A stretch of 64,000 bases of DNA from Flavobacteriaceae bacterium GF1 (GTDB taxonomy: Bacteria; Bacteroidota; Bacteroidia; Flavobacteriales; Flavobacteriaceae). The DNA is taken from assembly GCA_009797885.1 (NCBI GenBank), contig WNKP01000016.1, positions 1-64,000 of the forward strand. Reading direction: 5' to 3'. Numbering within the stretch: the first letter of the stretch is position 1; each line of letters opens with the position of its first letter. Shown in pieces: positions 1 through 64,000 of this stretch. The notes beneath the pieces were generated by a model, which did not search any database, was not told the DNA's origin, and saw only the letters and a list, made by a program, of their open reading frames with translations. The position numbers were made by a program, and so were the translations under genes.

Positions 1-3000
1 TATTTTCGGTCACGGTAAGGGTCACGGTGTTCTGCCCCACATCGGAACAGCCAAAACCTGTCCTGTCCAGGGAAAGCAACACCGTGCCGCTGTTATCAAA
101 TGAGCCGTTGTCGATGTCGGCTGTAGTAATCGTTGCACTGCCTGTTGTGTCCAGTTCCACAGTAATGTCCTGGCAACTGGCCGTTGGTGCCGTTCCGTCC
201 TCTACGGTCACCGTGGCCGTACAGGTCGCAATGTTGCTGCTACCGTCGGTCACTGTTAAGGTCACGGTGTTCGCACCAAGGTTATTGGCACCAAAGCTGG
301 TCTTGGAGAGGGAAAGGATGACGCTCCCACAGGCATCACTGGAACCGTTGTCCATGTCCGATGTTGTGATCGTTGCGCTGCCCGAAGCGTCCAGTTCAAT
401 GGCAATGTCCTGACAAAGGGCTGTAGGGTCAATTTTATCCTCCAAGGTCACCACAGCGATACAACTGTTCGTGTTATTGCTACTGTCCTTTACCGTAAGG
501 GTCACCGTGTTGTCGTCCAGATCGGAACAGCCAAAGCTTGTCCTGTCTAGGGATAGTGACACCGTGCCGCTGTTGTCGGAGGAGCCGTTGTCAATGTCCG
601 ACGTGGTGATCGTTGCGCTGCCCGAGGCGTCCAGTTGTACACTGATGTCCCGGCAAATGGCCGTGGGGGCCGAGCGGTCCACTACGGTCACCACTGCGGT
701 ACAAGTGTCCGAGTTGCTACTGGCGTCCGTTACGGTAAGGGTCACCGTGTTGTCCCCAAGGTCGGTGGTATCAAAGTTGGTTTCGTCCAAGGATAGCAAC
801 ACCGTACCGCTGTTGTCGGAGGAGCCGTTGTCGATGTCCGAGGTGCTGATCGTTGCGCTGTCCGAGGCGTTCAGTTCCATGGTGATGTCCCGACAAATGG
901 CCGTGGGGTCTGTGTTGTCATCCACCTCAACTATGGCCGTACAGCTGTCCGAGTTGTTGCTGGGGTCCGTTACGGTAAGGGTCACCGTGTTGTCTCCCAG
1001 ATCATTTGCACCAAAACCGGTGTTGGACAAGGACAGGGTAAGGCTCCCGCAGTTGTCGGAAGAACCGCTGTCAATGTCCGATGTTGTGATCGTTGCGCTA
1101 CCTGAGGCGCCCAGTTGTACAATGATGTCCTGGCAACCTGGGGTGGGGAGCCTGCTGTCCCCTACGGTCACCGTGGCGGTACAAGTGTCCGAGTTGTTGC
1201 TGGCGTCCGTTACCGTCAAGGTCACCGTGTTGTCCCCTAGATCGGAACAGCCGAAAGTCGTCTTGTCAAGGGATAGCGATACAGTAGTGCCACTATTGTC
1301 TGAGGAACCGTTGTCGATGTTCGAGGTGGTGATCGCTACGCTGCCCGAGGCGTCCAGTTGTACGCTGATGCCCCGGCAGCTTGGTGAGGGGGCCGTTTTG
1401 TCCTCCACGGTCACCGTGGCCGTACAACTGTCCGAGTTGTTGCTGGGGTCCGTCACCGTCAAGGTCACCGTGTTGTCCCCAAGGTCGGTGGCACCAAAGC
1501 GAGTTTTGGATAGACCAAGGGTAATGCTCCCGCAGTTGTCGGAGGAGCCGTTGTCGATGTCAGATGTTGTGATCGTTGCGCTGCCCGACGTGTCCAGTTT
1601 TACGCTGATGTCCTGGCAACCTGGCGTGGGGAGCGTGTTGTCCCCCACGGTCACCGTGGCGGTACAACTGTCCGAGTTGTTGCTGGCATCGGTCACCGTC
1701 AAGGTCACCGTGTTGTCCCCAAGGTCGGAACAGCCAAAGCTGGTGGTGTCCAGGGAAAGGGCCACGGCGGTACCACTGTTGTCGGAGGAGCCGTTGTCGA
1801 TGTCCGAGGTGGCAATCGTTGCGCTGCCCGAGGCGCTAAGTTGTACGTTGATGTCCTTGCAACTTGGGCTGGGGAGCGTGCTGTCCCCCACGGTCACCTT
1901 GGCCGTACAGCTGTCAGAGTTGTTGCTGGCGTCCATTACCGTCAGGGTCACCGTGTTGTCCCCAAGGTCGGTGGCACCAAAGCCGGTCTTGGACAAGGCC
2001 AGGGTAATGCCCCCACAGGCATCGCTGGAACCGTTGTCGATGTCCGATGTGTTAATCGTTGCGCTGCCCGACGTGTCCAGTTGTACGCTGATGTCCTGGC
2101 AACCTGGCGTGGGGAGCGTGTTGTCCCCCACGGTCACCACAGCGGTACAGCTGTTCGAGTTGTTGCTGGCATCGGTCACCGTCAAGGTCACCGTATTGTC
2201 CCCCAGGTCGGAACAGTCAAAGCTGGTGGTGTCCAGGGAAAGGGCAGGGTCGGTACCACTGTTGTCCGAGGAGCCGTTGTCGATGTCCGAGGTGGCGATC
2301 GTTGCGCTACCCGAAGTACCCAAATCAACGGTAATGTCCTTGCAACTTGGCGTGGGGAGCGTGCTGTCCCCTACGGTCACCACAGCGGTACAGGTGTCCG
2401 AGTTGTTACTGGCGTCCGTTACGGTAAGGGTCACCGTGTTGTCCCCAAGCTCGTTGGCGCCAAAGCTGGTCGTGGACAACCCTAGGGTAACACTCCCGCA
2501 GGTATCGCTGGAACCGTTATCCACGTCCGATGTGGCGATCGTTGCGCTGCCCGATGCGCCCAGTTGTACGCTGATGTCCCGGCAACTTGGCGTGGGCGCC
2601 GTTTTATCCTCAACCGTCACCGTGGCGGTACAGCTGTCCGAGTTGCTGCTGGCGTCCGTTACCGTAAGGGTCACCGTGTTGTCCCCCAGGTCAGAACAGC
2701 CAAAGCTGGTGGTGTCCAGGGAAAGGGTAACGGCGGTACCACTGTTGTCCGAGGAGCCGTTATCGATGTCCGAGGTGGTGATCGTTGCGCTGCCCGAGGC
2801 GCTAAATTGTACGCTGGTGTCCCGGCAACTTGGTGAGGGGGCCGTTTTGTCCTCCACGGTTACCGTGGCCGTACAGGTCTTCGAGTTGTTGCTGGCGTCG
2901 GTCACCGTCAAGGTCACCGTGTTGTCCCCGAGTTCGTTGGCACCAAAGCTGGTCGTGGACAACCCCAGGGTGACGCTCCCGCAGTTGTCGGAAGAGCTGT

Positions 3001-3790
3001 TGTCGATGTCCGATGTGGCAATCGTCGCGCTGCCCGACGTGCTCAGTTCCACGCTGATATCCTGGCAACCTGGAGTGGGGAGCGTGCTGTCCCCTACGGT
3101 CACCGTGGCGGTACAGCTGTCCGAGTTGCTGCTGGGGTCGGTCACCGTCAGGGTCACCGTGTTGTCCCCAAGGTCGGAACAGCCAAAGCTGGTGGTGTCC
3201 AGGGAAAGGGTGATGTTCTCGCAGGTATCACTGGAAGCGTTGTCCACGTCCGCAGCCACGATCGTTGCGCTGCCCGAGGCGCCCAGTTGTACACTGATGT
3301 TCCGACAACTTGGCATGGGGGCCGTTTTATCCTCAACGGTTACCACAGCGGTACAATTGTTCGAGTTGCTGCTGGCGTCCGTCACGGTCAGGGTCACCGT
3401 GTTGTCCCCCAAATCGGAACAGCCAAAGCTGGTGGTGTCCAGGGAAAGGGTAACGGCGGTACCACTATTGTCGGAAGAGCCGTTGTCGATGTCCGATGTG
3501 GTAATCGTTGCACTGCCGGACGTGTCCAGTTCCACGCTAATGTCCCGGCAACTTGGGCTGGGGGCCGTGTTGTCCCCTACGGTCACCGTTGCTGTACAAG
3601 TGTCTTCGTTCCCATTGGGGTCGGTTACCGTCAAGGTCTCCGTGTTATTCCCAAGTTCACTGGCCGTAAAAGTGGTTTGGGATAGGCTGAATGAGACATT
3701 CCCACAGGCATCACTGGAACCGTTGTCCACAAGAACAGGTGTCAAGCTGGCCGTGCCATTGCTGCCCAGGTAAATTGTCGCTGCCTTGCA
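1..3790 (-). repeat. Tandem HYR/Ig-like repeat array, about 240 bp per unit
   Basis: About 16 copies of an 80-residue HYR-like (hyalin repeat) unit lie head to tail inside the giant gene, with the NTVTLTVTD motif recurring near 20, 260, 500, 740, 980, 1220, 1460, 1700, 1940, 2180, 2430, 2670, 2910, 3155, 3400 and 3640. Two unit types alternate: one has DNSG then FGCSD, the other has DACG, DNCG or DTCG then FGATD or FGANE. The array continues past the left edge. Confidence 0.9.
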
Positions 3791-6700
3791 TTGTGGCGTC
3801 GGGTCGATCTTCTCCGAGCCGTCATCGATAATATTAAGGCCGAATGCTTTACGTTCGGTGCCGGCCGCACAGTACACCAGGCCATCAGCACCGATGGTGA
3901 AAGTGGGAGTTTGGTGGAAACCCTCCGTATGCCAACCGATGATCGTGGCGTCCCAGTTGGCCATGGAGAGCCCACTACCGTCGAGCATATCAGTGGCATT
4001 GGTCAACTTCCCCAGATCCCATTTGCCCAGGTTCTGGTCAAAAGCGGTTGCGTTCTCAAACATCAACTGCATATTGGTGACGCTGCCCGTGTTCCAGGAA
4101 CCGATGTCCTGATTAAAGGAATTTGTGCTGGTTGCACCGAACATGCGGTACATATCCGTCACCTTGCTGGTGTTCCAGGAACCGATGTCCTGGTCAAAGG
4201 CACTTGCGTTCCGGAACATGGAGGCCATACTGGACACGCTACTGGTATTCCAGGAACCGATGTCCACATTAAAGGAACTTGCGCCATTGAACATACCCGT
4301 CATATCCTCCACTTTGGACGTGTTCCAGCCGGAAAAGCTCGTATTCCCCTTAAGTTTCATACAGCCATTGAACATATTGGACATACTGGTCACACTGCCC
4401 AGATCGGGGGCGTCCGTCGCCTTGACCTCCAGGTTGCCACAACCGGAAAATGCGGTTGCCATGGTGCTCCAGGAGATGGCACTGCCCCATTGGTCCACCG
4501 AGAGCAGCTTAAGTTTATCGACCTGAAGGCCCACAACGAAGGGATTAAAACTTATCCCGTTCAAGGTCCCCCCACCGGAGTGGGCGTTGCGAAGGGCCAC
4601 CTGTACCTGCCCGGCGGTACGGTTATGCTCGGTCACATCCACGGTGATCTTCCCCTGCTGGTCCGTCAGTTCATAAATCCCGTCATTGCCCAGGTCCACA
4701 TCATAGGTCCCTATGGCGGTGATGATAATGGAGTTGTTACCGGAACTGCCGGGCCTGGTGGTGTCCCAGGTGGTCACAAATACGCTCTTGGGATCCGTAC
4801 CCAATACGGTCACCGTGGCCGTACAGGTCTTCGAGTTGTTGCTGGGGTCGGTCACCGTCAGGGTCACCGTGTTGTCCCCAAGGTCGGTGGCATCAAAGTT
4901 GGTCTTGGACAAGGCCAGGGTGATTCCGCAACCATCGCTGCCGGCGTCCACAAGGGCGGGATCAAGGGTCGCCGTGCCAGTGGCACCCAGTTCGAGCTCC
5001 ACCGCCTGTTGTTGGCACAACGCCGTCGGCTGGGTACCCGCCCTGCTGTCCTCTGTAATGTTGAGGCTGCTACCTATCAACGCCGCACGTTCGTAATGGG
5101 CCCTGCAGTAGACCAGGCCGTAAGCGCCAACGGCAACCGTCGGCGTGTTGGAAAGGCCCTGGCCTTCCCAGCCGATTAGCGTGGCGTCCCAGTTCGCAAC
5201 CGAGAGCCCACTGTTGTCCAGCATATCACTTCCATTGGTCAATGCCGCCAGGTCCCATTCCCCCAAGTTCCGGTCAAAGGCGCCCGCACCGGAGAACATC
5301 CCCTCCATATCGGTCACATTGCCCGTGTCCCAGGAGCCGATGTTGCCGTTGAAGGCACTCGCACCAGTGAACATATTGGACATATCCCCTACTTTGGCCA
5401 CGTTCCAAGGACCAATGTCCCCGTTAAAGACGCTTGCGCCAGTGAACATATTGCCCATACCGGTCACCTCACCAGTGTCCCAGGAACCGATGGCTCCGTT
5501 AAAGCTACTTGCACCATTGAACATGCTCCCCATATCCTCCACTTTGGCCACGTTCCAGGAAGCGATGTTACCGTTAAAGGCACTGGCACCGGAGAACATG
5601 CCTGCCATATCGGTCACATTGCCCGTGTCCCAGGATCCGATGTTGCTGTTGAAGGTACTCGCGCCATTGAACATGCTGCCCATATCCCCCACCTTGGCCA
5701 CGTTCCAGGAAGCGATGTTACCGTTAAAGGTACTTGCACCGGAGAACATGCCTGCCATATCGGTCACGCTACTGGTGTTCCAGGAACCGATGTTGCCGTT
5801 GAAGGCACTTGCACCATTGAACATATTCCCCATATCCTCCACTTTGGTCACATTCCAGGAAACGATGTTCCCGTTAAAAGCGCTTGCGCCGGAGAACATG
5901 CCTGCCATATCGGTTACCTTGCTAGTGTTCCAGGAACCGATGGCTCCGTTAAAGCTACTTGCACCATTGAACATATTCCCCATATCCTCCACTTTGGTCA
6001 CATTCCAGGAAACGATGTTCCCGTTAAAAGCGCTTGCGCCGGAGAACATGCCTGCCATATCGGTTACCTTGCTGGTGTTCCAGGAACTGATGTCCCCGTT
6101 AAAGGTGCTTGCATGGGCAAACATGGAGGTCATATCGGTCACCTCGTTCAAGTCAGGCGCATCACTGGCCAGAACATCCAGATTGCTACAGCCGTAAAAT
6201 GCCGCTGCCATTGTTCTCCAGGAGATACTACTACCCCACTGATCCACCGAGAGGAGTTTTAGCCTGTCGTCCGTATTGTTGAAATGTATCCGCTCCAGGC
6301 TCCCTTTCTCGGAGACGGCATTGCGAAGGGCCACCTGTATTTGTCCGGCGGTATGGCCATAGGTGGTCACATTGATCGTAATTGGTCCGGTCTGGTCCGT
6401 CAATTCATAGCTGCCATCATTGCCAAGGTCCACATCATAATAGATATCCCTGTCCGGGTCGGACTGCTTAACGGGGATAAGGATAGAATTACTGTTGGAT
6501 GTTCCGGATTTGGTGGTGTCCCAGGTGGTTACAAACAGGCTTGCGGGATCCTCCACAGTCACCTTGGCCGTACAGGTTTTCGTGCTGCTACCATCGGCTA
6601 CCGATAGGGTCACCGTTTCCGTTCCAATATCGTTGGTCGTAAAGCTGGTTTTGGATAGGCTCAGCAAAATTCCACAACCATCACTACCACCATCTATAAG

Positions 6701-9700
6701 GTCAGGCGTCAGGGTGGCCGTACCATCGGTGCCCAGTCGGAGCGTTGCCGCCGCCTTGCACGTCACCGTTGTCTGGATAGTTCCTTTGCTATCGCCGATA
6801 AAGCTGAAGGTCGTCATCGCAGCACGCTGGATAGCAGCCCTACAATAGACCAGACCGGAGGCGCCAATGGTAACATCATTATCAAAGCCCTGCTCATGCC
6901 AACCGAAGATCGTATTGTCCCAGTTGTCCATGGAGAGCCCACTATTGTCGAGCATATTATTGCCATCGCCCAATGCTCCCAAATTCCATCTGCCCAGGTT
7001 CTGGTCAAAGGCACTGGCCCCACTAAACATGCTTTCCATACTGGTCACGTTGCCCGTGTTCCAGGAACTAATGTCCCCGTTAAAGGCGGTTGCATTCCAA
7101 AACATGGCGTACATATTGGTCACCTTGCCCGTCTCCCACGAACCAATGTCCTGACTAAAAACGGTTGCGCTGTCAAACATCAGCGCCATATCGGTTACCT
7201 CGCTCGTGTTCCAGGAACCAATGTCCCGATCAAAGGCGCTAGCGCCCCAGAACATCTGACCCATATTGGTCACGATGCCCGTGTTCCAGGAACCGATGTC
7301 CCCGTTAAAGGTACTTGCCCCTTTGAACATGGCGTGCATATTGGTAACACGGTCCACATTCCAGGAACTGATGTCCACATTGAAGACAACGGCACCAGTA
7401 AACATATGGGACATATTGATCACTCTGGACATATTCCAGGAACCGATGTCCTGGTTGAAGGTTTTGGCGTCATAAAACATCCCGTCCATGTTGATTACCT
7501 CGCCCACATCCCAACCGCCAATATCCTGATTGAAATTAAGGGCATCATTAAATAGGTTTTTCATGTTGGTGACCTTGCTTACATTCCAACCGCCGATATC
7601 CTGATTGAAGCTATTGGCAGAGAAGAACATGTTTTCCATGTTCGTGACCATACTTACATTCCAACCGCCAATGTCCTGGTCAAAGGCTTCGGCAGTGTTG
7701 AACATCCTTGACATATTGATTACATTTCCGGTCTCCCATAAACCGATGTCCTGGTCAAAAATCTTGGCACCTTCGAACATACCTGCCATATTGGTCACAC
7801 TATCGGTGTTCCAGGAACTGATGTCCTGGTCGAAGGCGCTTGCGTCCTGAAACATATCGCCCATATCCGTCACTTTGGATACGTTCCATGATCCGATGTC
7901 CTGGTTAAACACGCTTGCGCCAGCAAACGTACCGGCCATATCGGTCACCTCGCTTGTGTTCCAGGAACCGATGTCCTGGTCAAAGGCACTTGCGTCCTGA
8001 AACATATCGCCCATATCCGTCACTTTGGATACGTTCCATGATCCGATGTCCTGGTTAAATAGGCTTGCGCTGGCGAACAGACCAGCCATATTGGTCACTT
8101 GGCTTGTGTTCCAGGAACCAATGTCCCCGTTAAAAGTGGTCGCGCCCTGGAACATCTGACCCATGTCGGTCACACTGCCCAAGTCGGGGGCATCGGTTGC
8201 ATTGACCTCCAAATTGCTACAGCCATGGAATGCACCGGCCATGGTGTTCCAGGATATCCCACCCCATTGGTCCACGGAGAGCAGCTTCTGCCTGTCCCCT
8301 CCATTATTGAACTGTATCCCAGTTAAATCCCCGTTTCCGGAAACCGCATTGCGAAGGGCCACTGCTATCTCCCCGGCGGTATAGTTTTCGTCAACTACAT
8401 TGATGGTAACAGGCCCGGTCTGGTCCGTCAGTTCATAGCTGCCATCATTGCCCAGATCCACATCATAGGTTCCCGTGGCAGGGACATGGATGGAATTGCT
8501 TCCGGAGGTGCCGGATTTGGTAGTGTCCCAGGTGGTCACAAATACGCTTGTGGGGTCCTCTACGGTCACTTTGGCCAAGCAAGTGTCCGTGTTATTGTTC
8601 GGATCGGTCACTGTAAGGGTCACTGTTTCCGTGCCAATATCTCCAGTCGTAAAGCTGGATTGGGACAGGCTCAGCAAAATCCCACAGCCCTCACTATCGT
8701 CATCCACAAGATCGGACGTCAGGGTAACCGTACCATTGGTGCCCAGTCGAAGTGTTACCGCCTTGCAATTCGCCTTCGTTTGGGTCGTTGCCTTGGTGTC
8801 ACCAGTAATAAAAAGGCTACTACGTATTAACTCGGCGCGTTCGTAAAAAGCCTTGCAATAGACTAGGCCAGAGGCGCCAACGGTAGGGGTGTTCGAAAAG
8901 CCCTTATCCTCCCAACCAATCAGCGTGCCGTCCCAATTGGCAACCGAGAGCCCACTGTTGCTGAGCATATGGGTGCCATTGGTCACCTGCCCCAGGTCCC
9001 AGGTCCCCAAATTCTGGTCAAAGACGCCGGCGTTCCAGAACATATGTCCCATATTGGTCACCTTGCCCACGTTCCACGAACCAATGTACTGATTGAACTT
9101 ACTTGTGCCGGTCGCACCATTGGGTATGGCGAACATCCAGGTCATATTGGTCACCCCGGCAACGTTCCAAGAACCGATGTCCCGGTTAAAGGCCGTCGCG
9201 TTCAGGAACATGCCCTCCATATCGGTCACGCCACTGGTATCCCAGGAACCGATGTCCCCGTTGAAGGCCTTGGTGTAGGCAAACATGCCGGACATATCCG
9301 CCACATTACCGGTGTCCCAGGAACCCAGATCCTGGTCAAAGACGTCCATGGCCCGGAACATGTTGTCCATATTGGTCACCTTGGCCACGTTCCACGAGCC
9401 CAGGTCCTGGTCAAACGAAGTGGCAAAACGGAACATCCAACCCATATTGGTCACCTCGGCAACGTCCCACGAACCGATGTCCGCGTTAAAGGCACTTGCC
9501 CCGGAAAACATATAGCCCATATCCGTCACACTGGACACGTTCCAATTGGAGAGGCCCGCCGTACCCTCGAACGACCTACTGCCGACAAACATCCCGTTCA
9601 TATTCATCACCTTGGCCACATCCCAGGAACCGATGTCCCCGTTAAAGTTGCTTGCACTGTAAAACATATTGGACATATCGGTCACGTTGGACACGTTCCA

Positions 9701-11476
9701 ACCCGAGAGGCCCGTTGTCCCTGTAAGGGAGCCACAGGACCTGAACATACGGGACATATTGGTCACACTGCCCAGATCCGGGGCATCGGTGGCCTTGACC
9801 TTCAAATTCCCACAGCCATGGAAGGCGCCCTCCATGGTGCTCCAGGGGATACCACTGCCCCATTGGTCCACGGAGAGCAATTTCCGCCGGTCACCCCCAT
9901 TGTTGAAGTATATCCTGGTCAGGGTTCCTTTCCCGGATGCTGCACTACGGAGGGCCACCTGTATTTCCCCGGCGGTATAGTTGGTATTATTACTATCCTT
10001 ATATTCAGTGATGTTTATCTCAATGGGTCCACTCCGATCCGTAAATTCATAGCTGCCATCATTGCCCAGATCCACATCATAGGTCTCCGTGAGGGGAATG
10101 GGAATGGTGATGGAGTTGCTGTTGGACGTGCCGGACTCTGTTGTGTCCCAGGTGGTGAGGAATATTCCCGTTGCATAGTCCACTACAGCGACCTTGGCCT
10201 CACAGTCCTCCGTGTTGTCGTTGGGATCGGTTACCGTAAGGGTGACCGTTTTTGAACCAGCGGCAAGGTCAGCGCTCGTAAAGGTGTTCGGGGATACGCT
10301 TAGCGAGACGTCCCCACAGGCATCGCTGGAACCGTCGTCCACAAGGGAGGGATTCAGGATTGCCGTACCGTTGACACCCAGTATGAGTACCGCTGGCTTG
10401 CATCGTGCTGTTGGATTAGTCTTCTCGGAGCTGTCACCGGTAATGTTAAAGCTTCTGGATATCAGTGCGGAACGCTGGGCAGTTGCAGTACAGTAGGTAA
10501 GGCCGGAGGCCCCAATGGTCACCGTGTTGGCAAAGCCCTGGTTGTTCCAACCGATCAACGTGTTGTCCCAATTGGCAACAGATAGCCCACTGTTATTGAA
10601 CATATCGGTACCACCGCTCAACTTCTTCAGGTCCCAAAGCTCCAGGTTCTGGTTAAAGGCTGTTGTTTTCCGAAACATATAGCTCATGTCGGTCACATTG
10701 CTGGTGTCCCACGAACCGATGTCCTGGTTAAAAACCGTTGCGTCATCAAACATCCACTTCATAGTGGTCACGGTGCTAGTATTCCAGGAACCAATGTCCT
10801 GATCAAAGGCAGTTGCCCGATAAAACATGCCGTTCATGTCCTCTACCTTGCTAGTGTTCCAGGATCCAATATTCCCGTCGAAGGTCCTTGCTCCATTGAA
10901 CATATTACCCATATCGGTCACCTTACTGGTGTCCCAATTGGAGAAATTGTTTGTCGTGGTGCCTGTAAGTACCGTACATGCTTGGAACATCTTGGACATA
11001 TTGGTCACCTTACCCAAATTGGGGGTGTCGGTAGCCTCAATCTTCAAATTGGTGCATCCATGGAATGCGCCTTCCATAGTGCTCCAGGAGATGCTGCCCC
11101 ATTGGTCCACGGAAAGCAGTTTCTCTCGGTCACCCGTATTATTGAAATGTATCCTGTCCAGGGTCCTTAGCCCTTGCACGACGAGACCCTGACGGAGGGC
11201 CACCTGTATTTCCCCAGGAGCATAATTATAGGTGGTCACATTTATGGTAGTGGTCCCTGTCACGTCCGTCAGTTCATAGGTACCGTCATTGCCCAGGTCC
11301 ACATCGTAAGTCCCATAGGCCGGGATGGTGATGGAGTTTACACCGGAGGAGCCGGGTTTGGTCGTGTCCCAAGTGGTGACAAAAACGCCCTGGGCAGACA
11401 GGCCCGTGGTAATCCCCAAGCCTGTAAAAAAGGTAAGCGCGAGCCTTTTAAGGTTCATAAGGTCATGTATTCTCAT
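1..11476 (-). CDS. Giant secreted BspA-family/HYR repeat surface protein (3' end outside window)
   Basis: The reading frame is open from the ATG at 11476 to the left edge, at least 3825 residues. I checked the frame at the five TYDVD modules (about 11300, 10072, 8458, 6430, 4696) and at position 52; all agree. The N-terminus is a signal peptide ending in LSAQ. An inner ATG at 11458 is an alternative start. Five composite modules follow (about 11390-3800), each with a TTWDTT/TYDVD domain, DUF285 repeats of about 25 residues of the type SWNTSNVTDMxxMF, and one HYR-like domain. From about 3790 to the left edge there is a tandem HYR array. The closest relative is the next gene upstream (12796-18576), which suggests this protein also ends in a type IX sorting domain, but its C-terminus is not visible. 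A role as an exported adhesin or surface-layer protein is inferred from the architecture. Tandem DNA repeats make assembly errors possible here. Confidence 0.9.
5361..6110 (-). repeat. 150-bp higher-order repeat in DUF285 region
   Basis: Equivalent bases recur at 5361, 5511, 5661, 5811 and 5961, exactly 150 bp apart. That is 50 residues, or two DUF285 repeats. The units starting at 5811 and 5961 are nearly identical over about 125 bp, which points to recent duplication or gene conversion. A similar 150-bp duplication is seen at about 7841 and 7991 in the same gene. Confidence 0.85.
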
Positions 11477-12795
11477 GATGGGTTAAAGCATTTATATAAG
11501 GTAATCGACTTAGATTGTCCGGCATTGAAGAATGGGAAGGAAGCACCTCGAATTCCGCTCTATCCAAGGGCGTACGCCCAGCTATTGGACATGGGCGCGA
11601 AAGGGAAGTTGGGCATGCCGGAAATTCCAGATACCATACCCTGGATAACATCCAAGACATTAGTCTTCTAAGATTTCCCAAAACGGTCAATCCCTTACTG
11701 ATCCTATCTTTCCAAATCATCCAATTAACCTTCCCCGTCGCTTTGGGATCAAAAATGTTCCAAGGTTTTCCAAACGGGAAGATTTCATGGGAATTTTCCT
11801 CTCCAACCACTATTGATAAGCGTATACTTCCAGTAGTGCAAAAGTACCTTCCTTGGGACCAAAGCCCTACCAATGATGTAACAGGCGTTGCTATTTGAAA
11901 ATAAATGGGATCCACAATGTGGCTTTACCACTAAGCCATAACCCGGGAACAGGGTTTTCCATTGCGCCTTATCCATGGCCAATGGGAAGCATTCCCACAC
12001 TCTTGCCTTAGTCCCATCGGCAATCTTCAGTACCGATATCTACTGGTTGCGGATACATAATTGATAATCATGATAGTAAAGCTAAAAATGCTCAAATTCC
12101 TCCTTATAAAAACCTGTTTTTTTAGAGATCCCTTGTAAATGGCTGACAAATAGAATCTTGGTAATATAATTTGTATGGCTATCACAACCTAAAACCAATT
12201 ATTGGGAGCAAACGGGATCCAAAGTACTATTTATTGGACCTAAGATTTATTGTGAAGAATCAAAGCGTTATTTGTTTGTAAACACGGTCCATGTCAACAG
12301 TAGCCTAACGACCAGGAAGCAAAGTGTGGGTTTTCCTTGTCATTTCGAAATAAGGATGTAAGGACGATTGAGAAATTTCGGTACTAGGCTTTAGATTTCT
12401 CCCGATGGTCGAAATGACCGTATGATGAATGAAATCTTGGAAACCTCCTTCGCCAAGGTCGCTCCGGATGACAGTATGGTCCAGTGGTAGGAAATTACAT
12501 TTTGGTTTTCCTTGTCATTTCGAAATAAGGATGTAAGGACGATTGAGAAATTTCGGTACTAGGCTTTAGATTTCTCCCGTTGGTCGAAATGACCGTATGA
12601 TGGATGAAATCTTGGAAACCTCCTTGGCCAAGGTCGCTCCGGATGACAGTTTGGTCCAGTGGTAGGAAATTACATTTTGGTTTTCCTTGTCATTTCGAAA
12701 TAAGGAGTGCAACAACGATTGAGAAATCCATTTAAGTTTAATTTCTCCCATGGTTATGGGAATCCTACATCGAACCTGCTCGTACGTTCTCCTGC
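11477..12795. other. Intergenic region between the two giant surface-protein genes
   Basis: No convincing gene is seen in these 1.3 kb; the ORFs of 120-150 codons lack recognisable domains and are read as chance. The part from 11786 to 11890 is clearly related to 18896-19000 upstream of the second giant gene, at a similar distance from the start codon. The part from 12331 to 12750 holds palindromic tandem repeats, annotated separately. Confidence 0.7.
12331..12750. repeat. 175-bp tandem repeat with REP-like hairpin core
   Basis: Two full copies start at 12331 and 12506, and a third, diverged and partial copy starts at 12681. Each full copy carries a perfect 10-bp inverted repeat, GTCATTTCGA and TCGAAATGAC (12339-12348 with 12409-12418; 12514-12523 with 12584-12593). 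Inside it is a second pair, GAGAAAT and ATTTCTC. The third copy keeps the left arm and the inner pair but has lost the right arm. This looks like a non-coding REP/MITE-like element rather than a gene. Confidence 0.85.
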
Positions 12796-15700
12796 TTATC
12801 GGTTCAAATAGACGATGCCTTGGGTCGGTGGTGTAGTTCCATCCCCGAAATCTATCGTATAATAGTACACCCCATTGGGCAGTTTGTTGTCCCCCAGGAC
12901 AATACCACGGCTCGCGCTGCCATCCCATTCCGGTGTACTTATATTCCCTTTGTACACTAAAGTACCATTGCGGTCATAAACCGCCATGGTATAATTGGGG
13001 TAGTCATCTTTCAACCACGAAATGGAAAAGGTATCATTGACTCCATCCCCATTTGGTGAGAACCCAAGTTTGTCCGCTTCTGGGACCTCAATACAGTTTT
13101 CAAGGACAACCCTTATCGCGACCCGTTCGGAGGTACAACCATTACCATCCTCCAATAGTCCGTAATAGACGGTATCGTCCACAAGGGGAGCATCGCTTTC
13201 CAGTTCCATGGTGCTGTCCGCTTCGGTATACCAGCGCACAGTGCCATTACCGGAAGCTGCCAAATCGGACACCGTGGGGGCTTCCGAAGTACAGAAATCC
13301 TGTTCGGTATCCACCTCAAGGACAGGAATCCCCAAAACGGAGATTATGGTGGTGCCCATACCTGTACAGCCGTTGGATAGGGCGACCGTAACGGTGAACT
13401 CCTCCCTGTCCGAGACATTGGTTACTTCTGGATTCCGTATATCCGGATTACTGAAAATGGCTTCCCCATTACTGGCCCATGACCACGAAGTCCCCAATCC
13501 GCTTGTTTCACCCAACTGCAGGGGGGAGCCCTGGCAAATCGGTCCGTTATTGGTCATCACAATGGCCATCACGAAGGGGGCCACCGTTACTGTTGCAGTG
13601 CATATGGCCAGATTGCCACTATCATCGGTTGCGGTAAGGGTTACGGTGTTCTCCCCCACATCGGAGCAACCGAAGCCAGTCCTGTCCAGGGAAAGGGACA
13701 CTATACCACTATTATCGGAAGAGTTGTTGTCCACGTCCGCCGCGGTAATCGTTGTATTGCCCGAAGTATTCAGTTTCACTGTGATGTCCTGGCAAATGGC
13801 CGTGGGGGCAATCTTGTCCTCTACGGTAATTACGGTCTCACAGGTCGCTACATTACCACTGTTGTCGGTCACTGTTAGCGTCACGGGAATGTCCCCAAGG
13901 TCGATGGTACCAAAGCTGGTCTTGGACAACGCCAGGGTGACATTCCCACAGGCATCTCGGGAACCGTTATCCACGAAAGCGGGATCTAAAGTGGCCAGAC
14001 CATCGGTATCCAGTTGAATTGTTGTCGCCTGGCACAACGCCATAGGTTGAATCTTGTCCTCCACCATTACCGTGGCGGCACAGCTGTCCGAATTGTTGCT
14101 GGTGTCCGTTACCGTAAGGGTCACCCTGTTGTCCCCCAGATCGGAACAGCCAAAGCTGGTCTTGGACAGGGAAAGGGTAAGTGTGGTACCGCTGTTGTCG
14201 GAGGAGCCATTGTCGATGTCCGACGTGGCAATCGTTGCGCTGCCCGAGGCATCCAGTTGTACGGTAATGTCCCGACAAATGGCTTTGGGGGCCGTTTTGT
14301 CCAACACGGTCACCAAAGCGACACAGGTCTTGGAGTTGTTGTTGGGGTCGGTCACGGTAAGGGTCACAGTACTGTCCCCAAGGTCGGCGACACCAAAGCT
14401 GGTCTTGGACAGGCCAAAGGTGACACTCCCACAGGCATCACGGGAACCGTTGTCCACGTCCTCCGCCACGATGTTCGTGCTGCCGGAGGTGCCCAATTCT
14501 ATGGTCATGTCCTTACAAATGGCTGTGGGGACCGTTTTGTCCTCCACGGCCACCAAAGCGGTACAAGTGTGCGAGTTGTTGCTGGTGTCAGTAATAGTAA
14601 GGGTCACCGTGTTGTCTCCCACATCGGAACAGCCAAAGCTGGTTTTGGAAAGGGTAAGGGTAAGCTCGGTGCCACTGTTGTCGGAAGAGCCGCTATCGAT
14701 GTCCGATGTGGCAATCGTTGCGCTGCCCAAGGCATCCAGTTGTACGGTAATGTCCCGGCAAATGGCCGAGGGGGCTATCTTGTCCTCCACGGTCACCAAA
14801 GCGGTACAGGTCTTCGAGTTGTTGTTGGGATCGGTCACGGTAAGGGTCACCGTGTTCGCTCCAAGGTCATCGCCCGTAAAGCTGCTTTTGGACACCTCTA
14901 AGGAGACATCGCCACAGGCATCATTGGAACCGTTGTCCATAAGGGTGGCATCAAGACCAACCTTACCGTCAGTCCCCAGTTCTAGCAATACCTCCTGGCA
15001 TAGTGCGGTTGGCGGGGTATCTTCCGGGCTATCACCATAAATGTTGAAGCTCATCGCGGCGCGTTCGTTTCCGGCTTCACAGTAGACCAGGCCATCGGCG
15101 CCAATACTAGCGCCATTGGAAAGGCCCTTGCTGTGCCAACCCTTGAGCGTGGCATCCCAGTTCGCCTCGGAGAGCCCGGTACCGCTGAGCATGGCGGCAC
15201 CAATACCCAAACTGGCCATGTTCCAGGCCCCAAGGTTCTGGTCAAAGGAACTCGCCCCATCGAACATGCTTTCCATATCCTGCACCTTGCCCACGTTCCA
15301 GGAACTGAGGTCCTGGTTAAAGGCCCTTGCGTCATGGAACACCGACCACATGCTCCCCACATTGCCCACATCCCAGGTACTGAGGTCCCCGTTAAAGGAG
15401 GTCGCGCCCCAGAACAGGTAATCCATCAACGATAAACTGGACGTGTTCCAGGCAAGGTCCTGGTCAAAGGACGTTGCGAAACCGAACATACCCTCCATAT
15501 CCCTCACGCTGGACACGTTCCAGGAACCGATGTCCTGGTTGAAGGCGCTTGCTCTGGTGAACATATAGATCATAGTGGTCACATTGCCCACATCCCAGGA
15601 ACCGATGTCCCCGTCAAAGGCGGTCGCGCCGTTGAACACGGCACCCATATCCGTTACATTGGCCGTGTTCCAGCTGGCGAGGGAGCCCAGTTTCCCCGTA

Positions 15701-18576
15701 AGCGAGGTACAGCCTTGGAACATTCGTCTCATACTGGTCACGTTGTCCAGATCGGGCGCATCGAGTGCCCTGATCTCCAGATTGCCACAGCCAATGAATG
15801 CCTCTTCCATGGTGGTCCAGGCGATGCCGCTGCCCCATTGGTCCACGGAGAGCAGCTTGCTGCCCCCTCCCTTGAACCCGGTCAGGGATCCATCCCCGGA
15901 GAAGGCATTGCGCAGGGCCACCTGTATCTCCCCTGCTGTATAGCTGTTACCGTCAGGGGCCTTATATTGAGTGACATCCACGGTAGTGGTCCCGGTCTGG
16001 TCGAACAGGTCAAAGGAACCGTCATTGCCCACGTCCACATCGTAGGTCCCGATGCCGGGAATGGTGATGGACGCATCGGTGGATGAACCGGATTTGGTCG
16101 TGTCCCAGGTGGTGACAAACAAGGTGGAATTGGGCTCCACAGTTACCGTGATAGTACAGTTGGCCGTCTGGTTGTTGGCCGGGGTTTTTACCGTAAGGGT
16201 TACCGTGTTATCACCAAGATCGGTGGTTGTGAAGGTGTTCCGTTGCAGAGTCAGGGAAACATCCCCACAGCCATTGCTACCGTCGTCCACAAGGTCGGCC
16301 GTTAAGGTGGCCGTACCGCTGGGGCCCAGTTGGAGCATCACCGACTGCCGGCATAGGGCCGTCGGCTGGGCTTGCGAAACGCCGTCGCCGGTAATGGCAA
16401 AGTTCATCGAGCCACGCTCGTTGAAGGCCTCACAGTACACCAGGCCCGAGGCTCCCACGGTAAGGCCGTTAGAGCCCTGTCCGTGCCAACCCACCAGCGT
16501 CGCGTCCCAGTTCGCAACCGAGAGCCCACTGCCGTTGAGCATGGAGGTCCCCAGGGTCAACAGCCCAAGGTCCCATCCCCCCAGGTCCTGATCAAAGGTG
16601 CTTGCCCCATTGAGCATGGAGGTCATATCGGTCGCGCTGCCCGTGTCCCAACTGCCGATCTCCCCGTTGAAGGACACCGCCCCGGAGAACATACCGGACA
16701 TATTGGACACCCCGGCCGTGTTCCAGATCGCAAAGCCCGTGCCCCCCTCGAGGGACGTACAGCCCTTGAACATATCGGCCATGGTCGCCACACTCCCCAG
16801 GTTGGGGGCATCATCCGTATCCACCTTCAGGTTCGTACAGCCCTCAAAGGCGCCTTCCATCGTGCTCCAGGCCACATTGGTGCTCCATTGGTCCACCGAG
16901 AGCAGCTTCTCCCTGTCGCCGCCGTCCGTGCCCCCAAAGTGTATCCGGGTCAGGGTCCCCGCCCCTGTGGCCGCACTGCTGAGGGCCACCTGTATCTCAC
17001 CGGCCGTATAGTTGCCATTGGTTGCAGGGTCGGTGTAATTGGTCACGATCACCGTCGTGGTCCCGGTCTGGTCGAACAGGTCGTAGGTGCCGTCATTGCC
17101 CACGTCCACATCATAGGTACCCGTGGCGGAGATGGTGATGGAGTTGTCGGCAGAGGCGCCGGATTCGGTCGTGTCCCAGGTGGTGACGAAGGCGCTTGTG
17201 GGATAGGCCACAATGGTGACCTTGGCCGTACAGCTACTTTCATTCCCGTTGGGGTCGGTGACCGTTAGGGTAACCGTCTCTGTACCGATATCGCTGGTCC
17301 TGAAGTCCACCTTCGATAGGACCAGCGAGGCAATCCCACAGGTATCGCTGGAGCCGTTGTCCACCGATGCGATGGCCAAGGTGCCCGTCCCGTCCGCGGC
17401 CAGTTGCACCGTGGCCGTTTGGCATATCGCCGTTGGGGCCACGGTCTCCTCACCGTCACCGGTGATCTTAAAACCCCTATCTATAAGCTCGGCCCGTTGG
17501 GTGCCGGCCGTACAGTATTCCAGGCCGGTGGCATGGATGATAACGTTGTTGGAGTTGGTAATCCCCTGTCCGTGCCAGCCGATAAGTGTCGCGTCCCAAT
17601 TCAGGGCCGAGAGCTTACTTGACCAGAGCATACTGTTACCATTGGAGACCTTGCTTACGTTCCAGGCCCCCAGACTCTGGTCAAAGGCCCCTGCAAATAT
17701 GAACAGCCCCCCCATATTCTCCACATTGCTGGTGTTCCATCCGCTGATGTCCCCATTAAAGGATTTCGAATTGGCGAACATTTGCGCCATATTGGTCACG
17801 CTCCCCGTATTCCAGGAACCTATTTCCCCGTTGAAGGAATCCGTACCGGCAAACATATCGGACATATTGGTCACCTTGCCCGTGTCCCAGGAATCAAGGT
17901 CACGGTCAAAGATGACCGTACTGGTGAACATAAAGCTCATATCGGTCACGTTGCCGGTATTCCAGTAACCGATGTCCCCGTTGAAGCTGTCCGCATCACG
18001 GAACATGCTCCCCATATTGGTCACGTTGCCCGTGTCCCAATTGGAGAAGCCTGCGGCCCCTGTAACGGAAGGGCACCTATCGAACATCCCGACCAAACTG
18101 GTCAAACTGCCCAGGTTCGGGGCGTCCGTTGCCCTGATATCCAAATAGTCACAGCCACGGAATGCGTTCTCCATGGTGGTCCAGGCAATACTACTGCCCC
18201 AGTTGTCCACGGAGATCAGCTTCCATCTGTCCCTTACATTGTTGAAGTTGATCCGGGTCAGTCCCCCGGTCCCGGAGGCATTGCGAAGGGCCACCTGTAT
18301 CTCCCCTGCCGTATACCCATAGGCTGTTACATCTATGGTAATGGACCCGCTTTGGTCCGTAAGGTCATAGTCACCATCATTGCCCAGATCCACATCGTAG
18401 GTCCCCGTGGCGGGGATGGTGATTGAGTTGCTGTCGGAAGAACCTGTCCTGGTCGTGGTCGTGCGCCAAGTAGTGATGAATTCGTCCTGGGCAAACAGGC
18501 CTGTAGTCATCCATAAGCAGGTAAAAAAGGTAAGCAGAGGCCTCCTAAGTCCCATAAAATAGTTTGTTCTCATCAT
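12796..18576 (-). CDS. Secreted BspA-family/HYR repeat protein with type IX (gliding-type) sorting domain
   Basis: A complete protein of 1926 residues. Residues 1-29 are a signal peptide ending in LFAQ. Three composite modules follow (about 30-455, 460-810, 815-1260), each with a TTW/TYDVD domain (TYDVD at 59, 487, 844), BspA-type DUF285 repeats with MF and FNGDIGSW motifs, and an HYR-like domain. Residues 1190-1665 are six HYR-like repeats in strict alternation of two types. Residues 1670-1830 look Ig/PKD-like. Residues 1837-1926 match the gliding-motility-associated C-terminal domain (FSPNGDGVNDTF, then GVYYYTIDF), which directs export and surface attachment through the type IX system. Start: ATG ATG at 18576/18573, ahead of a good signal peptide. 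It is a paralogue of the gene at 1-11476 in the same orientation. Adhesion or matrix function is inferred. Confidence 0.93.
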   Translation of the reverse strand: MMRTNYFMGLRRPLLTFFTCLWMTTGLFAQDEFITTWRTTTTRTGSSDSNSITIPATGTYDVDLGNDGDYDLTDQSGSITIDVTAYGYTAGEIQVALRNASGTGGLTRINFNNVRDRWKLISVDNWGSSIAWTTMENAFRGCDYLDIRATDAPNLGSLTSLVGMFDRCPSVTGAAGFSNWDTGNVTNMGSMFRDADSFNGDIGYWNTGNVTDMSFMFTSTVIFDRDLDSWDTGKVTNMSDMFAGTDSFNGEIGSWNTGSVTNMAQMFANSKSFNGDISGWNTSNVENMGGLFIFAGAFDQSLGAWNVSKVSNGNSMLWSSKLSALNWDATLIGWHGQGITNSNNVIIHATGLEYCTAGTQRAELIDRGFKITGDGEETVAPTAICQTATVQLAADGTGTLAIASVDNGSSDTCGIASLVLSKVDFRTSDIGTETVTLTVTDPNGNESSCTAKVTIVAYPTSAFVTTWDTTESGASADNSITISATGTYDVDVGNDGTYDLFDQTGTTTVIVTNYTDPATNGNYTAGEIQVALSSAATGAGTLTRIHFGGTDGGDREKLLSVDQWSTNVAWSTMEGAFEGCTNLKVDTDDAPNLGSVATMADMFKGCTSLEGGTGFAIWNTAGVSNMSGMFSGAVSFNGEIGSWDTGSATDMTSMLNGASTFDQDLGGWDLGLLTLGTSMLNGSGLSVANWDATLVGWHGQGSNGLTVGASGLVYCEAFNERGSMNFAITGDGVSQAQPTALCRQSVMLQLGPSGTATLTADLVDDGSNGCGDVSLTLQRNTFTTTDLGDNTVTLTVKTPANNQTANCTITVTVEPNSTLFVTTWDTTKSGSSTDASITIPGIGTYDVDVGNDGSFDLFDQTGTTTVDVTQYKAPDGNSYTAGEIQVALRNAFSGDGSLTGFKGGGSKLLSVDQWGSGIAWTTMEEAFIGCGNLEIRALDAPDLDNVTSMRRMFQGCTSLTGKLGSLASWNTANVTDMGAVFNGATAFDGDIGSWDVGNVTTMIYMFTRASAFNQDIGSWNVSSVRDMEGMFGFATSFDQDLAWNTSSLSLMDYLFWGATSFNGDLSTWDVGNVGSMWSVFHDARAFNQDLSSWNVGKVQDMESMFDGASSFDQNLGAWNMASLGIGAAMLSGTGLSEANWDATLKGWHSKGLSNGASIGADGLVYCEAGNERAAMSFNIYGDSPEDTPPTALCQEVLLELGTDGKVGLDATLMDNGSNDACGDVSLEVSKSSFTGDDLGANTVTLTVTDPNNNSKTCTALVTVEDKIAPSAICRDITVQLDALGSATIATSDIDSGSSDNSGTELTLTLSKTSFGCSDVGDNTVTLTITDTSNNSHTCTALVAVEDKTVPTAICKDMTIELGTSGSTNIVAEDVDNGSRDACGSVTFGLSKTSFGVADLGDSTVTLTVTDPNNNSKTCVALVTVLDKTAPKAICRDITVQLDASGSATIATSDIDNGSSDNSGTTLTLSLSKTSFGCSDLGDNRVTLTVTDTSNNSDSCAATVMVEDKIQPMALCQATTIQLDTDGLATLDPAFVDNGSRDACGNVTLALSKTSFGTIDLGDIPVTLTVTDNSGNVATCETVITVEDKIAPTAICQDITVKLNTSGNTTITAADVDNNSSDNSGIVSLSLDRTGFGCSDVGENTVTLTATDDSGNLAICTATVTVAPFVMAIVMTNNGPICQGSPLQLGETSGLGTSWSWASNGEAIFSNPDIRNPEVTNVSDREEFTVTVALSNGCTGMGTTIISVLGIPVLEVDTEQDFCTSEAPTVSDLAASGNGTVRWYTEADSTMELESDAPLVDDTVYYGLLEDGNGCTSERVAIRVVLENCIEVPEADKLGFSPNGDGVNDTFSISWLKDDYPNYTMAVYDRNGTLVYKGNISTPEWDGSASRGIVLGDNKLPNGVYYYTIDFGDGTTPPTQGIVYLNR

Positions 18577-19591
18577 ATATCAAGGTATTTGCACAAAAGA
18601 ATCGACGTTAAATCAATCGATATTGTAGTATTGAAAAGGATTGGTCCGGATCCCATACCAGGAGCCGGAGCTTTGGTTTTGGTACTGGATACCGGAGATA
18701 GGTAAAAACGGGAAACGGGGTATACTGGAATTTCCAAACACCCCTTCTTGTACAACCTTCCGCACACTGTTTTCCTATTGTTCATCAAAACAATTGGCAT
18801 CCTTATAATCCAATCATTACCAGCACATTAACCCGGGCGTACCCGCTTTTTTGAACTGGAAGTGCCATAAGATTTGGCAAGTGGGAAGGTCCCGTAGGAA
18901 TTTTCCTCTTTCAACGCACATGACACTTTTTCAAGTAAAAGTATCCCCTTGGGTCCAACACTTTAACACCAATGTAATAAGCGTCCTATTTCAATGTAAC
19001 AATCGTCTATATCTGATAATAATTGGGAGATCCTAAGGAGTTGATAATCAAGTGACCGTTGAGAACAGGAGGTACCATGGCAACTACCCCGGCCAAGGGA
19101 ATATATTCCAACGGTCCAAGTCCCGCTTTGGTCATGTGCCGGTCCTATACTCCAATGACTGCAGGGCCAGAGGAAATCATTGCCCATCTGGATCGTATTG
19201 TACCAGTTGTTCATATCCCATCAGGTAGAATCGTGCTTTTCCAATGTTCCTCGTTCGGAAATCCGTGAATGACCTTTAAATCCTTATCATAAATCCCAGA
19301 AAGGGAATGCCCGCATTAAAGATGTTGGGCCATGCCTTCAACTGAGCTGGAATCCCAAAAAGACCATTTTTCTTGATAAGGAAAGGAATCGGCCTTTTCC
19401 AAGGGCCCATACATTAGGGCTATGAATTAGCTATGTTTTGTTCCTCCCCCACAACCGAATTCTCCTGTTTTATATTTGTTAAATAAAAGTTAAATTACAG
19501 TACTTTGTTTTGCATAGTACCATCTTTTGGATATATATTTGCATCGTAAGCTAATAGGTTAAACTATTTTCAATCAAAAATCGAACTAAAA
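18577..19591. other. Long intergenic region upstream of divergent genes
   Basis: No gene with recognisable domains is seen in about 1 kb. The stretch 18896-19000 resembles 11786-11890 upstream of the other giant gene: both share GGAATTTTCCTCT, then AAAAGTA, CCTTGGG and a GTAA/GCGT block. It is therefore a duplicated 5' flank, perhaps regulatory, perhaps the remains of an older gene. A promoter for the plus-strand DUF4870 gene lies at its right end. Confidence 0.6.
19510..19541 (+). promoter_or_regulatory. Predicted Bacteroidetes-type promoter for DUF4870-DUF4440
   Basis: TTG at 19510-19512, a 21-base gap, and TATATTTG at 19534-19541 match the known Flavobacterium -33/-7 pattern (TTG, then TAnnTTTG). 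The start codon is 50 bases downstream. Confidence 0.55.
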
Positions 19592-20074
19592 ATGGCAACC
19601 GTATTAACCAAACATGAGCGCAACCTGTCGGCAATCATCCATGCGTCGACCTTTTCAAAGTATTTTATACCCTTTGGAAATTTTATTCTTCCGTTGATAC
19701 TTTGGACCGCCAACAAAAAGGAATACGACTTTGTGGATTACAACGGTAAGCAGGCTTTGAATTTTCAAATCAGCATGTTGTTGTACTCCATAGTGGTCAG
19801 TCTGATCAGCATTCCTTTCTTTATTGGTTTTTTACCGGATCTATTGGACGGGAATTTTTGGGGCTTTCATGGATTGAGCGACCTAAACAACCTGAATATC
19901 CATATTAGCAGTGATGATTTCAGATGGGGTCGATTTTTCTGGCCCGTGGGAATAAGCGGGGTGTTACATGCCGGTCTTGTGGTAATCAATGTGGTATACA
20001 CCATTTTGGCCACCATACGTACCAATGAGGGGCAACATTTTCAATATCCATTCACCATAAAATTCATAAAATAA
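19592..20074 (+). CDS. DUF4870 family membrane protein
   Basis: 160 residues. The conserved segment near residues 20-55 (ASTFSKYFIPFGNFILPL, then DFVDYNGKQALNFQ) is typical of DUF4870, a small membrane protein family of unknown function common in Bacteroidetes and Firmicutes. About three to four hydrophobic segments are visible. Its stop codon overlaps the start of the next gene (TAATG at 20072-20076), so the two are probably translationally coupled. A good promoter lies just upstream. Confidence 0.85.
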   Translation: MATVLTKHERNLSAIIHASTFSKYFIPFGNFILPLILWTANKKEYDFVDYNGKQALNFQISMLLYSIVVSLISIPFFIGFLPDLLDGNFWGFHGLSDLNNLNIHISSDDFRWGRFFWPVGISGVLHAGLVVINVVYTILATIRTNEGQHFQYPFTIKFIK

Positions 20075-20583
20075 TGAAGGGAGTTGGAAAAATAGCACTA
20101 TTGGTCCTTGGGATGCTGGGCATGAATCTAAATGCCCAATCCGACACTGAAAATACGCTTTATAAAACGCTTAAGACGAAGGACAGTATTTTATTTGATG
20201 CCGCCTTCAACAGCTGTGGAATTGCCACTTTACATGCCCTGTTCACAGTGGACTTTGAGTTCTACCATGATAAGGGAGGCATTACAGAAGGCCGGGATAC
20301 CTTTGTTGGCCGCATAGCCGACGAATGTTCCAACAGAAAGCCGGGCACCCAACAACCCGCCAAAAGGATTTTGGTGCCGGGAAGTTTGGAGGTATATCCC
20401 TTATACCAGAACGGACGGTTGTACGGTGCCATTCAACATGGCGTGCACAGTTTTGAATTTTTAAATGATTCAGGGGAATATCAAAAGGGAGATATTGCAA
20501 AATTCACCCACGTCTGGATTTTGGATGGGGATGAATGGAGAATTAAACGTGAACTGAGTTACGACCATCAGTTACAACAATAA
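20074..20583 (+). CDS. Exported DUF4440 / NTF2-like protein
   Basis: 169 residues with an N-terminal signal peptide ending in LNAQ. The rest reads as the NTF2-like DUF4440 fold: a helix with DSILFDAAFNSC, a segment FYHDKGGITEGRD, and a C-terminal strand pair with FTHVWILDGDEWRIKRELS. Proteins of this group are small periplasmic or secreted domains without a proven common activity. It starts within the stop codon of the DUF4870 gene. Confidence 0.8.
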   Translation: MKGVGKIALLVLGMLGMNLNAQSDTENTLYKTLKTKDSILFDAAFNSCGIATLHALFTVDFEFYHDKGGITEGRDTFVGRIADECSNRKPGTQQPAKRILVPGSLEVYPLYQNGRLYGAIQHGVHSFEFLNDSGEYQKGDIAKFTHVWILDGDEWRIKRELSYDHQLQQ

Positions 20584-20598
20584 TCATTAGTGATCAAG

Positions 20599-20715
20599 CT
20601 GTGCCTGGCACAGTGGAAAAATCGAAATAGGAGTTTAATCATCAAACCTGTGCCAAGCACAGTAGAAGTATCAAAAAACGAACAAAAACAATTTGCCCTG
20701 AGCTTGGTAGAAGGG
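20599..20715. repeat. Cluster of short intergenic palindromes
   Basis: Three related palindromic units lie between the DUF4440 and PadR genes. CTGTGCCTGGCACAG at 20599-20613 is a perfect palindrome around one T. CTGTGCCAAGCACAG at 20648-20662 is its sibling. CCCTGAGCTTGGTAGAAGGG at 20696-20715 is a weaker one. Each is followed by a similar GTGGAA/GTAGAAG tail. They look like dispersed repeat elements rather than a coding sequence. Confidence 0.65.
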
Positions 20716-20824
20716 CCATCAATCAACAATCAACCAAAAACCGTTTCCACTCCCGCTGCTCATCACAGCGGGGTTGGGTGGAAACCAAAAACGAACAGTT
20801 AATTAATTAAGGAATCCTAAAGTT

Positions 20825-21154
20825 ATGAACATAGAAAACACAAAAGCACAAATGCGAAAAGGGGTTCTGGAGTATTGCATTCTTTCCATTCTCAGGGAAA
20901 ATGACAAGTATGCCTCAGAAATTCTTGGAGCCCTTAAAGACGCAAAGATGCTTGTGGTGGAAGGTACCATTTACCCTTTACTTACCCGATTAAAAAATGC
21001 GGGCCTGCTCAACTATCGTTGGGAAGAGTCCACGTCGGGACCACCTCGAAAATATTATGCCCTTACGGAGACAGGTCAATTGTTCTTAAAGGAATTGAAC
21101 GGTACCTGGGACGAACTTAGAAATGCAGTAAACTTGGTAACCAACAACACATAA
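20825..21154 (+). CDS. PadR family transcriptional regulator
   Basis: 109 residues, the usual length of a short PadR-type winged-helix regulator. The helix-turn-helix region (GVLEYCILSILRENDKYAS) and the wing with GTIYPLLTRLKNAGLL are characteristic, as is the RKYYALTETG segment. It lies 11 bp ahead of the PspC-domain gene, which is the usual Bacteroidetes arrangement, and probably controls that gene and itself in response to envelope or other stress. The ligand is unknown. Confidence 0.93.
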   Translation: MNIENTKAQMRKGVLEYCILSILRENDKYASEILGALKDAKMLVVEGTIYPLLTRLKNAGLLNYRWEESTSGPPRKYYALTETGQLFLKELNGTWDELRNAVNLVTNNT

Positions 21155-21165
21155 GAAATCAAAAA

Positions 21166-22887
21166 ATGAATAAGACAGTAAATATAAATTTAGCAAATAC
21201 CTTCTTTCACATAGATGAAGAAGCGTACAACAAGCTAAGGCGATATCTGGAGTCCATAAAACGTTCGTTTTCGGGCACGGCCGGTAGCGATGAAATCATT
21301 GCTGATATCGAGGCCCGTATTGCCGAACTCTTCTCCGAAAAAATGGAGCACGACCGGCAAGTGATCACCCAGAAAGAGGTAGATGCCGTCATTAACGTAA
21401 TGGGGCAGCCCGAGGATTATATGGTGGATGAGGATATTTTTGAAGACGAGCCAAGGCCAAAATCCAAACCAACGTCCTCCCAAAGGGTCAAAAAGCTCTA
21501 CAGGGATAACGAGCAAAAATATATTGGAGGGGTGTGTTCCGGTCTGGAACATTACCTGGGCTTTGATGCCCTTTGGATCCGATTGATTTTTATTCTTTTG
21601 GCCGTATTTACAGGTTTTGGCTTAATAGCTTATATCCTATTATGGATTTTGGTTCCGGAAGCCACCACTACCTCGCAAAAATTGGACATGCGGGGAGAGC
21701 CCATCAACATCAGCAATATAGAACGCAAAGTAAAAGAGGGGTTTGATGATGTTGCAGACAAGGTCAAAAACGTTGACTACGAAAAAGTAGGCAACAAGGT
21801 CAAAAGCAGCTCCAAGACCTTTTTTGATACCATTGGTGATATTTTCATGTTTTTATTTAAAGTATTTGGAAAATTTATAGGCATTTTATTGATCATCATT
21901 GGGGCAGCCACCCTAATAGGCCTATTTGTGGGACTGGTCACCGTAGGTGTCATTGATATCGTCCATTTCCCGGGTGTTGATTTTTACGATATTGTAAATA
22001 CCACCGGTGCCCCGGTATGGTTGGTCTCTTTCCTATTGTTTTTGGCCATTGGTATCCCTTTCTTCTTTGTCCTTTATCTGGGCCTGAAGATTTTGGTCAA
22101 CAACCTTAAGTCCATTGGAAACATTGCCAAGTTTACCCTTCTGGGTGTTTGGTTGCTATCCATTGCAGTCCTCATTGCGCTGGGGGTCAGGCAAGCGGCG
22201 GCCCATGCCTTTACCGGGACAACGACGATTAACGAAGAGTTTTCGTTGCAACAGCCCACGGACACTATTGCCATACGTATGCGATCCACGGAAAACATTG
22301 AATATGATAAAAGGTTCAACTTTGACGATCTGGCGATGGTCTATGATGAAAATGGGCAGGCATTGCTCTATTCCGAAGATGTGAGGTTCAATATTAAAAA
22401 ATCTACGGATAGCATCATTCGTTTGAAAGTAAAAAAAGACGCGGACGGAAGTTCTTTTGAAGAGGCCAGGGAACGTTCCTCAATGATTGCCTACGGCTAT
22501 ACCTTTTTAGGAAATGAATTGGTCCTCAATGATTTTTTGACCAGCAATATTTCGGAAAAAATGCGTAACCAAGAGGTGAGGAACATCGTCTATATTCCTG
22601 AGGGCATGGTGGTGAAGTTTGATGATTCGGCCAAAGGAAACATAGGCAGGAGCACAAAAAATGACAAGGATCTTTACCGAAATGATATAGTTGATTACCT
22701 ATGGGTCATGGGCAGCGATGGCGAATTAAAATGCCAGGACTGCCCAGATGACCTTGATTGGAACGACGATGACAGTGGCCGAATCATAATCAATGAAGAC
22801 GGGGTTGACATTAATATAGAGGATGGCAATGACTCCTTTAAAGTGAAAGTGGATGAGAACGGAGTAGAGATAAAGGCCAAGGATTAA
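21166..22887 (+). CDS. PspC domain membrane protein
   Basis: 573 residues. Residues 1-100 form a cytoplasmic region with NLANTFFHIDEEAYNKL and a long helix. Residues about 110-165 are a PspC domain (KLYRDNEQKYIGGVCSGLEH, then a membrane helix with the ILVPE end). Three or four further membrane helices lie between about 225 and 350. The C-terminal 200 residues are soluble and rich in Asp at the end. This is the large Bacteroidetes form of the phage-shock PspC protein, likely involved in sensing membrane stress. It follows the PadR gene by 11 bp, so the two form an operon. Confidence 0.92.
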   Translation: MNKTVNINLANTFFHIDEEAYNKLRRYLESIKRSFSGTAGSDEIIADIEARIAELFSEKMEHDRQVITQKEVDAVINVMGQPEDYMVDEDIFEDEPRPKSKPTSSQRVKKLYRDNEQKYIGGVCSGLEHYLGFDALWIRLIFILLAVFTGFGLIAYILLWILVPEATTTSQKLDMRGEPINISNIERKVKEGFDDVADKVKNVDYEKVGNKVKSSSKTFFDTIGDIFMFLFKVFGKFIGILLIIIGAATLIGLFVGLVTVGVIDIVHFPGVDFYDIVNTTGAPVWLVSFLLFLAIGIPFFFVLYLGLKILVNNLKSIGNIAKFTLLGVWLLSIAVLIALGVRQAAAHAFTGTTTINEEFSLQQPTDTIAIRMRSTENIEYDKRFNFDDLAMVYDENGQALLYSEDVRFNIKKSTDSIIRLKVKKDADGSSFEEARERSSMIAYGYTFLGNELVLNDFLTSNISEKMRNQEVRNIVYIPEGMVVKFDDSAKGNIGRSTKNDKDLYRNDIVDYLWVMGSDGELKCQDCPDDLDWNDDDSGRIIINEDGVDINIEDGNDSFKVKVDENGVEIKAKD

Positions 22888-23053
22888 TGACAATTCAGCC
22901 TTAAAAATTTACAATTGGGAAAGTTTTAATAGAAAAGACAGCGCTTAAATACGAATTTCATATTGAATTTATCGCAGTATCCATTGAATTAAAAACCATA
23001 TCAATCAATTAATAACGAATCCTGGAACAAGTCCAGATCAAAAAACAACAATC

Positions 23054-23776
23054 ATGACTACACTAGCAAGAATTGCAATCGCAGCACTACTGGCCCTTTT
23101 TACGTCTTCCTGTGCCTTTGACATCAGCTTTGGCGAAGGTAAAAGGGGAAACGGCCAGGTAGTAGAAGAATCCCGTGAGGTCACGGATGGGTTTACCGCA
23201 GTCTATGCCTCTGAAGGCCTGGATGTCTTTGTGACCCAAGCGGACAAATTCAGTATCAATGTTGAGGCAGATGAAAATATCATTGACCTCATAGGAACGG
23301 ACATTAGGGATGGTCGACTTAAAATCCATGCCATTGAAAATATTGGCAGGGCCACCAAAAATGTGTACGTTACGTTGCCAAAAGTCAATGTATTGGAAAC
23401 CTCGAGTGGCGCGGATCTAATCGCGCAAAACACCATCACCTCCAATAAAATTGAATTGGAGGCCAGTAGCGGTTCCGATTTGGAAGTAGAATTGGATGCC
23501 TCAACCGTAGTTGCGGAATCCAGTAGCGGGGCCGACATTAAAGTTTCCGGAAAAGCAGAAACGCTTTATGCGGATGCCAGCAGCGGGGCCGACATCAAGG
23601 CCAGAGGGTTATTGACAAAAAAATGTATTGCTAATGCGAGCAGTGGATCGGACATATCCGTCAATGTTTCGGAATCCCTTACAGCGGATGCCAGCAGTGG
23701 CGCGGACATATCCTATACCGGGGAAGCCACGGTCCAAAAAAGAAAGTCCGTTTCGGGAAGCGTATATAAGTACTGA
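23054..23776 (+). CDS. DUF2807 (head GIN domain) putative lipoprotein
   Basis: 240 residues. The N-terminus is a lipoprotein-type signal with the lipobox-like LFTSSC, so Cys19 is a likely lipidation site. The rest is the DUF2807 right-handed beta-helix: successive short turns with the motif ASSGADI or ASSGSDI at least five times between residues 115 and 225. Members are envelope-associated and often next to PadR/PspC genes, as here. Function is unproven. A strong terminator follows at 23801. Confidence 0.9.
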   Translation: MTTLARIAIAALLALFTSSCAFDISFGEGKRGNGQVVEESREVTDGFTAVYASEGLDVFVTQADKFSINVEADENIIDLIGTDIRDGRLKIHAIENIGRATKNVYVTLPKVNVLETSSGADLIAQNTITSNKIELEASSGSDLEVELDASTVVAESSSGADIKVSGKAETLYADASSGADIKARGLLTKKCIANASSGSDISVNVSESLTADASSGADISYTGEATVQKRKSVSGSVYKY

Positions 23777-23800
23777 ACCTAACTGATTTCCCATTGAACA

Positions 23801-23827
23801 AAATCCCGAATGTTTCGGGATTTTTTT
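23801..23827 (+). terminator. Rho-independent terminator after DUF2807 gene
   Basis: A perfect 10-bp stem AAATCCCGAA / TTCGGGATTT (23801-23810 with 23814-23823) with a 3-base loop, followed by a run of T to 23827. Confidence 0.9.
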
Positions 23828-23904
23828 ATGGATGACATTTAACGCTTTTCTTGTTCCGTCCATTACTGTATGCCAAATACGGAAGGAATGCGGGTGCATT
23901 GCCA

Positions 23905-23937
23905 AAAGGCCTGCCCGTTCCGTTGAGGCAGGCCTTT
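23905..23937. terminator. Second hairpin, possible terminator
   Basis: A perfect 11-bp stem AAAGGCCTGCC / GGCAGGCCTTT (23905-23915 with 23927-23937) with an 11-base loop. The flanking T run is short, so it may act on either strand or be a backup terminator. Confidence 0.55.
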
Positions 23938-24112
23938 ATCCGCGTAAAAAATGCTGTTTTTCGCTACCTCCCCGCGCTTAAGACTAGTTTTTAGACAAAT
24001 GGCAATAAATATTTGAATCAATCTCAATTTAATTCTACATTTTTTAAATTATTCACAAAAAAATTAGTAACTTTTTAGAGAATTCATTGCTCCAACAAAA
24101 AAACTACTACAA

Positions 24113-24562
24113 ATGAAAAAAGTATTAGGACTACTATTCTTGATGCTGATTTTAGTTTCAGCCACTGAATTGACCTTCAACGAACCCGATGCTTTTCATT
24201 CCATTGAAGGGACCTGGGAATTGGTAAGCTTTCACCATTATGATGATGGTGTGAACATTTCGAGTACTGAACCAAAGGCCGAGGGGTATCGACAAGTAAA
24301 AATGTACTATAACGGGAAAGTAATGTGGTCAAGATATGCTCCTGGCCAACCCAATGGCCGTTTTGGGTATGGAAATTACTTTATTACCGAAGATGAACTG
24401 CACGAAACCATTGTGTATGGAGATAATGAAATGATGAAGGCTTTGGATACCCTGACCGAATTTGTATTTGAACTGGAACTCCAAAAGGATACCTACAGCC
24501 AAATAAGCCTGGATGAGGAAGGCAACCGTACGTTCTCCGAGAATTACAAGCGTATTGACTAA
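24113..24562 (+). CDS. Small exported lipocalin-like protein of unknown function
   Basis: 149 residues with a signal peptide (residues 1-18, ending near VSATE). The mature part starts with GTWELVSFHHYDDG and has repeated beta-strand-like segments, for example VKMYYNGKVMWSRYAPG and FRFGYG-like turns, resembling lipocalin-like domain proteins of Bacteroidetes. I cannot name a function. It is a single-gene unit with its own bidirectional terminator, convergent with trxB. Confidence 0.7.
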   Translation: MKKVLGLLFLMLILVSATELTFNEPDAFHSIEGTWELVSFHHYDDGVNISSTEPKAEGYRQVKMYYNGKVMWSRYAPGQPNGRFGYGNYFITEDELHETIVYGDNEMMKALDTLTEFVFELELQKDTYSQISLDEEGNRTFSENYKRID

Positions 24563-24586
24563 TTAAACACAACCAATCAAATACTA

Positions 24587-24617
24587 AAAACGCTGGGTCC
24601 CGGGGACCCAGCGTTTT
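24587..24617. terminator. Bidirectional terminator between convergent genes
   Basis: A perfect 14-bp stem AAAACGCTGGGTCC / GGACCCAGCGTTTT (24587-24600 with 24604-24617) around a CGG loop. With A on the left and T on the right it can stop transcripts from both the upstream gene (+) and trxB (-). Confidence 0.93.
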
Positions 24618-24637
24618 GCTTTAATGCACTTTGCCTA

Positions 24638-25606
24638 TTAGGAACCCACAGGTTCCGAGGTCTCTATAGTTGCCAAGTAACGTTCAGCATCCAAAGCTGC
24701 CATACAACCTGTTCCAGCTGCCGTAACTGCCTGTCTGTAAATTTTGTCCTGGGCATCACCACTGGCAAATACACCCGGTTTATTGGTTTTGGTGGAACCC
24801 GTTTGCGTAATGATATAACCAGTGTCGTCCATATCCAATTGTCCTTTAAAAATGGCAGTATTGGGAGTATGCCCTATGGCGATGAAAAGCCCCGTAATGG
24901 CTATTTCCTCTTTTTCCCCGGTTTGATTGTTGACCACACGTAGGCCCTCTACCACTTGCTCGCCCAATACTTCATCTATTTCCGTATTGTAGCGAATTTC
25001 AATATTCTCCAGATTATTTACACGATGTTGCATGGCCTTGGAAGCCCGCATATGATCTTTCCGTACCAACATGGTTACCTTTTCACAGATATTGGCCAAA
25101 TACGAAGCTTCTTCCGCAGCGGTATCCCCTCCCCCTACTATGGCCACCTCCTGACCTTTGTAAAAAAAGCCGTCACAAACCGCGCAGGCCGAAACTCCAC
25201 CTCCACGTAAACGCTGTTCACTTGGCAAACCCAAATACTTGGCAGATGCGCCTGTGGAAATGATGATGGTTTCCGCCTCAATCTGTTTGCTATCATCCAC
25301 GGTGACCCTATGGATTCCCCCAACCTCATCACTCAATTCCACAGCAGTGACCATTCCAATACGGACATCCGTTCCAAAACGCTCGGCCTGTTGTTGCAAT
25401 TGGGACATCATTGTTGGCCCATCGACCCCATCGGGGTATCCGGGAAAGTTATCCACTTCCGTAGTGGTCGTCAACTGTCCTCCGGGTTCCATACCTGTAT
25501 AGACCACGGGTTTTAAATCGGCCCTAGCCGCATAAATGGCAGCAGTGTACCCAGCAGGTCCCGATCCTATAATCAATGTTTTTATTTGTTCTATCTGTTC
25601 AGACAT
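24638..25606 (-). CDS. trxB: Thioredoxin reductase (NADPH)
   Basis: 322 residues from the ATG at 25606. I prefer this start to the upstream ATG at 25624 because it is preceded by AGAGGAAAAG and gives the usual N-terminus. FAD-binding motif GSGPAGY at residues 14-20, redox-active cysteines in CAVC (141-144), NADPH-binding motif VGGGDTAAEEA soon after, and the C-terminal GVFASGDAQD segment. It transfers electrons from NADPH via FAD to thioredoxin in the cytoplasm. A perfect TAnnTTTG box is just upstream. Confidence 0.97.
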   Translation of the reverse strand: MSEQIEQIKTLIIGSGPAGYTAAIYAARADLKPVVYTGMEPGGQLTTTTEVDNFPGYPDGVDGPTMMSQLQQQAERFGTDVRIGMVTAVELSDEVGGIHRVTVDDSKQIEAETIIISTGASAKYLGLPSEQRLRGGGVSACAVCDGFFYKGQEVAIVGGGDTAAEEASYLANICEKVTMLVRKDHMRASKAMQHRVNNLENIEIRYNTEIDEVLGEQVVEGLRVVNNQTGEKEEIAITGLFIAIGHTPNTAIFKGQLDMDDTGYIITQTGSTKTNKPGVFASGDAQDKIYRQAVTAAGTGCMAALDAERYLATIETSEPVGS

Positions 25607-25635
25607 ATTCTTTTCCTCTAACATTTATACTAAGA

Positions 25636-25643
25636 CAAAAGTA
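25636..25643 (-). promoter_or_regulatory. Predicted -7 box for trxB
   Basis: On the minus strand TACTTTTG matches TAnnTTTG exactly, about 30 bases from the trxB start. No clear TTG box at the usual spacing was found, so the call rests on the -7 element only. Confidence 0.4.
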
Positions 25644-25811
25644 GGTGATTTGGTCAAAAACTTACAGTTTGTGGAAATAGCTTTTAAACAAAAGACTAAC
25701 AACACCACTTTAAAGCCCAGGAAGTAAAACCAAGGGATGGCAATTGTGGTCATTCCATCGCAACGATACAATAAGTAAGAATTTTCCTTCGTTCTATGGA
25801 TAAATGAAGTC

Positions 25812-26237
25812 ATGAAAGCTGTATTATACCTAAGCAAAGCCAATCAGGAATTTGATAAGGAGAGTTTAAAGGCCCTGGAATTACAATCTGCCGAGAACAA
25901 CAGGAAGTTGGGGCTAAGTGGTTATCTCTATTTTGATGGTTCCAAATTCCTGCAATATCTTGAAGGGGAAGAGGAAAACCTAATGCCCCTACTGAACAGG
26001 ATCCGTGAGGATTCGCGCCATGATTTTTTGTGCGAGACCGAAGAAGAAATCCCAGCAAAGCGATTTCCCGAATGGAACATGAAAAATATCCAAAGTATGG
26101 TCCTTGAACTGGGCCTGGTCGAAAAAACCATCATTCAAACCCTCAGCATTTTTGTGGAAAAGGGATATCACCTGGACAAGGGTATTTCCCGAGATTTATT
26201 TAAGTTGATGGACCATCTAAAAGTGGTCACCTTTTAA
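25812..26237 (+). CDS. Short BLUF blue-light sensor protein
   Basis: 141 residues, a stand-alone BLUF (FAD-binding blue-light) domain. The residues that define the light reaction are all present at the spacing of the AppA domain: Tyr6, Asn30 and Gln48. LSGYLYFDGSKFLQYLEG and the FPEWNM segment near residue 92 also fit. The C-terminal 45 residues are helical and contain no recognisable output domain, so it would signal through a partner protein. It reads away from trxB and convergent with the Na/Pi transporter gene. Confidence 0.94.
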   Translation: MKAVLYLSKANQEFDKESLKALELQSAENNRKLGLSGYLYFDGSKFLQYLEGEEENLMPLLNRIREDSRHDFLCETEEEIPAKRFPEWNMKNIQSMVLELGLVEKTIIQTLSIFVEKGYHLDKGISRDLFKLMDHLKVVTF

Positions 26238-26247
26238 CACGCCATCA

Positions 26248-27198
26248 TCAAACCTTGGCCAACTTATCCGGTAGCCAATAGTTCAATAGCCTTTCTGCCA
26301 TACCCACAAAGGGGAGGAAGACCATCACCCCAACAATATTAAAGATCATGTGCGCATTGGCAATTTGATTGTCCAAAGTCTGGCTTTGGGAGACCCTCAA
26401 AACGAAGTTGAGGAAGTGGTCAAAAACCAACAATCCAATGATGATGGTGGTAAAATTGAACAACAAATGAAAAAGGCCGGCCTTAATCGCCTGCCTACTG
26501 CCTTTTATCGTTGCAATTAACGTATCCGAACAGGTGCCCAATTCCGAACCCAACATAATGGCCAATCCCCCGGCCAAAGAGATAAGGTTCTGTTTCCCCA
26601 GTACAATGGCCATGCCGACCGTAGCACTTGATGATTGGACAATGAGGGTAATAAGTCCCCCAACTAAGGTACCTTTTATCAGATTTTGATCAATATGGGT
26701 TATCCATTCCTCAAATACCACACTGTCCCTTAATGGAACTACCGATCGCTCCATAATAAAGAGTCCAAAAAACAGCATTCCAAAATAAAACAGGGCACTG
26801 CCGTATCTTTTTGCGGTTTCGCCCCGGGCAAAAAATTCCATCGCCAACCCAACAATCAAGGGGATAACAGCGTATTTACCAATATCCAATGCAATCAACT
26901 GACTGGAAAAGGTTGTTCCAATATTGGCGCCCATAATGATTCCTATGGCTTGTTTAAATCTCAGTGTTCCAGCATTTATAAAGACAATGGCAAGGATAAT
27001 TACTGCCGAGGATGAACCCAAAAGAATGGTTAGGGCCGTACCAACTACAATGGACAGGACAAGGCTATCGGTGTACTTGGCGATTATCCTTTTGGCTTTC
27101 TCCGTAGCTATGTCCTGCATGGTTTTGGAGAGCCTGGATATCGCATAAATAAAAAGCAAAAGTCCTCCCAATAACAGGGGAAGTATTTCTATCATCAA
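26248..27198 (-). CDS. Na/Pi cotransporter family protein (NptA-like)
   Basis: 316 residues, mostly membrane helices. Two inverted family repeats are visible: LTILLGSSSAVIILAIVF with the MGANIGTT segment, and TLIVQSSSATVGMAIVL with GSELGTCSDT. The QSSSA/GSSSA motifs are the known sodium and phosphate-binding signature of type II cotransporters. It is shorter than the 550-residue versions because it lacks the C-terminal PhoU-like domain. Substrate could be phosphate, but this is family inference. Confidence 0.9.
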   Translation of the reverse strand: MMIEILPLLLGGLLLFIYAISRLSKTMQDIATEKAKRIIAKYTDSLVLSIVVGTALTILLGSSSAVIILAIVFINAGTLRFKQAIGIIMGANIGTTFSSQLIALDIGKYAVIPLIVGLAMEFFARGETAKRYGSALFYFGMLFFGLFIMERSVVPLRDSVVFEEWITHIDQNLIKGTLVGGLITLIVQSSSATVGMAIVLGKQNLISLAGGLAIMLGSELGTCSDTLIATIKGSRQAIKAGLFHLLFNFTTIIIGLLVFDHFLNFVLRVSQSQTLDNQIANAHMIFNIVGVMVFLPFVGMAERLLNYWLPDKLAKV

Positions 27199-27624
27199 CA
27201 GTATTTAGTTTAAGTACCCATTTAAAGTTGTTGTAGGTAAATCCTTAAAAATACTTGAAGATGAGAGGATAGTTTTCAACTAAAAGGCTATGAAATGGTT
27301 AACTTTTTGTTTCCTGAATCAAACAGCTATTGGATACCGGACCAATTCCAGGGCGTCCTTATCATTAGGGCGGAAGCCGACTTTTCCGGTATTCAAACTA
27401 TTAGCACATTCATCTCCTTTTTTTAGTGAAACGGAGTAAGGTAGATGTACTCCCTAAGGATGGGGCACCAAGGTACCAGAGTCTGGACCGCTACACTCCA
27501 TTAACTAATAAACAAGACTTGCTTTTGTTTTGACTCTTAGTTCCTATGTTTTTCGACAAGGTATTGCACCCGAGGTCCAGCCATGAAGAATTCCTATGGA
27601 TAAAGATTCTTTTTGTGATTTAGG
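27199..27624. other. Intergenic region, nothing recognised
   Basis: 426 bases between the Na/Pi gene start and the sdhB stop. No gene, hairpin or promoter consensus is evident. It must hold the promoter of the Na/Pi gene and the 3' end of the sdh transcript. Confidence 0.5.
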
Positions 27625-28368
27625 CTAGCCCAACCATTTGGCCTTGGTCCTTCTGGCATTCATCTCTGCGATATTGAGAATGGAGATTCCTTCCGGGCAT
27701 TCCACTTCACAGGCCCCGGTAAACGTACAACTCCCAAATCCTTCCAACTCCATTTGGCGGGTCATTTCCAAAACCCGTTTGGAGGCTTCTTGTTTTCCCT
27801 GGGGCAAACTATTTAAATGATTGATTTTGGCAGCGGTGAACAGTGAAGCTGAGGAATTCTTACATGTGGCCACACAAGCACCACAGCCTATACAAGCAGC
27901 GGCATCCATAGCTTTGTCCGCCAACTCTTTTCCAACCAAAATGGCATTGGCTTCCGGAGCCGTTCCGGTTTTTGCGGATATATACCCCCCTTTTTCAATG
28001 ATATTATCCAAAGCGGAACGATCGACCACCAAATCCTTGATAATGGGAAAAGCACTGGCTCGCCACGGTTCCACCACTATGGTGTCCCCATCCTCAAAAC
28101 TTCGCATATGCAACTGACAGGTGGTCATATGGTCATGTGGGCCATGGGCCCGCCCATTGATGAAAACCCCGCATTGTCCGCAGATGCCCTCCCGGCAATC
28201 GTATTCATAGGCAATGACCCTTTTATTAATGGACACCAAAAGTTCATTGAGGTGGTCCAAAGCTTCCAAAAATGACATATCCTTGGTAAGTCCATCTACC
28301 TCATACGATTCAAAATTGCCCTTGCTGGCCGCATTTTCCTGCCGCCATATTTTGAAAATGACCTTCAT
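27625..28368 (-). CDS. sdhB: Succinate dehydrogenase/fumarate reductase iron-sulfur subunit
   Basis: 247 residues. A [2Fe-2S] site is formed by C58, C63, C66 and C84 (CREGICGQC). Further on come a CIGCGACVATC segment and CTFTGACEVECPEG, giving the [4Fe-4S] and [3Fe-4S] clusters. It passes electrons between the flavoprotein and the membrane cytochrome b. Last gene of the minus-strand operon sdhC-sdhA-sdhB, 25 bp after sdhA. Confidence 0.97.
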   Translation of the reverse strand: MKVIFKIWRQENAASKGNFESYEVDGLTKDMSFLEALDHLNELLVSINKRVIAYEYDCREGICGQCGVFINGRAHGPHDHMTTCQLHMRSFEDGDTIVVEPWRASAFPIIKDLVVDRSALDNIIEKGGYISAKTGTAPEANAILVGKELADKAMDAAACIGCGACVATCKNSSASLFTAAKINHLNSLPQGKQEASKRVLEMTRQMELEGFGSCTFTGACEVECPEGISILNIAEMNARRTKAKWLG

Positions 28369-28393
28369 ATCCTATTGTGGTTTATTACCTTTT

Positions 28394-30301
28394 CTATTTA
28401 TAACTTCTTACGGTAGGCTGCACGTTTTCAAACGTAAGGTCTTCCTTATGTAGGTTAAAACTCCCCCCGTTATACTCCCAGGCCGAAACATAGGAGTAAG
28501 TATCGTCATTCCGTAGGGCCTCACCCTCACTGGTTTGAAATTCTTCCCTAAAATGGGCCCCACAGGATTCCTCCCGTTCCAAAGCATCGGTGCACATCAA
28601 TAGCCCCATTTCCAAAAAATCGGCCAAACGAAGTGCTTTCTCCAATTCGGTATTCATCTCCTTATGTCCTCCGGTCACATTGACCTCATTCCAAAAAGCA
28701 TTGATAATCCCCTTGATTTGGGCAATGGCTTTTTCCAGTCCCTCCGCATTTCTGCTCATAGCGCATTCCTGCCACATTACCTTGCCCAATTCCCTATGAA
28801 AATGGTCCACCGTTTTGTTGCCCTGGACAGAAAGCAATTTGTTGATATGTTCCTTTACTTCATTTTCCACCCTTTCAAATTCGGGATGCTCAGTAGTAGG
28901 GTGGTCCTCTTTTAAAGCATGGGCCAGATAATTGTTGATGGTGTTGGGCAGCACAAAATAGCCATCAATACTTGCCTGCAACAACGAATTTGCGCCCAAA
29001 CGATTGGCCCCATGATCCGAAAAATTGCATTCACCGATGGCATAAAGGCCCGGTATGGTAGTCATTAGCTCATAATCTACCCAAAGTCCGCCCATGGAAA
29101 AATGGGCAGCCGGGGAAATCTGCATAGGTTCGTTATACGCATCAACCCCAGTTATCTTTTTGTACATTTTAAAAAGATTGCCGTAGCGATCTTTTATGGT
29201 CTCCATACCAAAACGCTCGATGGCATGTTTAAAATCCAGATATACTGCGTTTTTAAGTCGGCCTACTCCGTACCCCGCATCAATCCGTTCCTTGGCGGCC
29301 CTGGAGGCAATATCCCTGGGGGCGAGATTCCCAAAACTTGGATAACGCCGTTCCAAATAGTAATCGCGCTCCCCTTCTGGGATGGTATTGGCCTTTCGGT
29401 CATCCCCTTTCTTTTTAGGTACCCAAATTCGCCCGTCGTTACGTAAGGATTCGGACATCAATGTTAGTTTGGATTGTGCCTCACTGGTCTGTGGCAATGC
29501 GGTGGGGTGTATTTGGGTAAAACTGGGGGCAGCAAAATAAGCCCCCCTTTTATGGGCCTTCCAAATGGCACTTCCATTACAGCCAATGGCCAGGGTTGAA
29601 AGTCGAAACACACGGGAATAACCCCCTGTGGCCAATACCACGGCATCTGCGGCAAAACGCTTTAACTTACCCGTTATCAAATCCCGGACAATAATCCCTT
29701 TGGCCCTTCCTTCAATGACCACTAGATCCAATAGTTCGTGACGCGGAAACATCTCCACTTTTTTGGCGCGTTTCATTTTGTACAACTGGGAATAGGCCGC
29801 CAACAGAAGCTGTTGTCCCGTTTGACCGCGGGCATAAAAAGTTCGCTGTACCTGAACGCCGCCAAAACTGCGGTTGACCAGCACGCCACCGTACTCCCGG
29901 GCAAAAGGCACCCCTTGCTGTACGTAATGATCGATCAAGGGAGCGGAAAGTTCGGCCAGGCGGTACACATTGGCCTCCCGTGAACGAAAATCCCCCCCTT
30001 TTAAGGTATCATGGAACATTCGCCATACACTATCCCCGTCATGCTGATAGTTCTTTGCGGCATTGATACCGCCTTGCGCGGCTACGGAGTGGGCCCTTCG
30101 GGCCGAATCCTGATAACAAAAGCATTTGACATCATACCCTAATTCGGCGAGCGTTGCAGCTGCTCCTGCACCTGCCAATCCCGAACCCACAACAATAATG
30201 TTCAGCTTTTTCTTGTTGGCAGGATTGATCAGTTGCGCCTTTATCTGATAGTTGCGCCATTTGTTTTCCAGAGATCCTTCGGGAATTTTTGAATCCAACA
30301 T
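28394..30301 (-). CDS. sdhA: Succinate dehydrogenase/fumarate reductase flavoprotein subunit
   Basis: 635 residues from the ATG at 30301, which gives the standard N-terminus (MLDSKIPEG); the open frame extends further upstream into sdhC but that would overlap it. FAD-binding [18 protein letters not shown] near residue 40, [18 protein letters not shown] with the His that usually binds FAD covalently, [15 protein letters not shown], and the catalytic-region Arg-rich C-terminus. It oxidises succinate to fumarate, or the reverse. The sdhC stop lies 7 bp upstream. Confidence 0.96.
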
Positions 30302-30308
30302 CTTCAAG

Positions 30309-30962
30309 CTATTTAAGGAATACAATAGATGGAATAACACCAAAACCCACGGCCATGATAATTGCATAAACCAAAGAGACCTTGGCTATGGTCCTGAGTC
30401 CCCTTTTGTGGTAAAAGCCCAAGGTCATAAAAGCACTTTTCAATCCATGGTGAAGGTGCAGCCCCAAGGGAACCATCAGTAGCGTATAGAAAACAACATA
30501 ATAGCCATTTTGAAACAGGCTATAGGTTACCTCATAGACATCTACATGACCATTGGCATCCAGACCTACCCCCTCACCCATACCCAGTTTGATACGGGCC
30601 CAAAAATTGGCAAGGTGTACCACTATGAACAACAGGATGGAAATACCCAAAAGCCCCATATTTTGGGAGGTCCAACTGCTGTTCTCCTTATATTGGTTTA
30701 CCCGGTAACCTTTGGCTTTGGCCTTTCGGTTATTTATCGTAATCAAGAGGGCGTAGACCACATGTAAGATGATGGAAAGGTACAATACATAGGCTACGAT
30801 TTTTATCAACGGACTTTCCCGTAAAGTGGTCGAGTACGAATTGTACAAACTTCTAGCGGTTTCCTCGGGCAATACCAAAATACTGTTGGCGGAAAGGTGC
30901 ACAATCAAAAAAATACAAAGGAACAGTCCCGTAAGTGCAATAATCGATTTTCTAAAGAACAT
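30309..30962 (-). CDS. sdhC: Succinate dehydrogenase cytochrome b subunit
   Basis: 217 residues with five predicted membrane helices, the size of the single-polypeptide, di-haem type cytochrome b found in Bacteroidetes and Wolinella. His residues in the helices (for example near residues 22, 62, 120, 173, where [11 protein letters not shown] is clear) are the likely haem ligands. It anchors SdhA/B and exchanges electrons with menaquinone. First gene of the operon. Confidence 0.94.
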
Positions 30963-30986
30963 TTAGAGCCTGTTTAGGATTTTACC

Positions 30987-31781
30987 TCAATCGTGGAGAA
31001 TGAGTAACGGTACGGGGCTATTGAAGGTTTGTTTCAATGTAACACTTTCATTCAGCAGACGATCCATAAATCCTTTCTTTGCCCGAATAAGGCAAACCAA
31101 CCCAGAAAAATCCTTCATCAGATATTCGTTCAAATCCTTATTGGTATCGCCTGTGCCAAAGGCATAGTCAACGGAAGTGTTCAAATCCTTCATCGCATCC
31201 AGCACCTTTTCAATTTGCGGGGTTTTCTTATCGGCAATATGCAATATTTTTATGTTGCTTTGATGCATGCCGGCGACTTTAATAAGTGGGCCTATGACCT
31301 CGGGATCCGAAAAAGGGTCATCGCTAACGGCAAATACAATTTTCTCCAAGGGCCTATACGTATGCCCGTCCGGCACCACAATTACAGGAGCAGAGGTTTT
31401 GGAAACGACCCCTCCAGCCACACTGCCCATAAATACCTCTTTAAGTCCGCTAGCCCCTTTGGTGCCCATTACAATAAAGTCATAATGCCCACTATCCCCC
31501 AATGAAGCAATGGCGGAAACGGCGTAGTCTTTAACGATCCTCGTTTTAAAAACCACTTCGGGGTGGTCTTTTTGAACGTTTTCCAAAAGTCCATCCATTC
31601 GTTTTTTGGCGTCCTTTTCCAAAACGTCATCAATGTTTTTCATAAGCAATGCTGTAGACCTTGCACCGTAAATGTGCAATATGGTCACTTCCAAAGAAGT
31701 ACTCCCAAAAAGTTGAATGGCATAGGACAATGCATTGGAAGACGTATCGGAAAAATCAACGGGGACAAGAATCTTATTCAT
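30987..31781 (-). CDS. Tandem universal stress protein (UspA family)
   Basis: 264 residues with two USP domains (about 1-140 and 145-264). The first has the ATP-binding signature GTKGASGLKEVFMGSVAG and starts with NKILVPVDFSD. The second is more degenerate and lacks that loop. Proteins of this family bind nucleotide and help under stress or energy limitation. It lies 24 bp upstream of sdhC on the same strand, so it may be co-transcribed with the sdh genes. Confidence 0.93.
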   Translation of the reverse strand: MNKILVPVDFSDTSSNALSYAIQLFGSTSLEVTILHIYGARSTALLMKNIDDVLEKDAKKRMDGLLENVQKDHPEVVFKTRIVKDYAVSAIASLGDSGHYDFIVMGTKGASGLKEVFMGSVAGGVVSKTSAPVIVVPDGHTYRPLEKIVFAVSDDPFSDPEVIGPLIKVAGMHQSNIKILHIADKKTPQIEKVLDAMKDLNTSVDYAFGTGDTNKDLNEYLMKDFSGLVCLIRAKKGFMDRLLNESVTLKQTFNSPVPLLILHD

Positions 31782-32199
31782 TTTTAATTCATTTAGGGTG
31801 AATGACCATTTGACCGGATATCATTTATGCAACTATTAAAGCTTGAGCATCATCTCCAAGAGGATATGACGGCGGCTTATTATTTCAATATATTCTGAAA
31901 TTTAACAACAGATTCTTTAGCAAAACTTTAGAAGGAAAAGGCGACTAAAAAAACCGTAAAATGGTTACTTTACCCCCATCTTCTTGCTACTTAGGCGGTT
32001 GGAAAGCCCCTTTTTTCAATTTCGATGGAGCACCTATGATTATTTGATTATACTGCCCGATTCTTAAGTTTCTCTAAAGAATTCTTCAATAGTTTTATTG
32101 GGATTGGAAATGGTACGCGAAGAGGCCGTTTTAAACTGCGGCAACGGTAGTGGGGTACCTCATCCGTATATTGTTAACCCTAGTTAAAGGCACGTTATC
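31782..32199. other. Divergent intergenic region between two USP genes
   Basis: 418 bases. No gene and no clear consensus promoter box is seen. It separates the minus-strand USP/sdh unit from the plus-strand USP/V-ATPase unit, so it likely holds two divergent promoters. Confidence 0.5.
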
Positions 32200-33342
32200 A
32201 TGAAACTTTTGGAAAAGATTTTAGTAGCACAGGATTTTAGCCAGTCCTCCGAAAATGTAGTATCCAGTGCCATAGAATTGGCCAAGATATTCCAATCCAC
32301 AATTGTACCCATTCACATACTCCCGGATGATGTCTTGAACGAAAAGGTGAGGACACTACTGAACGAAACGGCACTGACCAAATTGAAGGAGACCACTGAT
32401 CAAATTAAGCATGAGGGGGTAGCGGCCGAAAAACCATTGCTTATGGTTGGCTCACCCCATGAGGCCATCACTAGGGCGGCAGTAGATGTCAGTGCCAATC
32501 TCATTCTGTTGGGTTCGGGTGAAACCAAAAAAGGGGATACTTTTAGATTGGGTACTACGGCCGAGCGCATCATTCAAAAAAGTGGAAAACCCATTTTTGT
32601 GATAAAGGAAGGTGTTTTACTTAATGTACAACACATTTTGTGTCCCGTGGATTTTTCCGACCCTTCCAGACGGGCGCTTAAAAATGCAATCACGATGGCC
32701 CGTAGGTTCAAATCGGAATTGACCATACTGGCCGTGTGCGAACTACAGGGCTCCACCTGGTTCACTTCGGAGAAGGACAAAGAATTGGAGAACGAACTCA
32801 GGTATCGCATGCACAAAGAGGAATTTGATTCGTTTTTGAAGGAATTCAATCTAACCGGTCTCAATTGGACAAAGGAAATCCCCAAGGGAAATCCTTCCGA
32901 GGAAATACTCAGCACCATTTCGAAGAAAATGATCGATTTGCTTATTATAGGGACTTCCGGCAGAACTGGGTTGAACCGAATGCTTATGGGAAGTGTTACC
33001 GAAAAAGTAATACGGGAAGTTCCCTGCTCCTTCCTCACCTTAAAATCCGAAGATGCCATTTCCCTACAATTGGAAACCAACATTAGGAACATCGAGGAAC
33101 TTCATGGCACCGCTATGAAATTAATGGAAGATGGTTTTTATGAGGAGGCCATTGGCCAACTCAAAGCCTGCCTGAACATCAATAGCATGTATGTACCTGC
33201 CTATTCCGGTTTGGCCAAGGTTTATGAAAAGCTGGACCAACCGGAAAGGGCCAAAGTATATAGGAACAACGCAAAGGATATCATGGACAAGATTTGGTAT
33301 CAAAAAATAGAGGAAGAAGTCCGCAAACTACGCGGTAGCTAA
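32200..33342 (+). CDS. Tandem universal stress protein with C-terminal TPR
   Basis: 380 residues. USP domain 1 is about residues 1-145, with a weak nucleotide loop (LLGSGETKKGDTFRLGTTAE). USP domain 2 is about 147-285, with a full loop (GTSGRTGLNRMLMGSVTEK). Residues about 300-365 form one or two TPR-like helix pairs (YEEAIGQLKACLNINSMYVP). The fusion suggests binding to a protein partner. The next gene, subunit A of the V-type ATPase, begins only 14 bp after the stop, so this protein probably belongs to the ATPase operon and may regulate it. Confidence 0.9.
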   Translation: MKLLEKILVAQDFSQSSENVVSSAIELAKIFQSTIVPIHILPDDVLNEKVRTLLNETALTKLKETTDQIKHEGVAAEKPLLMVGSPHEAITRAAVDVSANLILLGSGETKKGDTFRLGTTAERIIQKSGKPIFVIKEGVLLNVQHILCPVDFSDPSRRALKNAITMARRFKSELTILAVCELQGSTWFTSEKDKELENELRYRMHKEEFDSFLKEFNLTGLNWTKEIPKGNPSEEILSTISKKMIDLLIIGTSGRTGLNRMLMGSVTEKVIREVPCSFLTLKSEDAISLQLETNIRNIEELHGTAMKLMEDGFYEEAIGQLKACLNINSMYVPAYSGLAKVYEKLDQPERAKVYRNNAKDIMDKIWYQKIEEEVRKLRGS

Positions 33343-33356
33343 AAATATCCGATACT

Positions 33357-35102
33357 ATGCACAAAGCAAAAGGGGAAGTAGTGAGCGTCAACGAGTCGCT
33401 CGTTGGTGTCAGAACTACCGATGGGGCCATTATGAATGGAGAGGTGGCCTACATCATTGTTGAGGATGGCAAGAGATTAAAATCCGAGGTCATCGATGTG
33501 AAAGAAGGCAACAGGGCCTACCTGCAGGTCTTTGAAGATACCAATTGGATGAAGGTGGGTGATCCGGTGGAATTTACAGGTCTCCCATTGGCCGTAAAAT
33601 TAGGTCCCGGTATATTGGGCTCCGTAACGGATGGGCTACAGAACCCTTTATACGAATTAGGGAAAATTGAATGGTTTTTGGAAAGGGGCCTGGAGGTCGA
33701 TCCCCTGGACAACACCCAAAAATGGCACTTTACCCCAATGGTAGAGGAAGGTGCGACCGTTACCGGCAGCACCGTTTTGGGTTCCGTTCCCGAAAAATTA
33801 TTTGAGCATAAAATCTTTGTTCCCTTTTCCATACAAGGCAACCACACCATTACCCATATCGTAAAAGAGGGCGACTATACTGTTGACGAACCCATAGCCA
33901 CGATCCAGGATAGTACGGGTAAAAGCATGGAGCTTACGATGGCCTTTGAATGGCCGGTAAAAAGGCCCATGCCCTTCACAGAGCGGTCGGTACCCATAAA
34001 ACCCATGCCCACGGGAATCCGAATTTTGGATGCCCTATTTCCTATTGCCTATGGTGGCACGGCCTGTAATCCAGGTCCATTTGGAGCTGGAAAAACAGTA
34101 CTGCAGCACAGTTTGGCCCGTCACTCCCAGGCAGATGTGGTCATTATTGCCGCCTGTGGCGAACGTGCCGGGGAGGCTGTGGAAGTTTTTAAGGATTTTC
34201 CGGAACTCATCGATCCCAGGACCGGGAAATCATTAATGGACCGTACCTATATTGTAGGGAACACCTCTTCCATGCCCGTAGCGGCCCGGGAGGCATCCGT
34301 TTATATGGCCACCACTGTAGGGGAATACTATCGAAAGCAAGGATTGAACGTTTTAATTCTGGCCGATTCCACCTCACGCTGGGCGCAGGCACTTCGTGAG
34401 ACTTCAGGTAGAAAGGAGGAGATTCCAGGCCCCGAAGCCTTCCCAATGTACATTTCTACCTTAATCTCGGCTTTTTATGACCGCGCAGGGGTTGAAATCC
34501 TGGGAGATGGCAATACGGGGTCGTTGAGCATTATCGGTACCGTTTCCCCGGCAGGCGGAAACTTTGACGAACCGGTTACCCAGGCCACCCTTTTGAGCAC
34601 CGGGGCTTTTTGGGGATTGTCCAGGGCTTTGTCCGATGCAAGGAAATACCCCGCCATAGATCGTATAGACAGTAATTCCAAATATCCTTCGCAGTTGGAA
34701 CAAGAAGAGGTAACGTATTTATTGGAATTGCTTCGTGATGGTAAAACCATAGCCTCCAATATTATTTTGATGGGGGAAAAGGGCATTACCGATGAGTCCT
34801 ACATTCGTTATCAAAAAGCCGAATTACTCGATGCGGTATTCCTTCAACAGAACAGTTTTCATGAAGTGGACGGGGTGACCCATCCCGAAAGACTGCGCCT
34901 AATGTTCAACATGATCCAAGAAATCATCGATACACCGGTCGACATCAAAGGAAAGGAAGAAATACGCTCGCATTTCAATTTTATCCGACAGGCCTTTCTC
35001 GATTGGAACTATATGAAACCGGACGAGGAGGGATTTGACAAACAAAAAACAAAACTATTGAACTTGCTTAAACAGATGGGGCATGTTGCAGAAAACGTAT
35101 GA
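33357..35102 (+). CDS. atpA: V-type ATPase catalytic subunit A
   Basis: 581 residues, the usual size. Walker A motif GPFGAGKT at residues 240-247, then ACGERAGE and the adenine-binding region with STSRWAQALRE. The N-terminal barrel and the V-type specific insertion (about 110-200) are present. It hydrolyses ATP, or synthesises it, in the A3B3 head of the rotary enzyme. It overlaps the start of subunit B by 20 bp, so translation is coupled. Confidence 0.97.
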   Translation: MHKAKGEVVSVNESLVGVRTTDGAIMNGEVAYIIVEDGKRLKSEVIDVKEGNRAYLQVFEDTNWMKVGDPVEFTGLPLAVKLGPGILGSVTDGLQNPLYELGKIEWFLERGLEVDPLDNTQKWHFTPMVEEGATVTGSTVLGSVPEKLFEHKIFVPFSIQGNHTITHIVKEGDYTVDEPIATIQDSTGKSMELTMAFEWPVKRPMPFTERSVPIKPMPTGIRILDALFPIAYGGTACNPGPFGAGKTVLQHSLARHSQADVVIIAACGERAGEAVEVFKDFPELIDPRTGKSLMDRTYIVGNTSSMPVAAREASVYMATTVGEYYRKQGLNVLILADSTSRWAQALRETSGRKEEIPGPEAFPMYISTLISAFYDRAGVEILGDGNTGSLSIIGTVSPAGGNFDEPVTQATLLSTGAFWGLSRALSDARKYPAIDRIDSNSKYPSQLEQEEVTYLLELLRDGKTIASNIILMGEKGITDESYIRYQKAELLDAVFLQQNSFHEVDGVTHPERLRLMFNMIQEIIDTPVDIKGKEEIRSHFNFIRQAFLDWNYMKPDEEGFDKQKTKLLNLLKQMGHVAENV

Positions 35103-36414
35103 GAACATAGATAGCATTGGCCGTGCCATTCTGAGCATTAAGGCCCAAGGGGTGCACAACAAGGAATTGGCAGAAGTAATCTATCCCAATGGTCAAAAGG
35201 CTTTTGCCCAGGTGATTGCCTTGGATGGTGATGAGGTGACCCTACAACTGTTTGGGGGCGGATTTGGCGTTTCAACGGATTGCAAGGTTCGCTTTCTGGG
35301 AAAGCCCATACAAGTCGGATTTTCCGATGACATGTTGGGAAGGGTCTATTCGGGAAATGGTCAGCCCATTGATAGAGGTCCTGAATTGCTTTCCGATATG
35401 GTACGGGTGGCCGGACCTTCCATCAATCCGGTAAAAAGACTCATTCCCAAAGATATGATTCGTACAGGGGTACCTATGATCGATGTGTTCAACACCCTGG
35501 TACGTTCCCAAAAGATACCCATTTTTGCTAAAGCGGGCGAACCCTATAACCGCCTGTTGGCCAATATAGCCACCCAAACCGATGCCGATGTTATTATCAT
35601 TGGAGGGGTTGGACTCAAATATGATGAATTCCATTATTTCAGGCAACGTATTGAGGAGGCCGGTAGTAAGAACAAAACCATCATGTTCATCCATACCCAC
35701 AGGGATTCCATTGTAGAGGGCCTCATGGTACCTGATTTGGCCCTGGCCGTGGCGGAACAATTTGCATTACAGGGTAAAAATGTATTTGTATTGTTGTCCG
35801 ATATGACCCAATGGTCGGATTATCTGCGGCAAGTGGCCAATGCCCAGGACCAGATTCCGGCAAATCAGGGATATCCCGGTGACCTATACTCCCAGTTGGC
35901 GAGCCGATATGAAAAGGCTGCCGACATTGATGGTGCGGGTAGTTTGACCATTTTAGGGGTAACCACCATGGATGACGTTACCCATCCCGTTCCGGACAAT
36001 ACGGGATATATTACCGAAGGACAATTTTATATGAAGGATGGCTATCTGGAACTGTTCGGTTCTTTAAGCCGTTTAAAACAACAGGTGAATGATCGAACGC
36101 GTCCTGACCACAGAAGCATTATGAATGCCATGGCTCGATTGCTGTCAGAGGCCGAGGAACGCGTAAAGGCACAGAAGTTTGGCTCGGTCAAGGACGATTA
36201 CTCCCTACGATTATTGGAATACCGAAAAACCTTTCAAACGGAATTGATGGACCCTTTCCGCTATTTGGAATTGGAAGATGCCCTGGATTTATGCTGGGAC
36301 ATCCTTGCCCAACACTTCAAAAAGGAAGAAGTAGGGCTGTCCTCTAAGCTGATTGAGGCGTATTGGCCTGAAAAAGGGAAGTTCAAAATTTTAAAAGAAA
36401 TGATCCATGAGTGA
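35083..36414 (+). CDS. atpB: V-type ATPase subunit B
   Basis: 443 residues. The P-loop is absent, as expected for the non-catalytic B subunit: the equivalent site reads FAKAGEPYNRLLANIATQ. SDMTQWSDYLRQVANAQDQ and the YPGDLYSQLASRYEKA segment are typical. It alternates with subunit A in the head. It overlaps A by 20 bp and E by 8 bp. Confidence 0.97.
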   Translation: MLQKTYENIDSIGRAILSIKAQGVHNKELAEVIYPNGQKAFAQVIALDGDEVTLQLFGGGFGVSTDCKVRFLGKPIQVGFSDDMLGRVYSGNGQPIDRGPELLSDMVRVAGPSINPVKRLIPKDMIRTGVPMIDVFNTLVRSQKIPIFAKAGEPYNRLLANIATQTDADVIIIGGVGLKYDEFHYFRQRIEEAGSKNKTIMFIHTHRDSIVEGLMVPDLALAVAEQFALQGKNVFVLLSDMTQWSDYLRQVANAQDQIPANQGYPGDLYSQLASRYEKAADIDGAGSLTILGVTTMDDVTHPVPDNTGYITEGQFYMKDGYLELFGSLSRLKQQVNDRTRPDHRSIMNAMARLLSEAEERVKAQKFGSVKDDYSLRLLEYRKTFQTELMDPFRYLELEDALDLCWDILAQHFKKEEVGLSSKLIEAYWPEKGKFKILKEMIHE

Positions 36415-37006
36415 AAACACGTTGGAAAAACTGATTGCCACCCTTAAATCAGAAGCCATAGAAGCAGCTGACAATGAAGCGGTAAACATTGTGGAGAGTG
36501 CACATGCACAAGCAAAAAAAATTATCAAGGAAGCGGAAGCCAAACGGGAGGAACTGCTGAGCGGTGCTGAAAAAGAAGCGCAAGCCACCCTGATCAAAGG
36601 TGAGGGTGCCTTAAAGCAGGCGGCACGGGATCTTACCGTTTCAGTGCGGAACGATTTGCTAAAACTGCTCAAAACCGTATTGGAAAAAGAGGTGGAGGCC
36701 AAATTTACCCCTAAACTAATGGAACAGGCCATCACCAATACCATAGAGAATGTGGGTAGCGGGGTCACCCTAACACTTTCCATAAATGCGGAAACAGAGT
36801 TGGCCAAAACAGTCCAGAAGCAATTACAGGCGATGGATAATTTAGATTCCATCATCACGGACCCCAGTCTGCTCAAGGGGTTTTCAATCACCAAGACCGA
36901 TCAAGGGTGGAGCTACCAAATTTCGCCAAACGCGGTAGCGGAACTGCTGAATGCCCATCTTAGCCCAAAGTGGGTGAACCTCCTTAAAAACGATTTGGAT
37001 ACATGA
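36407..37006 (+). CDS. atpE: V-type ATPase peripheral stalk subunit E
   Basis: 199 residues. The N-terminal 90 residues are a long charged helix rich in Ala, Glu and Lys (AHAQAKKIIKEAEAKREEL), the usual shape of a V-ATPase E stalk. The rest is a compact domain. It ties the A3B3 head to subunit I. It overlaps subunit B by 8 bp and the DUF2764 gene by 4 bp. Confidence 0.9.
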   Translation: MSENTLEKLIATLKSEAIEAADNEAVNIVESAHAQAKKIIKEAEAKREELLSGAEKEAQATLIKGEGALKQAARDLTVSVRNDLLKLLKTVLEKEVEAKFTPKLMEQAITNTIENVGSGVTLTLSINAETELAKTVQKQLQAMDNLDSIITDPSLLKGFSITKTDQGWSYQISPNAVAELLNAHLSPKWVNLLKNDLDT

Positions 37007-37584
37007 TTGCGGGAAACCTGGAATATGTGATGGGCAGCTTACCACATCTATCTTTTAAAGACACGGATGAGGAACGCTCCAAGGTGGTTTCCCTATTACA
37101 GAAATATGCAGGTCCTTCCGAAACCGGGAAGGGCATTATTGCCATTTTGGACGGGGAAGCCGGTAAGTTTTTAAGTTCCGGTAGTCATCGCATATTTCAA
37201 CAGATCAATTTGGCAAGCATCCACTCCGAAACTTTTCAAAAAAGTAAGAACAGCGTCCTGGCCACATTTTCCACCTATGTATTAGCACTTAAAAAAGGCG
37301 TACAGCAATTGCGCATCTCCCGGAAAAATGGAGCAGACCCCTCCATAACAAAGAAACTCCCCCTGTCCCTGGTCCCCGGAACACCACTGGAAGAGGAAAT
37401 TCAACTCTTAAAACTGCAATGGGACCAATTGGAAGAACTTTCCATGGGGCACTATACGGATTTTGCGGCCTTATGCATCTACAAGCTAAAACTATTACTG
37501 TTGTTGCGCTGGTGGAGCTTTGATGAAAAACAGGGATATGCCAATTTTTTGAACAGTACAAAAAAGACTGAAGATGGCGGATAA
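37003..37584 (+). CDS. DUF2764 protein of the V-ATPase operon
   Basis: 193 residues. The N-terminus (NLEYVMGSLPHLSFK) and all-helical C-terminal part match DUF2764, found next to V-type ATPase genes in Bacteroidetes and Chlamydiae. No subunit C/d gene is present in this operon, and DUF2764 sits where C/d would be. That makes a C/d-like central-rotor-cap role likely but inferred. It overlaps E by 4 bp and D by 11 bp. Confidence 0.88.
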   Translation: MIAGNLEYVMGSLPHLSFKDTDEERSKVVSLLQKYAGPSETGKGIIAILDGEAGKFLSSGSHRIFQQINLASIHSETFQKSKNSVLATFSTYVLALKKGVQQLRISRKNGADPSITKKLPLSLVPGTPLEEEIQLLKLQWDQLEELSMGHYTDFAALCIYKLKLLLLLRWWSFDEKQGYANFLNSTKKTEDGG

Positions 37585-38185
37585 GATTTTGATGAACAAA
37601 AATACGCTGGCTGCCCTAAAAACAGAGCTTAAGGAATACAATACGGCCCTGCCCGTCTTTGAAATGAAGGAACAGCAGTTAAAAGAGGTGGTACAGACCA
37701 TAGAAAATAACATCGCCAGATTGAATCAGGCAATCGCTACCACAAACGAAGGAACAAAAAAGTGGGTGGCGGTCATGGCCGAAGAAACAATTGATCTGGC
37801 AGAAATGGTAAAGGTGGAACGTATCATCACCAACAAAAGGGAAATCGCTGGGGTGTCCATCGACGTATTTGAGGACCTTGTTTTTGAAGATGCCGAAATT
37901 GACTTTTTCAATACCCCCCTTTGGGTAGATGTGGCCATACAAGTGATTCAGGAACAAAAAACCAATCGTACACTGGTCGAGATCGAGGAACGAAATCTGG
38001 AACTGCTCTGGGAAGAACTGGCCGAGGCCCGAAGGATGAAAAATGCCCTTAAGGAAGTATTTATTCCCGAGACCAAGGATAACATCCGAAAAATTGAGAT
38101 TTATCTTGGTGACGTGGAACGACTGGCCATAGGCTGCGCGAAATTGGTAAAGAAGAAAAAGGAGGAGAAAAAAGTCGTGGTATGA
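37574..38185 (+). CDS. atpD: V-type ATPase subunit D
   Basis: 203 residues. Two long coiled-coil helices (residues about 5-70 and 130-195), with LMNKNTLAALKTELKEYNT near the N-terminus, form the central rotor shaft. It links catalysis in A3B3 with ring rotation. It overlaps the next gene by 4 bp. No subunit F gene is visible. Confidence 0.93.
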   Translation: MADKILMNKNTLAALKTELKEYNTALPVFEMKEQQLKEVVQTIENNIARLNQAIATTNEGTKKWVAVMAEETIDLAEMVKVERIITNKREIAGVSIDVFEDLVFEDAEIDFFNTPLWVDVAIQVIQEQKTNRTLVEIEERNLELLWEELAEARRMKNALKEVFIPETKDNIRKIEIYLGDVERLAIGCAKLVKKKKEEKKVVV

Positions 38186-40029
38186 TCGTGAGGATGAAGG
38201 AAATATTGCTTTTTACCACCGCGCGTTCCGTGGACGAAACCATTTTACAATTGGGTGAATTGGGGGTTGTGGACATCAAGGAAATCAACCGCCCTGGAAA
38301 TGGAACCGTGGAAAGACGTATGGAAGCAGTACACCGTACGGAAAGTGCCATTTCCCTTTTAAGGGACCATGTACCAAAGAAACATGAGGTTGCCAACCGC
38401 GTAAAATATACTACCAAGGATCCCAAGCAACTCGTGGACCGTGTCCTACAGACTGGGGAGATCAGGCAAAAATGTCAGGAAAAAATTGATGAACTCAGCC
38501 AACAGCTGAACTGGTACGGCATCTGGGGCCAAAATGCAGCTACAAAGGATATTCCCTACCTAAAAAAGAAGGGCATTTACCTCCGGTTATACCTTGTGGA
38601 CAAATCGGCTGCCGACACTTTGGATCAAAAACACACTATAGTGAGGTTCCCAGAGCGTGATGGTAAGGTTCCCCTGGTATTGATTGCCCGAAATGCATCC
38701 GAGAAATTGAACCATAAGGAAGAATCCCTGCCCAGGGCATCCTTTGGGGACCTTAGTCAGCAAATGGAAAGAAAAAAGCGGCAATTGACCGAGGTGGAGA
38801 ATTTCCTGGAGGACCAAACCGCAAATATAGCATGGCTTGAAGCATACCATCTGCTCTTACAAGATCGGTTGAGCACGCAACAGGCATTGGAAGGTATGGG
38901 GGACATTGAGGGAAGGTTAAAATACCTCAAAGGTTATATTCCCAGGACTGCTGAGGACAATTTTATTGCCGCCGCAGAAGCAAACCACTGGGGATACCAT
39001 ATTGCTGATCCGGAAAAACCTGAGGACGTGCCCGTCTACATCAAAAACCCCAAATGGATCAGTATTATCAATCCGGTCATGAAATTTATTGATATTGTGC
39101 CGGGGTACAAGGAAGTAGACGTTTCCATTTATTTTTTGGTTGCCTTTGCCCTGTTTTTTGCCATGTTGGTGGGTGATGCGGGTTATGGCCTGATCTTTTT
39201 GTTGGTCACTTTTTTCCTTCGAAAGAAATTGACCGCCCAAATGCGGATTCTGATCTTTGTGCTCAGTGGGACCACCATTATTTGGGGTGTGCTGAGCGGC
39301 ACCTATTTTGGAGCTGAACAAATAGCCGCCCTCCCCTTTCTCAACAACTTGATCATCCCTGAAATTGCAAGTTTTGGTGTGGACAATATTTCCTTTATGA
39401 TGCACCTATCCTTTATGATAGGGGCCATTCATCTTACGGTTGCCCATGGTATTCGAGTGTTCCAATTCATCAATTCCATACGTGCACTGAGTGAAGTAGG
39501 TTGGATAGCGTTGGTATGGGGCCTCTTTTTAATCACCGAACAATTGGTGCTTGGCAAGGCCATGCCCGATTGGGGATTATGGTTATTTGTTGGAGGAGCA
39601 GCGTTGGTAGCCCTTTTTTCTGTGGAAAGCAAAAACTTTTTCAAAAGTATGGGAGTTTCCATAGCCAATCTACCCCTGAGCTTGATCAGTGGATTTTCGG
39701 ACATTGTTTCCTATGTAAGGCTCTTTGCCGTGGGGATGGCCACTGCTGCGGTTGCAGCCAGTTTTAACAATATGATTTTACCGGAAGGAATGACAGGTAT
39801 GGGTATAGTGAACTTAATCATGGCGGCCATTGCCTTGCTGTTGGGGCATGGGTTGAACATTGCCCTGGCATTGATGGCCGTCATGGTTCATGGCATACGG
39901 TTGAACATGTTGGAGTTTGCGGGACATCTGGGAGTCCAATTCTCCGGTGAGGCCTATAAACCCTTTAAACTCATTTCTCCGGAAAACAGCTATAAGAATA
40001 AAACAACAATATCCATTCAAACAGGATAA
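38182..40029 (+). CDS. atpI: V-type ATPase subunit I (a-subunit homologue)
   Basis: 615 residues. The N-terminal about 300 residues are cytoplasmic with coiled coils. The C-terminal half has about seven membrane helices. The essential ion-path Arg sits at residue 513 in SYVRLFAVG. It forms the stator half-channels facing the K ring. It overlaps D by 4 bp. The next gene, K, starts 25 bp after the stop. Confidence 0.95.
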   Translation: MIVRMKEILLFTTARSVDETILQLGELGVVDIKEINRPGNGTVERRMEAVHRTESAISLLRDHVPKKHEVANRVKYTTKDPKQLVDRVLQTGEIRQKCQEKIDELSQQLNWYGIWGQNAATKDIPYLKKKGIYLRLYLVDKSAADTLDQKHTIVRFPERDGKVPLVLIARNASEKLNHKEESLPRASFGDLSQQMERKKRQLTEVENFLEDQTANIAWLEAYHLLLQDRLSTQQALEGMGDIEGRLKYLKGYIPRTAEDNFIAAAEANHWGYHIADPEKPEDVPVYIKNPKWISIINPVMKFIDIVPGYKEVDVSIYFLVAFALFFAMLVGDAGYGLIFLLVTFFLRKKLTAQMRILIFVLSGTTIIWGVLSGTYFGAEQIAALPFLNNLIIPEIASFGVDNISFMMHLSFMIGAIHLTVAHGIRVFQFINSIRALSEVGWIALVWGLFLITEQLVLGKAMPDWGLWLFVGGAALVALFSVESKNFFKSMGVSIANLPLSLISGFSDIVSYVRLFAVGMATAAVAASFNNMILPEGMTGMGIVNLIMAAIALLLGHGLNIALALMAVMVHGIRLNMLEFAGHLGVQFSGEAYKPFKLISPENSYKNKTTISIQTG

Positions 40030-40054
40030 AAAACAAAATCAAAAATTCTAGATT

Positions 40055-40522
40055 ATGGTAGGTATGGCAATTTTGACAACAACGGTAACAGGACTTGGTG
40101 ATATGGGAATGTCATTGAGCATTGCTTCAATTGGATCTGCAATAGGAACGGGAATAGCCGGTATGGCCGCAATAGGAGCCTGGAAAAAAATGATTACCAA
40201 CGGACAGAAGGCGGCAACTGCCCTACTTATTTTTGTAGGGGCCCCTCTTTCACAGGTCATTTATGGTATGATCCTTAAAAATGCGATTGCAGATGCCGAC
40301 CTGGCACCTGACTCCTATCTTTGGCAAATTATCATTGGACTTGTAGCCGGGGCAGCGATGGCAGGCTCGGCCATATTTCAAGGGAAGACCGGGGCTCGGG
40401 CATGTGACGCCATTGCCTCCGGTGCCAACGATACGGCCAAGTATATCATGATCATTGGTATCGTGGAAACGGTTGCCCTTTTTGTAATGATATTTACGAT
40501 GACCGGACTGCCGACGGGATAA
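40055..40522 (+). CDS. atpK: V-type ATPase ion-binding ring subunit K
   Basis: 155 residues with four membrane helices, the duplicated two-hairpin form. The ion-binding Glu is present only in the second hairpin (Glu138, VETVALF). Hairpin 1 has PLSQVIYG (Ser66, Gln67), and Gln109 lies in the third helix. These match the sodium ligands known in the Enterococcus hirae K ring (Thr64, Gln65, Gln110, Glu139), so sodium coupling is likely. Last gene of the operon. Confidence 0.95.
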   Translation: MVGMAILTTTVTGLGDMGMSLSIASIGSAIGTGIAGMAAIGAWKKMITNGQKAATALLIFVGAPLSQVIYGMILKNAIADADLAPDSYLWQIIIGLVAGAAMAGSAIFQGKTGARACDAIASGANDTAKYIMIIGIVETVALFVMIFTMTGLPTG

Positions 40523-40647
40523 CTCCTCGCAACAGCCACACTTTACAAATCCAAACTTTGATGTCCGGACGGTAAAATGTCATGTTTTATTTGGCGTACA
40601 CCCTTTACATTTGGACCATAAAATGGATGTGTTGAAACCCTTCTACT

Positions 40648-41328
40648 ATGAAAATATTGGTAATAGAAGACAATGTGGAACTGCTACGGGATATCAAAGG
40701 TTTTCTGGAGGAGGAAGGAAACATCTGTGAAATAGCGCCCAGCTACAAGACCGCCCATGATAAAATAGGGTTCTTTCCCTATGATATTTTAGTGGTTGAC
40801 ATTACCCTTCCGGATGGCAATGGTCTGGATATCATAAGTGAGGTAAAAAAAGAAAGTATTGATGCCGGTATTATTATAATTTCGGCGAAAAACGCGGTGG
40901 GGGATAGAATCCACGGATTGGAAATTGGTGCTGACGATTATTTGACCAAACCTTTTTATCTGGCGGAACTCAATGCACGGATCAAAGCCCTTTACCGAAG
41001 AAAAGTCTACAATGGCAGTACGGAAATCCTCTTTAATGAAATCAAGATTAAACCGGACAGCCACGAGGTTTTTATCCATGACCGTATTTTGAACCTTACC
41101 AAAAAGGAATTTGACATCATTCACTTTTTTGTGGTCAATAGACATCGCCTCTTGACCAAAGAGGCCATTGCAGAACACCTTTGGGGGGATGACATTGAAA
41201 TGGCGGACTCCTATAAATTCATCTACACCCATCTGGCCAATCTTAGGAAAAAAATTGCCGAATTGGGCGGGAACGACTATATTCAATCCATCTACAGTGT
41301 TGGATACAAATTCACGGATCGCGAATGA
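40648..41328 (+). CDS. OmpR/PhoB-type response regulator
   Basis: 226 residues. The receiver domain (1-120) carries the phospho-acceptor Asp51 in VVDITLPDG and the TKPF Lys near residue 101. The C-terminal winged helix (about 125-226) ends with YIQSIYSVGYKF, the usual OmpR-family wing. Its stop overlaps the start of the kinase gene by 4 bp. It probably regulates genes in response to the partner kinase; the target is not visible. Confidence 0.95.
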   Translation: MKILVIEDNVELLRDIKGFLEEEGNICEIAPSYKTAHDKIGFFPYDILVVDITLPDGNGLDIISEVKKESIDAGIIIISAKNAVGDRIHGLEIGADDYLTKPFYLAELNARIKALYRRKVYNGSTEILFNEIKIKPDSHEVFIHDRILNLTKKEFDIIHFFVVNRHRLLTKEAIAEHLWGDDIEMADSYKFIYTHLANLRKKIAELGGNDYIQSIYSVGYKFTDRE

Positions 41329-42584
41329 ACCTAGTCAGAAAGACCAATACGTACTATCTCCTATTTCTGGCCTTTATTTTTCCAGTGATGCTTTCCATGG
41401 ATTATTACCTCATTCAATATTTGGTGAATGGTGAGGTAGAAGAACTCCTCTTACACGAGCGTGAACGCATCGATTTTCATCTTAAGGAAGAAGGCGTACT
41501 TCCCACCTCCAATTATTTGTTTCAAACCGTTCCCGTGAAAGAAGGTTCAGTATTCAACGAAGTATTCAGGGATACCGTATTGTATGAAGCCTATGCCGAT
41601 AAAAATATCCCTTATCGCATCTACACGTTCAAATCGTCCATAAATTCCCAACCTGTAAAAATTTCCCTCAAACACATTCTGTTGGAAATCAATGAGCTCA
41701 TATGGACGCTTTTTGTAACCACCAGTTTTATTATTGTATTGCTGGCCCTTGGGTTTTACTTCATCAATCGTAAAATATACAAATGGGCATGGAACCCCTT
41801 CTTCAAAAACCTCTCGAAACTCAAACAGTACGATGTGACCAAAAAGGGCCCTATCCATCTTAAAAGCTCCAATATCATAGAGTTCGAGGAGCTTAACCAT
41901 GTGATTACGGACTTAATACATCAAGTGAAGAAAGACTTTCAAAACCTCAAGGAATTCAACGAAAACATTTCGCATGAAGTACAGACCCCCCTGGCCATTA
42001 TCCGAAACAAGGTGGTCTTGCTTTTGGAAAGCAAAAACCTTAATGAGAAGGAACTTCAACGAATGCAAGCCATTTATCAAGAAACCAATAAGCTCTCAAA
42101 AATAGGAAAATCACTGACCCTAATTTCGAGGATCGAAAATCAGGAATTCAAACGATTGGATAGTGTGGACGTCCACACCATTATAGGGAACATTCTCAGT
42201 CATATGGAGGAAATCATCAACTTTAAACATCTTACCGTATCCACTGAGTTGGAGCCCGTGACCATAGAATGTGACCATATTTTGGCCGATATCCTGCTTA
42301 CCAATCTTATCAAAAATGCCGTGCAGCACAACAAGGAAGACGGGGTGATAAAAATGGTCCTGAACGAGGAGAAATTTGAAATTATCAATACCGGCGAGAT
42401 TTCCGAGATAGCCACCGAAAAACTGTTCAACCGGTTCCAAAAAGGCAGTTCTGTAAAAGAGTCCCTGGGACTGGGCTTGGCCATCAATCAAAAAATATGT
42501 GAAATCTATGGATTTCAATTGGATTATCAACGCAAGGATAAAATTCACACGTTTTCTTTGTTCTTTAAAAGGAACAAGGAGTGA
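41325..42584 (+). CDS. Sensor histidine kinase
   Basis: 419 residues. Two membrane helices (about 8-30 and 125-148) enclose a periplasmic sensor of about 95 residues with no recognised domain. HAMP-like linker, then the H-box ISHEVQTPLAIIRNK with phospho-acceptor His217, the N-box (LIKNAVQHN) and the G-box GLGLAINQKICEIYG. Pairs with the preceding response regulator. Confidence 0.95.
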   Translation: MNLVRKTNTYYLLFLAFIFPVMLSMDYYLIQYLVNGEVEELLLHERERIDFHLKEEGVLPTSNYLFQTVPVKEGSVFNEVFRDTVLYEAYADKNIPYRIYTFKSSINSQPVKISLKHILLEINELIWTLFVTTSFIIVLLALGFYFINRKIYKWAWNPFFKNLSKLKQYDVTKKGPIHLKSSNIIEFEELNHVITDLIHQVKKDFQNLKEFNENISHEVQTPLAIIRNKVVLLLESKNLNEKELQRMQAIYQETNKLSKIGKSLTLISRIENQEFKRLDSVDVHTIIGNILSHMEEIINFKHLTVSTELEPVTIECDHILADILLTNLIKNAVQHNKEDGVIKMVLNEEKFEIINTGEISEIATEKLFNRFQKGSSVKESLGLGLAINQKICEIYGFQLDYQRKDKIHTFSLFFKRNKE

Positions 42585-42632
42585 TAAACACAATAACAAT
42601 TAGGCAAATCAATTAATACACACAAATACCAT

Positions 42633-45350
42633 ATGGAAAAGAAAACACTTGAGTTGGAAGGGCTCTTAAAGATAAGGACGGATTTTAACTATCTCGTTTC
42701 CACCTTTAAAGAGATGCTGTATTCGCTTGGAGAGGACGACATAGCCGCAATGATCCCCTCCGAAAGTAACCCATCATCTTTAAATCATTCCAAGGTCTCC
42801 AATGGAAAGCTTGCACAAGCCATTGGAATTTCCTTTGAGTTGCTCAATTTGGTGGAAGAAAATGCAGCCACCCAGTTCCGGCGAAAAACGGAAACCCAAT
42901 TTGGATTGGAAAACATCCGTGGGTCATGGGGAGAGACCTTAAAACTTTGGAAAACATCGGGACTCAAAGAGCAAGAAATAGTGGACTTGTTATCCAAAGT
43001 AAATGTAATGCCCGTGTTAACGGCGCATCCTACGGAAGCCAAGCGGTTGACCGTATTGGATATTCACCGCGAACTTTATGTACTGTTGGTGAAAAATGAA
43101 AACCCGGTTTGGTCGGCTTCTGAACGGGAAGTCATTAAACAAGAAATTAAAAGTGTACTGGAACGCTGGTGGCGTACGGGTGAAATCTATCTACAAAAAC
43201 CCAGATTGGAAGATGAACGCAGCAATGTAATGCACTATTTTGTCAACGTGTTTCCCGAAGCGTTGCACCTCACGGACCAGCGTTTGCTCGATGCTTGGAA
43301 ATACACCGGATTTTCTTCGGAACTGCTCAAATGGCCGGAACAGTTTCCCAATCTGCAATTTGGAAGCTGGGTAGGTGGTGATCGGGATGGGCATCCCTAT
43401 GTTACCCCAGCTTTCACTGCCAATACCCTAAAGCTCCATCGACAGGCTGCGTTGAAAATAATGCGAAAAGAACTGGTTCAATTGGCCCGAAAGCTCAGTT
43501 TTTCGGAATTCTTAAATGACATTCCAGCCAAGTTCCTTTCTGATTTAAAGGTACAGGCGAAAGCCCTCGGCAAAGCCGGACAGGAGGCCGTGGAACGCAA
43601 TCCTTCGGAACCCCTTCGGCAGTTTGTGAATTTGATGATCGTTCGTTTGGACAATACCATGGCAGAACGCTTCGAGCTCGGTGAGGATAGCTATTATGGG
43701 CGTCCCAACGCCTTGGCTGCTGATTTAAAGGAATTAAGGGCCCTCTTAATACATTTAAAGGCCGATCGTATAGCCACGCAGCACCTCTTTCGCCTAGAGC
43801 GGTCATTGGCTTGTTTTGGCTTCCATTTGGCAAAGCTGGATATACGGCAGAACAGTGCCTATCATGAGAAGGCCATTGAACAAATACTAAAAGCCTCCGG
43901 ATTTAAAGATGCGAACTATTCGAGTTGGGATGAGGAAAAAAGGTTGTCCTTTATCAATGAAGAACTACAGAGTAACCGTCCATTTTTGGTAACGGATACC
44001 CCCTGCGGACTGGAAGCAGATAATGTACTCGGGTATTTTAGGGAGGTAAAACACTACATAGATCGGTATGGAGCAGATGGTATTGGTTCCGTAATCGTTA
44101 GTATGACCCGTAGTTTGAGCGACCTGCTTGTTGTTTTTCTATTCTTGCGCGAAGTGGGCCTCAAAGAAGCCCGACTTCCGGTAGTGCCACTTCTGGAAAC
44201 CATTGATGATTTGGTGGAAGGCCCAAGTATCCTAGAGGCTTTTTTGACCCACCCCATTGTGAAAGAGCAACGTGAAGGTAAAACGTCGTTTGTACAAGAA
44301 GTGATGTTGGGGTACAGTGACAGCAATAAGGACGGTGGAATATTGACCAGTCGATGGAACATATACAAGGCAGAAGAAAGACTTACACAGGTAGGTGACC
44401 GTCATGGTGTTAAGCTTCGTTTTTTCCACGGAAGGGGTGGAACCATTAGTAGAGGTGGAGGGAAAATCCATCGCTTTTTGGAAAGTATGCCCCCTGGCTC
44501 CATGAGTGGGCATATAAAGATGACCGTACAGGGCGAGACCATTGCAAATCAGTTTGCGAATCGTGTGAACGCCGGTTATAATTTGGAGATGTTTATTTCA
44601 GGAACGGCCCGGCAGGCAATGCTCTCTTCGGACAAACGAAAAGAGCAAAAATTATATGACATCATGGACCGTCTTGTAACTATGGCACGCAGTAAGTACA
44701 GGGAATTACTGGACCACCCTAAATTTATTGAATTCTATAGCAAGGCCACCCCTATAGATGTATTGGAACAAAGCAAGATTGGTTCCAGGCCGGCACGAAG
44801 AACCGGTCAGCGGTCCCTCAACGACCTTCGCTCCATTCCATGGGTGTTCAGTTGGAACCAGTCGCGATTCAACCTTACCGGATGGTTTGGAACCGGTGAA
44901 GCTTTTGGCAAGTTCAAAGAGCAGCATCCGGAGGATTTCGAATTCTTAAAAACTGCGGCCCGGGAATGGCCATTCCTGAAATACGGTTTAATTCAAATCG
45001 AGACCAACCTTTTGAATTCGGATACGGAAATCATGAAAATTTTTGCCGATCAGGTAACCGATGCCAATACAAGAAAGGAACTCATGGAACTTATCCTTAC
45101 CGATTACGATACTTGCTTAAAACAGATTGAAAACCTCATGGGCTCGTCTGTTGAAGATCGAAGAATCTCGAGATTGGAAAACAACAGACTGAGGAAAGAG
45201 GCCCTGGGCATACTCCATGAAATACAAATGGAATCACTCAAAAAATGGCGCAAGCTAAAGGAAAGTGACTCACAGGAAGCCAATGAACTATTGCTCATGC
45301 TTTTGTTATTGGTCAATACCCTATCCGGCGGATTGAAAAATACGGGGTGA
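42633..45350 (+). CDS. ppc: Phosphoenolpyruvate carboxylase
   Basis: 905 residues, the usual length. Catalytic His132 in LTAHPTEAKR, the flexible loop FHGRGGTISRGGG, the GSRPARR segment, and the conserved C-terminal NTG. The second active-site loop reads TVQGE rather than the common TEQGE. It makes oxaloacetate from phosphoenolpyruvate and bicarbonate to fill the citric acid cycle. It follows the two-component pair by 48 bp, so it could be one of its targets. Confidence 0.95.
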   Translation: MEKKTLELEGLLKIRTDFNYLVSTFKEMLYSLGEDDIAAMIPSESNPSSLNHSKVSNGKLAQAIGISFELLNLVEENAATQFRRKTETQFGLENIRGSWGETLKLWKTSGLKEQEIVDLLSKVNVMPVLTAHPTEAKRLTVLDIHRELYVLLVKNENPVWSASEREVIKQEIKSVLERWWRTGEIYLQKPRLEDERSNVMHYFVNVFPEALHLTDQRLLDAWKYTGFSSELLKWPEQFPNLQFGSWVGGDRDGHPYVTPAFTANTLKLHRQAALKIMRKELVQLARKLSFSEFLNDIPAKFLSDLKVQAKALGKAGQEAVERNPSEPLRQFVNLMIVRLDNTMAERFELGEDSYYGRPNALAADLKELRALLIHLKADRIATQHLFRLERSLACFGFHLAKLDIRQNSAYHEKAIEQILKASGFKDANYSSWDEEKRLSFINEELQSNRPFLVTDTPCGLEADNVLGYFREVKHYIDRYGADGIGSVIVSMTRSLSDLLVVFLFLREVGLKEARLPVVPLLETIDDLVEGPSILEAFLTHPIVKEQREGKTSFVQEVMLGYSDSNKDGGILTSRWNIYKAEERLTQVGDRHGVKLRFFHGRGGTISRGGGKIHRFLESMPPGSMSGHIKMTVQGETIANQFANRVNAGYNLEMFISGTARQAMLSSDKRKEQKLYDIMDRLVTMARSKYRELLDHPKFIEFYSKATPIDVLEQSKIGSRPARRTGQRSLNDLRSIPWVFSWNQSRFNLTGWFGTGEAFGKFKEQHPEDFEFLKTAAREWPFLKYGLIQIETNLLNSDTEIMKIFADQVTDANTRKELMELILTDYDTCLKQIENLMGSSVEDRRISRLENNRLRKEALGILHEIQMESLKKWRKLKESDSQEANELLLMLLLLVNTLSGGLKNTG

Positions 45351-45565
45351 TACATGATGTAGCGATTTGGGAATTGTTCCCCAATAGTTCTTCCCAAAAG
45401 CAGATGATCATTAGAAACAGCGTATCCAATAGAATTTGGGTACGCTATTTATTTCTATTGACAACTATGAGTGGGCAACTTTTCTTTCATAGCCCCATGC
45501 TTAAGTTGATGTCCATTTTTCTGGGGAAACAACAAGTTTTCAGTAATAGGTGGTCAAATCCGCAC

Positions 45566-45602
45566 CTAAAAACAAAACCCTGATACAAAACTCGTATCAG
45601 GG
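45566..45602 (-). terminator. Terminator of the TonB receptor operon
   Basis: On the minus strand, downstream of the receptor stop, CCCTGATAC (45602-45594) pairs with GTATCAGGG (45586-45578) around a 7-base loop, followed by TTTTGTTTTT. It closes the minus-strand NRPS/receptor operon. Confidence 0.88.
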
Positions 45603-45647
45603 AAATGAAAATCATAAAAAGCTTAAATGGGACAACCATGGTTTAAA

Positions 45648-47918
45648 CTAGAAGTTCACGGACAACCGCCCTCTTAGGAAGAAGGGTGCTCCCGGTGTAA
45701 AGGTTATTTCTTCTACGGATTCCACTTCATCGAATAATCGGGTTTCTGTAGCAAACTGGGTTTCATTCCATTCCACGTCAAACAAATTCTCAACGATTAT
45801 TCCCATGGACCAGTTTTTGGAAAAATTGTAATTAAGATTCAAATCCGTAACAAAATAGCCCTCTGCAATTATGGAATCATCCTCATTTGCAGGGCGGTCA
45901 CCAATGTACCTGTAGCTTATGTTACCTGAAAACTTACCAAGGTTGCTCACCGTTAAGCCTCCGGTAGAGGTTAAATCCGGAGCCAATGGAATAAAATCCT
46001 GCCCATCCGGTTCATCAATACTTCTGGCTACGGTATAGTTGATATCAAAATTGGCAAACAACCAATCATTGATCTGATAGCGTGCCCCCAAATCCGCGCC
46101 ATAGCGGCGGGTACGGCCACTGGGTTCCACAATGGCTTCGTCACCCACAAAAACAAATTCCTGTTCCAAGGCCAAATACCAAAGGCCTGCGTTCAACAAA
46201 AAACGTTTAAAGGGCTTGGCAATGATCCCAATATCGCTACCAAAGGCAGAGGGCAAGGTTTCCTCAACACCTCCCACAGGGTCGGTCACTACGCGGCTAT
46301 CATTGGAGTGGAACCCAAAACCATTTTTCAAAAACAGTTGAAGGTTTGGAGAGGCGCTATAAATAAAATTGAGTTTAGGGCTAACAATTTGATCGTCCAC
46401 CTTAGGATTTCTAAAAACAGAGGTTGGGTTACCTTGGGAATCAAAGTTCAAAAAGTCCGTGTACTCAAAATTAAAATAATCCACACGCAAACCGGGGTTA
46501 ATGGTCCATCGGTTCAGCTTTATATCCGCATTGGCAAATGCGTATACGTTCAATTCGTCCACATCACCGAAAGCCAAACGACTAAGGATTTCCCTACGAT
46601 TTCGGGTTCTGGACAATTGCACGTCATTATTGTCATCATAACGAAATCCCAATCCAGATTGTAGGCTTAACTGGGTACTATGGTCCTTGGTGTGAAAAGA
46701 TCGACCGTACACCGTCTCCGCCCCAATTATTGTCCTATCCTCCACTTGCTGTATTTGGTCTCCATTTACAGGGTCGTTAAGGAAAAACGTAAAATTGGAA
46801 AAGAGTTCAAACGTATATTTGGACAGGAAGGCCTTGGTTTTCAAACTCTGGTGTTCATCCAGTTGCTTAAAATGGTTCAACCATATGTTTGAACGGCTGG
46901 TGTTTCCTCCTTCGGTATCGTCTATCGCACCAAATCTTGATATCCGCCCCTGATCCACTGCCCGCTGGGGAATCTGTCCAGATTGATTCCATTTGCTCTG
47001 AAAATGGGAAAGGCTTATGGTCAATTCCTCGTCCGTATAATTATTGAAATTGTAGCGGCCCAAGACGTTGACGCGATTAAAGTTCTGGGGGGATTCAAAT
47101 ACGCCATCGGACACAAGAAGTTCCGATGCCACATAGGCGTTGCTAAAATCACTTTCCGAAATCTTGACCATTCCAAGGGCCCTTACCGTATTAAATTGCC
47201 CGGCTTCCAAGGTAATCTGACTTTGGTCCAATTTCTTTTTGGTATGCAACTCCACATAGCCGGCGGTATTGAAATTACCAACATTCGCATAATACGGGCC
47301 TTTTCCAAAATCGATTTCCTCAATGGTCTCCGGAATTATAAAATGTAGGTCTGCATATCCTTGACCATGGGCATGGGACACCATATTGACCGGAAGACCG
47401 TCAACGCTTAGGGCAATATCCGTTCCGTGATCAATATCAAAACCCCGTAAAAAAATCTGCTCTGCCTTTCCACCACCACCATGTTGGCCTATGATCAGGC
47501 CAGGTACCCTTCTAATAATCTCCTGGGCCGATCTTACCGGATTCGTTTTAACATCAATGTTCACAAAATTGTTCAAGGCATTTATTTTGGATACCAGCAC
47601 CACCTGATCCAAGGAGATGGCCTCTTCCTGCAATACCACATTGTAGACCGAGTTTAAATTTCCTTCCTTGATTTCCAGTTCTTGCCTCACATATCCCAAA
47701 CTGTAAAAATAAAGCACATGGCCTACCTCAATATCCTCCAGCTCATAATATCCGGACATATTAGTGTAAGCGTAGGTGCCATTGGTTTTGTTATAGACTC
47801 CGGCACCTTCCACCGGTTTGCCTTTTTCATCTGTTATCTTTCCCGATATTTCATGGGCCATAAGTCCGATAGGGCCACAAAACAGGAGGATCAATACTAT
47901 TTTCGTAATCAGTTTCAT
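45648..47918 (-). CDS. TonB-dependent outer membrane receptor
   Basis: 756 residues. Signal peptide 1-21 (ending LMAHE), a carboxypeptidase-regulatory-like domain (about 22-100, ISGKITDEKGKPVEGAGVY), a plug domain (about 105-230, LRGFDIDHGTDIALSVDG and HAHGQGYADLHF), and a 22-strand-type barrel ending in RGRLSVNF. It transports a ligand across the outer membrane using TonB energy. It is the last gene of a minus-strand cluster with an NRPS and a His-rich protein, so the likely ligand is the NRPS product, perhaps carrying a metal. The His-containing plug segment agrees with, but does not prove, a metal ligand. Confidence 0.93.
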   Translation of the reverse strand: MKLITKIVLILLFCGPIGLMAHEISGKITDEKGKPVEGAGVYNKTNGTYAYTNMSGYYELEDIEVGHVLYFYSLGYVRQELEIKEGNLNSVYNVVLQEEAISLDQVVLVSKINALNNFVNIDVKTNPVRSAQEIIRRVPGLIIGQHGGGGKAEQIFLRGFDIDHGTDIALSVDGLPVNMVSHAHGQGYADLHFIIPETIEEIDFGKGPYYANVGNFNTAGYVELHTKKKLDQSQITLEAGQFNTVRALGMVKISESDFSNAYVASELLVSDGVFESPQNFNRVNVLGRYNFNNYTDEELTISLSHFQSKWNQSGQIPQRAVDQGRISRFGAIDDTEGGNTSRSNIWLNHFKQLDEHQSLKTKAFLSKYTFELFSNFTFFLNDPVNGDQIQQVEDRTIIGAETVYGRSFHTKDHSTQLSLQSGLGFRYDDNNDVQLSRTRNRREILSRLAFGDVDELNVYAFANADIKLNRWTINPGLRVDYFNFEYTDFLNFDSQGNPTSVFRNPKVDDQIVSPKLNFIYSASPNLQLFLKNGFGFHSNDSRVVTDPVGGVEETLPSAFGSDIGIIAKPFKRFLLNAGLWYLALEQEFVFVGDEAIVEPSGRTRRYGADLGARYQINDWLFANFDINYTVARSIDEPDGQDFIPLAPDLTSTGGLTVSNLGKFSGNISYRYIGDRPANEDDSIIAEGYFVTDLNLNYNFSKNWSMGIIVENLFDVEWNETQFATETRLFDEVESVEEITFTPGAPFFLRGRLSVNF

Positions 47919-48113
47919 TTCAATTTTTTATAAGGTTAGCAATACATATCCCTAGTGTTACGGGCCATAGCCCCAACCGTATGGATAATTACAGTTTTTA
48001 ATAACTATTGGTTTTGACAGAATATGAAAACCATCAATCGGGACAGAATTCCAGATTGGAGAACTTTTTCAAAGCCCGTCACACATTTATGGTTCTCATT
48101 TATCTCCTTTTAT

Positions 48114-48578
48114 TCAGCTAAATTGGGGGGGAGGGTACTGCAAACGGACATATCCTTTCAAAAGGGGGCTAAAAGTATCAGGAAAGAACCAATGGGTTTT
48201 GGATACCAATATGCTTTTGGCGTATCCAGCTTTAGTCACCAAATGTTTATCCAAATTGTTTTGGGTAAGGGTTGATTTTGAACCAGGAATATGGTTGTCG
48301 GAAGCCCCATTAGAAATGGTGTTGATAAAGTCCAATACGGTATGATGGTGTCTACCTGAAAAAGACTTGTGGTGGTATTCCAAATGATGCTGGTCCATAC
48401 CAGGGTTTCCGTACTTATGCGATAAAATGTTCTCTGACGCTTGGATACTGTGCGAAAGACCATGAAACACCCTACCGATTTCCCTGTGAATGGGATGTAT
48501 TAGATAGATCGTGGCCATCATGAGGGTCACAAGTCTCAACGCTATCGGTTTTGTTCTCATCTCTTTTTTGGTTCTCAT
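48114..48578 (-). CDS. His-rich small protein with one membrane helix or signal anchor
   Basis: 154 residues. One hydrophobic segment (about 12-27, IALRLVTLMMATIYLI) near the N-terminus is followed by a His-rich part: HREIGRVFHGLSH, MDQHHLEYHHKSF and GRHHHTVLDF (about residues 31-82). I do not recognise a named family. The clustered His suggest metal binding outside the cytoplasm. It starts 38 bp after the NRPS-1 stop and lies 195 bp before the TonB receptor on the same strand. A second start at residue 7 (48560) is possible. Confidence 0.7.
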   Translation of the reverse strand: MRTKKEMRTKPIALRLVTLMMATIYLIHPIHREIGRVFHGLSHSIQASENILSHKYGNPGMDQHHLEYHHKSFSGRHHHTVLDFINTISNGASDNHIPGSKSTLTQNNLDKHLVTKAGYAKSILVSKTHWFFPDTFSPLLKGYVRLQYPPPQFS

Positions 48579-48616
48579 ATGCTATAGCATTCCTATGAAT
48601 TTTTTGAAAAAACCGA

Positions 48617-51600
48617 CTAAGATTCTTCCAATAGTGTTAGTATGGTTTCCTCAATGTATTTGGCATAGGAAGCAATCGTAGGCAACTCAAATATTTTGTT
48701 GAGCGGGACATTTAACTGAAATTCTTCATTGATCCTTGCGGTAACGCGGATAGCTGCCAATGAATGCCCTCCCAAAGCAATGAAATTATCCTCCGTCCCT
48801 ACTTTATTAAGCTGTAGCACTTCCTTCCATATTACTGCGATCAGTTCCTCTATCTCACCTTTGGGGGCTACATAGGGTGTTTCCAGATTCAATTGATCGG
48901 TATTCAATTGTTTTAGACTGTTCTTATCCACTTTTCCATTGGTGGTCAATGGGAACTGTTCAACATGTTTTATATATCGTGGCACCATATAATCAGGCAA
49001 TCCCTTCTTAAGATATTCTGCCATTTCAATGGAAGGCATGGGGGACGCCCCGGTATAGTAAGCCACAAGATGCTCCTGGCCCAGTTCCGTTTCACCAGGC
49101 TCCTCATACCCAATTTCCTTCATCATGCGCAATACCTCATCTTCATGTATGTATTCATTGATCTCGTCCAGGGTCTCCTGTCTTGTCTTGTGTCCCATAC
49201 GAACATCCCAACTGTAGGGATAAGAGTAATTGCTATAGCCTTTCTGCTTTTTATGGACATAGATACCCAATTGGTTGATAAGACAATTCGTGGAACGTCC
49301 CGTGTCAGTTGGCCTTCGCCAGCCGATATCATTTTCCAGTACCTTGATCATTTCTTCGAGACTAACATCCGTGTACCTGTAAAAATCAATAAAACGCACC
49401 TTTTGAAAGGTTTCATCATCTTTGAACATATCCGTATCCAATAACGCTTTGGCCGCATCTTCTTCTTGATGGTATAATTTTCTTGCTTCGAGAATGGTTT
49501 CGTCAATGCGGGCAACGTCCGTATCCTCCTTCCAGAACAGTTCCTCAGTTAAGCGGGTTTCGTAGAACTGTCCTCTTGAAAGTCCGGTAACCACAAACGG
49601 TATCTTCTTTTCCAGTGCAATCTTTGTACTTAGGGTATATATGGTTTTGAAGCATCCGTTGCAGACATTTTGATGTCGGTGAAGGCTATCAACAAAGATT
49701 TTGTTCATGTGCTCGGTAGTGCCATAAACATGGTCTATTCCCATCTTGGATACGATATTGTCAATGTTATCCTTGGCTTGATCGGAGATGTATCCATTGT
49801 CCAGGGTAAATGCCAATACCTTTAAGCCCATTCTCTTGAGTTGGGCTAGGATGTAGGTACTGTCCTTTCCCCCACTTAAGAGGGATAGGCAATCGTATTC
49901 CCGGTCTTTATCAAGATTGGGATCCAATAGTATTTTCTTAAGGTCTTCTTCCGTTTTGAAATAACGGAGTGCGCGGTCCCTGTATTCCTCAAAGGCATTA
50001 CATACGTGGCACACTCCGTTTTCATCAAAATCCGCATTGGGATAGTTGGAGGGCAATCCACATTCAACACAATTCAAAATTTCTTCTTCAGGAATGGTCT
50101 TTTTCCTTTCCATCAAAACAACCGCAGCACTCTCCACAGCAGGATGCTTTTCCATATTTGCTTCTATATCGGTAAGCTCAATACGGAAACCCCGCAATTT
50201 GACCTGCTCATCGCTCCTACCTAAATACTCATACTCCCCATCCTGATTGATTCGGGCCAAATCCCCAGTGTAGTATAGTTTTTTGGTTCCGTCAAAGGGA
50301 TGGTCCACAAATCTTTCGGAGGTCAGTTCGGATAAGTTGGCATATCCACTGGCCAATCCCATTCCACCGAGGTATAACTCCCCCACTACGCCATGGGGCA
50401 CCATATTTTTGTGGGAATCCAAAATGTAGGCTTCCATACCATCGATGGTGCGACCTATAGGCACTGAGGTTTGGTCATGCTTTTCCACATCGAACAATCC
50501 AACGATACAACCGACCGTTGCTTCCGTAGGACCGTATTCATTATAAATCCTTAGATGGTCGCCAAAGTTGTTTTGGACAGTCTTCGCCAATTGCGTTTTA
50601 AAATCCTCCCCCCCAACAATCATCGTTTTGATTTTGGAGTTGGATACGTCCTTCTCCCGAATCAGATTCAAGTGGGAAGGCGTAAGTTTTATACTAGTGA
50701 CCCTATTCTGCTCAAAAACGTCCATTAAGGATATATCCGGACCATGGGCACTCTCTTTATAGACCACTACTTCCCCTCCGGTGACAAGAGGTAAAAAAGT
50801 GGATGTAATGGTAAGATCAAAACCGATGGAAGTAAAGAGTGGGAAAATGTATTTTTCCGAGTTAGCGTAGGCCTTTTTGGCCCAATGGATATAGTTGGAT
50901 AAGGCACTATGTGGGATCAATACGCCTTTTGGATTGCCCGTGGAACCGGAAGTATACAGGATATAGGCAATGCCCGTTGCATCTCCCACTACATTGGGAA
51001 GGTCATTGGTTTGGGCAGTACTGTCCCAATCAATTGTATCAAATACCACGAGGGTCGCAGCACTACCGGAAATATCGCTTTTTAAAGTGGTACTCGTTAG
51101 TAATACAGTAACGGCAGCATCCTTAAGAATATAGTTGATGCGTTGTTTTGGTTGATTGGACGGAATGGGAATAAAAGTGCCCCCAATTTTCAAGATGGCC
51201 AATACCCCGATCAAATACTTCGGACTGCGTTCCATATACAATCCTATCCTATCGTTCTTTTTAGCTCCGCACTCCAACAAATAATGGGCCAATCGATCTG
51301 ATTTTTGATCCAATTGCCCATAGTTTATAGTGTCTTCCTTAAAACGTATTGCTGGAGCACCGGGATTGGCCCCTACCTGTTCTTTGAACAGATCAAGAAC
51401 CGTAGCACTGCCGACATTACCCGAGTCCTTATGCATAATCTGTTCAAGCTCGGTAGCCGTTGCCATACCAGGTGCATGTATGGATTGCCCCATATCCTCC
51501 AAAAAGGCATCCAACAAATTCAAAAAGTGCTGTGGTACTTTCCCAATTAAATCTGGGCCAAAAGTTCCATGGTTCAGATCAAACAATAGTTCCATGTCCC

Positions 51601-52768
51601 CTTTGTTGTCAAAATCAACGACGTGACAACGTATTTGATGGGTAATATCAATATGCCCAGTAGGGATCCATTGCGATTTTATGGGAAGCCCATTGAAATC
51701 CGAAAAACTGGCATTTATGAAATTCAAAATGCAATTAAAGCTTCCACTGATGGCCGGTGTAACGCCCCCAGGTTGGGCATATCTTAGATATTCGTTGGTT
51801 TCTATGCGTATCCGTTGCAATATGGAATCAAAAGTATCTTCTTCCGAAAACGCTATAATTAATGGAAAAATCTCAATAAAGGCCCCCACGGTATCATGTG
51901 ACCTTTTGTTTAACCGATTATGTGTTGGCGCTCCTACGGCTATTCTTTTTTGACCACTTATTCGATGTAAATAGGTGAAGAATACAGTGGCCAACAAGTT
52001 GAACATTGTGAGGTTAGCCGTCCAGGCCCTGACCTCGGGCTTCTGAGCAAGCCTTTTTAGTTTTTGGGTCCTTTCATGGCCCAACGGAATTGAGACCCGG
52101 GTAGCATCGGTAATCGAATCTTTGCGTTTTACGCCATAAAAGTCAGGAGTGCCCGTAACGGTCTTTATCTTTTCTTCCCAATACGTGCCTGAACGCTCGT
52201 CGTGCTTATCCAAACGTGTCCGTTGTTCGTAATCCACGTATTCAAAAAAAGAAGGGCTTTCCGCTGGCCTGTCCCATTCGTTTTTCTCCATTTTGCCATA
52301 AATACCTACCAAACGCTTATATACAATGGTGGCCGAGATGGCATCGGTAACCAAATGGTGCATATTCAAGAACCATAGATAACGGTCCTCGTCAATTTTG
52401 AACAGGGCAGCGTCAAAAATCCGTGTGCCAATATCCAAAGGTATTCTACCGCGGCGCTGTATAATTTCCTCGATAACCTTTTCATCACTTTCCGAAGTCA
52501 GATCAATAAGTTCAGGTATAAAGTCAACCTTTGGTCTACTATACTGGAATGGGGTATTGTCTTCTTCCAGAAAAACAATGCGCATGGCATCCGTACAATT
52601 AATGGTTTCTTGAAATGCCCTGGAAAAAATGGAATGATCCACCATTCCCGCAATTTCAAAAGTATGTACTGTGTTGTGCAGGGGTTTGTCCGGACTTAGC
52701 TTTTGTCCTGCCCATAGCAGTAACTGGCTTTGGGTAAGTTCTCTCTTTTGTTGTTGGGTGCTTTCCAT
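48617..52768 (-). CDS. NRPS-1: C-A(PP-loop insert)-T, asparagine-type adenylation domain
   Basis: 1383 residues. C domain about 1-445 (HHLVTD with His137-138 and Asp142). A domain about 460-890 with all core motifs (YTSGSTGNPKG, NEYGPTEATVGC, YYTGDLAR, and A8 at 850-869). Specificity residues read D-L-T-K-I-G-E-V-G(-K), the known asparagine code. Between A8 and A9 there is an insert (about 890-1235) with a zinc ribbon (Cys900, 903, 920, 923), a PP-loop SGGKDS (965-970) and CNGC (1036-1039), like the WbpG/PseA amidotransferases. The A domain resumes with A9 (LPDYMVP, 1257-1263) and A10 (NGKVD, 1277-1281), followed by a T domain with the pantetheine Ser1336 (GGHSL). Starts 18 bp after the carrier protein gene. 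Activity on the tethered residue is inferred. Confidence 0.93.
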   Translation of the reverse strand: MESTQQQKRELTQSQLLLWAGQKLSPDKPLHNTVHTFEIAGMVDHSIFSRAFQETINCTDAMRIVFLEEDNTPFQYSRPKVDFIPELIDLTSESDEKVIEEIIQRRGRIPLDIGTRIFDAALFKIDEDRYLWFLNMHHLVTDAISATIVYKRLVGIYGKMEKNEWDRPAESPSFFEYVDYEQRTRLDKHDERSGTYWEEKIKTVTGTPDFYGVKRKDSITDATRVSIPLGHERTQKLKRLAQKPEVRAWTANLTMFNLLATVFFTYLHRISGQKRIAVGAPTHNRLNKRSHDTVGAFIEIFPLIIAFSEEDTFDSILQRIRIETNEYLRYAQPGGVTPAISGSFNCILNFINASFSDFNGLPIKSQWIPTGHIDITHQIRCHVVDFDNKGDMELLFDLNHGTFGPDLIGKVPQHFLNLLDAFLEDMGQSIHAPGMATATELEQIMHKDSGNVGSATVLDLFKEQVGANPGAPAIRFKEDTINYGQLDQKSDRLAHYLLECGAKKNDRIGLYMERSPKYLIGVLAILKIGGTFIPIPSNQPKQRINYILKDAAVTVLLTSTTLKSDISGSAATLVVFDTIDWDSTAQTNDLPNVVGDATGIAYILYTSGSTGNPKGVLIPHSALSNYIHWAKKAYANSEKYIFPLFTSIGFDLTITSTFLPLVTGGEVVVYKESAHGPDISLMDVFEQNRVTSIKLTPSHLNLIREKDVSNSKIKTMIVGGEDFKTQLAKTVQNNFGDHLRIYNEYGPTEATVGCIVGLFDVEKHDQTSVPIGRTIDGMEAYILDSHKNMVPHGVVGELYLGGMGLASGYANLSELTSERFVDHPFDGTKKLYYTGDLARINQDGEYEYLGRSDEQVKLRGFRIELTDIEANMEKHPAVESAAVVLMERKKTIPEEEILNCVECGLPSNYPNADFDENGVCHVCNAFEEYRDRALRYFKTEEDLKKILLDPNLDKDREYDCLSLLSGGKDSTYILAQLKRMGLKVLAFTLDNGYISDQAKDNIDNIVSKMGIDHVYGTTEHMNKIFVDSLHRHQNVCNGCFKTIYTLSTKIALEKKIPFVVTGLSRGQFYETRLTEELFWKEDTDVARIDETILEARKLYHQEEDAAKALLDTDMFKDDETFQKVRFIDFYRYTDVSLEEMIKVLENDIGWRRPTDTGRSTNCLINQLGIYVHKKQKGYSNYSYPYSWDVRMGHKTRQETLDEINEYIHEDEVLRMMKEIGYEEPGETELGQEHLVAYYTGASPMPSIEMAEYLKKGLPDYMVPRYIKHVEQFPLTTNGKVDKNSLKQLNTDQLNLETPYVAPKGEIEELIAVIWKEVLQLNKVGTEDNFIALGGHSLAAIRVTARINEEFQLNVPLNKIFELPTIASYAKYIEETILTLLEES
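49094..50086 (-). other. PP-loop amidotransferase-like domain inserted in NRPS-1 A domain
   Basis: This part of NRPS-1 (residues about 895-1225) resembles a full N-acetyl-sugar amidotransferase (WbpG/PseA, N-type ATP pyrophosphatase): four-Cys zinc ribbon with FDENGVCHVC, PP-loop SGGKDSTYILAQL, CNGC, and the end region with STNCLINQLG and RMGHKTRQETLDEI. The embedded position is the A8/A9 loop that tailoring methyltransferases occupy in known NRPSs. Exact domain edges are estimated. Confidence 0.82.
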
Positions 52769-52786
52769 ATCTAAAGACCAAAAAGA

Positions 52787-53023
52787 TCAGACATTCTTTT
52801 TGGATAGGTAGCTTACAATATGTTCTACATTCTTAAAGTTCTCAAAGCTCATATCTTCCGGAGGAATCCGAATATTGAATTTTTCCTCCACGTAAAGGAC
52901 CAATCGCATCATTCCCATAGAATCCACAATACCATCTTCCAAGAGATTGTCCTTTTTGTCTATTTGATACTTCCCTTCCGCTACTATCTGCTTTTCAAGA
53001 AAATCAATAATGATATGATACAT
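52787..53023 (-). CDS. Stand-alone acyl/peptidyl carrier protein
   Basis: 78 residues, the usual size of an ACP. The phosphopantetheine Ser35 lies in DGIVDSMGMMRL, and the rest fits a four-helix carrier (PPEDMSFENFKNVEHIVSYL). First gene of the minus-strand cluster, 18 bp before NRPS-1, whose first domain is a condensation domain. It most likely presents the starter acyl or aminoacyl group to that domain. No loading ligase is seen in the window. Confidence 0.93.
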   Translation of the reverse strand: MYHIIIDFLEKQIVAEGKYQIDKKDNLLEDGIVDSMGMMRLVLYVEEKFNIRIPPEDMSFENFKNVEHIVSYLSKKNV

Positions 53024-53044
53024 CTTTAAGATTTATTTAAGGAC

Positions 53045-53075
53045 TAAATGTATCTGTATGTGGATATTGGAACAA
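53045..53075 (-). promoter_or_regulatory. Predicted promoter of carrier protein/NRPS-1 operon
   Basis: On the minus strand TTG (53075-53073), a 20-base gap, then TACATTTA (53052-53045), one base from the TAnnTTTG consensus. The start codon is about 22 bases downstream, so the leader would be very short. Confidence 0.35.
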
Positions 53076-53248
53076 TTATTTCTGCCCAAGGGTGAACTTT
53101 TGTCTTTAAAGCGGAATATTTACGCTTTATATGGAGGATAAAAGTGTAATTGTTTCAAAAAATGGCATTTAGCAACCTCCCACTCCCACCCTATTATGGA
53201 TACCTATTTGGAATAACTGGAAAATTGCATGCTATGAATTGTCCGAAC

Positions 53249-53270
53249 AACCATTGCTTCCGCAATGGTT
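53249..53270. promoter_or_regulatory. Inverted repeat in divergent region, possible operator
   Basis: AACCATTGC and GCAATGGTT form a perfect 9-bp inverted repeat around TTCC. It lies about 225 bp from the carrier protein start and about 450 bp from the HupE start. No T run follows, so it is more likely a protein-binding site or RNA hairpin than a terminator. Confidence 0.4.
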
Positions 53271-53631
53271 CCGCTACGGTTTTCCACTTTAGTACTTATG
53301 CCCTATTTAAAGGATTCTCTCTGGAAGGGTACGGATAAAATACATAAGCCTTCCTATTTTCCGTTCGCACAAAATGATAAAAGGTGTTGTTACAATGGCG
53401 CATACGGTACCTAGGGGGACAGAACGGTCTCAGAATGAGCTATTTTAGGGCTATTCGACCGCATGCTTGTACTGTGTTATGGTCGTTCGTCCCTATAAAT
53501 TTCAATTATATCCAATAATAACTTCGATATGTTAACAAAAAGTCCTGAATGACTACCTTGGGGAGTTTAATTGTGTTGTCAAACCTATTATTGATTCAAA
53601 ATTTGACTTACGGTTCCTTTTTAAAGCCAAT

Positions 53632-53654
53632 AATTCCCTTTCAGGGAATTTTTA
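53632..53654 (+). terminator. Terminator-like hairpin in the HupE leader
   Basis: AATTCCC (53632-53638) and GGGAATT (53644-53650) form a 7-bp stem with a 5-base loop, followed by TTTA. It is 68 bp upstream of the HupE-like start, so it could end an upstream transcript or act as an attenuator of the plus-strand operon. Confidence 0.4.
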
Positions 53655-53721
53655 TTCTTCATTGGGATACAGCACAACTAAATTAAGCCCCGCAATACGC
53701 ATTGACCAATATATTTTGACT

Positions 53722-54978
53722 ATGAAAAAATATGTACCGCAACTTCTCTTTGTCCTTTTTCTATTGATTCCAATAGCAGTGAGTTCGCACGAACCCAATC
53801 AAAGCTTCATCTATGTTCGCGTCTATGAACAGACCGGAATCGATGGGCGCTTTGAATTGAACGTGAATCAACTGAATTCGGTATTAAACCTAAATTTGGA
53901 TAAACATCCCAGTCCCGAGGATATAAGGCCTTTTGAAAAGCAGATCCAAGAATATATTTTGAGAAATACGGCTTTTTCGTCCATCCATGGCGCCCATGCC
54001 ATTCTTTTTACGGGAGAGATAACCATGTTGAAGATCGGTTATGGATCATATGTTCAATTGTACTTTCATCTGGAGAATTCTGAGGTCCTACCTGAAGAAA
54101 TTGAAGTTACCCATGGTGTTTTCATTGAAGAAAACAGGGGCCACAGGAATTTTTTGACCATGGAGTACAACTGGAAGGCAGGGCTGATAAATAACGAAGC
54201 CGTTTTTGCACTTGATTTTACCGAAGGGAATACCACGAAAACCTGGGACTTATCGGATAGGTCCACCTGGAATGGATTTATGGCCATGATCAAACAAGGG
54301 GTATGGCACATATGGATCGGTTTGGACCATATTTTATTTTTAGTGGCACTGATCCTACCATCCGTAGTACGGAGAAAGCAACGCGAGAAACAGCATCCCG
54401 AATCACAATCCAAAGCTAAATTTGACATCTGGGGCTGGGTTCCCGTGGACAACTTCAAATCGGCTTTTTGGTATATCATTAAAATCGTTACTTTCTTTAC
54501 CATTGCCCATACCATAACATTGAGTTTGGCCTCCTTGCAGATTATCGTATTGCCGTCACGTATTGTGGAAACTGTTATCGCATTTTCCATTGGACTTGCC
54601 GCTTTTCACAATATTCGACCTATTTTTAAGGGTAGGGACTGGGTTATTGCATTTATCTTTGGATTGTTCCATGGCTTCGGATTTGCCAGTGTCCTTGGGG
54701 ATTTGGGCTTTAACGGAGAGCACCTTGTACTCTCTTTATTAGGTTTTAATATAGGTGTGGAAATAGGTCAAGTGGTAATTATTGCCGCAATCTTTCCCTT
54801 TCTATTTTTGATCAGAAAACGAAAACTGTATCCAAAGTTTTTGGTCTTTATGTCGGTTTTACTCATTCTAATGTCCTTAAATTGGATATTGGAACGGGGT
54901 TTTGAGATAGATTTTGGAGTAGACCATTTTATAAGAAAAGTAAGGTTTGAATTGGCAAGATGGTTTGGCATCCGATAA
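53722..54978 (+). CDS. HupE/UreJ-type membrane protein
   Basis: 418 residues from the ATG at 53722, chosen because it begins a signal peptide (MKKYVPQLLFVLFLLIPI); the open frame starts 20 codons earlier. A periplasmic domain (about 25-200) is followed by HIWIGLDHILFLVALI and about five more helices with FGLFHGFGFASVLGDLGF. This is the HupE/UreJ_2 membrane core; family members have been linked to nickel or cobalt handling, but that is not shown here. NRPS-2 starts 77 bp downstream on the same strand, so it probably takes part in export, uptake or metal supply for the NRPS product. Confidence 0.86.
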   Translation: MKKYVPQLLFVLFLLIPIAVSSHEPNQSFIYVRVYEQTGIDGRFELNVNQLNSVLNLNLDKHPSPEDIRPFEKQIQEYILRNTAFSSIHGAHAILFTGEITMLKIGYGSYVQLYFHLENSEVLPEEIEVTHGVFIEENRGHRNFLTMEYNWKAGLINNEAVFALDFTEGNTTKTWDLSDRSTWNGFMAMIKQGVWHIWIGLDHILFLVALILPSVVRRKQREKQHPESQSKAKFDIWGWVPVDNFKSAFWYIIKIVTFFTIAHTITLSLASLQIIVLPSRIVETVIAFSIGLAAFHNIRPIFKGRDWVIAFIFGLFHGFGFASVLGDLGFNGEHLVLSLLGFNIGVEIGQVVIIAAIFPFLFLIRKRKLYPKFLVFMSVLLILMSLNWILERGFEIDFGVDHFIRKVRFELARWFGIR

Positions 54979-55055
54979 TTTTGGATCGGACCGCCCCCAA
55001 ACAACAAGTTTTCGTGCACTTAGGTGCAAAGGGAAAGAGCAATTAGAGGGATTTC

Positions 55056-57971
55056 ATGGAAAACAAATCATTATTAGATCAGTGGAAGGCTAAGAAGCAA
55101 AAGCAGAACCTAGATGGGAATAAAATCGGTAAGGCGCCCGAAGGGGCGGTCATACCCCTCTCAAGAAGTCAACAAAGACTTTGGTTCCTACAGCAATTGC
55201 ATCCAAATAGCCACGTGTATAACTATGCTGAAATCTACACTTTCACTGGGGCATTGGTAAAAAGCGCCCTTTTGGAAAGTATACGGTCCATCTTCAGTGA
55301 GAATGCTATTTTAAGGACTTACTACACCCTGGAAAATGGGGAACCACGGCAGCAAGTGAATAGCGATGCAGCCTTGAAAATTTCGCAGTACGATCTCACC
55401 AATCTGGAACCGGGTCAAAAAGAGGAAAAAAAGGAGGAAGTCTTCAAAAAGGACACCAACACCCATTTTGATTTAACACAAGCCCCTTTGGTTCGTGTTT
55501 CATTAATGAAATTATCGGACCAGGAACATATCCTTTTGGTGACCATGCACCACATTTTAACGGACAAATGGTCAATGGGGATTTTTAGGGCGCAATTGGC
55601 AAAAAAGTACCTCCAGGCCATAAATGGGGAAATCCAAAATGAGAACTTGGAAATTCAATATACGGACTATGCGTATTGGCAAAAGGAAAATGGATTTCAA
55701 CAAAGTCAAGTTGACTATTGGATGGAGAAATTGTCAGGCCCAATTCCAGAGTTGCATCTTCCCGTAGACAGATACCCGACAGTCCATCATTCATTCAATG
55801 GTAATTCACATACCCAAAACTTTTCCAAAAACCACTCGCAGGACATCTTAAAACTGGCAAAGGAACTGGAGGTTACCCCCTATGTTTTCTTCCTCACTGC
55901 CTATTATATCCTATTGCATAAATATTCGGGACAGCAGGACATCCTGGTAGGTTCACCCATTTCAAACAGAAACGAACCTATTCTTGAAAACATGATAGGT
56001 TTTTTTGATGAAACCATTGTCTTACGATCCAAAATGGACAGCTCCCTAACATTTAAACAATTGGTCGCTACGGTAAAGGAAAATACAATGAAGGCCTTTT
56101 CCAACAAGGATGTACCTTTCGATTTATTGGTAAAAAGACTAAAACCGGAGAGGTCCCTGGGGAGAAATCCATTCTTTAGATCCATGTTTATCTATCACGC
56201 CGTTCCCGAAACCCCTTCCTTCGGTGACGACCTTAAACTGACCCATTCGTTTTTTGACAACAAGGTATCAAAGTTCGATTTGACCTTATATATTGCCAAT
56301 GAAGATGATGTATTGTCCACTTCTTTTGAGTATTCCACCGACTTATTCGATACACAAACGATTGAACGGTTTCAAGGACACCTAAACGTTCTTTTGGAGA
56401 AAATTACCAAAGCACCGGACACGGCCATTTCTGAGTTGACTATCTTAACTCCCTGGGAAAAAGAGCTTTTTTTTCCCAAACCACTTTCGTCGATTGGTAT
56501 ATTCAATGCGTACAAAGGCATCCATGATGTTATATTGGAAAATGCCGAAACAAAAAGTCATGAAACGGCTGTGGCCTTCGGGGAGAAATCAATAACCTAT
56601 GGGGAACTGGGGAAAAGTGCGGAAAAGGTGGCTAGAGATCTCCTTAAGATAACGGAAGGTGAAAAGGGCATCATTGGATTATGTGCAGACCGATCCATTG
56701 ATATGATCGTAGGCCTCCTGGGCATTTTAAAAGCCGGATGTGCCTACCTTCCCATTGATCCCACCTATCCAAAACAACGGATTCATTTCATGTTAACGGA
56801 TGCTGGTGCCAATGTCGTTTTGGCCCAGGAATCCCTTAAACCCATCCTATCGGAATTTAAGGGACCCTTGGTCCCGCTGGACGTGGAAAACCATAAGGGT
56901 GATGGAGGTTCGGACAAGGTGAAATTTCCCGTAACGGAACGCAATGATTTGGCCTATATCATATACACGTCGGGAAGTACGGGCAAACCAAAGGGCGTTC
57001 CCATTTCCCATGGGAAGATCATAGGCTCCACGGAAGGAAGGCTGGAATTTTATCCCCAAAATCCGAAAACATTTTTATTGATGTCCTCCATTGCGTTCGA
57101 TAGCTCAAAAGCCGGGATTTTCTGGACACTTTGTAGCGGTGGCAAGCTTGTGGTTGCCGAAAAGCATTTGGAGCAGGATATGGAAAAAGTAGGGGCCACA
57201 CTTATCACGCACCAGGTCACCCATACCTTAATGCTACCTTCTTTATACGGATTGTTACTTGACCATCTAAGTCCACGACAATTACAAAGCCTTAAGACGG
57301 TAATTGTGGCAGGAGAGTCTTGTTTGCCATCCGTATGCAAAAGCCATTTTGAAAAATTGCCCGGGGTTTCCCTTTATAATGAATATGGGCCAACGGAAAC
57401 CACGGTATGGTGTATTGCCCATAAAATTGAACCAGAAGATGTAAACGGCAACATCCCAATAGGCAAGGCGGTGGCAAAATCCCGAATTTTGTTGTTGGAT
57501 GACAACTTAAACCATGTGCCCTTTGGCGCTATTGGTGAAATTTATATTGGGGGCCCCGGATTGGCGTTGAGCTATCTAAACCGTCCCGAATTGTCCTCCA
57601 AAGCCTATATTGACCACCCCTTTGAAAAAGGTTCCAAACTTTACAAAACGGGGGATTTGGGAAGGTACACTGGTCAAGGGAATATCCTATTTTTGGGTAG
57701 GGCCGACCAACAGATCAAAATCAGGGGCCATCGTATTGAATTGGACGAAATAGAACGGGTCATTGATGAAAGTGGCCATGTGAAAAAGGTTGTACTGGCT
57801 ATTGAAGAAAACAACGAAGGTGTTCCTTTTGATGATAAGGTCAGTGATTCCTCCAATTTATGGGCATATCTAACGAATCATTTGGCTGAGCGGGATATCA
57901 ACGATCTATTGAAGTATATCGAAGCCTTGGATGAAAAGGAAAAACAGTATTTACTGAGTCAAATCCCATAA
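55056..57971 (+). CDS. NRPS-2 part 1: condensation and adenylation core, ending after A8
   Basis: 971 residues. C domain about 30-470 (HHILTD with His165-166 and Asp170). A domain from about 500: TSGSTGKPKG (638-647), NEYGPTETTVWC, YKTGDLGR, A8 GRADQQIKIRGHRIELDEIE (881-900). The protein stops 71 residues later, before A9 and A10, and has no T domain. The missing A9/A10, T and TE are encoded two genes downstream. Specificity residues read about D-S-A-M-I-A-E-V-W; the first Asp fits an alpha-amino acid but I cannot assign the residue. No frameshift is needed to explain the end: the next gene has its own start 22 bp away. Confidence 0.93.
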   Translation: MENKSLLDQWKAKKQKQNLDGNKIGKAPEGAVIPLSRSQQRLWFLQQLHPNSHVYNYAEIYTFTGALVKSALLESIRSIFSENAILRTYYTLENGEPRQQVNSDAALKISQYDLTNLEPGQKEEKKEEVFKKDTNTHFDLTQAPLVRVSLMKLSDQEHILLVTMHHILTDKWSMGIFRAQLAKKYLQAINGEIQNENLEIQYTDYAYWQKENGFQQSQVDYWMEKLSGPIPELHLPVDRYPTVHHSFNGNSHTQNFSKNHSQDILKLAKELEVTPYVFFLTAYYILLHKYSGQQDILVGSPISNRNEPILENMIGFFDETIVLRSKMDSSLTFKQLVATVKENTMKAFSNKDVPFDLLVKRLKPERSLGRNPFFRSMFIYHAVPETPSFGDDLKLTHSFFDNKVSKFDLTLYIANEDDVLSTSFEYSTDLFDTQTIERFQGHLNVLLEKITKAPDTAISELTILTPWEKELFFPKPLSSIGIFNAYKGIHDVILENAETKSHETAVAFGEKSITYGELGKSAEKVARDLLKITEGEKGIIGLCADRSIDMIVGLLGILKAGCAYLPIDPTYPKQRIHFMLTDAGANVVLAQESLKPILSEFKGPLVPLDVENHKGDGGSDKVKFPVTERNDLAYIIYTSGSTGKPKGVPISHGKIIGSTEGRLEFYPQNPKTFLLMSSIAFDSSKAGIFWTLCSGGKLVVAEKHLEQDMEKVGATLITHQVTHTLMLPSLYGLLLDHLSPRQLQSLKTVIVAGESCLPSVCKSHFEKLPGVSLYNEYGPTETTVWCIAHKIEPEDVNGNIPIGKAVAKSRILLLDDNLNHVPFGAIGEIYIGGPGLALSYLNRPELSSKAYIDHPFEKGSKLYKTGDLGRYTGQGNILFLGRADQQIKIRGHRIELDEIERVIDESGHVKKVVLAIEENNEGVPFDDKVSDSSNLWAYLTNHLAERDINDLLKYIEALDEKEKQYLLSQIP

Positions 57972-57993
57972 AATGGCCTTATAAACTTCAAAA

Positions 57994-58782
57994 ATGAAAA
58001 AGCTTAAACGATCCAATGACTTTGAAATAAACCTTGTTCTAAAGAACGAAGGTTTTATTGCCCCTCCAAGGGAAGCACAACGAAATGCGGTGGTCAACAG
58101 GGCCCTAAAAGAGTTTGTGGCAGATTTGAATGCACTTCATGAACAGACCAAACGCTTTGTCCCTGGAAAAACACCGGACTACATTTCAGATGATCGGGAG
58201 CAGAAGGTATTGGATGACAATGAAATCATGGAAGACTGGCTCATTCCCGTAATGCAGGTCATGGCCAATGTGATCTGTGACAAAGGGGGGGATATCCTTG
58301 AAATTGGTTTTGGTAGGGGCATATCTGCGGATATGATACAGCAGCATGCCATCCAATCCCATACCATAATCGAATGCAACGATGCGGTAGTCGCCAAATA
58401 CCACAAATGGACGGACAAGTACCCGGGGAGGGACATCAGATTGGTCCATGGGCTATGGCAGGACACCATTCAAAATTTGGATCTTTTTGATGGTATTTTC
58501 TTTCACACCTATCCCTTGAACGAAGATGAATATATGCGCTACGTAAATGCAAGCATTACATTTGCCGAGCATTTCTTTTCCCATGCGGCACAACATTTAA
58601 AGCCTGGAGGTGCATTTACCTATTTCTCAAACGAAATCCATTCTTTGAGCAGGGAACACCAACGGCTATTGCTCAATCATTTTTCCTCATTTTCGGTACA
58701 AATTGTACCTCTTGTGATGCCCGAAGATGTTATTGACACTTGGTGGGCCGATAGTATTGCCGTTGTTAAAGCCATTAAATAA
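57994..58782 (+). CDS. GAMT-like SAM methyltransferase
   Basis: 262 residues, class I SAM-dependent methyltransferase. SAM motif ILEIGFGRG (101-109), then HTIIECNDAVVAKYHKW with ECND at 127-130, GLWQDTI, and IFFHTYPLNEDE (about 168-179). The ECND, LW-D and TYPL features match guanidinoacetate methyltransferase (GAMT). The GAMT substrate-binding Asp in YDTYPL is replaced by His171. So it likely methylates another nitrogen, perhaps on the NRPS-bound residue. The gene sits exactly where an embedded methyltransferase would lie in an uninterrupted A domain; its stop overlaps the next start (TAATG). Confidence 0.88.
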   Translation: MKKLKRSNDFEINLVLKNEGFIAPPREAQRNAVVNRALKEFVADLNALHEQTKRFVPGKTPDYISDDREQKVLDDNEIMEDWLIPVMQVMANVICDKGGDILEIGFGRGISADMIQQHAIQSHTIIECNDAVVAKYHKWTDKYPGRDIRLVHGLWQDTIQNLDLFDGIFFHTYPLNEDEYMRYVNASITFAEHFFSHAAQHLKPGGAFTYFSNEIHSLSREHQRLLLNHFSSFSVQIVPLVMPEDVIDTWWADSIAVVKAIK

Positions 58783-60119
58783 TGAATCCGTCCTTAGAAG
58801 AAAGAATACAAAAACTCACCGAAGACGATCGCAAACTTCTGCTCCATCGCCTGGAAGGCATATTCAACACACCTAAAGAACAACTGGACCCCAAAAGTTC
58901 AAAAAAAATAGTGGCCTATATGCAGGTAGCGGAGAATTTTGACATGGATACCTTTAAATACCATGTTAAGCGCACCCTTCCGGAATATATGGTTCCCTCG
59001 GTTTACCACCTGGTACCAAATGTCCCGCTTTTACCCAATGGTAAAGCCGATAAAAATGCCTTGAAAGAAATGGTCGCCGAAGCTGACGATTTGGAAACTG
59101 ATTTTGTGGCACCTAAATCCGATGTTCAAAAACAATTGGTCTCCATTTGGGAGGAAATCCTCAATTTTTCCCCTATCAGTATCCACGACAATTTCTTTGA
59201 AATTGGTGGGGATTCCATATTGAGTATCCAGGTGATATCCAAAGCCAGAAACCTGGGCATCATGCTTTCGGCCAATCAATTGTTCGAGCATCAGACCATT
59301 GCTGAATTGGATGAGCTATTGTCCAGGGAAAAGAAAGCCAAGGTTGATAAAACGTTTGATTACATTACGGTCATTAGAAAAGGAGGAAACAAAAGGCCTT
59401 TGTTCTGTATCCACTCTGGGGGCGGACATGTTTTTTTCTACCACCTGCTCGCAAAATACATACGACCCGATCGTCCAATCTATGCCATTCAGCCAAGCGG
59501 ATTATACAAGAAACAAAAAATCCATGCCAATATTGAAGAAATGACCCTGGACTATCTAAAGGCCATTAAGGATATTCAACCACAAGGTCCCTATAATGTT
59601 TTGGTACATTGTTTCAGTACTTCGGTGGGACATGAAATGGCCATACAACTATCAAAGACCAAGGAAAAAATCAACATAATTGTCGCGGATAACATGGCCT
59701 CTCCATGGAAAGCCACCTCCCCAGACGTATTAAAGGTTCGTATTTTCTCCTTCATCAGAAGATTGTTCCGGTCACCGCTCAAAACCATCAAACTTTTCTT
59801 GCAAGAAAGACGTTATCTTATAGAGCCCTTAAAGGTTAAATGGTTTGGCAAAGAATATGAGAAGGAACTTGAAAGACTGAAATCCAATCTAAGAAAGATA
59901 AGTCTTGATTATGAATGGAAGAATCGGCACGATGGCCATGTATCTTTATTATTGACCAATAAGCCAGACAAACAGTTCCAGGATTTGATTGTCAACTCAT
60001 GGAAGAACCTTGCCCTTGGCGGGGTAAAGGTATATCCCACAAAAGGGGAACATACGACGCTATTTGAAGAGCCGGATGTCCAATTTGTGTCTGAACAAAT
60101 AGATAATGCCATGCAATAA
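58782..60119 (+). CDS. NRPS-2 part 2: A subdomain, T domain and Cys-type thioesterase
   Basis: 445 residues. A9/A10 subdomain about 40-100 (LPEYMVP at 66-72, NGKADKNAL with Lys88). T domain about 108-185, pantetheine Ser145 in GGDSILS. Thioesterase about 195-445: the nucleophile position, by alignment of the helix ending HEMAIQL with EntF-type enzymes, is Cys277 (VHCFSTS) instead of Ser in GxSxG. Asp303 and His424 (GEHTTLF) complete the triad. It supplies in trans the parts missing from NRPS-2 part 1 and releases the product. Starts within the methyltransferase stop codon. Confidence 0.92.
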   Translation: MNPSLEERIQKLTEDDRKLLLHRLEGIFNTPKEQLDPKSSKKIVAYMQVAENFDMDTFKYHVKRTLPEYMVPSVYHLVPNVPLLPNGKADKNALKEMVAEADDLETDFVAPKSDVQKQLVSIWEEILNFSPISIHDNFFEIGGDSILSIQVISKARNLGIMLSANQLFEHQTIAELDELLSREKKAKVDKTFDYITVIRKGGNKRPLFCIHSGGGHVFFYHLLAKYIRPDRPIYAIQPSGLYKKQKIHANIEEMTLDYLKAIKDIQPQGPYNVLVHCFSTSVGHEMAIQLSKTKEKINIIVADNMASPWKATSPDVLKVRIFSFIRRLFRSPLKTIKLFLQERRYLIEPLKVKWFGKEYEKELERLKSNLRKISLDYEWKNRHDGHVSLLLTNKPDKQFQDLIVNSWKNLALGGVKVYPTKGEHTTLFEEPDVQFVSEQIDNAMQ

Positions 60120-60136
60120 CCCATAACCCAATTTTG

Positions 60137-60838
60137 ATGCAAGAGCCCAATACCCATGAAGCACACATTTGGTCCATTAATATGGACCAGGTTACCATAA
60201 AAACATTGCAACACTTTTATAATACCCTTTCCCTTGACGAACAACAGCGGGTCTCAAAATTTAAATTCGTAAAAGATCGAACGACCTTTACCATAGCGCG
60301 GGCTTCGCTTAGAACACTATCCGGCAAATACCTCAATATGGAACCAAAGGAAATCATGTTTCATTATGGGAAATTTGGAAAGCCACAATTTCATCATTCC
60401 ACTTCACTAAAGTTCAATGTTTCCCATTCTGGAAATAATGTGATCATAGGTTTTGTCCAAGATTATGATATGGGGGTGGATGTAGAAGAAATTAAAGACA
60501 ACCCGGACCTATTGGACATCGCAAAACAATTCTTCTCAAAATCGGAAGTAGCAGCTTTGGAAGAAATTCCAACAGCCGATCGGTACAATGCATTTTATCG
60601 TTGTTGGACCCGCAAAGAAGCTTTTATAAAAGCCAAAGGAAATGGTCTTTCCTATCCCTTGGATTCCTTTTCCGTTTCACTTGACCATAATTCAGAAGCG
60701 AAACTTGAAAGTCTTGACTCCGATCCAAAAGAGAAAAATACGTGGAACATGTTCTCGTTCAAACCCCATGAGAACTACATCGCTGCCATGGCAGTTCAAG
60801 GAAACGTGAACGCATTCAAGGTAATGGAATGGTCGTAA
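60137..60838 (+). CDS. Sfp-type 4'-phosphopantetheinyl transferase
   Basis: 233 residues from the ATG at 60137 (a TTG at 60134 is in frame but less likely). Motifs NVSHSGNN, GVDVEEI and WTRKEAFIKAKG are the three signatures of Sfp-type enzymes. It converts the apo T domains and carrier protein of this locus to the holo form with coenzyme A. It starts 17 bp after the thioesterase gene, so it is the last gene of the plus-strand operon. Confidence 0.95.
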   Translation: MQEPNTHEAHIWSINMDQVTIKTLQHFYNTLSLDEQQRVSKFKFVKDRTTFTIARASLRTLSGKYLNMEPKEIMFHYGKFGKPQFHHSTSLKFNVSHSGNNVIIGFVQDYDMGVDVEEIKDNPDLLDIAKQFFSKSEVAALEEIPTADRYNAFYRCWTRKEAFIKAKGNGLSYPLDSFSVSLDHNSEAKLESLDSDPKEKNTWNMFSFKPHENYIAAMAVQGNVNAFKVMEWS

Positions 60839-61013
60839 ATTGAACGGATGAAGTCTGGACGACCCAAGTACTATTGTTACCATCCTGCTGTTCACCCCAA
60901 CGATTTAGGTTGACTACCTTAACGCGTCAACCAAATGCCAAAACGTTTCCTCCCAGTACATTCAAGGAAAGGAGATATTCGCCAATTGCCCCAATAAAAC
61001 GGGGAAAGCCGCT

Positions 61014-62597
61014 TTATTGCGTTTTAAAGGTTGCCGTAGGTGACCAATCGCTCCAATTTAAGTATTGATCGCGATAACGGACTCTCCAAAAGTACTGGGT
61101 GCTTTTCTCCAATCTTTTGGTCGGTTCATCCGTCAGGTCATCATTTTGTTGTCTATTCTCCTTGTAGTACCAGTTTTCATATTGTTTCCAACTATCCAAT
61201 ACCAATGCTTCAAAAGAAGGATCCGTACTTACCTGCCAATGTGAAGCCGCATGAAAAGCACTTTCAAAATCACTTTTGAATGGCTTCGCCCTAAGCAAAG
61301 CCCCAGTTATTTCAACCACTTTGCCATTGGTAGGTGATAGACCGTTTGGGGTATTTGGCTTTTTTTCTTTCTTAAATATGGTGATGCTATCCGTCAGCAA
61401 ATTGTTCCTGAACATGGCTTCGTTGCCCCTACTTACCCGTTTTAAGGTCATTTTTGCGTTTTGCGGATCGGTATTGTTCACCTCAACCATGACAAAACCG
61501 TAATCGTCATCACTAAAGGTAAATTCGTCATAATCACGACCTTCAAACTCACCCCAATTGTCGATGGCCCCACCAGCTGTGGCAACATTGACCCAAAGAT
61601 GTTTATGGTCCCGTGATTGTCCCCTGGAATACGCATGGGTATGACCAAAGAAATGTAGGCTGGGCTTCCCGGTTTTTGTAGTGAATTCCTCCAACATTTT
61701 TACCACTTTGCCGGTAGATTCGCTTTCTCCCGGCAACCAAAACTCGGATTTATGGGGATGGTGCAATTGGGCAAAAACAAAATCAATTTTTTGGTTTTTA
61801 GCGGTTTTGTCCAATACTTCTTTAAGCCACTCCCTTTGTTCCCTTAAATCGTCATAACCTTCATTGGAATTTAATCCTATGATTCGAATATTGCCATAAT
61901 CCTTATACCACCAATGTTCTGCATAGGCAGGATCACCATTTTCCGGTAAGCTGAAATATTTAAAATAATACAATGAATTACGTTCGTGATTACCCAAAAC
62001 CGGATACACTGGAACTTTGGCGAAGAGACCTTCCGCCGGATTAAAAAAGTGTTCTTTCCACTGGTAATATTTGCTCCCATTTTCGACCAAATCCCCTGGT
62101 ATCATGACCAACGCCAGGTTGTCCTGGATTTCCCCGCCGTAATGGGACTTCAAAAACGGCAGTATCCCATCATTGACGATCTCCCTGAACTTCCCCGGAT
62201 AGTTCCGATCATACTGAATATCGCTCATCGCCAACAAATTGAAGGATTCATTGTCCTCGGCAAAAGGTGGGGTTCTGAATTGAAAAATAGCTGAGACGGC
62301 ATTTGCCGTTCGCACCCTATAGTAATATTCCGTAAACCGCTTTAAACCTGTCAACCGTACTTCATGGATTCTAGAAGGACCGTAATTGACCGCATAGGAT
62401 TTCCCCGATGTTTCCTTGCCAAACTTTGGGGTTGGTCCCCATTCCACAATACTTTCCCCTCCCTGATTGGTTTCCCAAAGAATTCTGATGTTGGTCGGTT
62501 CAGCATCCTGTAGATACGGGCGAATTAAAAATTCTGTCTTTTGTTGGGCCTGTATTGTTAGCGACATAAACGCTAAAAGGAAGATTGTTTTTTTCAT
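61014..62597 (-). CDS. Secreted metallophosphoesterase (purple-acid-phosphatase-like)
   Basis: 527 residues. Signal peptide 1-17. Residues about 20-110 form a fibronectin-like domain. The metallophosphoesterase core (about 115-340) has AMSDIQYDRN, PGDLVENG, LGNHERN and FFGHTHAYSRGQ, the metal-binding motifs. The C-terminal domain (about 420-527) is fibronectin-like with FWRVRYRDQYLNWSDWSP. It probably releases phosphate from organic esters outside the cytoplasm. It follows the alkaline phosphatase fusion gene on the same strand with a gap of about 200 bp. Confidence 0.9.
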   Translation of the reverse strand: MKKTIFLLAFMSLTIQAQQKTEFLIRPYLQDAEPTNIRILWETNQGGESIVEWGPTPKFGKETSGKSYAVNYGPSRIHEVRLTGLKRFTEYYYRVRTANAVSAIFQFRTPPFAEDNESFNLLAMSDIQYDRNYPGKFREIVNDGILPFLKSHYGGEIQDNLALVMIPGDLVENGSKYYQWKEHFFNPAEGLFAKVPVYPVLGNHERNSLYYFKYFSLPENGDPAYAEHWWYKDYGNIRIIGLNSNEGYDDLREQREWLKEVLDKTAKNQKIDFVFAQLHHPHKSEFWLPGESESTGKVVKMLEEFTTKTGKPSLHFFGHTHAYSRGQSRDHKHLWVNVATAGGAIDNWGEFEGRDYDEFTFSDDDYGFVMVEVNNTDPQNAKMTLKRVSRGNEAMFRNNLLTDSITIFKKEKKPNTPNGLSPTNGKVVEITGALLRAKPFKSDFESAFHAASHWQVSTDPSFEALVLDSWKQYENWYYKENRQQNDDLTDEPTKRLEKSTQYFWRVRYRDQYLNWSDWSPTATFKTQ

Positions 62598-62797
62598 TAG
62601 GCAATATTATGTGTTTTTAAAAAAGATCCATTTAAAATGGAAAGCGCCTAATGTAGCTCTTCCCGTGCAATGCTCAAGGTTGGGATAATGGTTTATCGGG
62701 TCCTGGCACTGCAGATTTTACAATTATTCCAACAAGCCCTATTCCCTACGTAGAAAAACGGTGTTCTTTTGAAGGTTTTGGACCCAGAGCCATCAAG

Positions 62798-64000
62798 TCA
62801 TTTTTCCTGGAACAACGCCCTTATTATTTTATTAAAAATTTCGGTATTTCCGTACATACCACGAAAACTATTTGACTGGGGCCCATAAGCAAAAAGGGGC
62901 ACCGGAATCCCCGTATGGTCAACCGTAAGAAAATCTACCTGCACGGCACCACTCCCCATATCACCACCCACAATGCCAAGGCCGGAAGTTTCATGATCTG
63001 CGGTTATTATGACCAATGTGTTTTTGGAGGCATCGGCAAAACGTAGGGCCTCGGCAATGGCAAGATCAAAATCCAGCATTTCCCCAATAATCTTCCCAAT
63101 ATTGTTTTCATGGCCCCCACTGTCTATTTGGGCACCTTCAATCATCAAAAAAAAGGGTTCTTTCCTTTTATCCAAAACCTCCAGGGCCTTTTTTACATTT
63201 TTAAATAGATCATCCCTTCTTCCTTCTTTCAAAGGTGGCGTTCTATATTCATCCAAATATATGGCTGTAGGCTGTTCAAAATCGTGAAGTTGATCCAGTA
63301 CTTGGGTCTTAAACTTCTTTTGGATCGTGGTTTCTTGGGACTGCCCCCCGGCAATAAAAAAATCAAGTTCGCTATTGCCCAAATCCTTTAAAATTCCCTG
63401 CCTATCGTCCCGTTCGGTTCGATGTGCATAGAAAGCAGCAGGTGTGGCCCCATATATCTTATCGGTGGTTATAATGGCAGTATTGAAACCCTTCTCGCTG
63501 GTAAGCTCAACCAAATTTTGCAGTCTTTCACCATTGGGGTCAACACCAATTGCCCGATTGTCCGTTTTGGAACCTGTGGCCATTGCCGTTGCACCTGCCG
63601 CTGAATCCGTGATCAAATCGTCATAGGCCGCAGTTGTCACTAAGCCAATGTCTTTTATGCCCGTCACCGTAAGTTGGCCATGATTGGCAATCATTGATGC
63701 GGCTATTTGGGCGAGGCCATTCCCATCACCTATCATTAATATCACATTTTTGGGCTTGGCTTCTTTTAGGATACCATACTCCGGCAAATAGGTCGTTATT
63801 GGCGTTTTTTGTCGGTACGTATTACCCTTCATTTGATTTAGAAAGGGCACAGCCCGTTCCGGTCTATCCGTATTGATATAATCTACCCCTAGGTGGGCCA
63901 AGCGGGCCCAGGCTGTTTTTGTATCTGATGTTGCCCAAAATCTAAAAGGTTTATTAAAACTATGGACTTTTTTAACGATTCGTCTTACTGCTTCCCATTC
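62798..64000 (-). CDS. GDPD-like/alkaline phosphatase fusion, 5' end outside window
   Basis: 400 residues are visible before the stop codon; the frame is open to the right edge, so the start lies beyond it. The first about 40 residues (FRFWATSDTKTAWARLAHLG and VDYINTDRPE) are the end of a GDPD/PI-PLC-like barrel. The alkaline phosphatase domain follows: ILMIGDGNG metal site, TDSAAGATAMATG with the nucleophile Ser in DSA, and ADHETSG. A long upstream part, including the signal peptide, must be outside. The fusion would attack phosphodiesters and monoesters together in the periplasm or outer surface. Confidence 0.9.
   Translation of the reverse strand, partial: EWEAVRRIVKKVHSFNKPFRFWATSDTKTAWARLAHLGVDYINTDRPERAVPFLNQMKGNTYRQKTPITTYLPEYGILKEAKPKNVILMIGDGNGLAQIAASMIANHGQLTVTGIKDIGLVTTAAYDDLITDSAAGATAMATGSKTDNRAIGVDPNGERLQNLVELTSEKGFNTAIITTDKIYGATPAAFYAHRTERDDRQGILKDLGNSELDFFIAGGQSQETTIQKKFKTQVLDQLHDFEQPTAIYLDEYRTPPLKEGRRDDLFKNVKKALEVLDKRKEPFFLMIEGAQIDSGGHENNIGKIIGEMLDFDLAIAEALRFADASKNTLVIITADHETSGLGIVGGDMGSGAVQVDFLTVDHTGIPVPLFAYGPQSNSFRGMYGNTEIFNKIIRALFQEK

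Follow-up and report, generated by a model that had tools for sequence, protein, structure and literature searches.

We found that an asparagine-type adenylation (A) domain in a small nonribosomal peptide synthetase (NRPS) locus of Flavobacteriaceae bacterium GF1 is interrupted by a PP-loop ATPase domain. The locus lies in a window of 64,000 nucleotides (the whole stretch of DNA that was analysed; GCA_009797885.1, contig WNKP01000016.1, positions 1 to 64,000). Interrupted A domains are themselves known; as judged from sequence, the new point is the PP-loop ATPase inside an Asn A domain, and in the open-licence literature we found no description of a PP-loop domain built into an NRPS A domain. 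We propose, with a confidence that stops just short of even, that the inserted domain acts in cis as a thioamide synthetase on carrier-bound asparagine, and that the small peptide made is a metallophore imported through the adjoining TonB-dependent receptor (TBDR). More tentatively, widespread NRPS modules may make thio-asparagine in cis, yielding a thioamide-imidazole metallophore in Bacteroidota and a stripped form in rhizobia.

The features of the locus are collected in Table 1. The gene order, strands and minus-strand gaps given by a sequence-only reading of this DNA (195 bp between the genes for the TBDR and the His-containing protein, 38 bp from there to NRPS-1 and 18 bp on to the carrier protein) are exact to the base, and Pfam is concordant (E-values for the locus proteins: TonB_dep_Rec 3.2e-25, Condensation 3.6e-57, AMP-binding 1.6e-75, PP-binding 1.3e-13, HupE_UreJ_2 1.7e-46 in the run from 53716, Thioesterase 1.3e-13 and ACPS 1.3e-19). 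The genes it listed all stand, but it had missed the PP-loop insert in NRPS-1 and the split of the A domain in NRPS-2. Because the gene set recurs in other genomes, the arrangement is not due to chance. Riboswitch control (for example by cobalamin, which would indicate cobalt) was rejected after a scan with RNA models of five loci, where only one SRP RNA in one locus exceeded the threshold, and of window positions 40000-64000, where no match was credible (the best, E 0.084, was to a Listeria sRNA model, far under its gathering score).

Table 1. Coordinates of the NRPS locus and of the inserted domain in the window.
Feature	Position	Strand	Remarks
TonB-dependent receptor (TBDR), 756 aa	45648..47918	-	CarbopepD_reg_2 + plug + barrel (Pfam)
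Small, apparently secreted protein of 154 aa with His stretches	48114..48578	-	matches no known family
NRPS-1, 1383 aa	48617..52768	-	C - A(Asn) interrupted by PP-loop domain - T
PP-loop ATPase insert, A8/A9, residues 894-1225	49094..50089	-	TIGR03573-like; probable [4Fe-4S] thioamide synthetase
PP-loop SGGKDS, residues 965-970	49859..49876	-	identical in 82/82 inserts (among the matches listed)
CxxC of putative Fe-S site, C1036 + C1039	49652..49663	-	82/82 inserts (among the matches listed)
Third Cys of putative Fe-S site, C1162	49283..49285	-	82/82 inserts (among the matches listed); 121-123 residues past C1039
Stand-alone carrier protein, 78 aa	52787..53023	-	Pfam PP-binding; DSM phosphopantetheine site
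HupE/UreJ-type membrane protein with N-terminal extension	53722..54978	+	ATG 53722; ORF start TTG 53662; PF13795
NRPS-2a, 971 aa	55056..57971	+	C and A core as far as A8
GAMT-like methyltransferase, 262 aa	57994..58782	+	at A8/A9 cut of NRPS-2; PDB 1xcj
NRPS-2b, 445 aa	58782..60119	+	A subdomain (A9-A10) - T - TE
Sfp/HetI-type phosphopantetheinyl transferase (PPTase)	60134..60838	+	Pfam ACPS

NRPS-1 contains the motifs HHxxxD, TSGSTG, RGxRIE, LPxYMxP, NGKxD and GGHS, and the interruption, of about 330 aa, lies within one open reading frame: RGFRIE (residue 859) precedes the insert, and LPDYMVP (1257) and NGKVD (1277) follow it. The specificity code in the window, DLTKIGEVG, is identical in 71 of the 84 NRPS-1 proteins compared, with close variants in the other 13. 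We take it as an asparagine code by reference to DLTKLGEVGK, and on that basis classify the A domain as Asn-type; the Asn-type code was present in 84/84 proteins compared, a count that carries a selection effect in the sample. Seven loci among the matches listed encode an A[insert]-T protein that lacks a condensation (C) domain. The asparagine side chain would be the sole amide there, which points to the side-chain amide as the target. Extra catalytic domains within A domains, mostly at A8/A9, are known from KtzH, TioN and TioS; the accessible part of the source names methylation, oxidase and KR domains, and no PP-loop ATPase (PMC11355689).

A tblastn search of genome contigs with a single protein as query returned no relative. 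Searching with a four-sequence alignment gave at least 592 stretches and at least 479 relatives, of which the best 80 were examined; the 399 beyond these may include ordinary NRPSs. The insert is present in NRPS-1 of the best 80/80 loci, of three further relatives and of the window, a count that is partly selected since the loci were chosen by their match to the whole NRPS-1, though they span several phyla (Flavobacteriaceae, Saprospiraceae, Chloroflexota, Proteobacteria, Nitrospirae, Verrucomicrobia and others). Neighbouring genes were scored in 81 loci, 54 from Bacteroidota and 27 from other groups.

Together with the T domain, the insert is the best-conserved part of NRPS-1. Invariant positions over four relatives make up 59% of the insert, 54% of T, 34% of the A core, 20% of C and 36% of the whole protein, and in pairwise identity the T domain equals or exceeds the insert in two of three relatives. 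The nearest profile is TIGR03573 (WbuX), whose family threshold the insert misses (137.2 bits against a cut-off of 203.2). The SGGxDS PP-loop and the Zn tetracysteine that mark TIGR03573 occur in 82/82 inserts among the matches listed, the tetracysteine also in 32/32 stand-alone members examined. A further CxxC + C triad is found in all 82 inserts among the matches listed versus 5 of the 32 stand-alone members, and is thus not unique to the inserts.

The triad suggests a [4Fe-4S] site of the kind used in sulfur transfer. In the inserts, 67 residues separate the PP-loop Asp from the CxxC. In an alignment of the A2 profile with [4Fe-4S] LarE (8cnz, 1.3e-8) the CxxC falls on the LarE Cys pair, which we take to be cluster-binding. 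TtuA, NcsA and LarE share the PP-loop fold, whereas their substrates are tRNA or (LarE) nicotinate-derived, and identity in the fold alignments is 12-22%. The spacings in the inserts are close to the 77 and 127 residues of CtaC (from D77, C154, C157 and C284; PMC6772006), which is known here from these published positions, its third Cys being equated with that of the insert by spacing only. CtaC is likewise an AANH/PP-loop enzyme that acts on a carrier-bound substrate; it differs in being a separate protein that modifies the backbone amides of poly-beta-alanine in an NRPS-independent pathway, while the insert sits in an Asn-type A domain (PMC6772006). No sulfur donor gene was seen among those neighbour genes that were annotated, which counts against the thioamide reading; the closthioamide cluster encodes no sulfur-mobilisation enzyme (PMC6772006).

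The recurrence of receptor and HupE-type genes beside NRPS-1, expected by the sequence-only reading, was borne out. Among the matches listed, the flanks contain this TBDR in 48/54 Bacteroidota and 0/27 other loci, and a HupE-type gene in 65/81 loci of several phyla, so that the situation named beforehand as telling against the reading, with both genes absent in all relatives, does not apply. On these counts, a metallophore role is likely in Bacteroidota, though unproven, with Cu, Ni or Co as candidate metals. The TBDR orthologues of three relatives are 64-66% identical to that of the window, in whose genome no close paralogue was found (the next-best match is partial, 31%). Compared by sequence with solved receptors, the TBDR gave weak partial matches to PhuR, BtuB, CntO and FoxA that do not indicate a ligand. 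The HupE-type protein scores 158.1 bits against PF13795 (gathering score 24.5), and its conserved residues (H216, D222, H223, H283 and H337 in the 438-aa ORF) are His/Asp/Glu and not Cys/Met; the literature on HupE favours Ni/Co over Cu (PMC4284471). A homologue of the His-containing protein occurs in 38/54 Bacteroidota loci among the matches listed, but the earlier label ‘His-rich’ was overstated, as only H39 and H79 reach at least 95% conservation over 37 relatives.

It is rather unlikely, in our view, that the product is instead an antibiotic or signal, with the receptor and HupE retained nearby on other grounds, or with a receptor that imports the compound to some other end. Closthioamide, a thioamide nonribosomal peptide, is a gyrase inhibitor (PMC6772006), and a glycosyltransferase gene accompanies 20/81 loci among the matches listed. 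Seven rhizobial-type loci among these matches lack HupE as well as the TBDR. The TBDR is present in 80/199 Flavobacteriaceae genomes and an insert-bearing NRPS-1 in 11/120; many of these genomes have the TBDR without NRPS-1. Such receptors without NRPS-1, and the missing TBDR outside Bacteroidota, argue against a universal uptake system. The antibiotic or signal reading is, however, at odds with the frequency of HupE-type genes in the flanks, as the entire 5.28-Mb genome of the window holds only 4 HupE_UreJ_2 genes, and with the placement of the TBDR, which lies on the NRPS-1 strand in 48/48 loci that have it, and downstream in 42. In favour of the metallophore reading, one genome has the receptor and HisR next to a 109-aa NRPS-1 remnant.

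The fold of the insert bears on a second alternative. Among the fold matches listed, the AlphaFold model (pLDDT 91.6) is closest to 8wex (Z 20), followed by LarE, ArtA and NcsA; Foldseek also places 8wex on top, then TtuA with its Fe-S cluster, NcsA and YcfA, and among profiles TIGR03573 comes first, with LarE and TtuA weak. N-acetyl sugar amidotransferases make amidines. An insert that is a true amidotransferase would adenylate the Asn side-chain amide and add ammonia to give an amidine, which the GAMT-like enzyme might N-methylate, as GAMT (to go by its family name) acts on guanidine, an amidine-like group. With WbpG/WbuX and LpNASAT (8wex, PMC10607449), the insert shares this best-matching fold and family, SGGxDS and the Zn tetracysteine CxxC...[GN]xCxxC. 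We consider an amidotransferase unlikely, because the insert scores under the family cut-off, the inserts form one branch separate from the stand-alone members (100/100), and the triad invariant in inserts is missing in 27/32 members above the cut-off, which are stand-alone enzymes using a sugar substrate and ammonia. Moreover, Pfam and family profiles revealed no partner glutaminase at the locus of the window, and the GAMT-like gene occurs in just 18/81 loci among the matches listed. The gene context of the insert is NRPS, not LPS.

A QueC/ArtA-type insert that dehydrates the side-chain amide of Asn and so yields a nitrile (beta-cyanoalanine) is distinctly unlikely: the fold score of the nitrile synthetase ArtA (Z 13.6) is similar to that of LarE and QueC gives a weak Pfam match (5.2e-6), but the sequence match to a nitrile synthetase in the PDB reaches just E 0.05 and the invariant Cys triad would be left unexplained. 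Asparagine synthetase, QueC and NAD-synthase were rejected as identities of the insert, all matches being weak. Two relatives (L203 and L205) keep the cluster with an insert-less NRPS-1 whose code we read as Ser, and in one other the insert is missing from an Asn-type NRPS-1, so that the receptor module can do without thionation. That the insert is a non-catalytic structural or regulatory relic, as these insert-less proteins might suggest, is highly improbable given its invariant PP-loop, tetracysteine and triad across several phyla and its conservation above that of the whole protein.

NRPS-2 is a single A domain that is broken at the A8/A9 junction, exactly where the methyltransferase gene lies, and the stops separating its halves confirm this split for the window. 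The specificity code from the alignment is of the DSALIAEVW type, which we liken, weakly, to the His code of bacitracin (DSELTAEVCK); the residue may thus be His-like. At a threshold of 0.001 Pfam assigns no family to the methyltransferase, and relaxing this to E 5 yields only weak hits to methyltransferase families; in the PDB it matches guanidinoacetate N-methyltransferase (1xcj, E 2.5e-24, residues 65-212).

Among the matches listed, 67/81 loci have the carrier gene and 45/81 the PPTase gene. In relatives the carrier is accompanied by an A ligase and a dehydrogenase, resembling the AnaB/AnaC/AnaD-type prolyl-ACP starter set; the window has the carrier alone. The dehydrogenase of locus L019 has prolyl-ACP dehydrogenase (4irn, 2e-116) as its best PDB match, and the ligase code DLFYLALV in L062, L083 and L084 presumably specifies proline. 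The rest of the window's genome revealed no starter-loading ligase of the relatives' kind and no close AnaB-like oxidase: the best non-NRPS ligase match stands at 1.6e-17, and the best dehydrogenase is 35% identical. AsnB-type proteins occur among the neighbours in L061, L086 and L092; a 598-aa ORF in L087 is a beta-helix protein and a 589-aa ORF in L085 a GMC oxidoreductase.

The domain content supports the earlier outline, in which a starter on a carrier is followed by an asparagine-type and then a second residue, with a methyltransferase and with release by a thioesterase (TE), and the small cluster would yield a peptide of two to three units. The stand-alone carrier would bear an acyl or aminoacyl starter, which NRPS-1 would join to asparagine. 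The insert would use ATP to adenylate an amide oxygen of carrier-bound Asn, most likely in the side chain, and sulfur would replace this oxygen via a [4Fe-4S] cluster on C1036, C1039 and C1162, so that a thio-asparagine unit results. The second residue would be appended by NRPS-2, and the GAMT-like enzyme may methylate this residue before the TE frees the product. Thioamide and imidazole-type donors could then chelate a soft or borderline metal; the product would be secreted, its metal-loaded form would re-enter through the TBDR, and HupE would carry the metal over the inner membrane. A thioamide metal ligand and TonB-dependent uptake are also described for methanobactins, although chalkophores and methanobactins have different biosynthetic routes. 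The Bacteroidota version would come with a dedicated TonB receptor and HupE permease, and in rhizobia and relatives A[insert]-T, TE and dehydrogenase would give a thio-asparagine-derived small molecule.

Thioamidated nonribosomal peptides are exceedingly rare, and CtaC, with homologues mainly in anaerobes, was the first thioamide synthetase described for them (PMC6772006). The natural variants (Ser-like or Asn-type NRPS-1 without insert, receptor-only genomes and one decayed NRPS-1) offer a ready comparative test set. If our proposal is true, the substrate would be legible from the A-domain code, a handle for mining thioamide peptides in several phyla including marine Flavobacteriaceae, and NRPS engineering would gain a tailoring domain that can be moved between enzymes. 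It would also provide a candidate cargo for the HupE/UreJ-type protein and for one TonB receptor family of Flavobacteriaceae.

All genes, coordinates and gaps that the sequence-only reading had described were borne out in the window sequence, and domain searches upheld its family assignments. NRPS-1 is indeed a non-ribosomal peptide synthetase, but it is more than a plain C-A-T protein: about 330 extra residues, overlooked in that reading, are located in the A domain between motifs A8 (RGFRIE, 859) and A9 (LPDYMVP, 1257). This insert carries an SGGKDS PP-loop and a zinc tetracysteine. A PP-loop of this type together with such a tetracysteine is described in PMC10607449 as a hallmark of the TIGR03573 family (N-acetyl sugar amidotransferases), which the insert matches with 132-137 bits, below the curated cut-off of 203. 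The window protein was compared with three relatives (identical to loci L033, L034 and L038, on Gelidibacter, Wocania and Pseudozobellia contigs, respectively). Invariant positions account for 59% of the insert; the figure is 54% for the T domain, 40% for the A subdomain, 34% for the A core and 20% for the C domain. A review of interrupted A domains names M, Ox and KR inserts among them (PMC11355689); the insert of NRPS-1 is of another kind, a PP-loop domain. Titles and abstracts of the open-licence literature, a scope outside which most subscription papers fall, yielded no PP-loop domain within an A domain and no description of this gene cluster, although overlap with the 100-sequence CtaC network of PMC6772006 is possible. 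The insert architecture is real, conserved and specific in mechanism, and is a new variant among interrupted A domains.

A scan of genome contigs (one genome per species, 84,980 species) with a four-sequence alignment as query retrieved at least 479 relatives, of which we retained the best 80. The insert is present in all of these 80 loci, in the window and in the three relatives; because the loci were ranked on whole-protein match, 80/80 gives no frequency of insert-less A domains of this type, of which L204, an Asn-type NRPS-1 without the insert, is one example. Among the best 80 of at least 479, the Bacteroidota hosts include Arenibacter, Maribacter, Zobellia, Kriegella, Pricia, Gelidibacter and Saprospiraceae, and the other hosts include Anaerolineae, Gammaproteobacteria, Desulfobulbaceae, Nitrospirae, Verrucomicrobia and Microvirga/Bradyrhizobium/Mesorhizobium; many host genomes are MAGs. 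The genomes of the three relatives (G016, G021 and G023) belong to the Flavobacteriaceae, as does the window genome (5.28 Mb). In evenly sampled genomes, insert-bearing NRPS-1 is rare: among 395 Bacteroidota genomes it occurs in 2, that of the window and one more (counting full-length inserts in a frame of about 1350-1390 aa), and in 11 of 120 Flavobacteriaceae genomes, the window's included.

Residues C1036, C1039 and C1162 are all cysteine in 82 of 82 inserts (three duplicates included; L073 and L078, which end at contig ends, were left out), versus 5 of 32 stand-alone TIGR03573 proteins, the best-scoring of 72 distinct rows over the cut-off and all from Bacteroidota; in a subset of 21 of those 32, two proteins have the triad. 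Judged by sequence, this CxxC + C pattern matches that of [4Fe-4S] sulfur insertases. In the closthioamide thioamide synthetase CtaC, the residues of the pattern are D77, C154, C157 and C284, with spacings of 77 and 127, compared with 67 and 121-123 in the inserts (CtaC residues from PMC6772006). A profile of 64 inserts matches the [4Fe-4S] LarE structure 8cnz (1.3e-8), with the CxxC aligned over the LarE cysteine pair. The AlphaFold model of the insert (pLDDT 91.6) is nearest to 8wex, the N-acetyl sugar amidotransferase LpNASAT (Foldseek 6.0e-12; VIA-align Z 20), followed in Foldseek by cluster-containing TtuA, NcsA, YcfA and LarE, and in VIA-align by LarE, the nitrile synthetase ArtA and NcsA (Z 13.3-13.6). 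Maximum-likelihood analysis, for which the program warned that long branches meet, places all inserts on one side of a branch of length 4.03 with support 100/100, and the 32 stand-alone proteins are therefore no close kin of the inserts; closest to the window insert are L031 and L053 from uncultured Maribacter (80% identity). According to PMC6772006, homologues of CtaC occur near NRPSs, mainly in anaerobes. The chemistry of the NRPS-1 insert is probably of the CtaC type. The stand-alone proteins with the triad are L124, L127, L131, L133 and L138, with SFGKDS replacing SGGKDS in L124, L127 and L133; they belong to a family named amidotransferases and are possible candidates for sulfur-inserting enzymes.

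The A-domain code of NRPS-1 is DLTKIGEVG in 71 of 84 cases, with near variants in the remaining 13, and we take it, by the textbook code, to specify asparagine. Of the nine code positions, three fall within the scan patterns I[VI]GGED[FL]K or [KRQ]I[YF]NEYGP, and their uniformity is thus in part a product of selection; no such selection acted on the remaining six or on the code of the window itself. Seven loci, from rhizobia and one Gemmatimonadetes MAG, encode an A[insert]-T form without a C domain, and HHxxxD is absent from the first 400 residues in 7/7. The asparagine side chain would therefore be the sole amide on the carrier. This form is the main argument that thionation would affect the side chain rather than the backbone, on the assumption that no joining precedes the action of the insert. 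The gene set of these seven loci comprises a PPTase, the A[insert]-T protein and an acyl-CoA dehydrogenase, with a thioesterase-type gene in five (a TubC_N-thioesterase in L087); their flanks contain no HupE and no receptor of the window type. Genes of the AsnB type (asparagine synthetase) are found in the flanks of L061, L086 and L092.

For the second synthetase, NRPS-2, 61 long insert-less A domains (duplicates included) were compared: 59 show the code DSALIAEVW or one close to it, and the exceptions are one truncated domain and one with DAFWLGGTF. Its substrate may be histidine, a guess from the code. The window NRPS-2 is encoded by two genes, the break falling between A8 and A9, and a GAMT-like methyltransferase gene occupies this break. 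Among 81 non-duplicate loci (the best 80 of at least 479, and the window), tblastn detects this gene in 18. It lies between the NRPS-2 halves in 9 of the 12 loci where gene calling detected it; in L016 and L082 it is at the stretch edge, and in L066 gene calling did not recognise the second half. NRPS-2 of L019 is cut without a methyltransferase, the halves being 65 bp apart. In L011, where NRPS-2 is undivided, the extra residues at the position of the cut look by eye like the loose ends of the two halves, perhaps a scar of re-fusion.

Starter-set genes encode an A ligase in 52 of the 81 loci, an acyl-CoA dehydrogenase in 42 (35 without the seven of rhizobial type) and a cyclodeaminase in 19. 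The L019 dehydrogenase is closest to prolyl-ACP dehydrogenase 4irn (2e-116), and the L061 cyclodeaminase to lysine cyclodeaminase 5gzi (2.4e-86). No starter-set gene lies beside NRPS-1 in the window, and its genome contains no good candidate ligase or dehydrogenase elsewhere. In L062, L083 and L084 (Desulfobulbaceae, Nitrospirae), the ligase code is DLFYLALV and a 456-466-aa protein with a radical-SAM-like cysteine motif adjoins the cluster, with a Pfam Radical_SAM match shown in L083 only.

Positions of features in the window and in loci from other genomes
Feature	Locus (genome)	Position	Strand
NRPS-1 with insert	window	48617-52768	-
TonB-dependent receptor P0001	window	45648-47918	-
1926-aa protein; DUF285 stretches, HYR domain, CHU_C type IX secretion signal	window	12796-18576	-
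Universal stress protein, then two ATP synthase alpha/beta-type subunits (V-type by guess); further genes run on to about 40 kb	window	32200-36414	+
Purple acid phosphatase-like and alkaline phosphatase genes, adjoining the cluster	window	61014-63901	-
NRPS-1 without insert	L203 (G571)	11966-15100	
NRPS-1 without insert	L204 (G543)	11349-14450	
NRPS-1 without insert	L205 (G069)	5293-8418	
NRPS-1 of the A[insert]-T form	L085-L090, L092	about 9.9-12.9 kb; 2.1-5.1 kb in L089	
109-aa remnant of NRPS-1 T domain	L201	12326-12655	
Undivided NRPS-2; extra residues where window NRPS-2 is cut	L011	4413-8774	

Of the 81 loci, 65 have a HupE-type gene, which is HupE_UreJ_2-like in 61 and belongs to the shorter HupE_UreJ type in 4; in 53 of the 65 it lies at most 6 kb from NRPS-1. 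The 16 loci without it include seven of rhizobial type and seven contigs shorter than 10 kb. The receptor gene is found in 48 of the 54 Bacteroidota loci among the 81, three of the six misses being contigs shorter than 10 kb, and a receptor of the window type in none of the 27 non-Bacteroidota loci. Of 199 Flavobacteriaceae genomes, 80 contain an orthologue of P0001, among them every one of the 11 with insert-bearing NRPS-1. Twenty receptor regions of about 19 kb each, drawn from higher-scoring orthologues, comprise five with insert-bearing NRPS-1, three with insert-less NRPS-1 and twelve without NRPS-1. The three insert-less proteins (1033-1044 aa) are each encoded in a cluster of the same kind and are natural module swaps next to the same receptor; their code is Ser-like in two, and the Asn code is kept in L204. 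At L201, one of the twelve regions without NRPS-1, where the receptor gene and HisR, encoding a small His-containing protein, look intact alongside the remnant, the sequence is that of a decayed producer. The twelve regions without NRPS-1 fit non-producers that keep the receptor, but also a receptor for another ligand.

Thioamides favour Cu(I). For HupE, PMC4284471 points to nickel or cobalt. For the Bacteroidota, we predict that the cluster product likely has a metallophore role.
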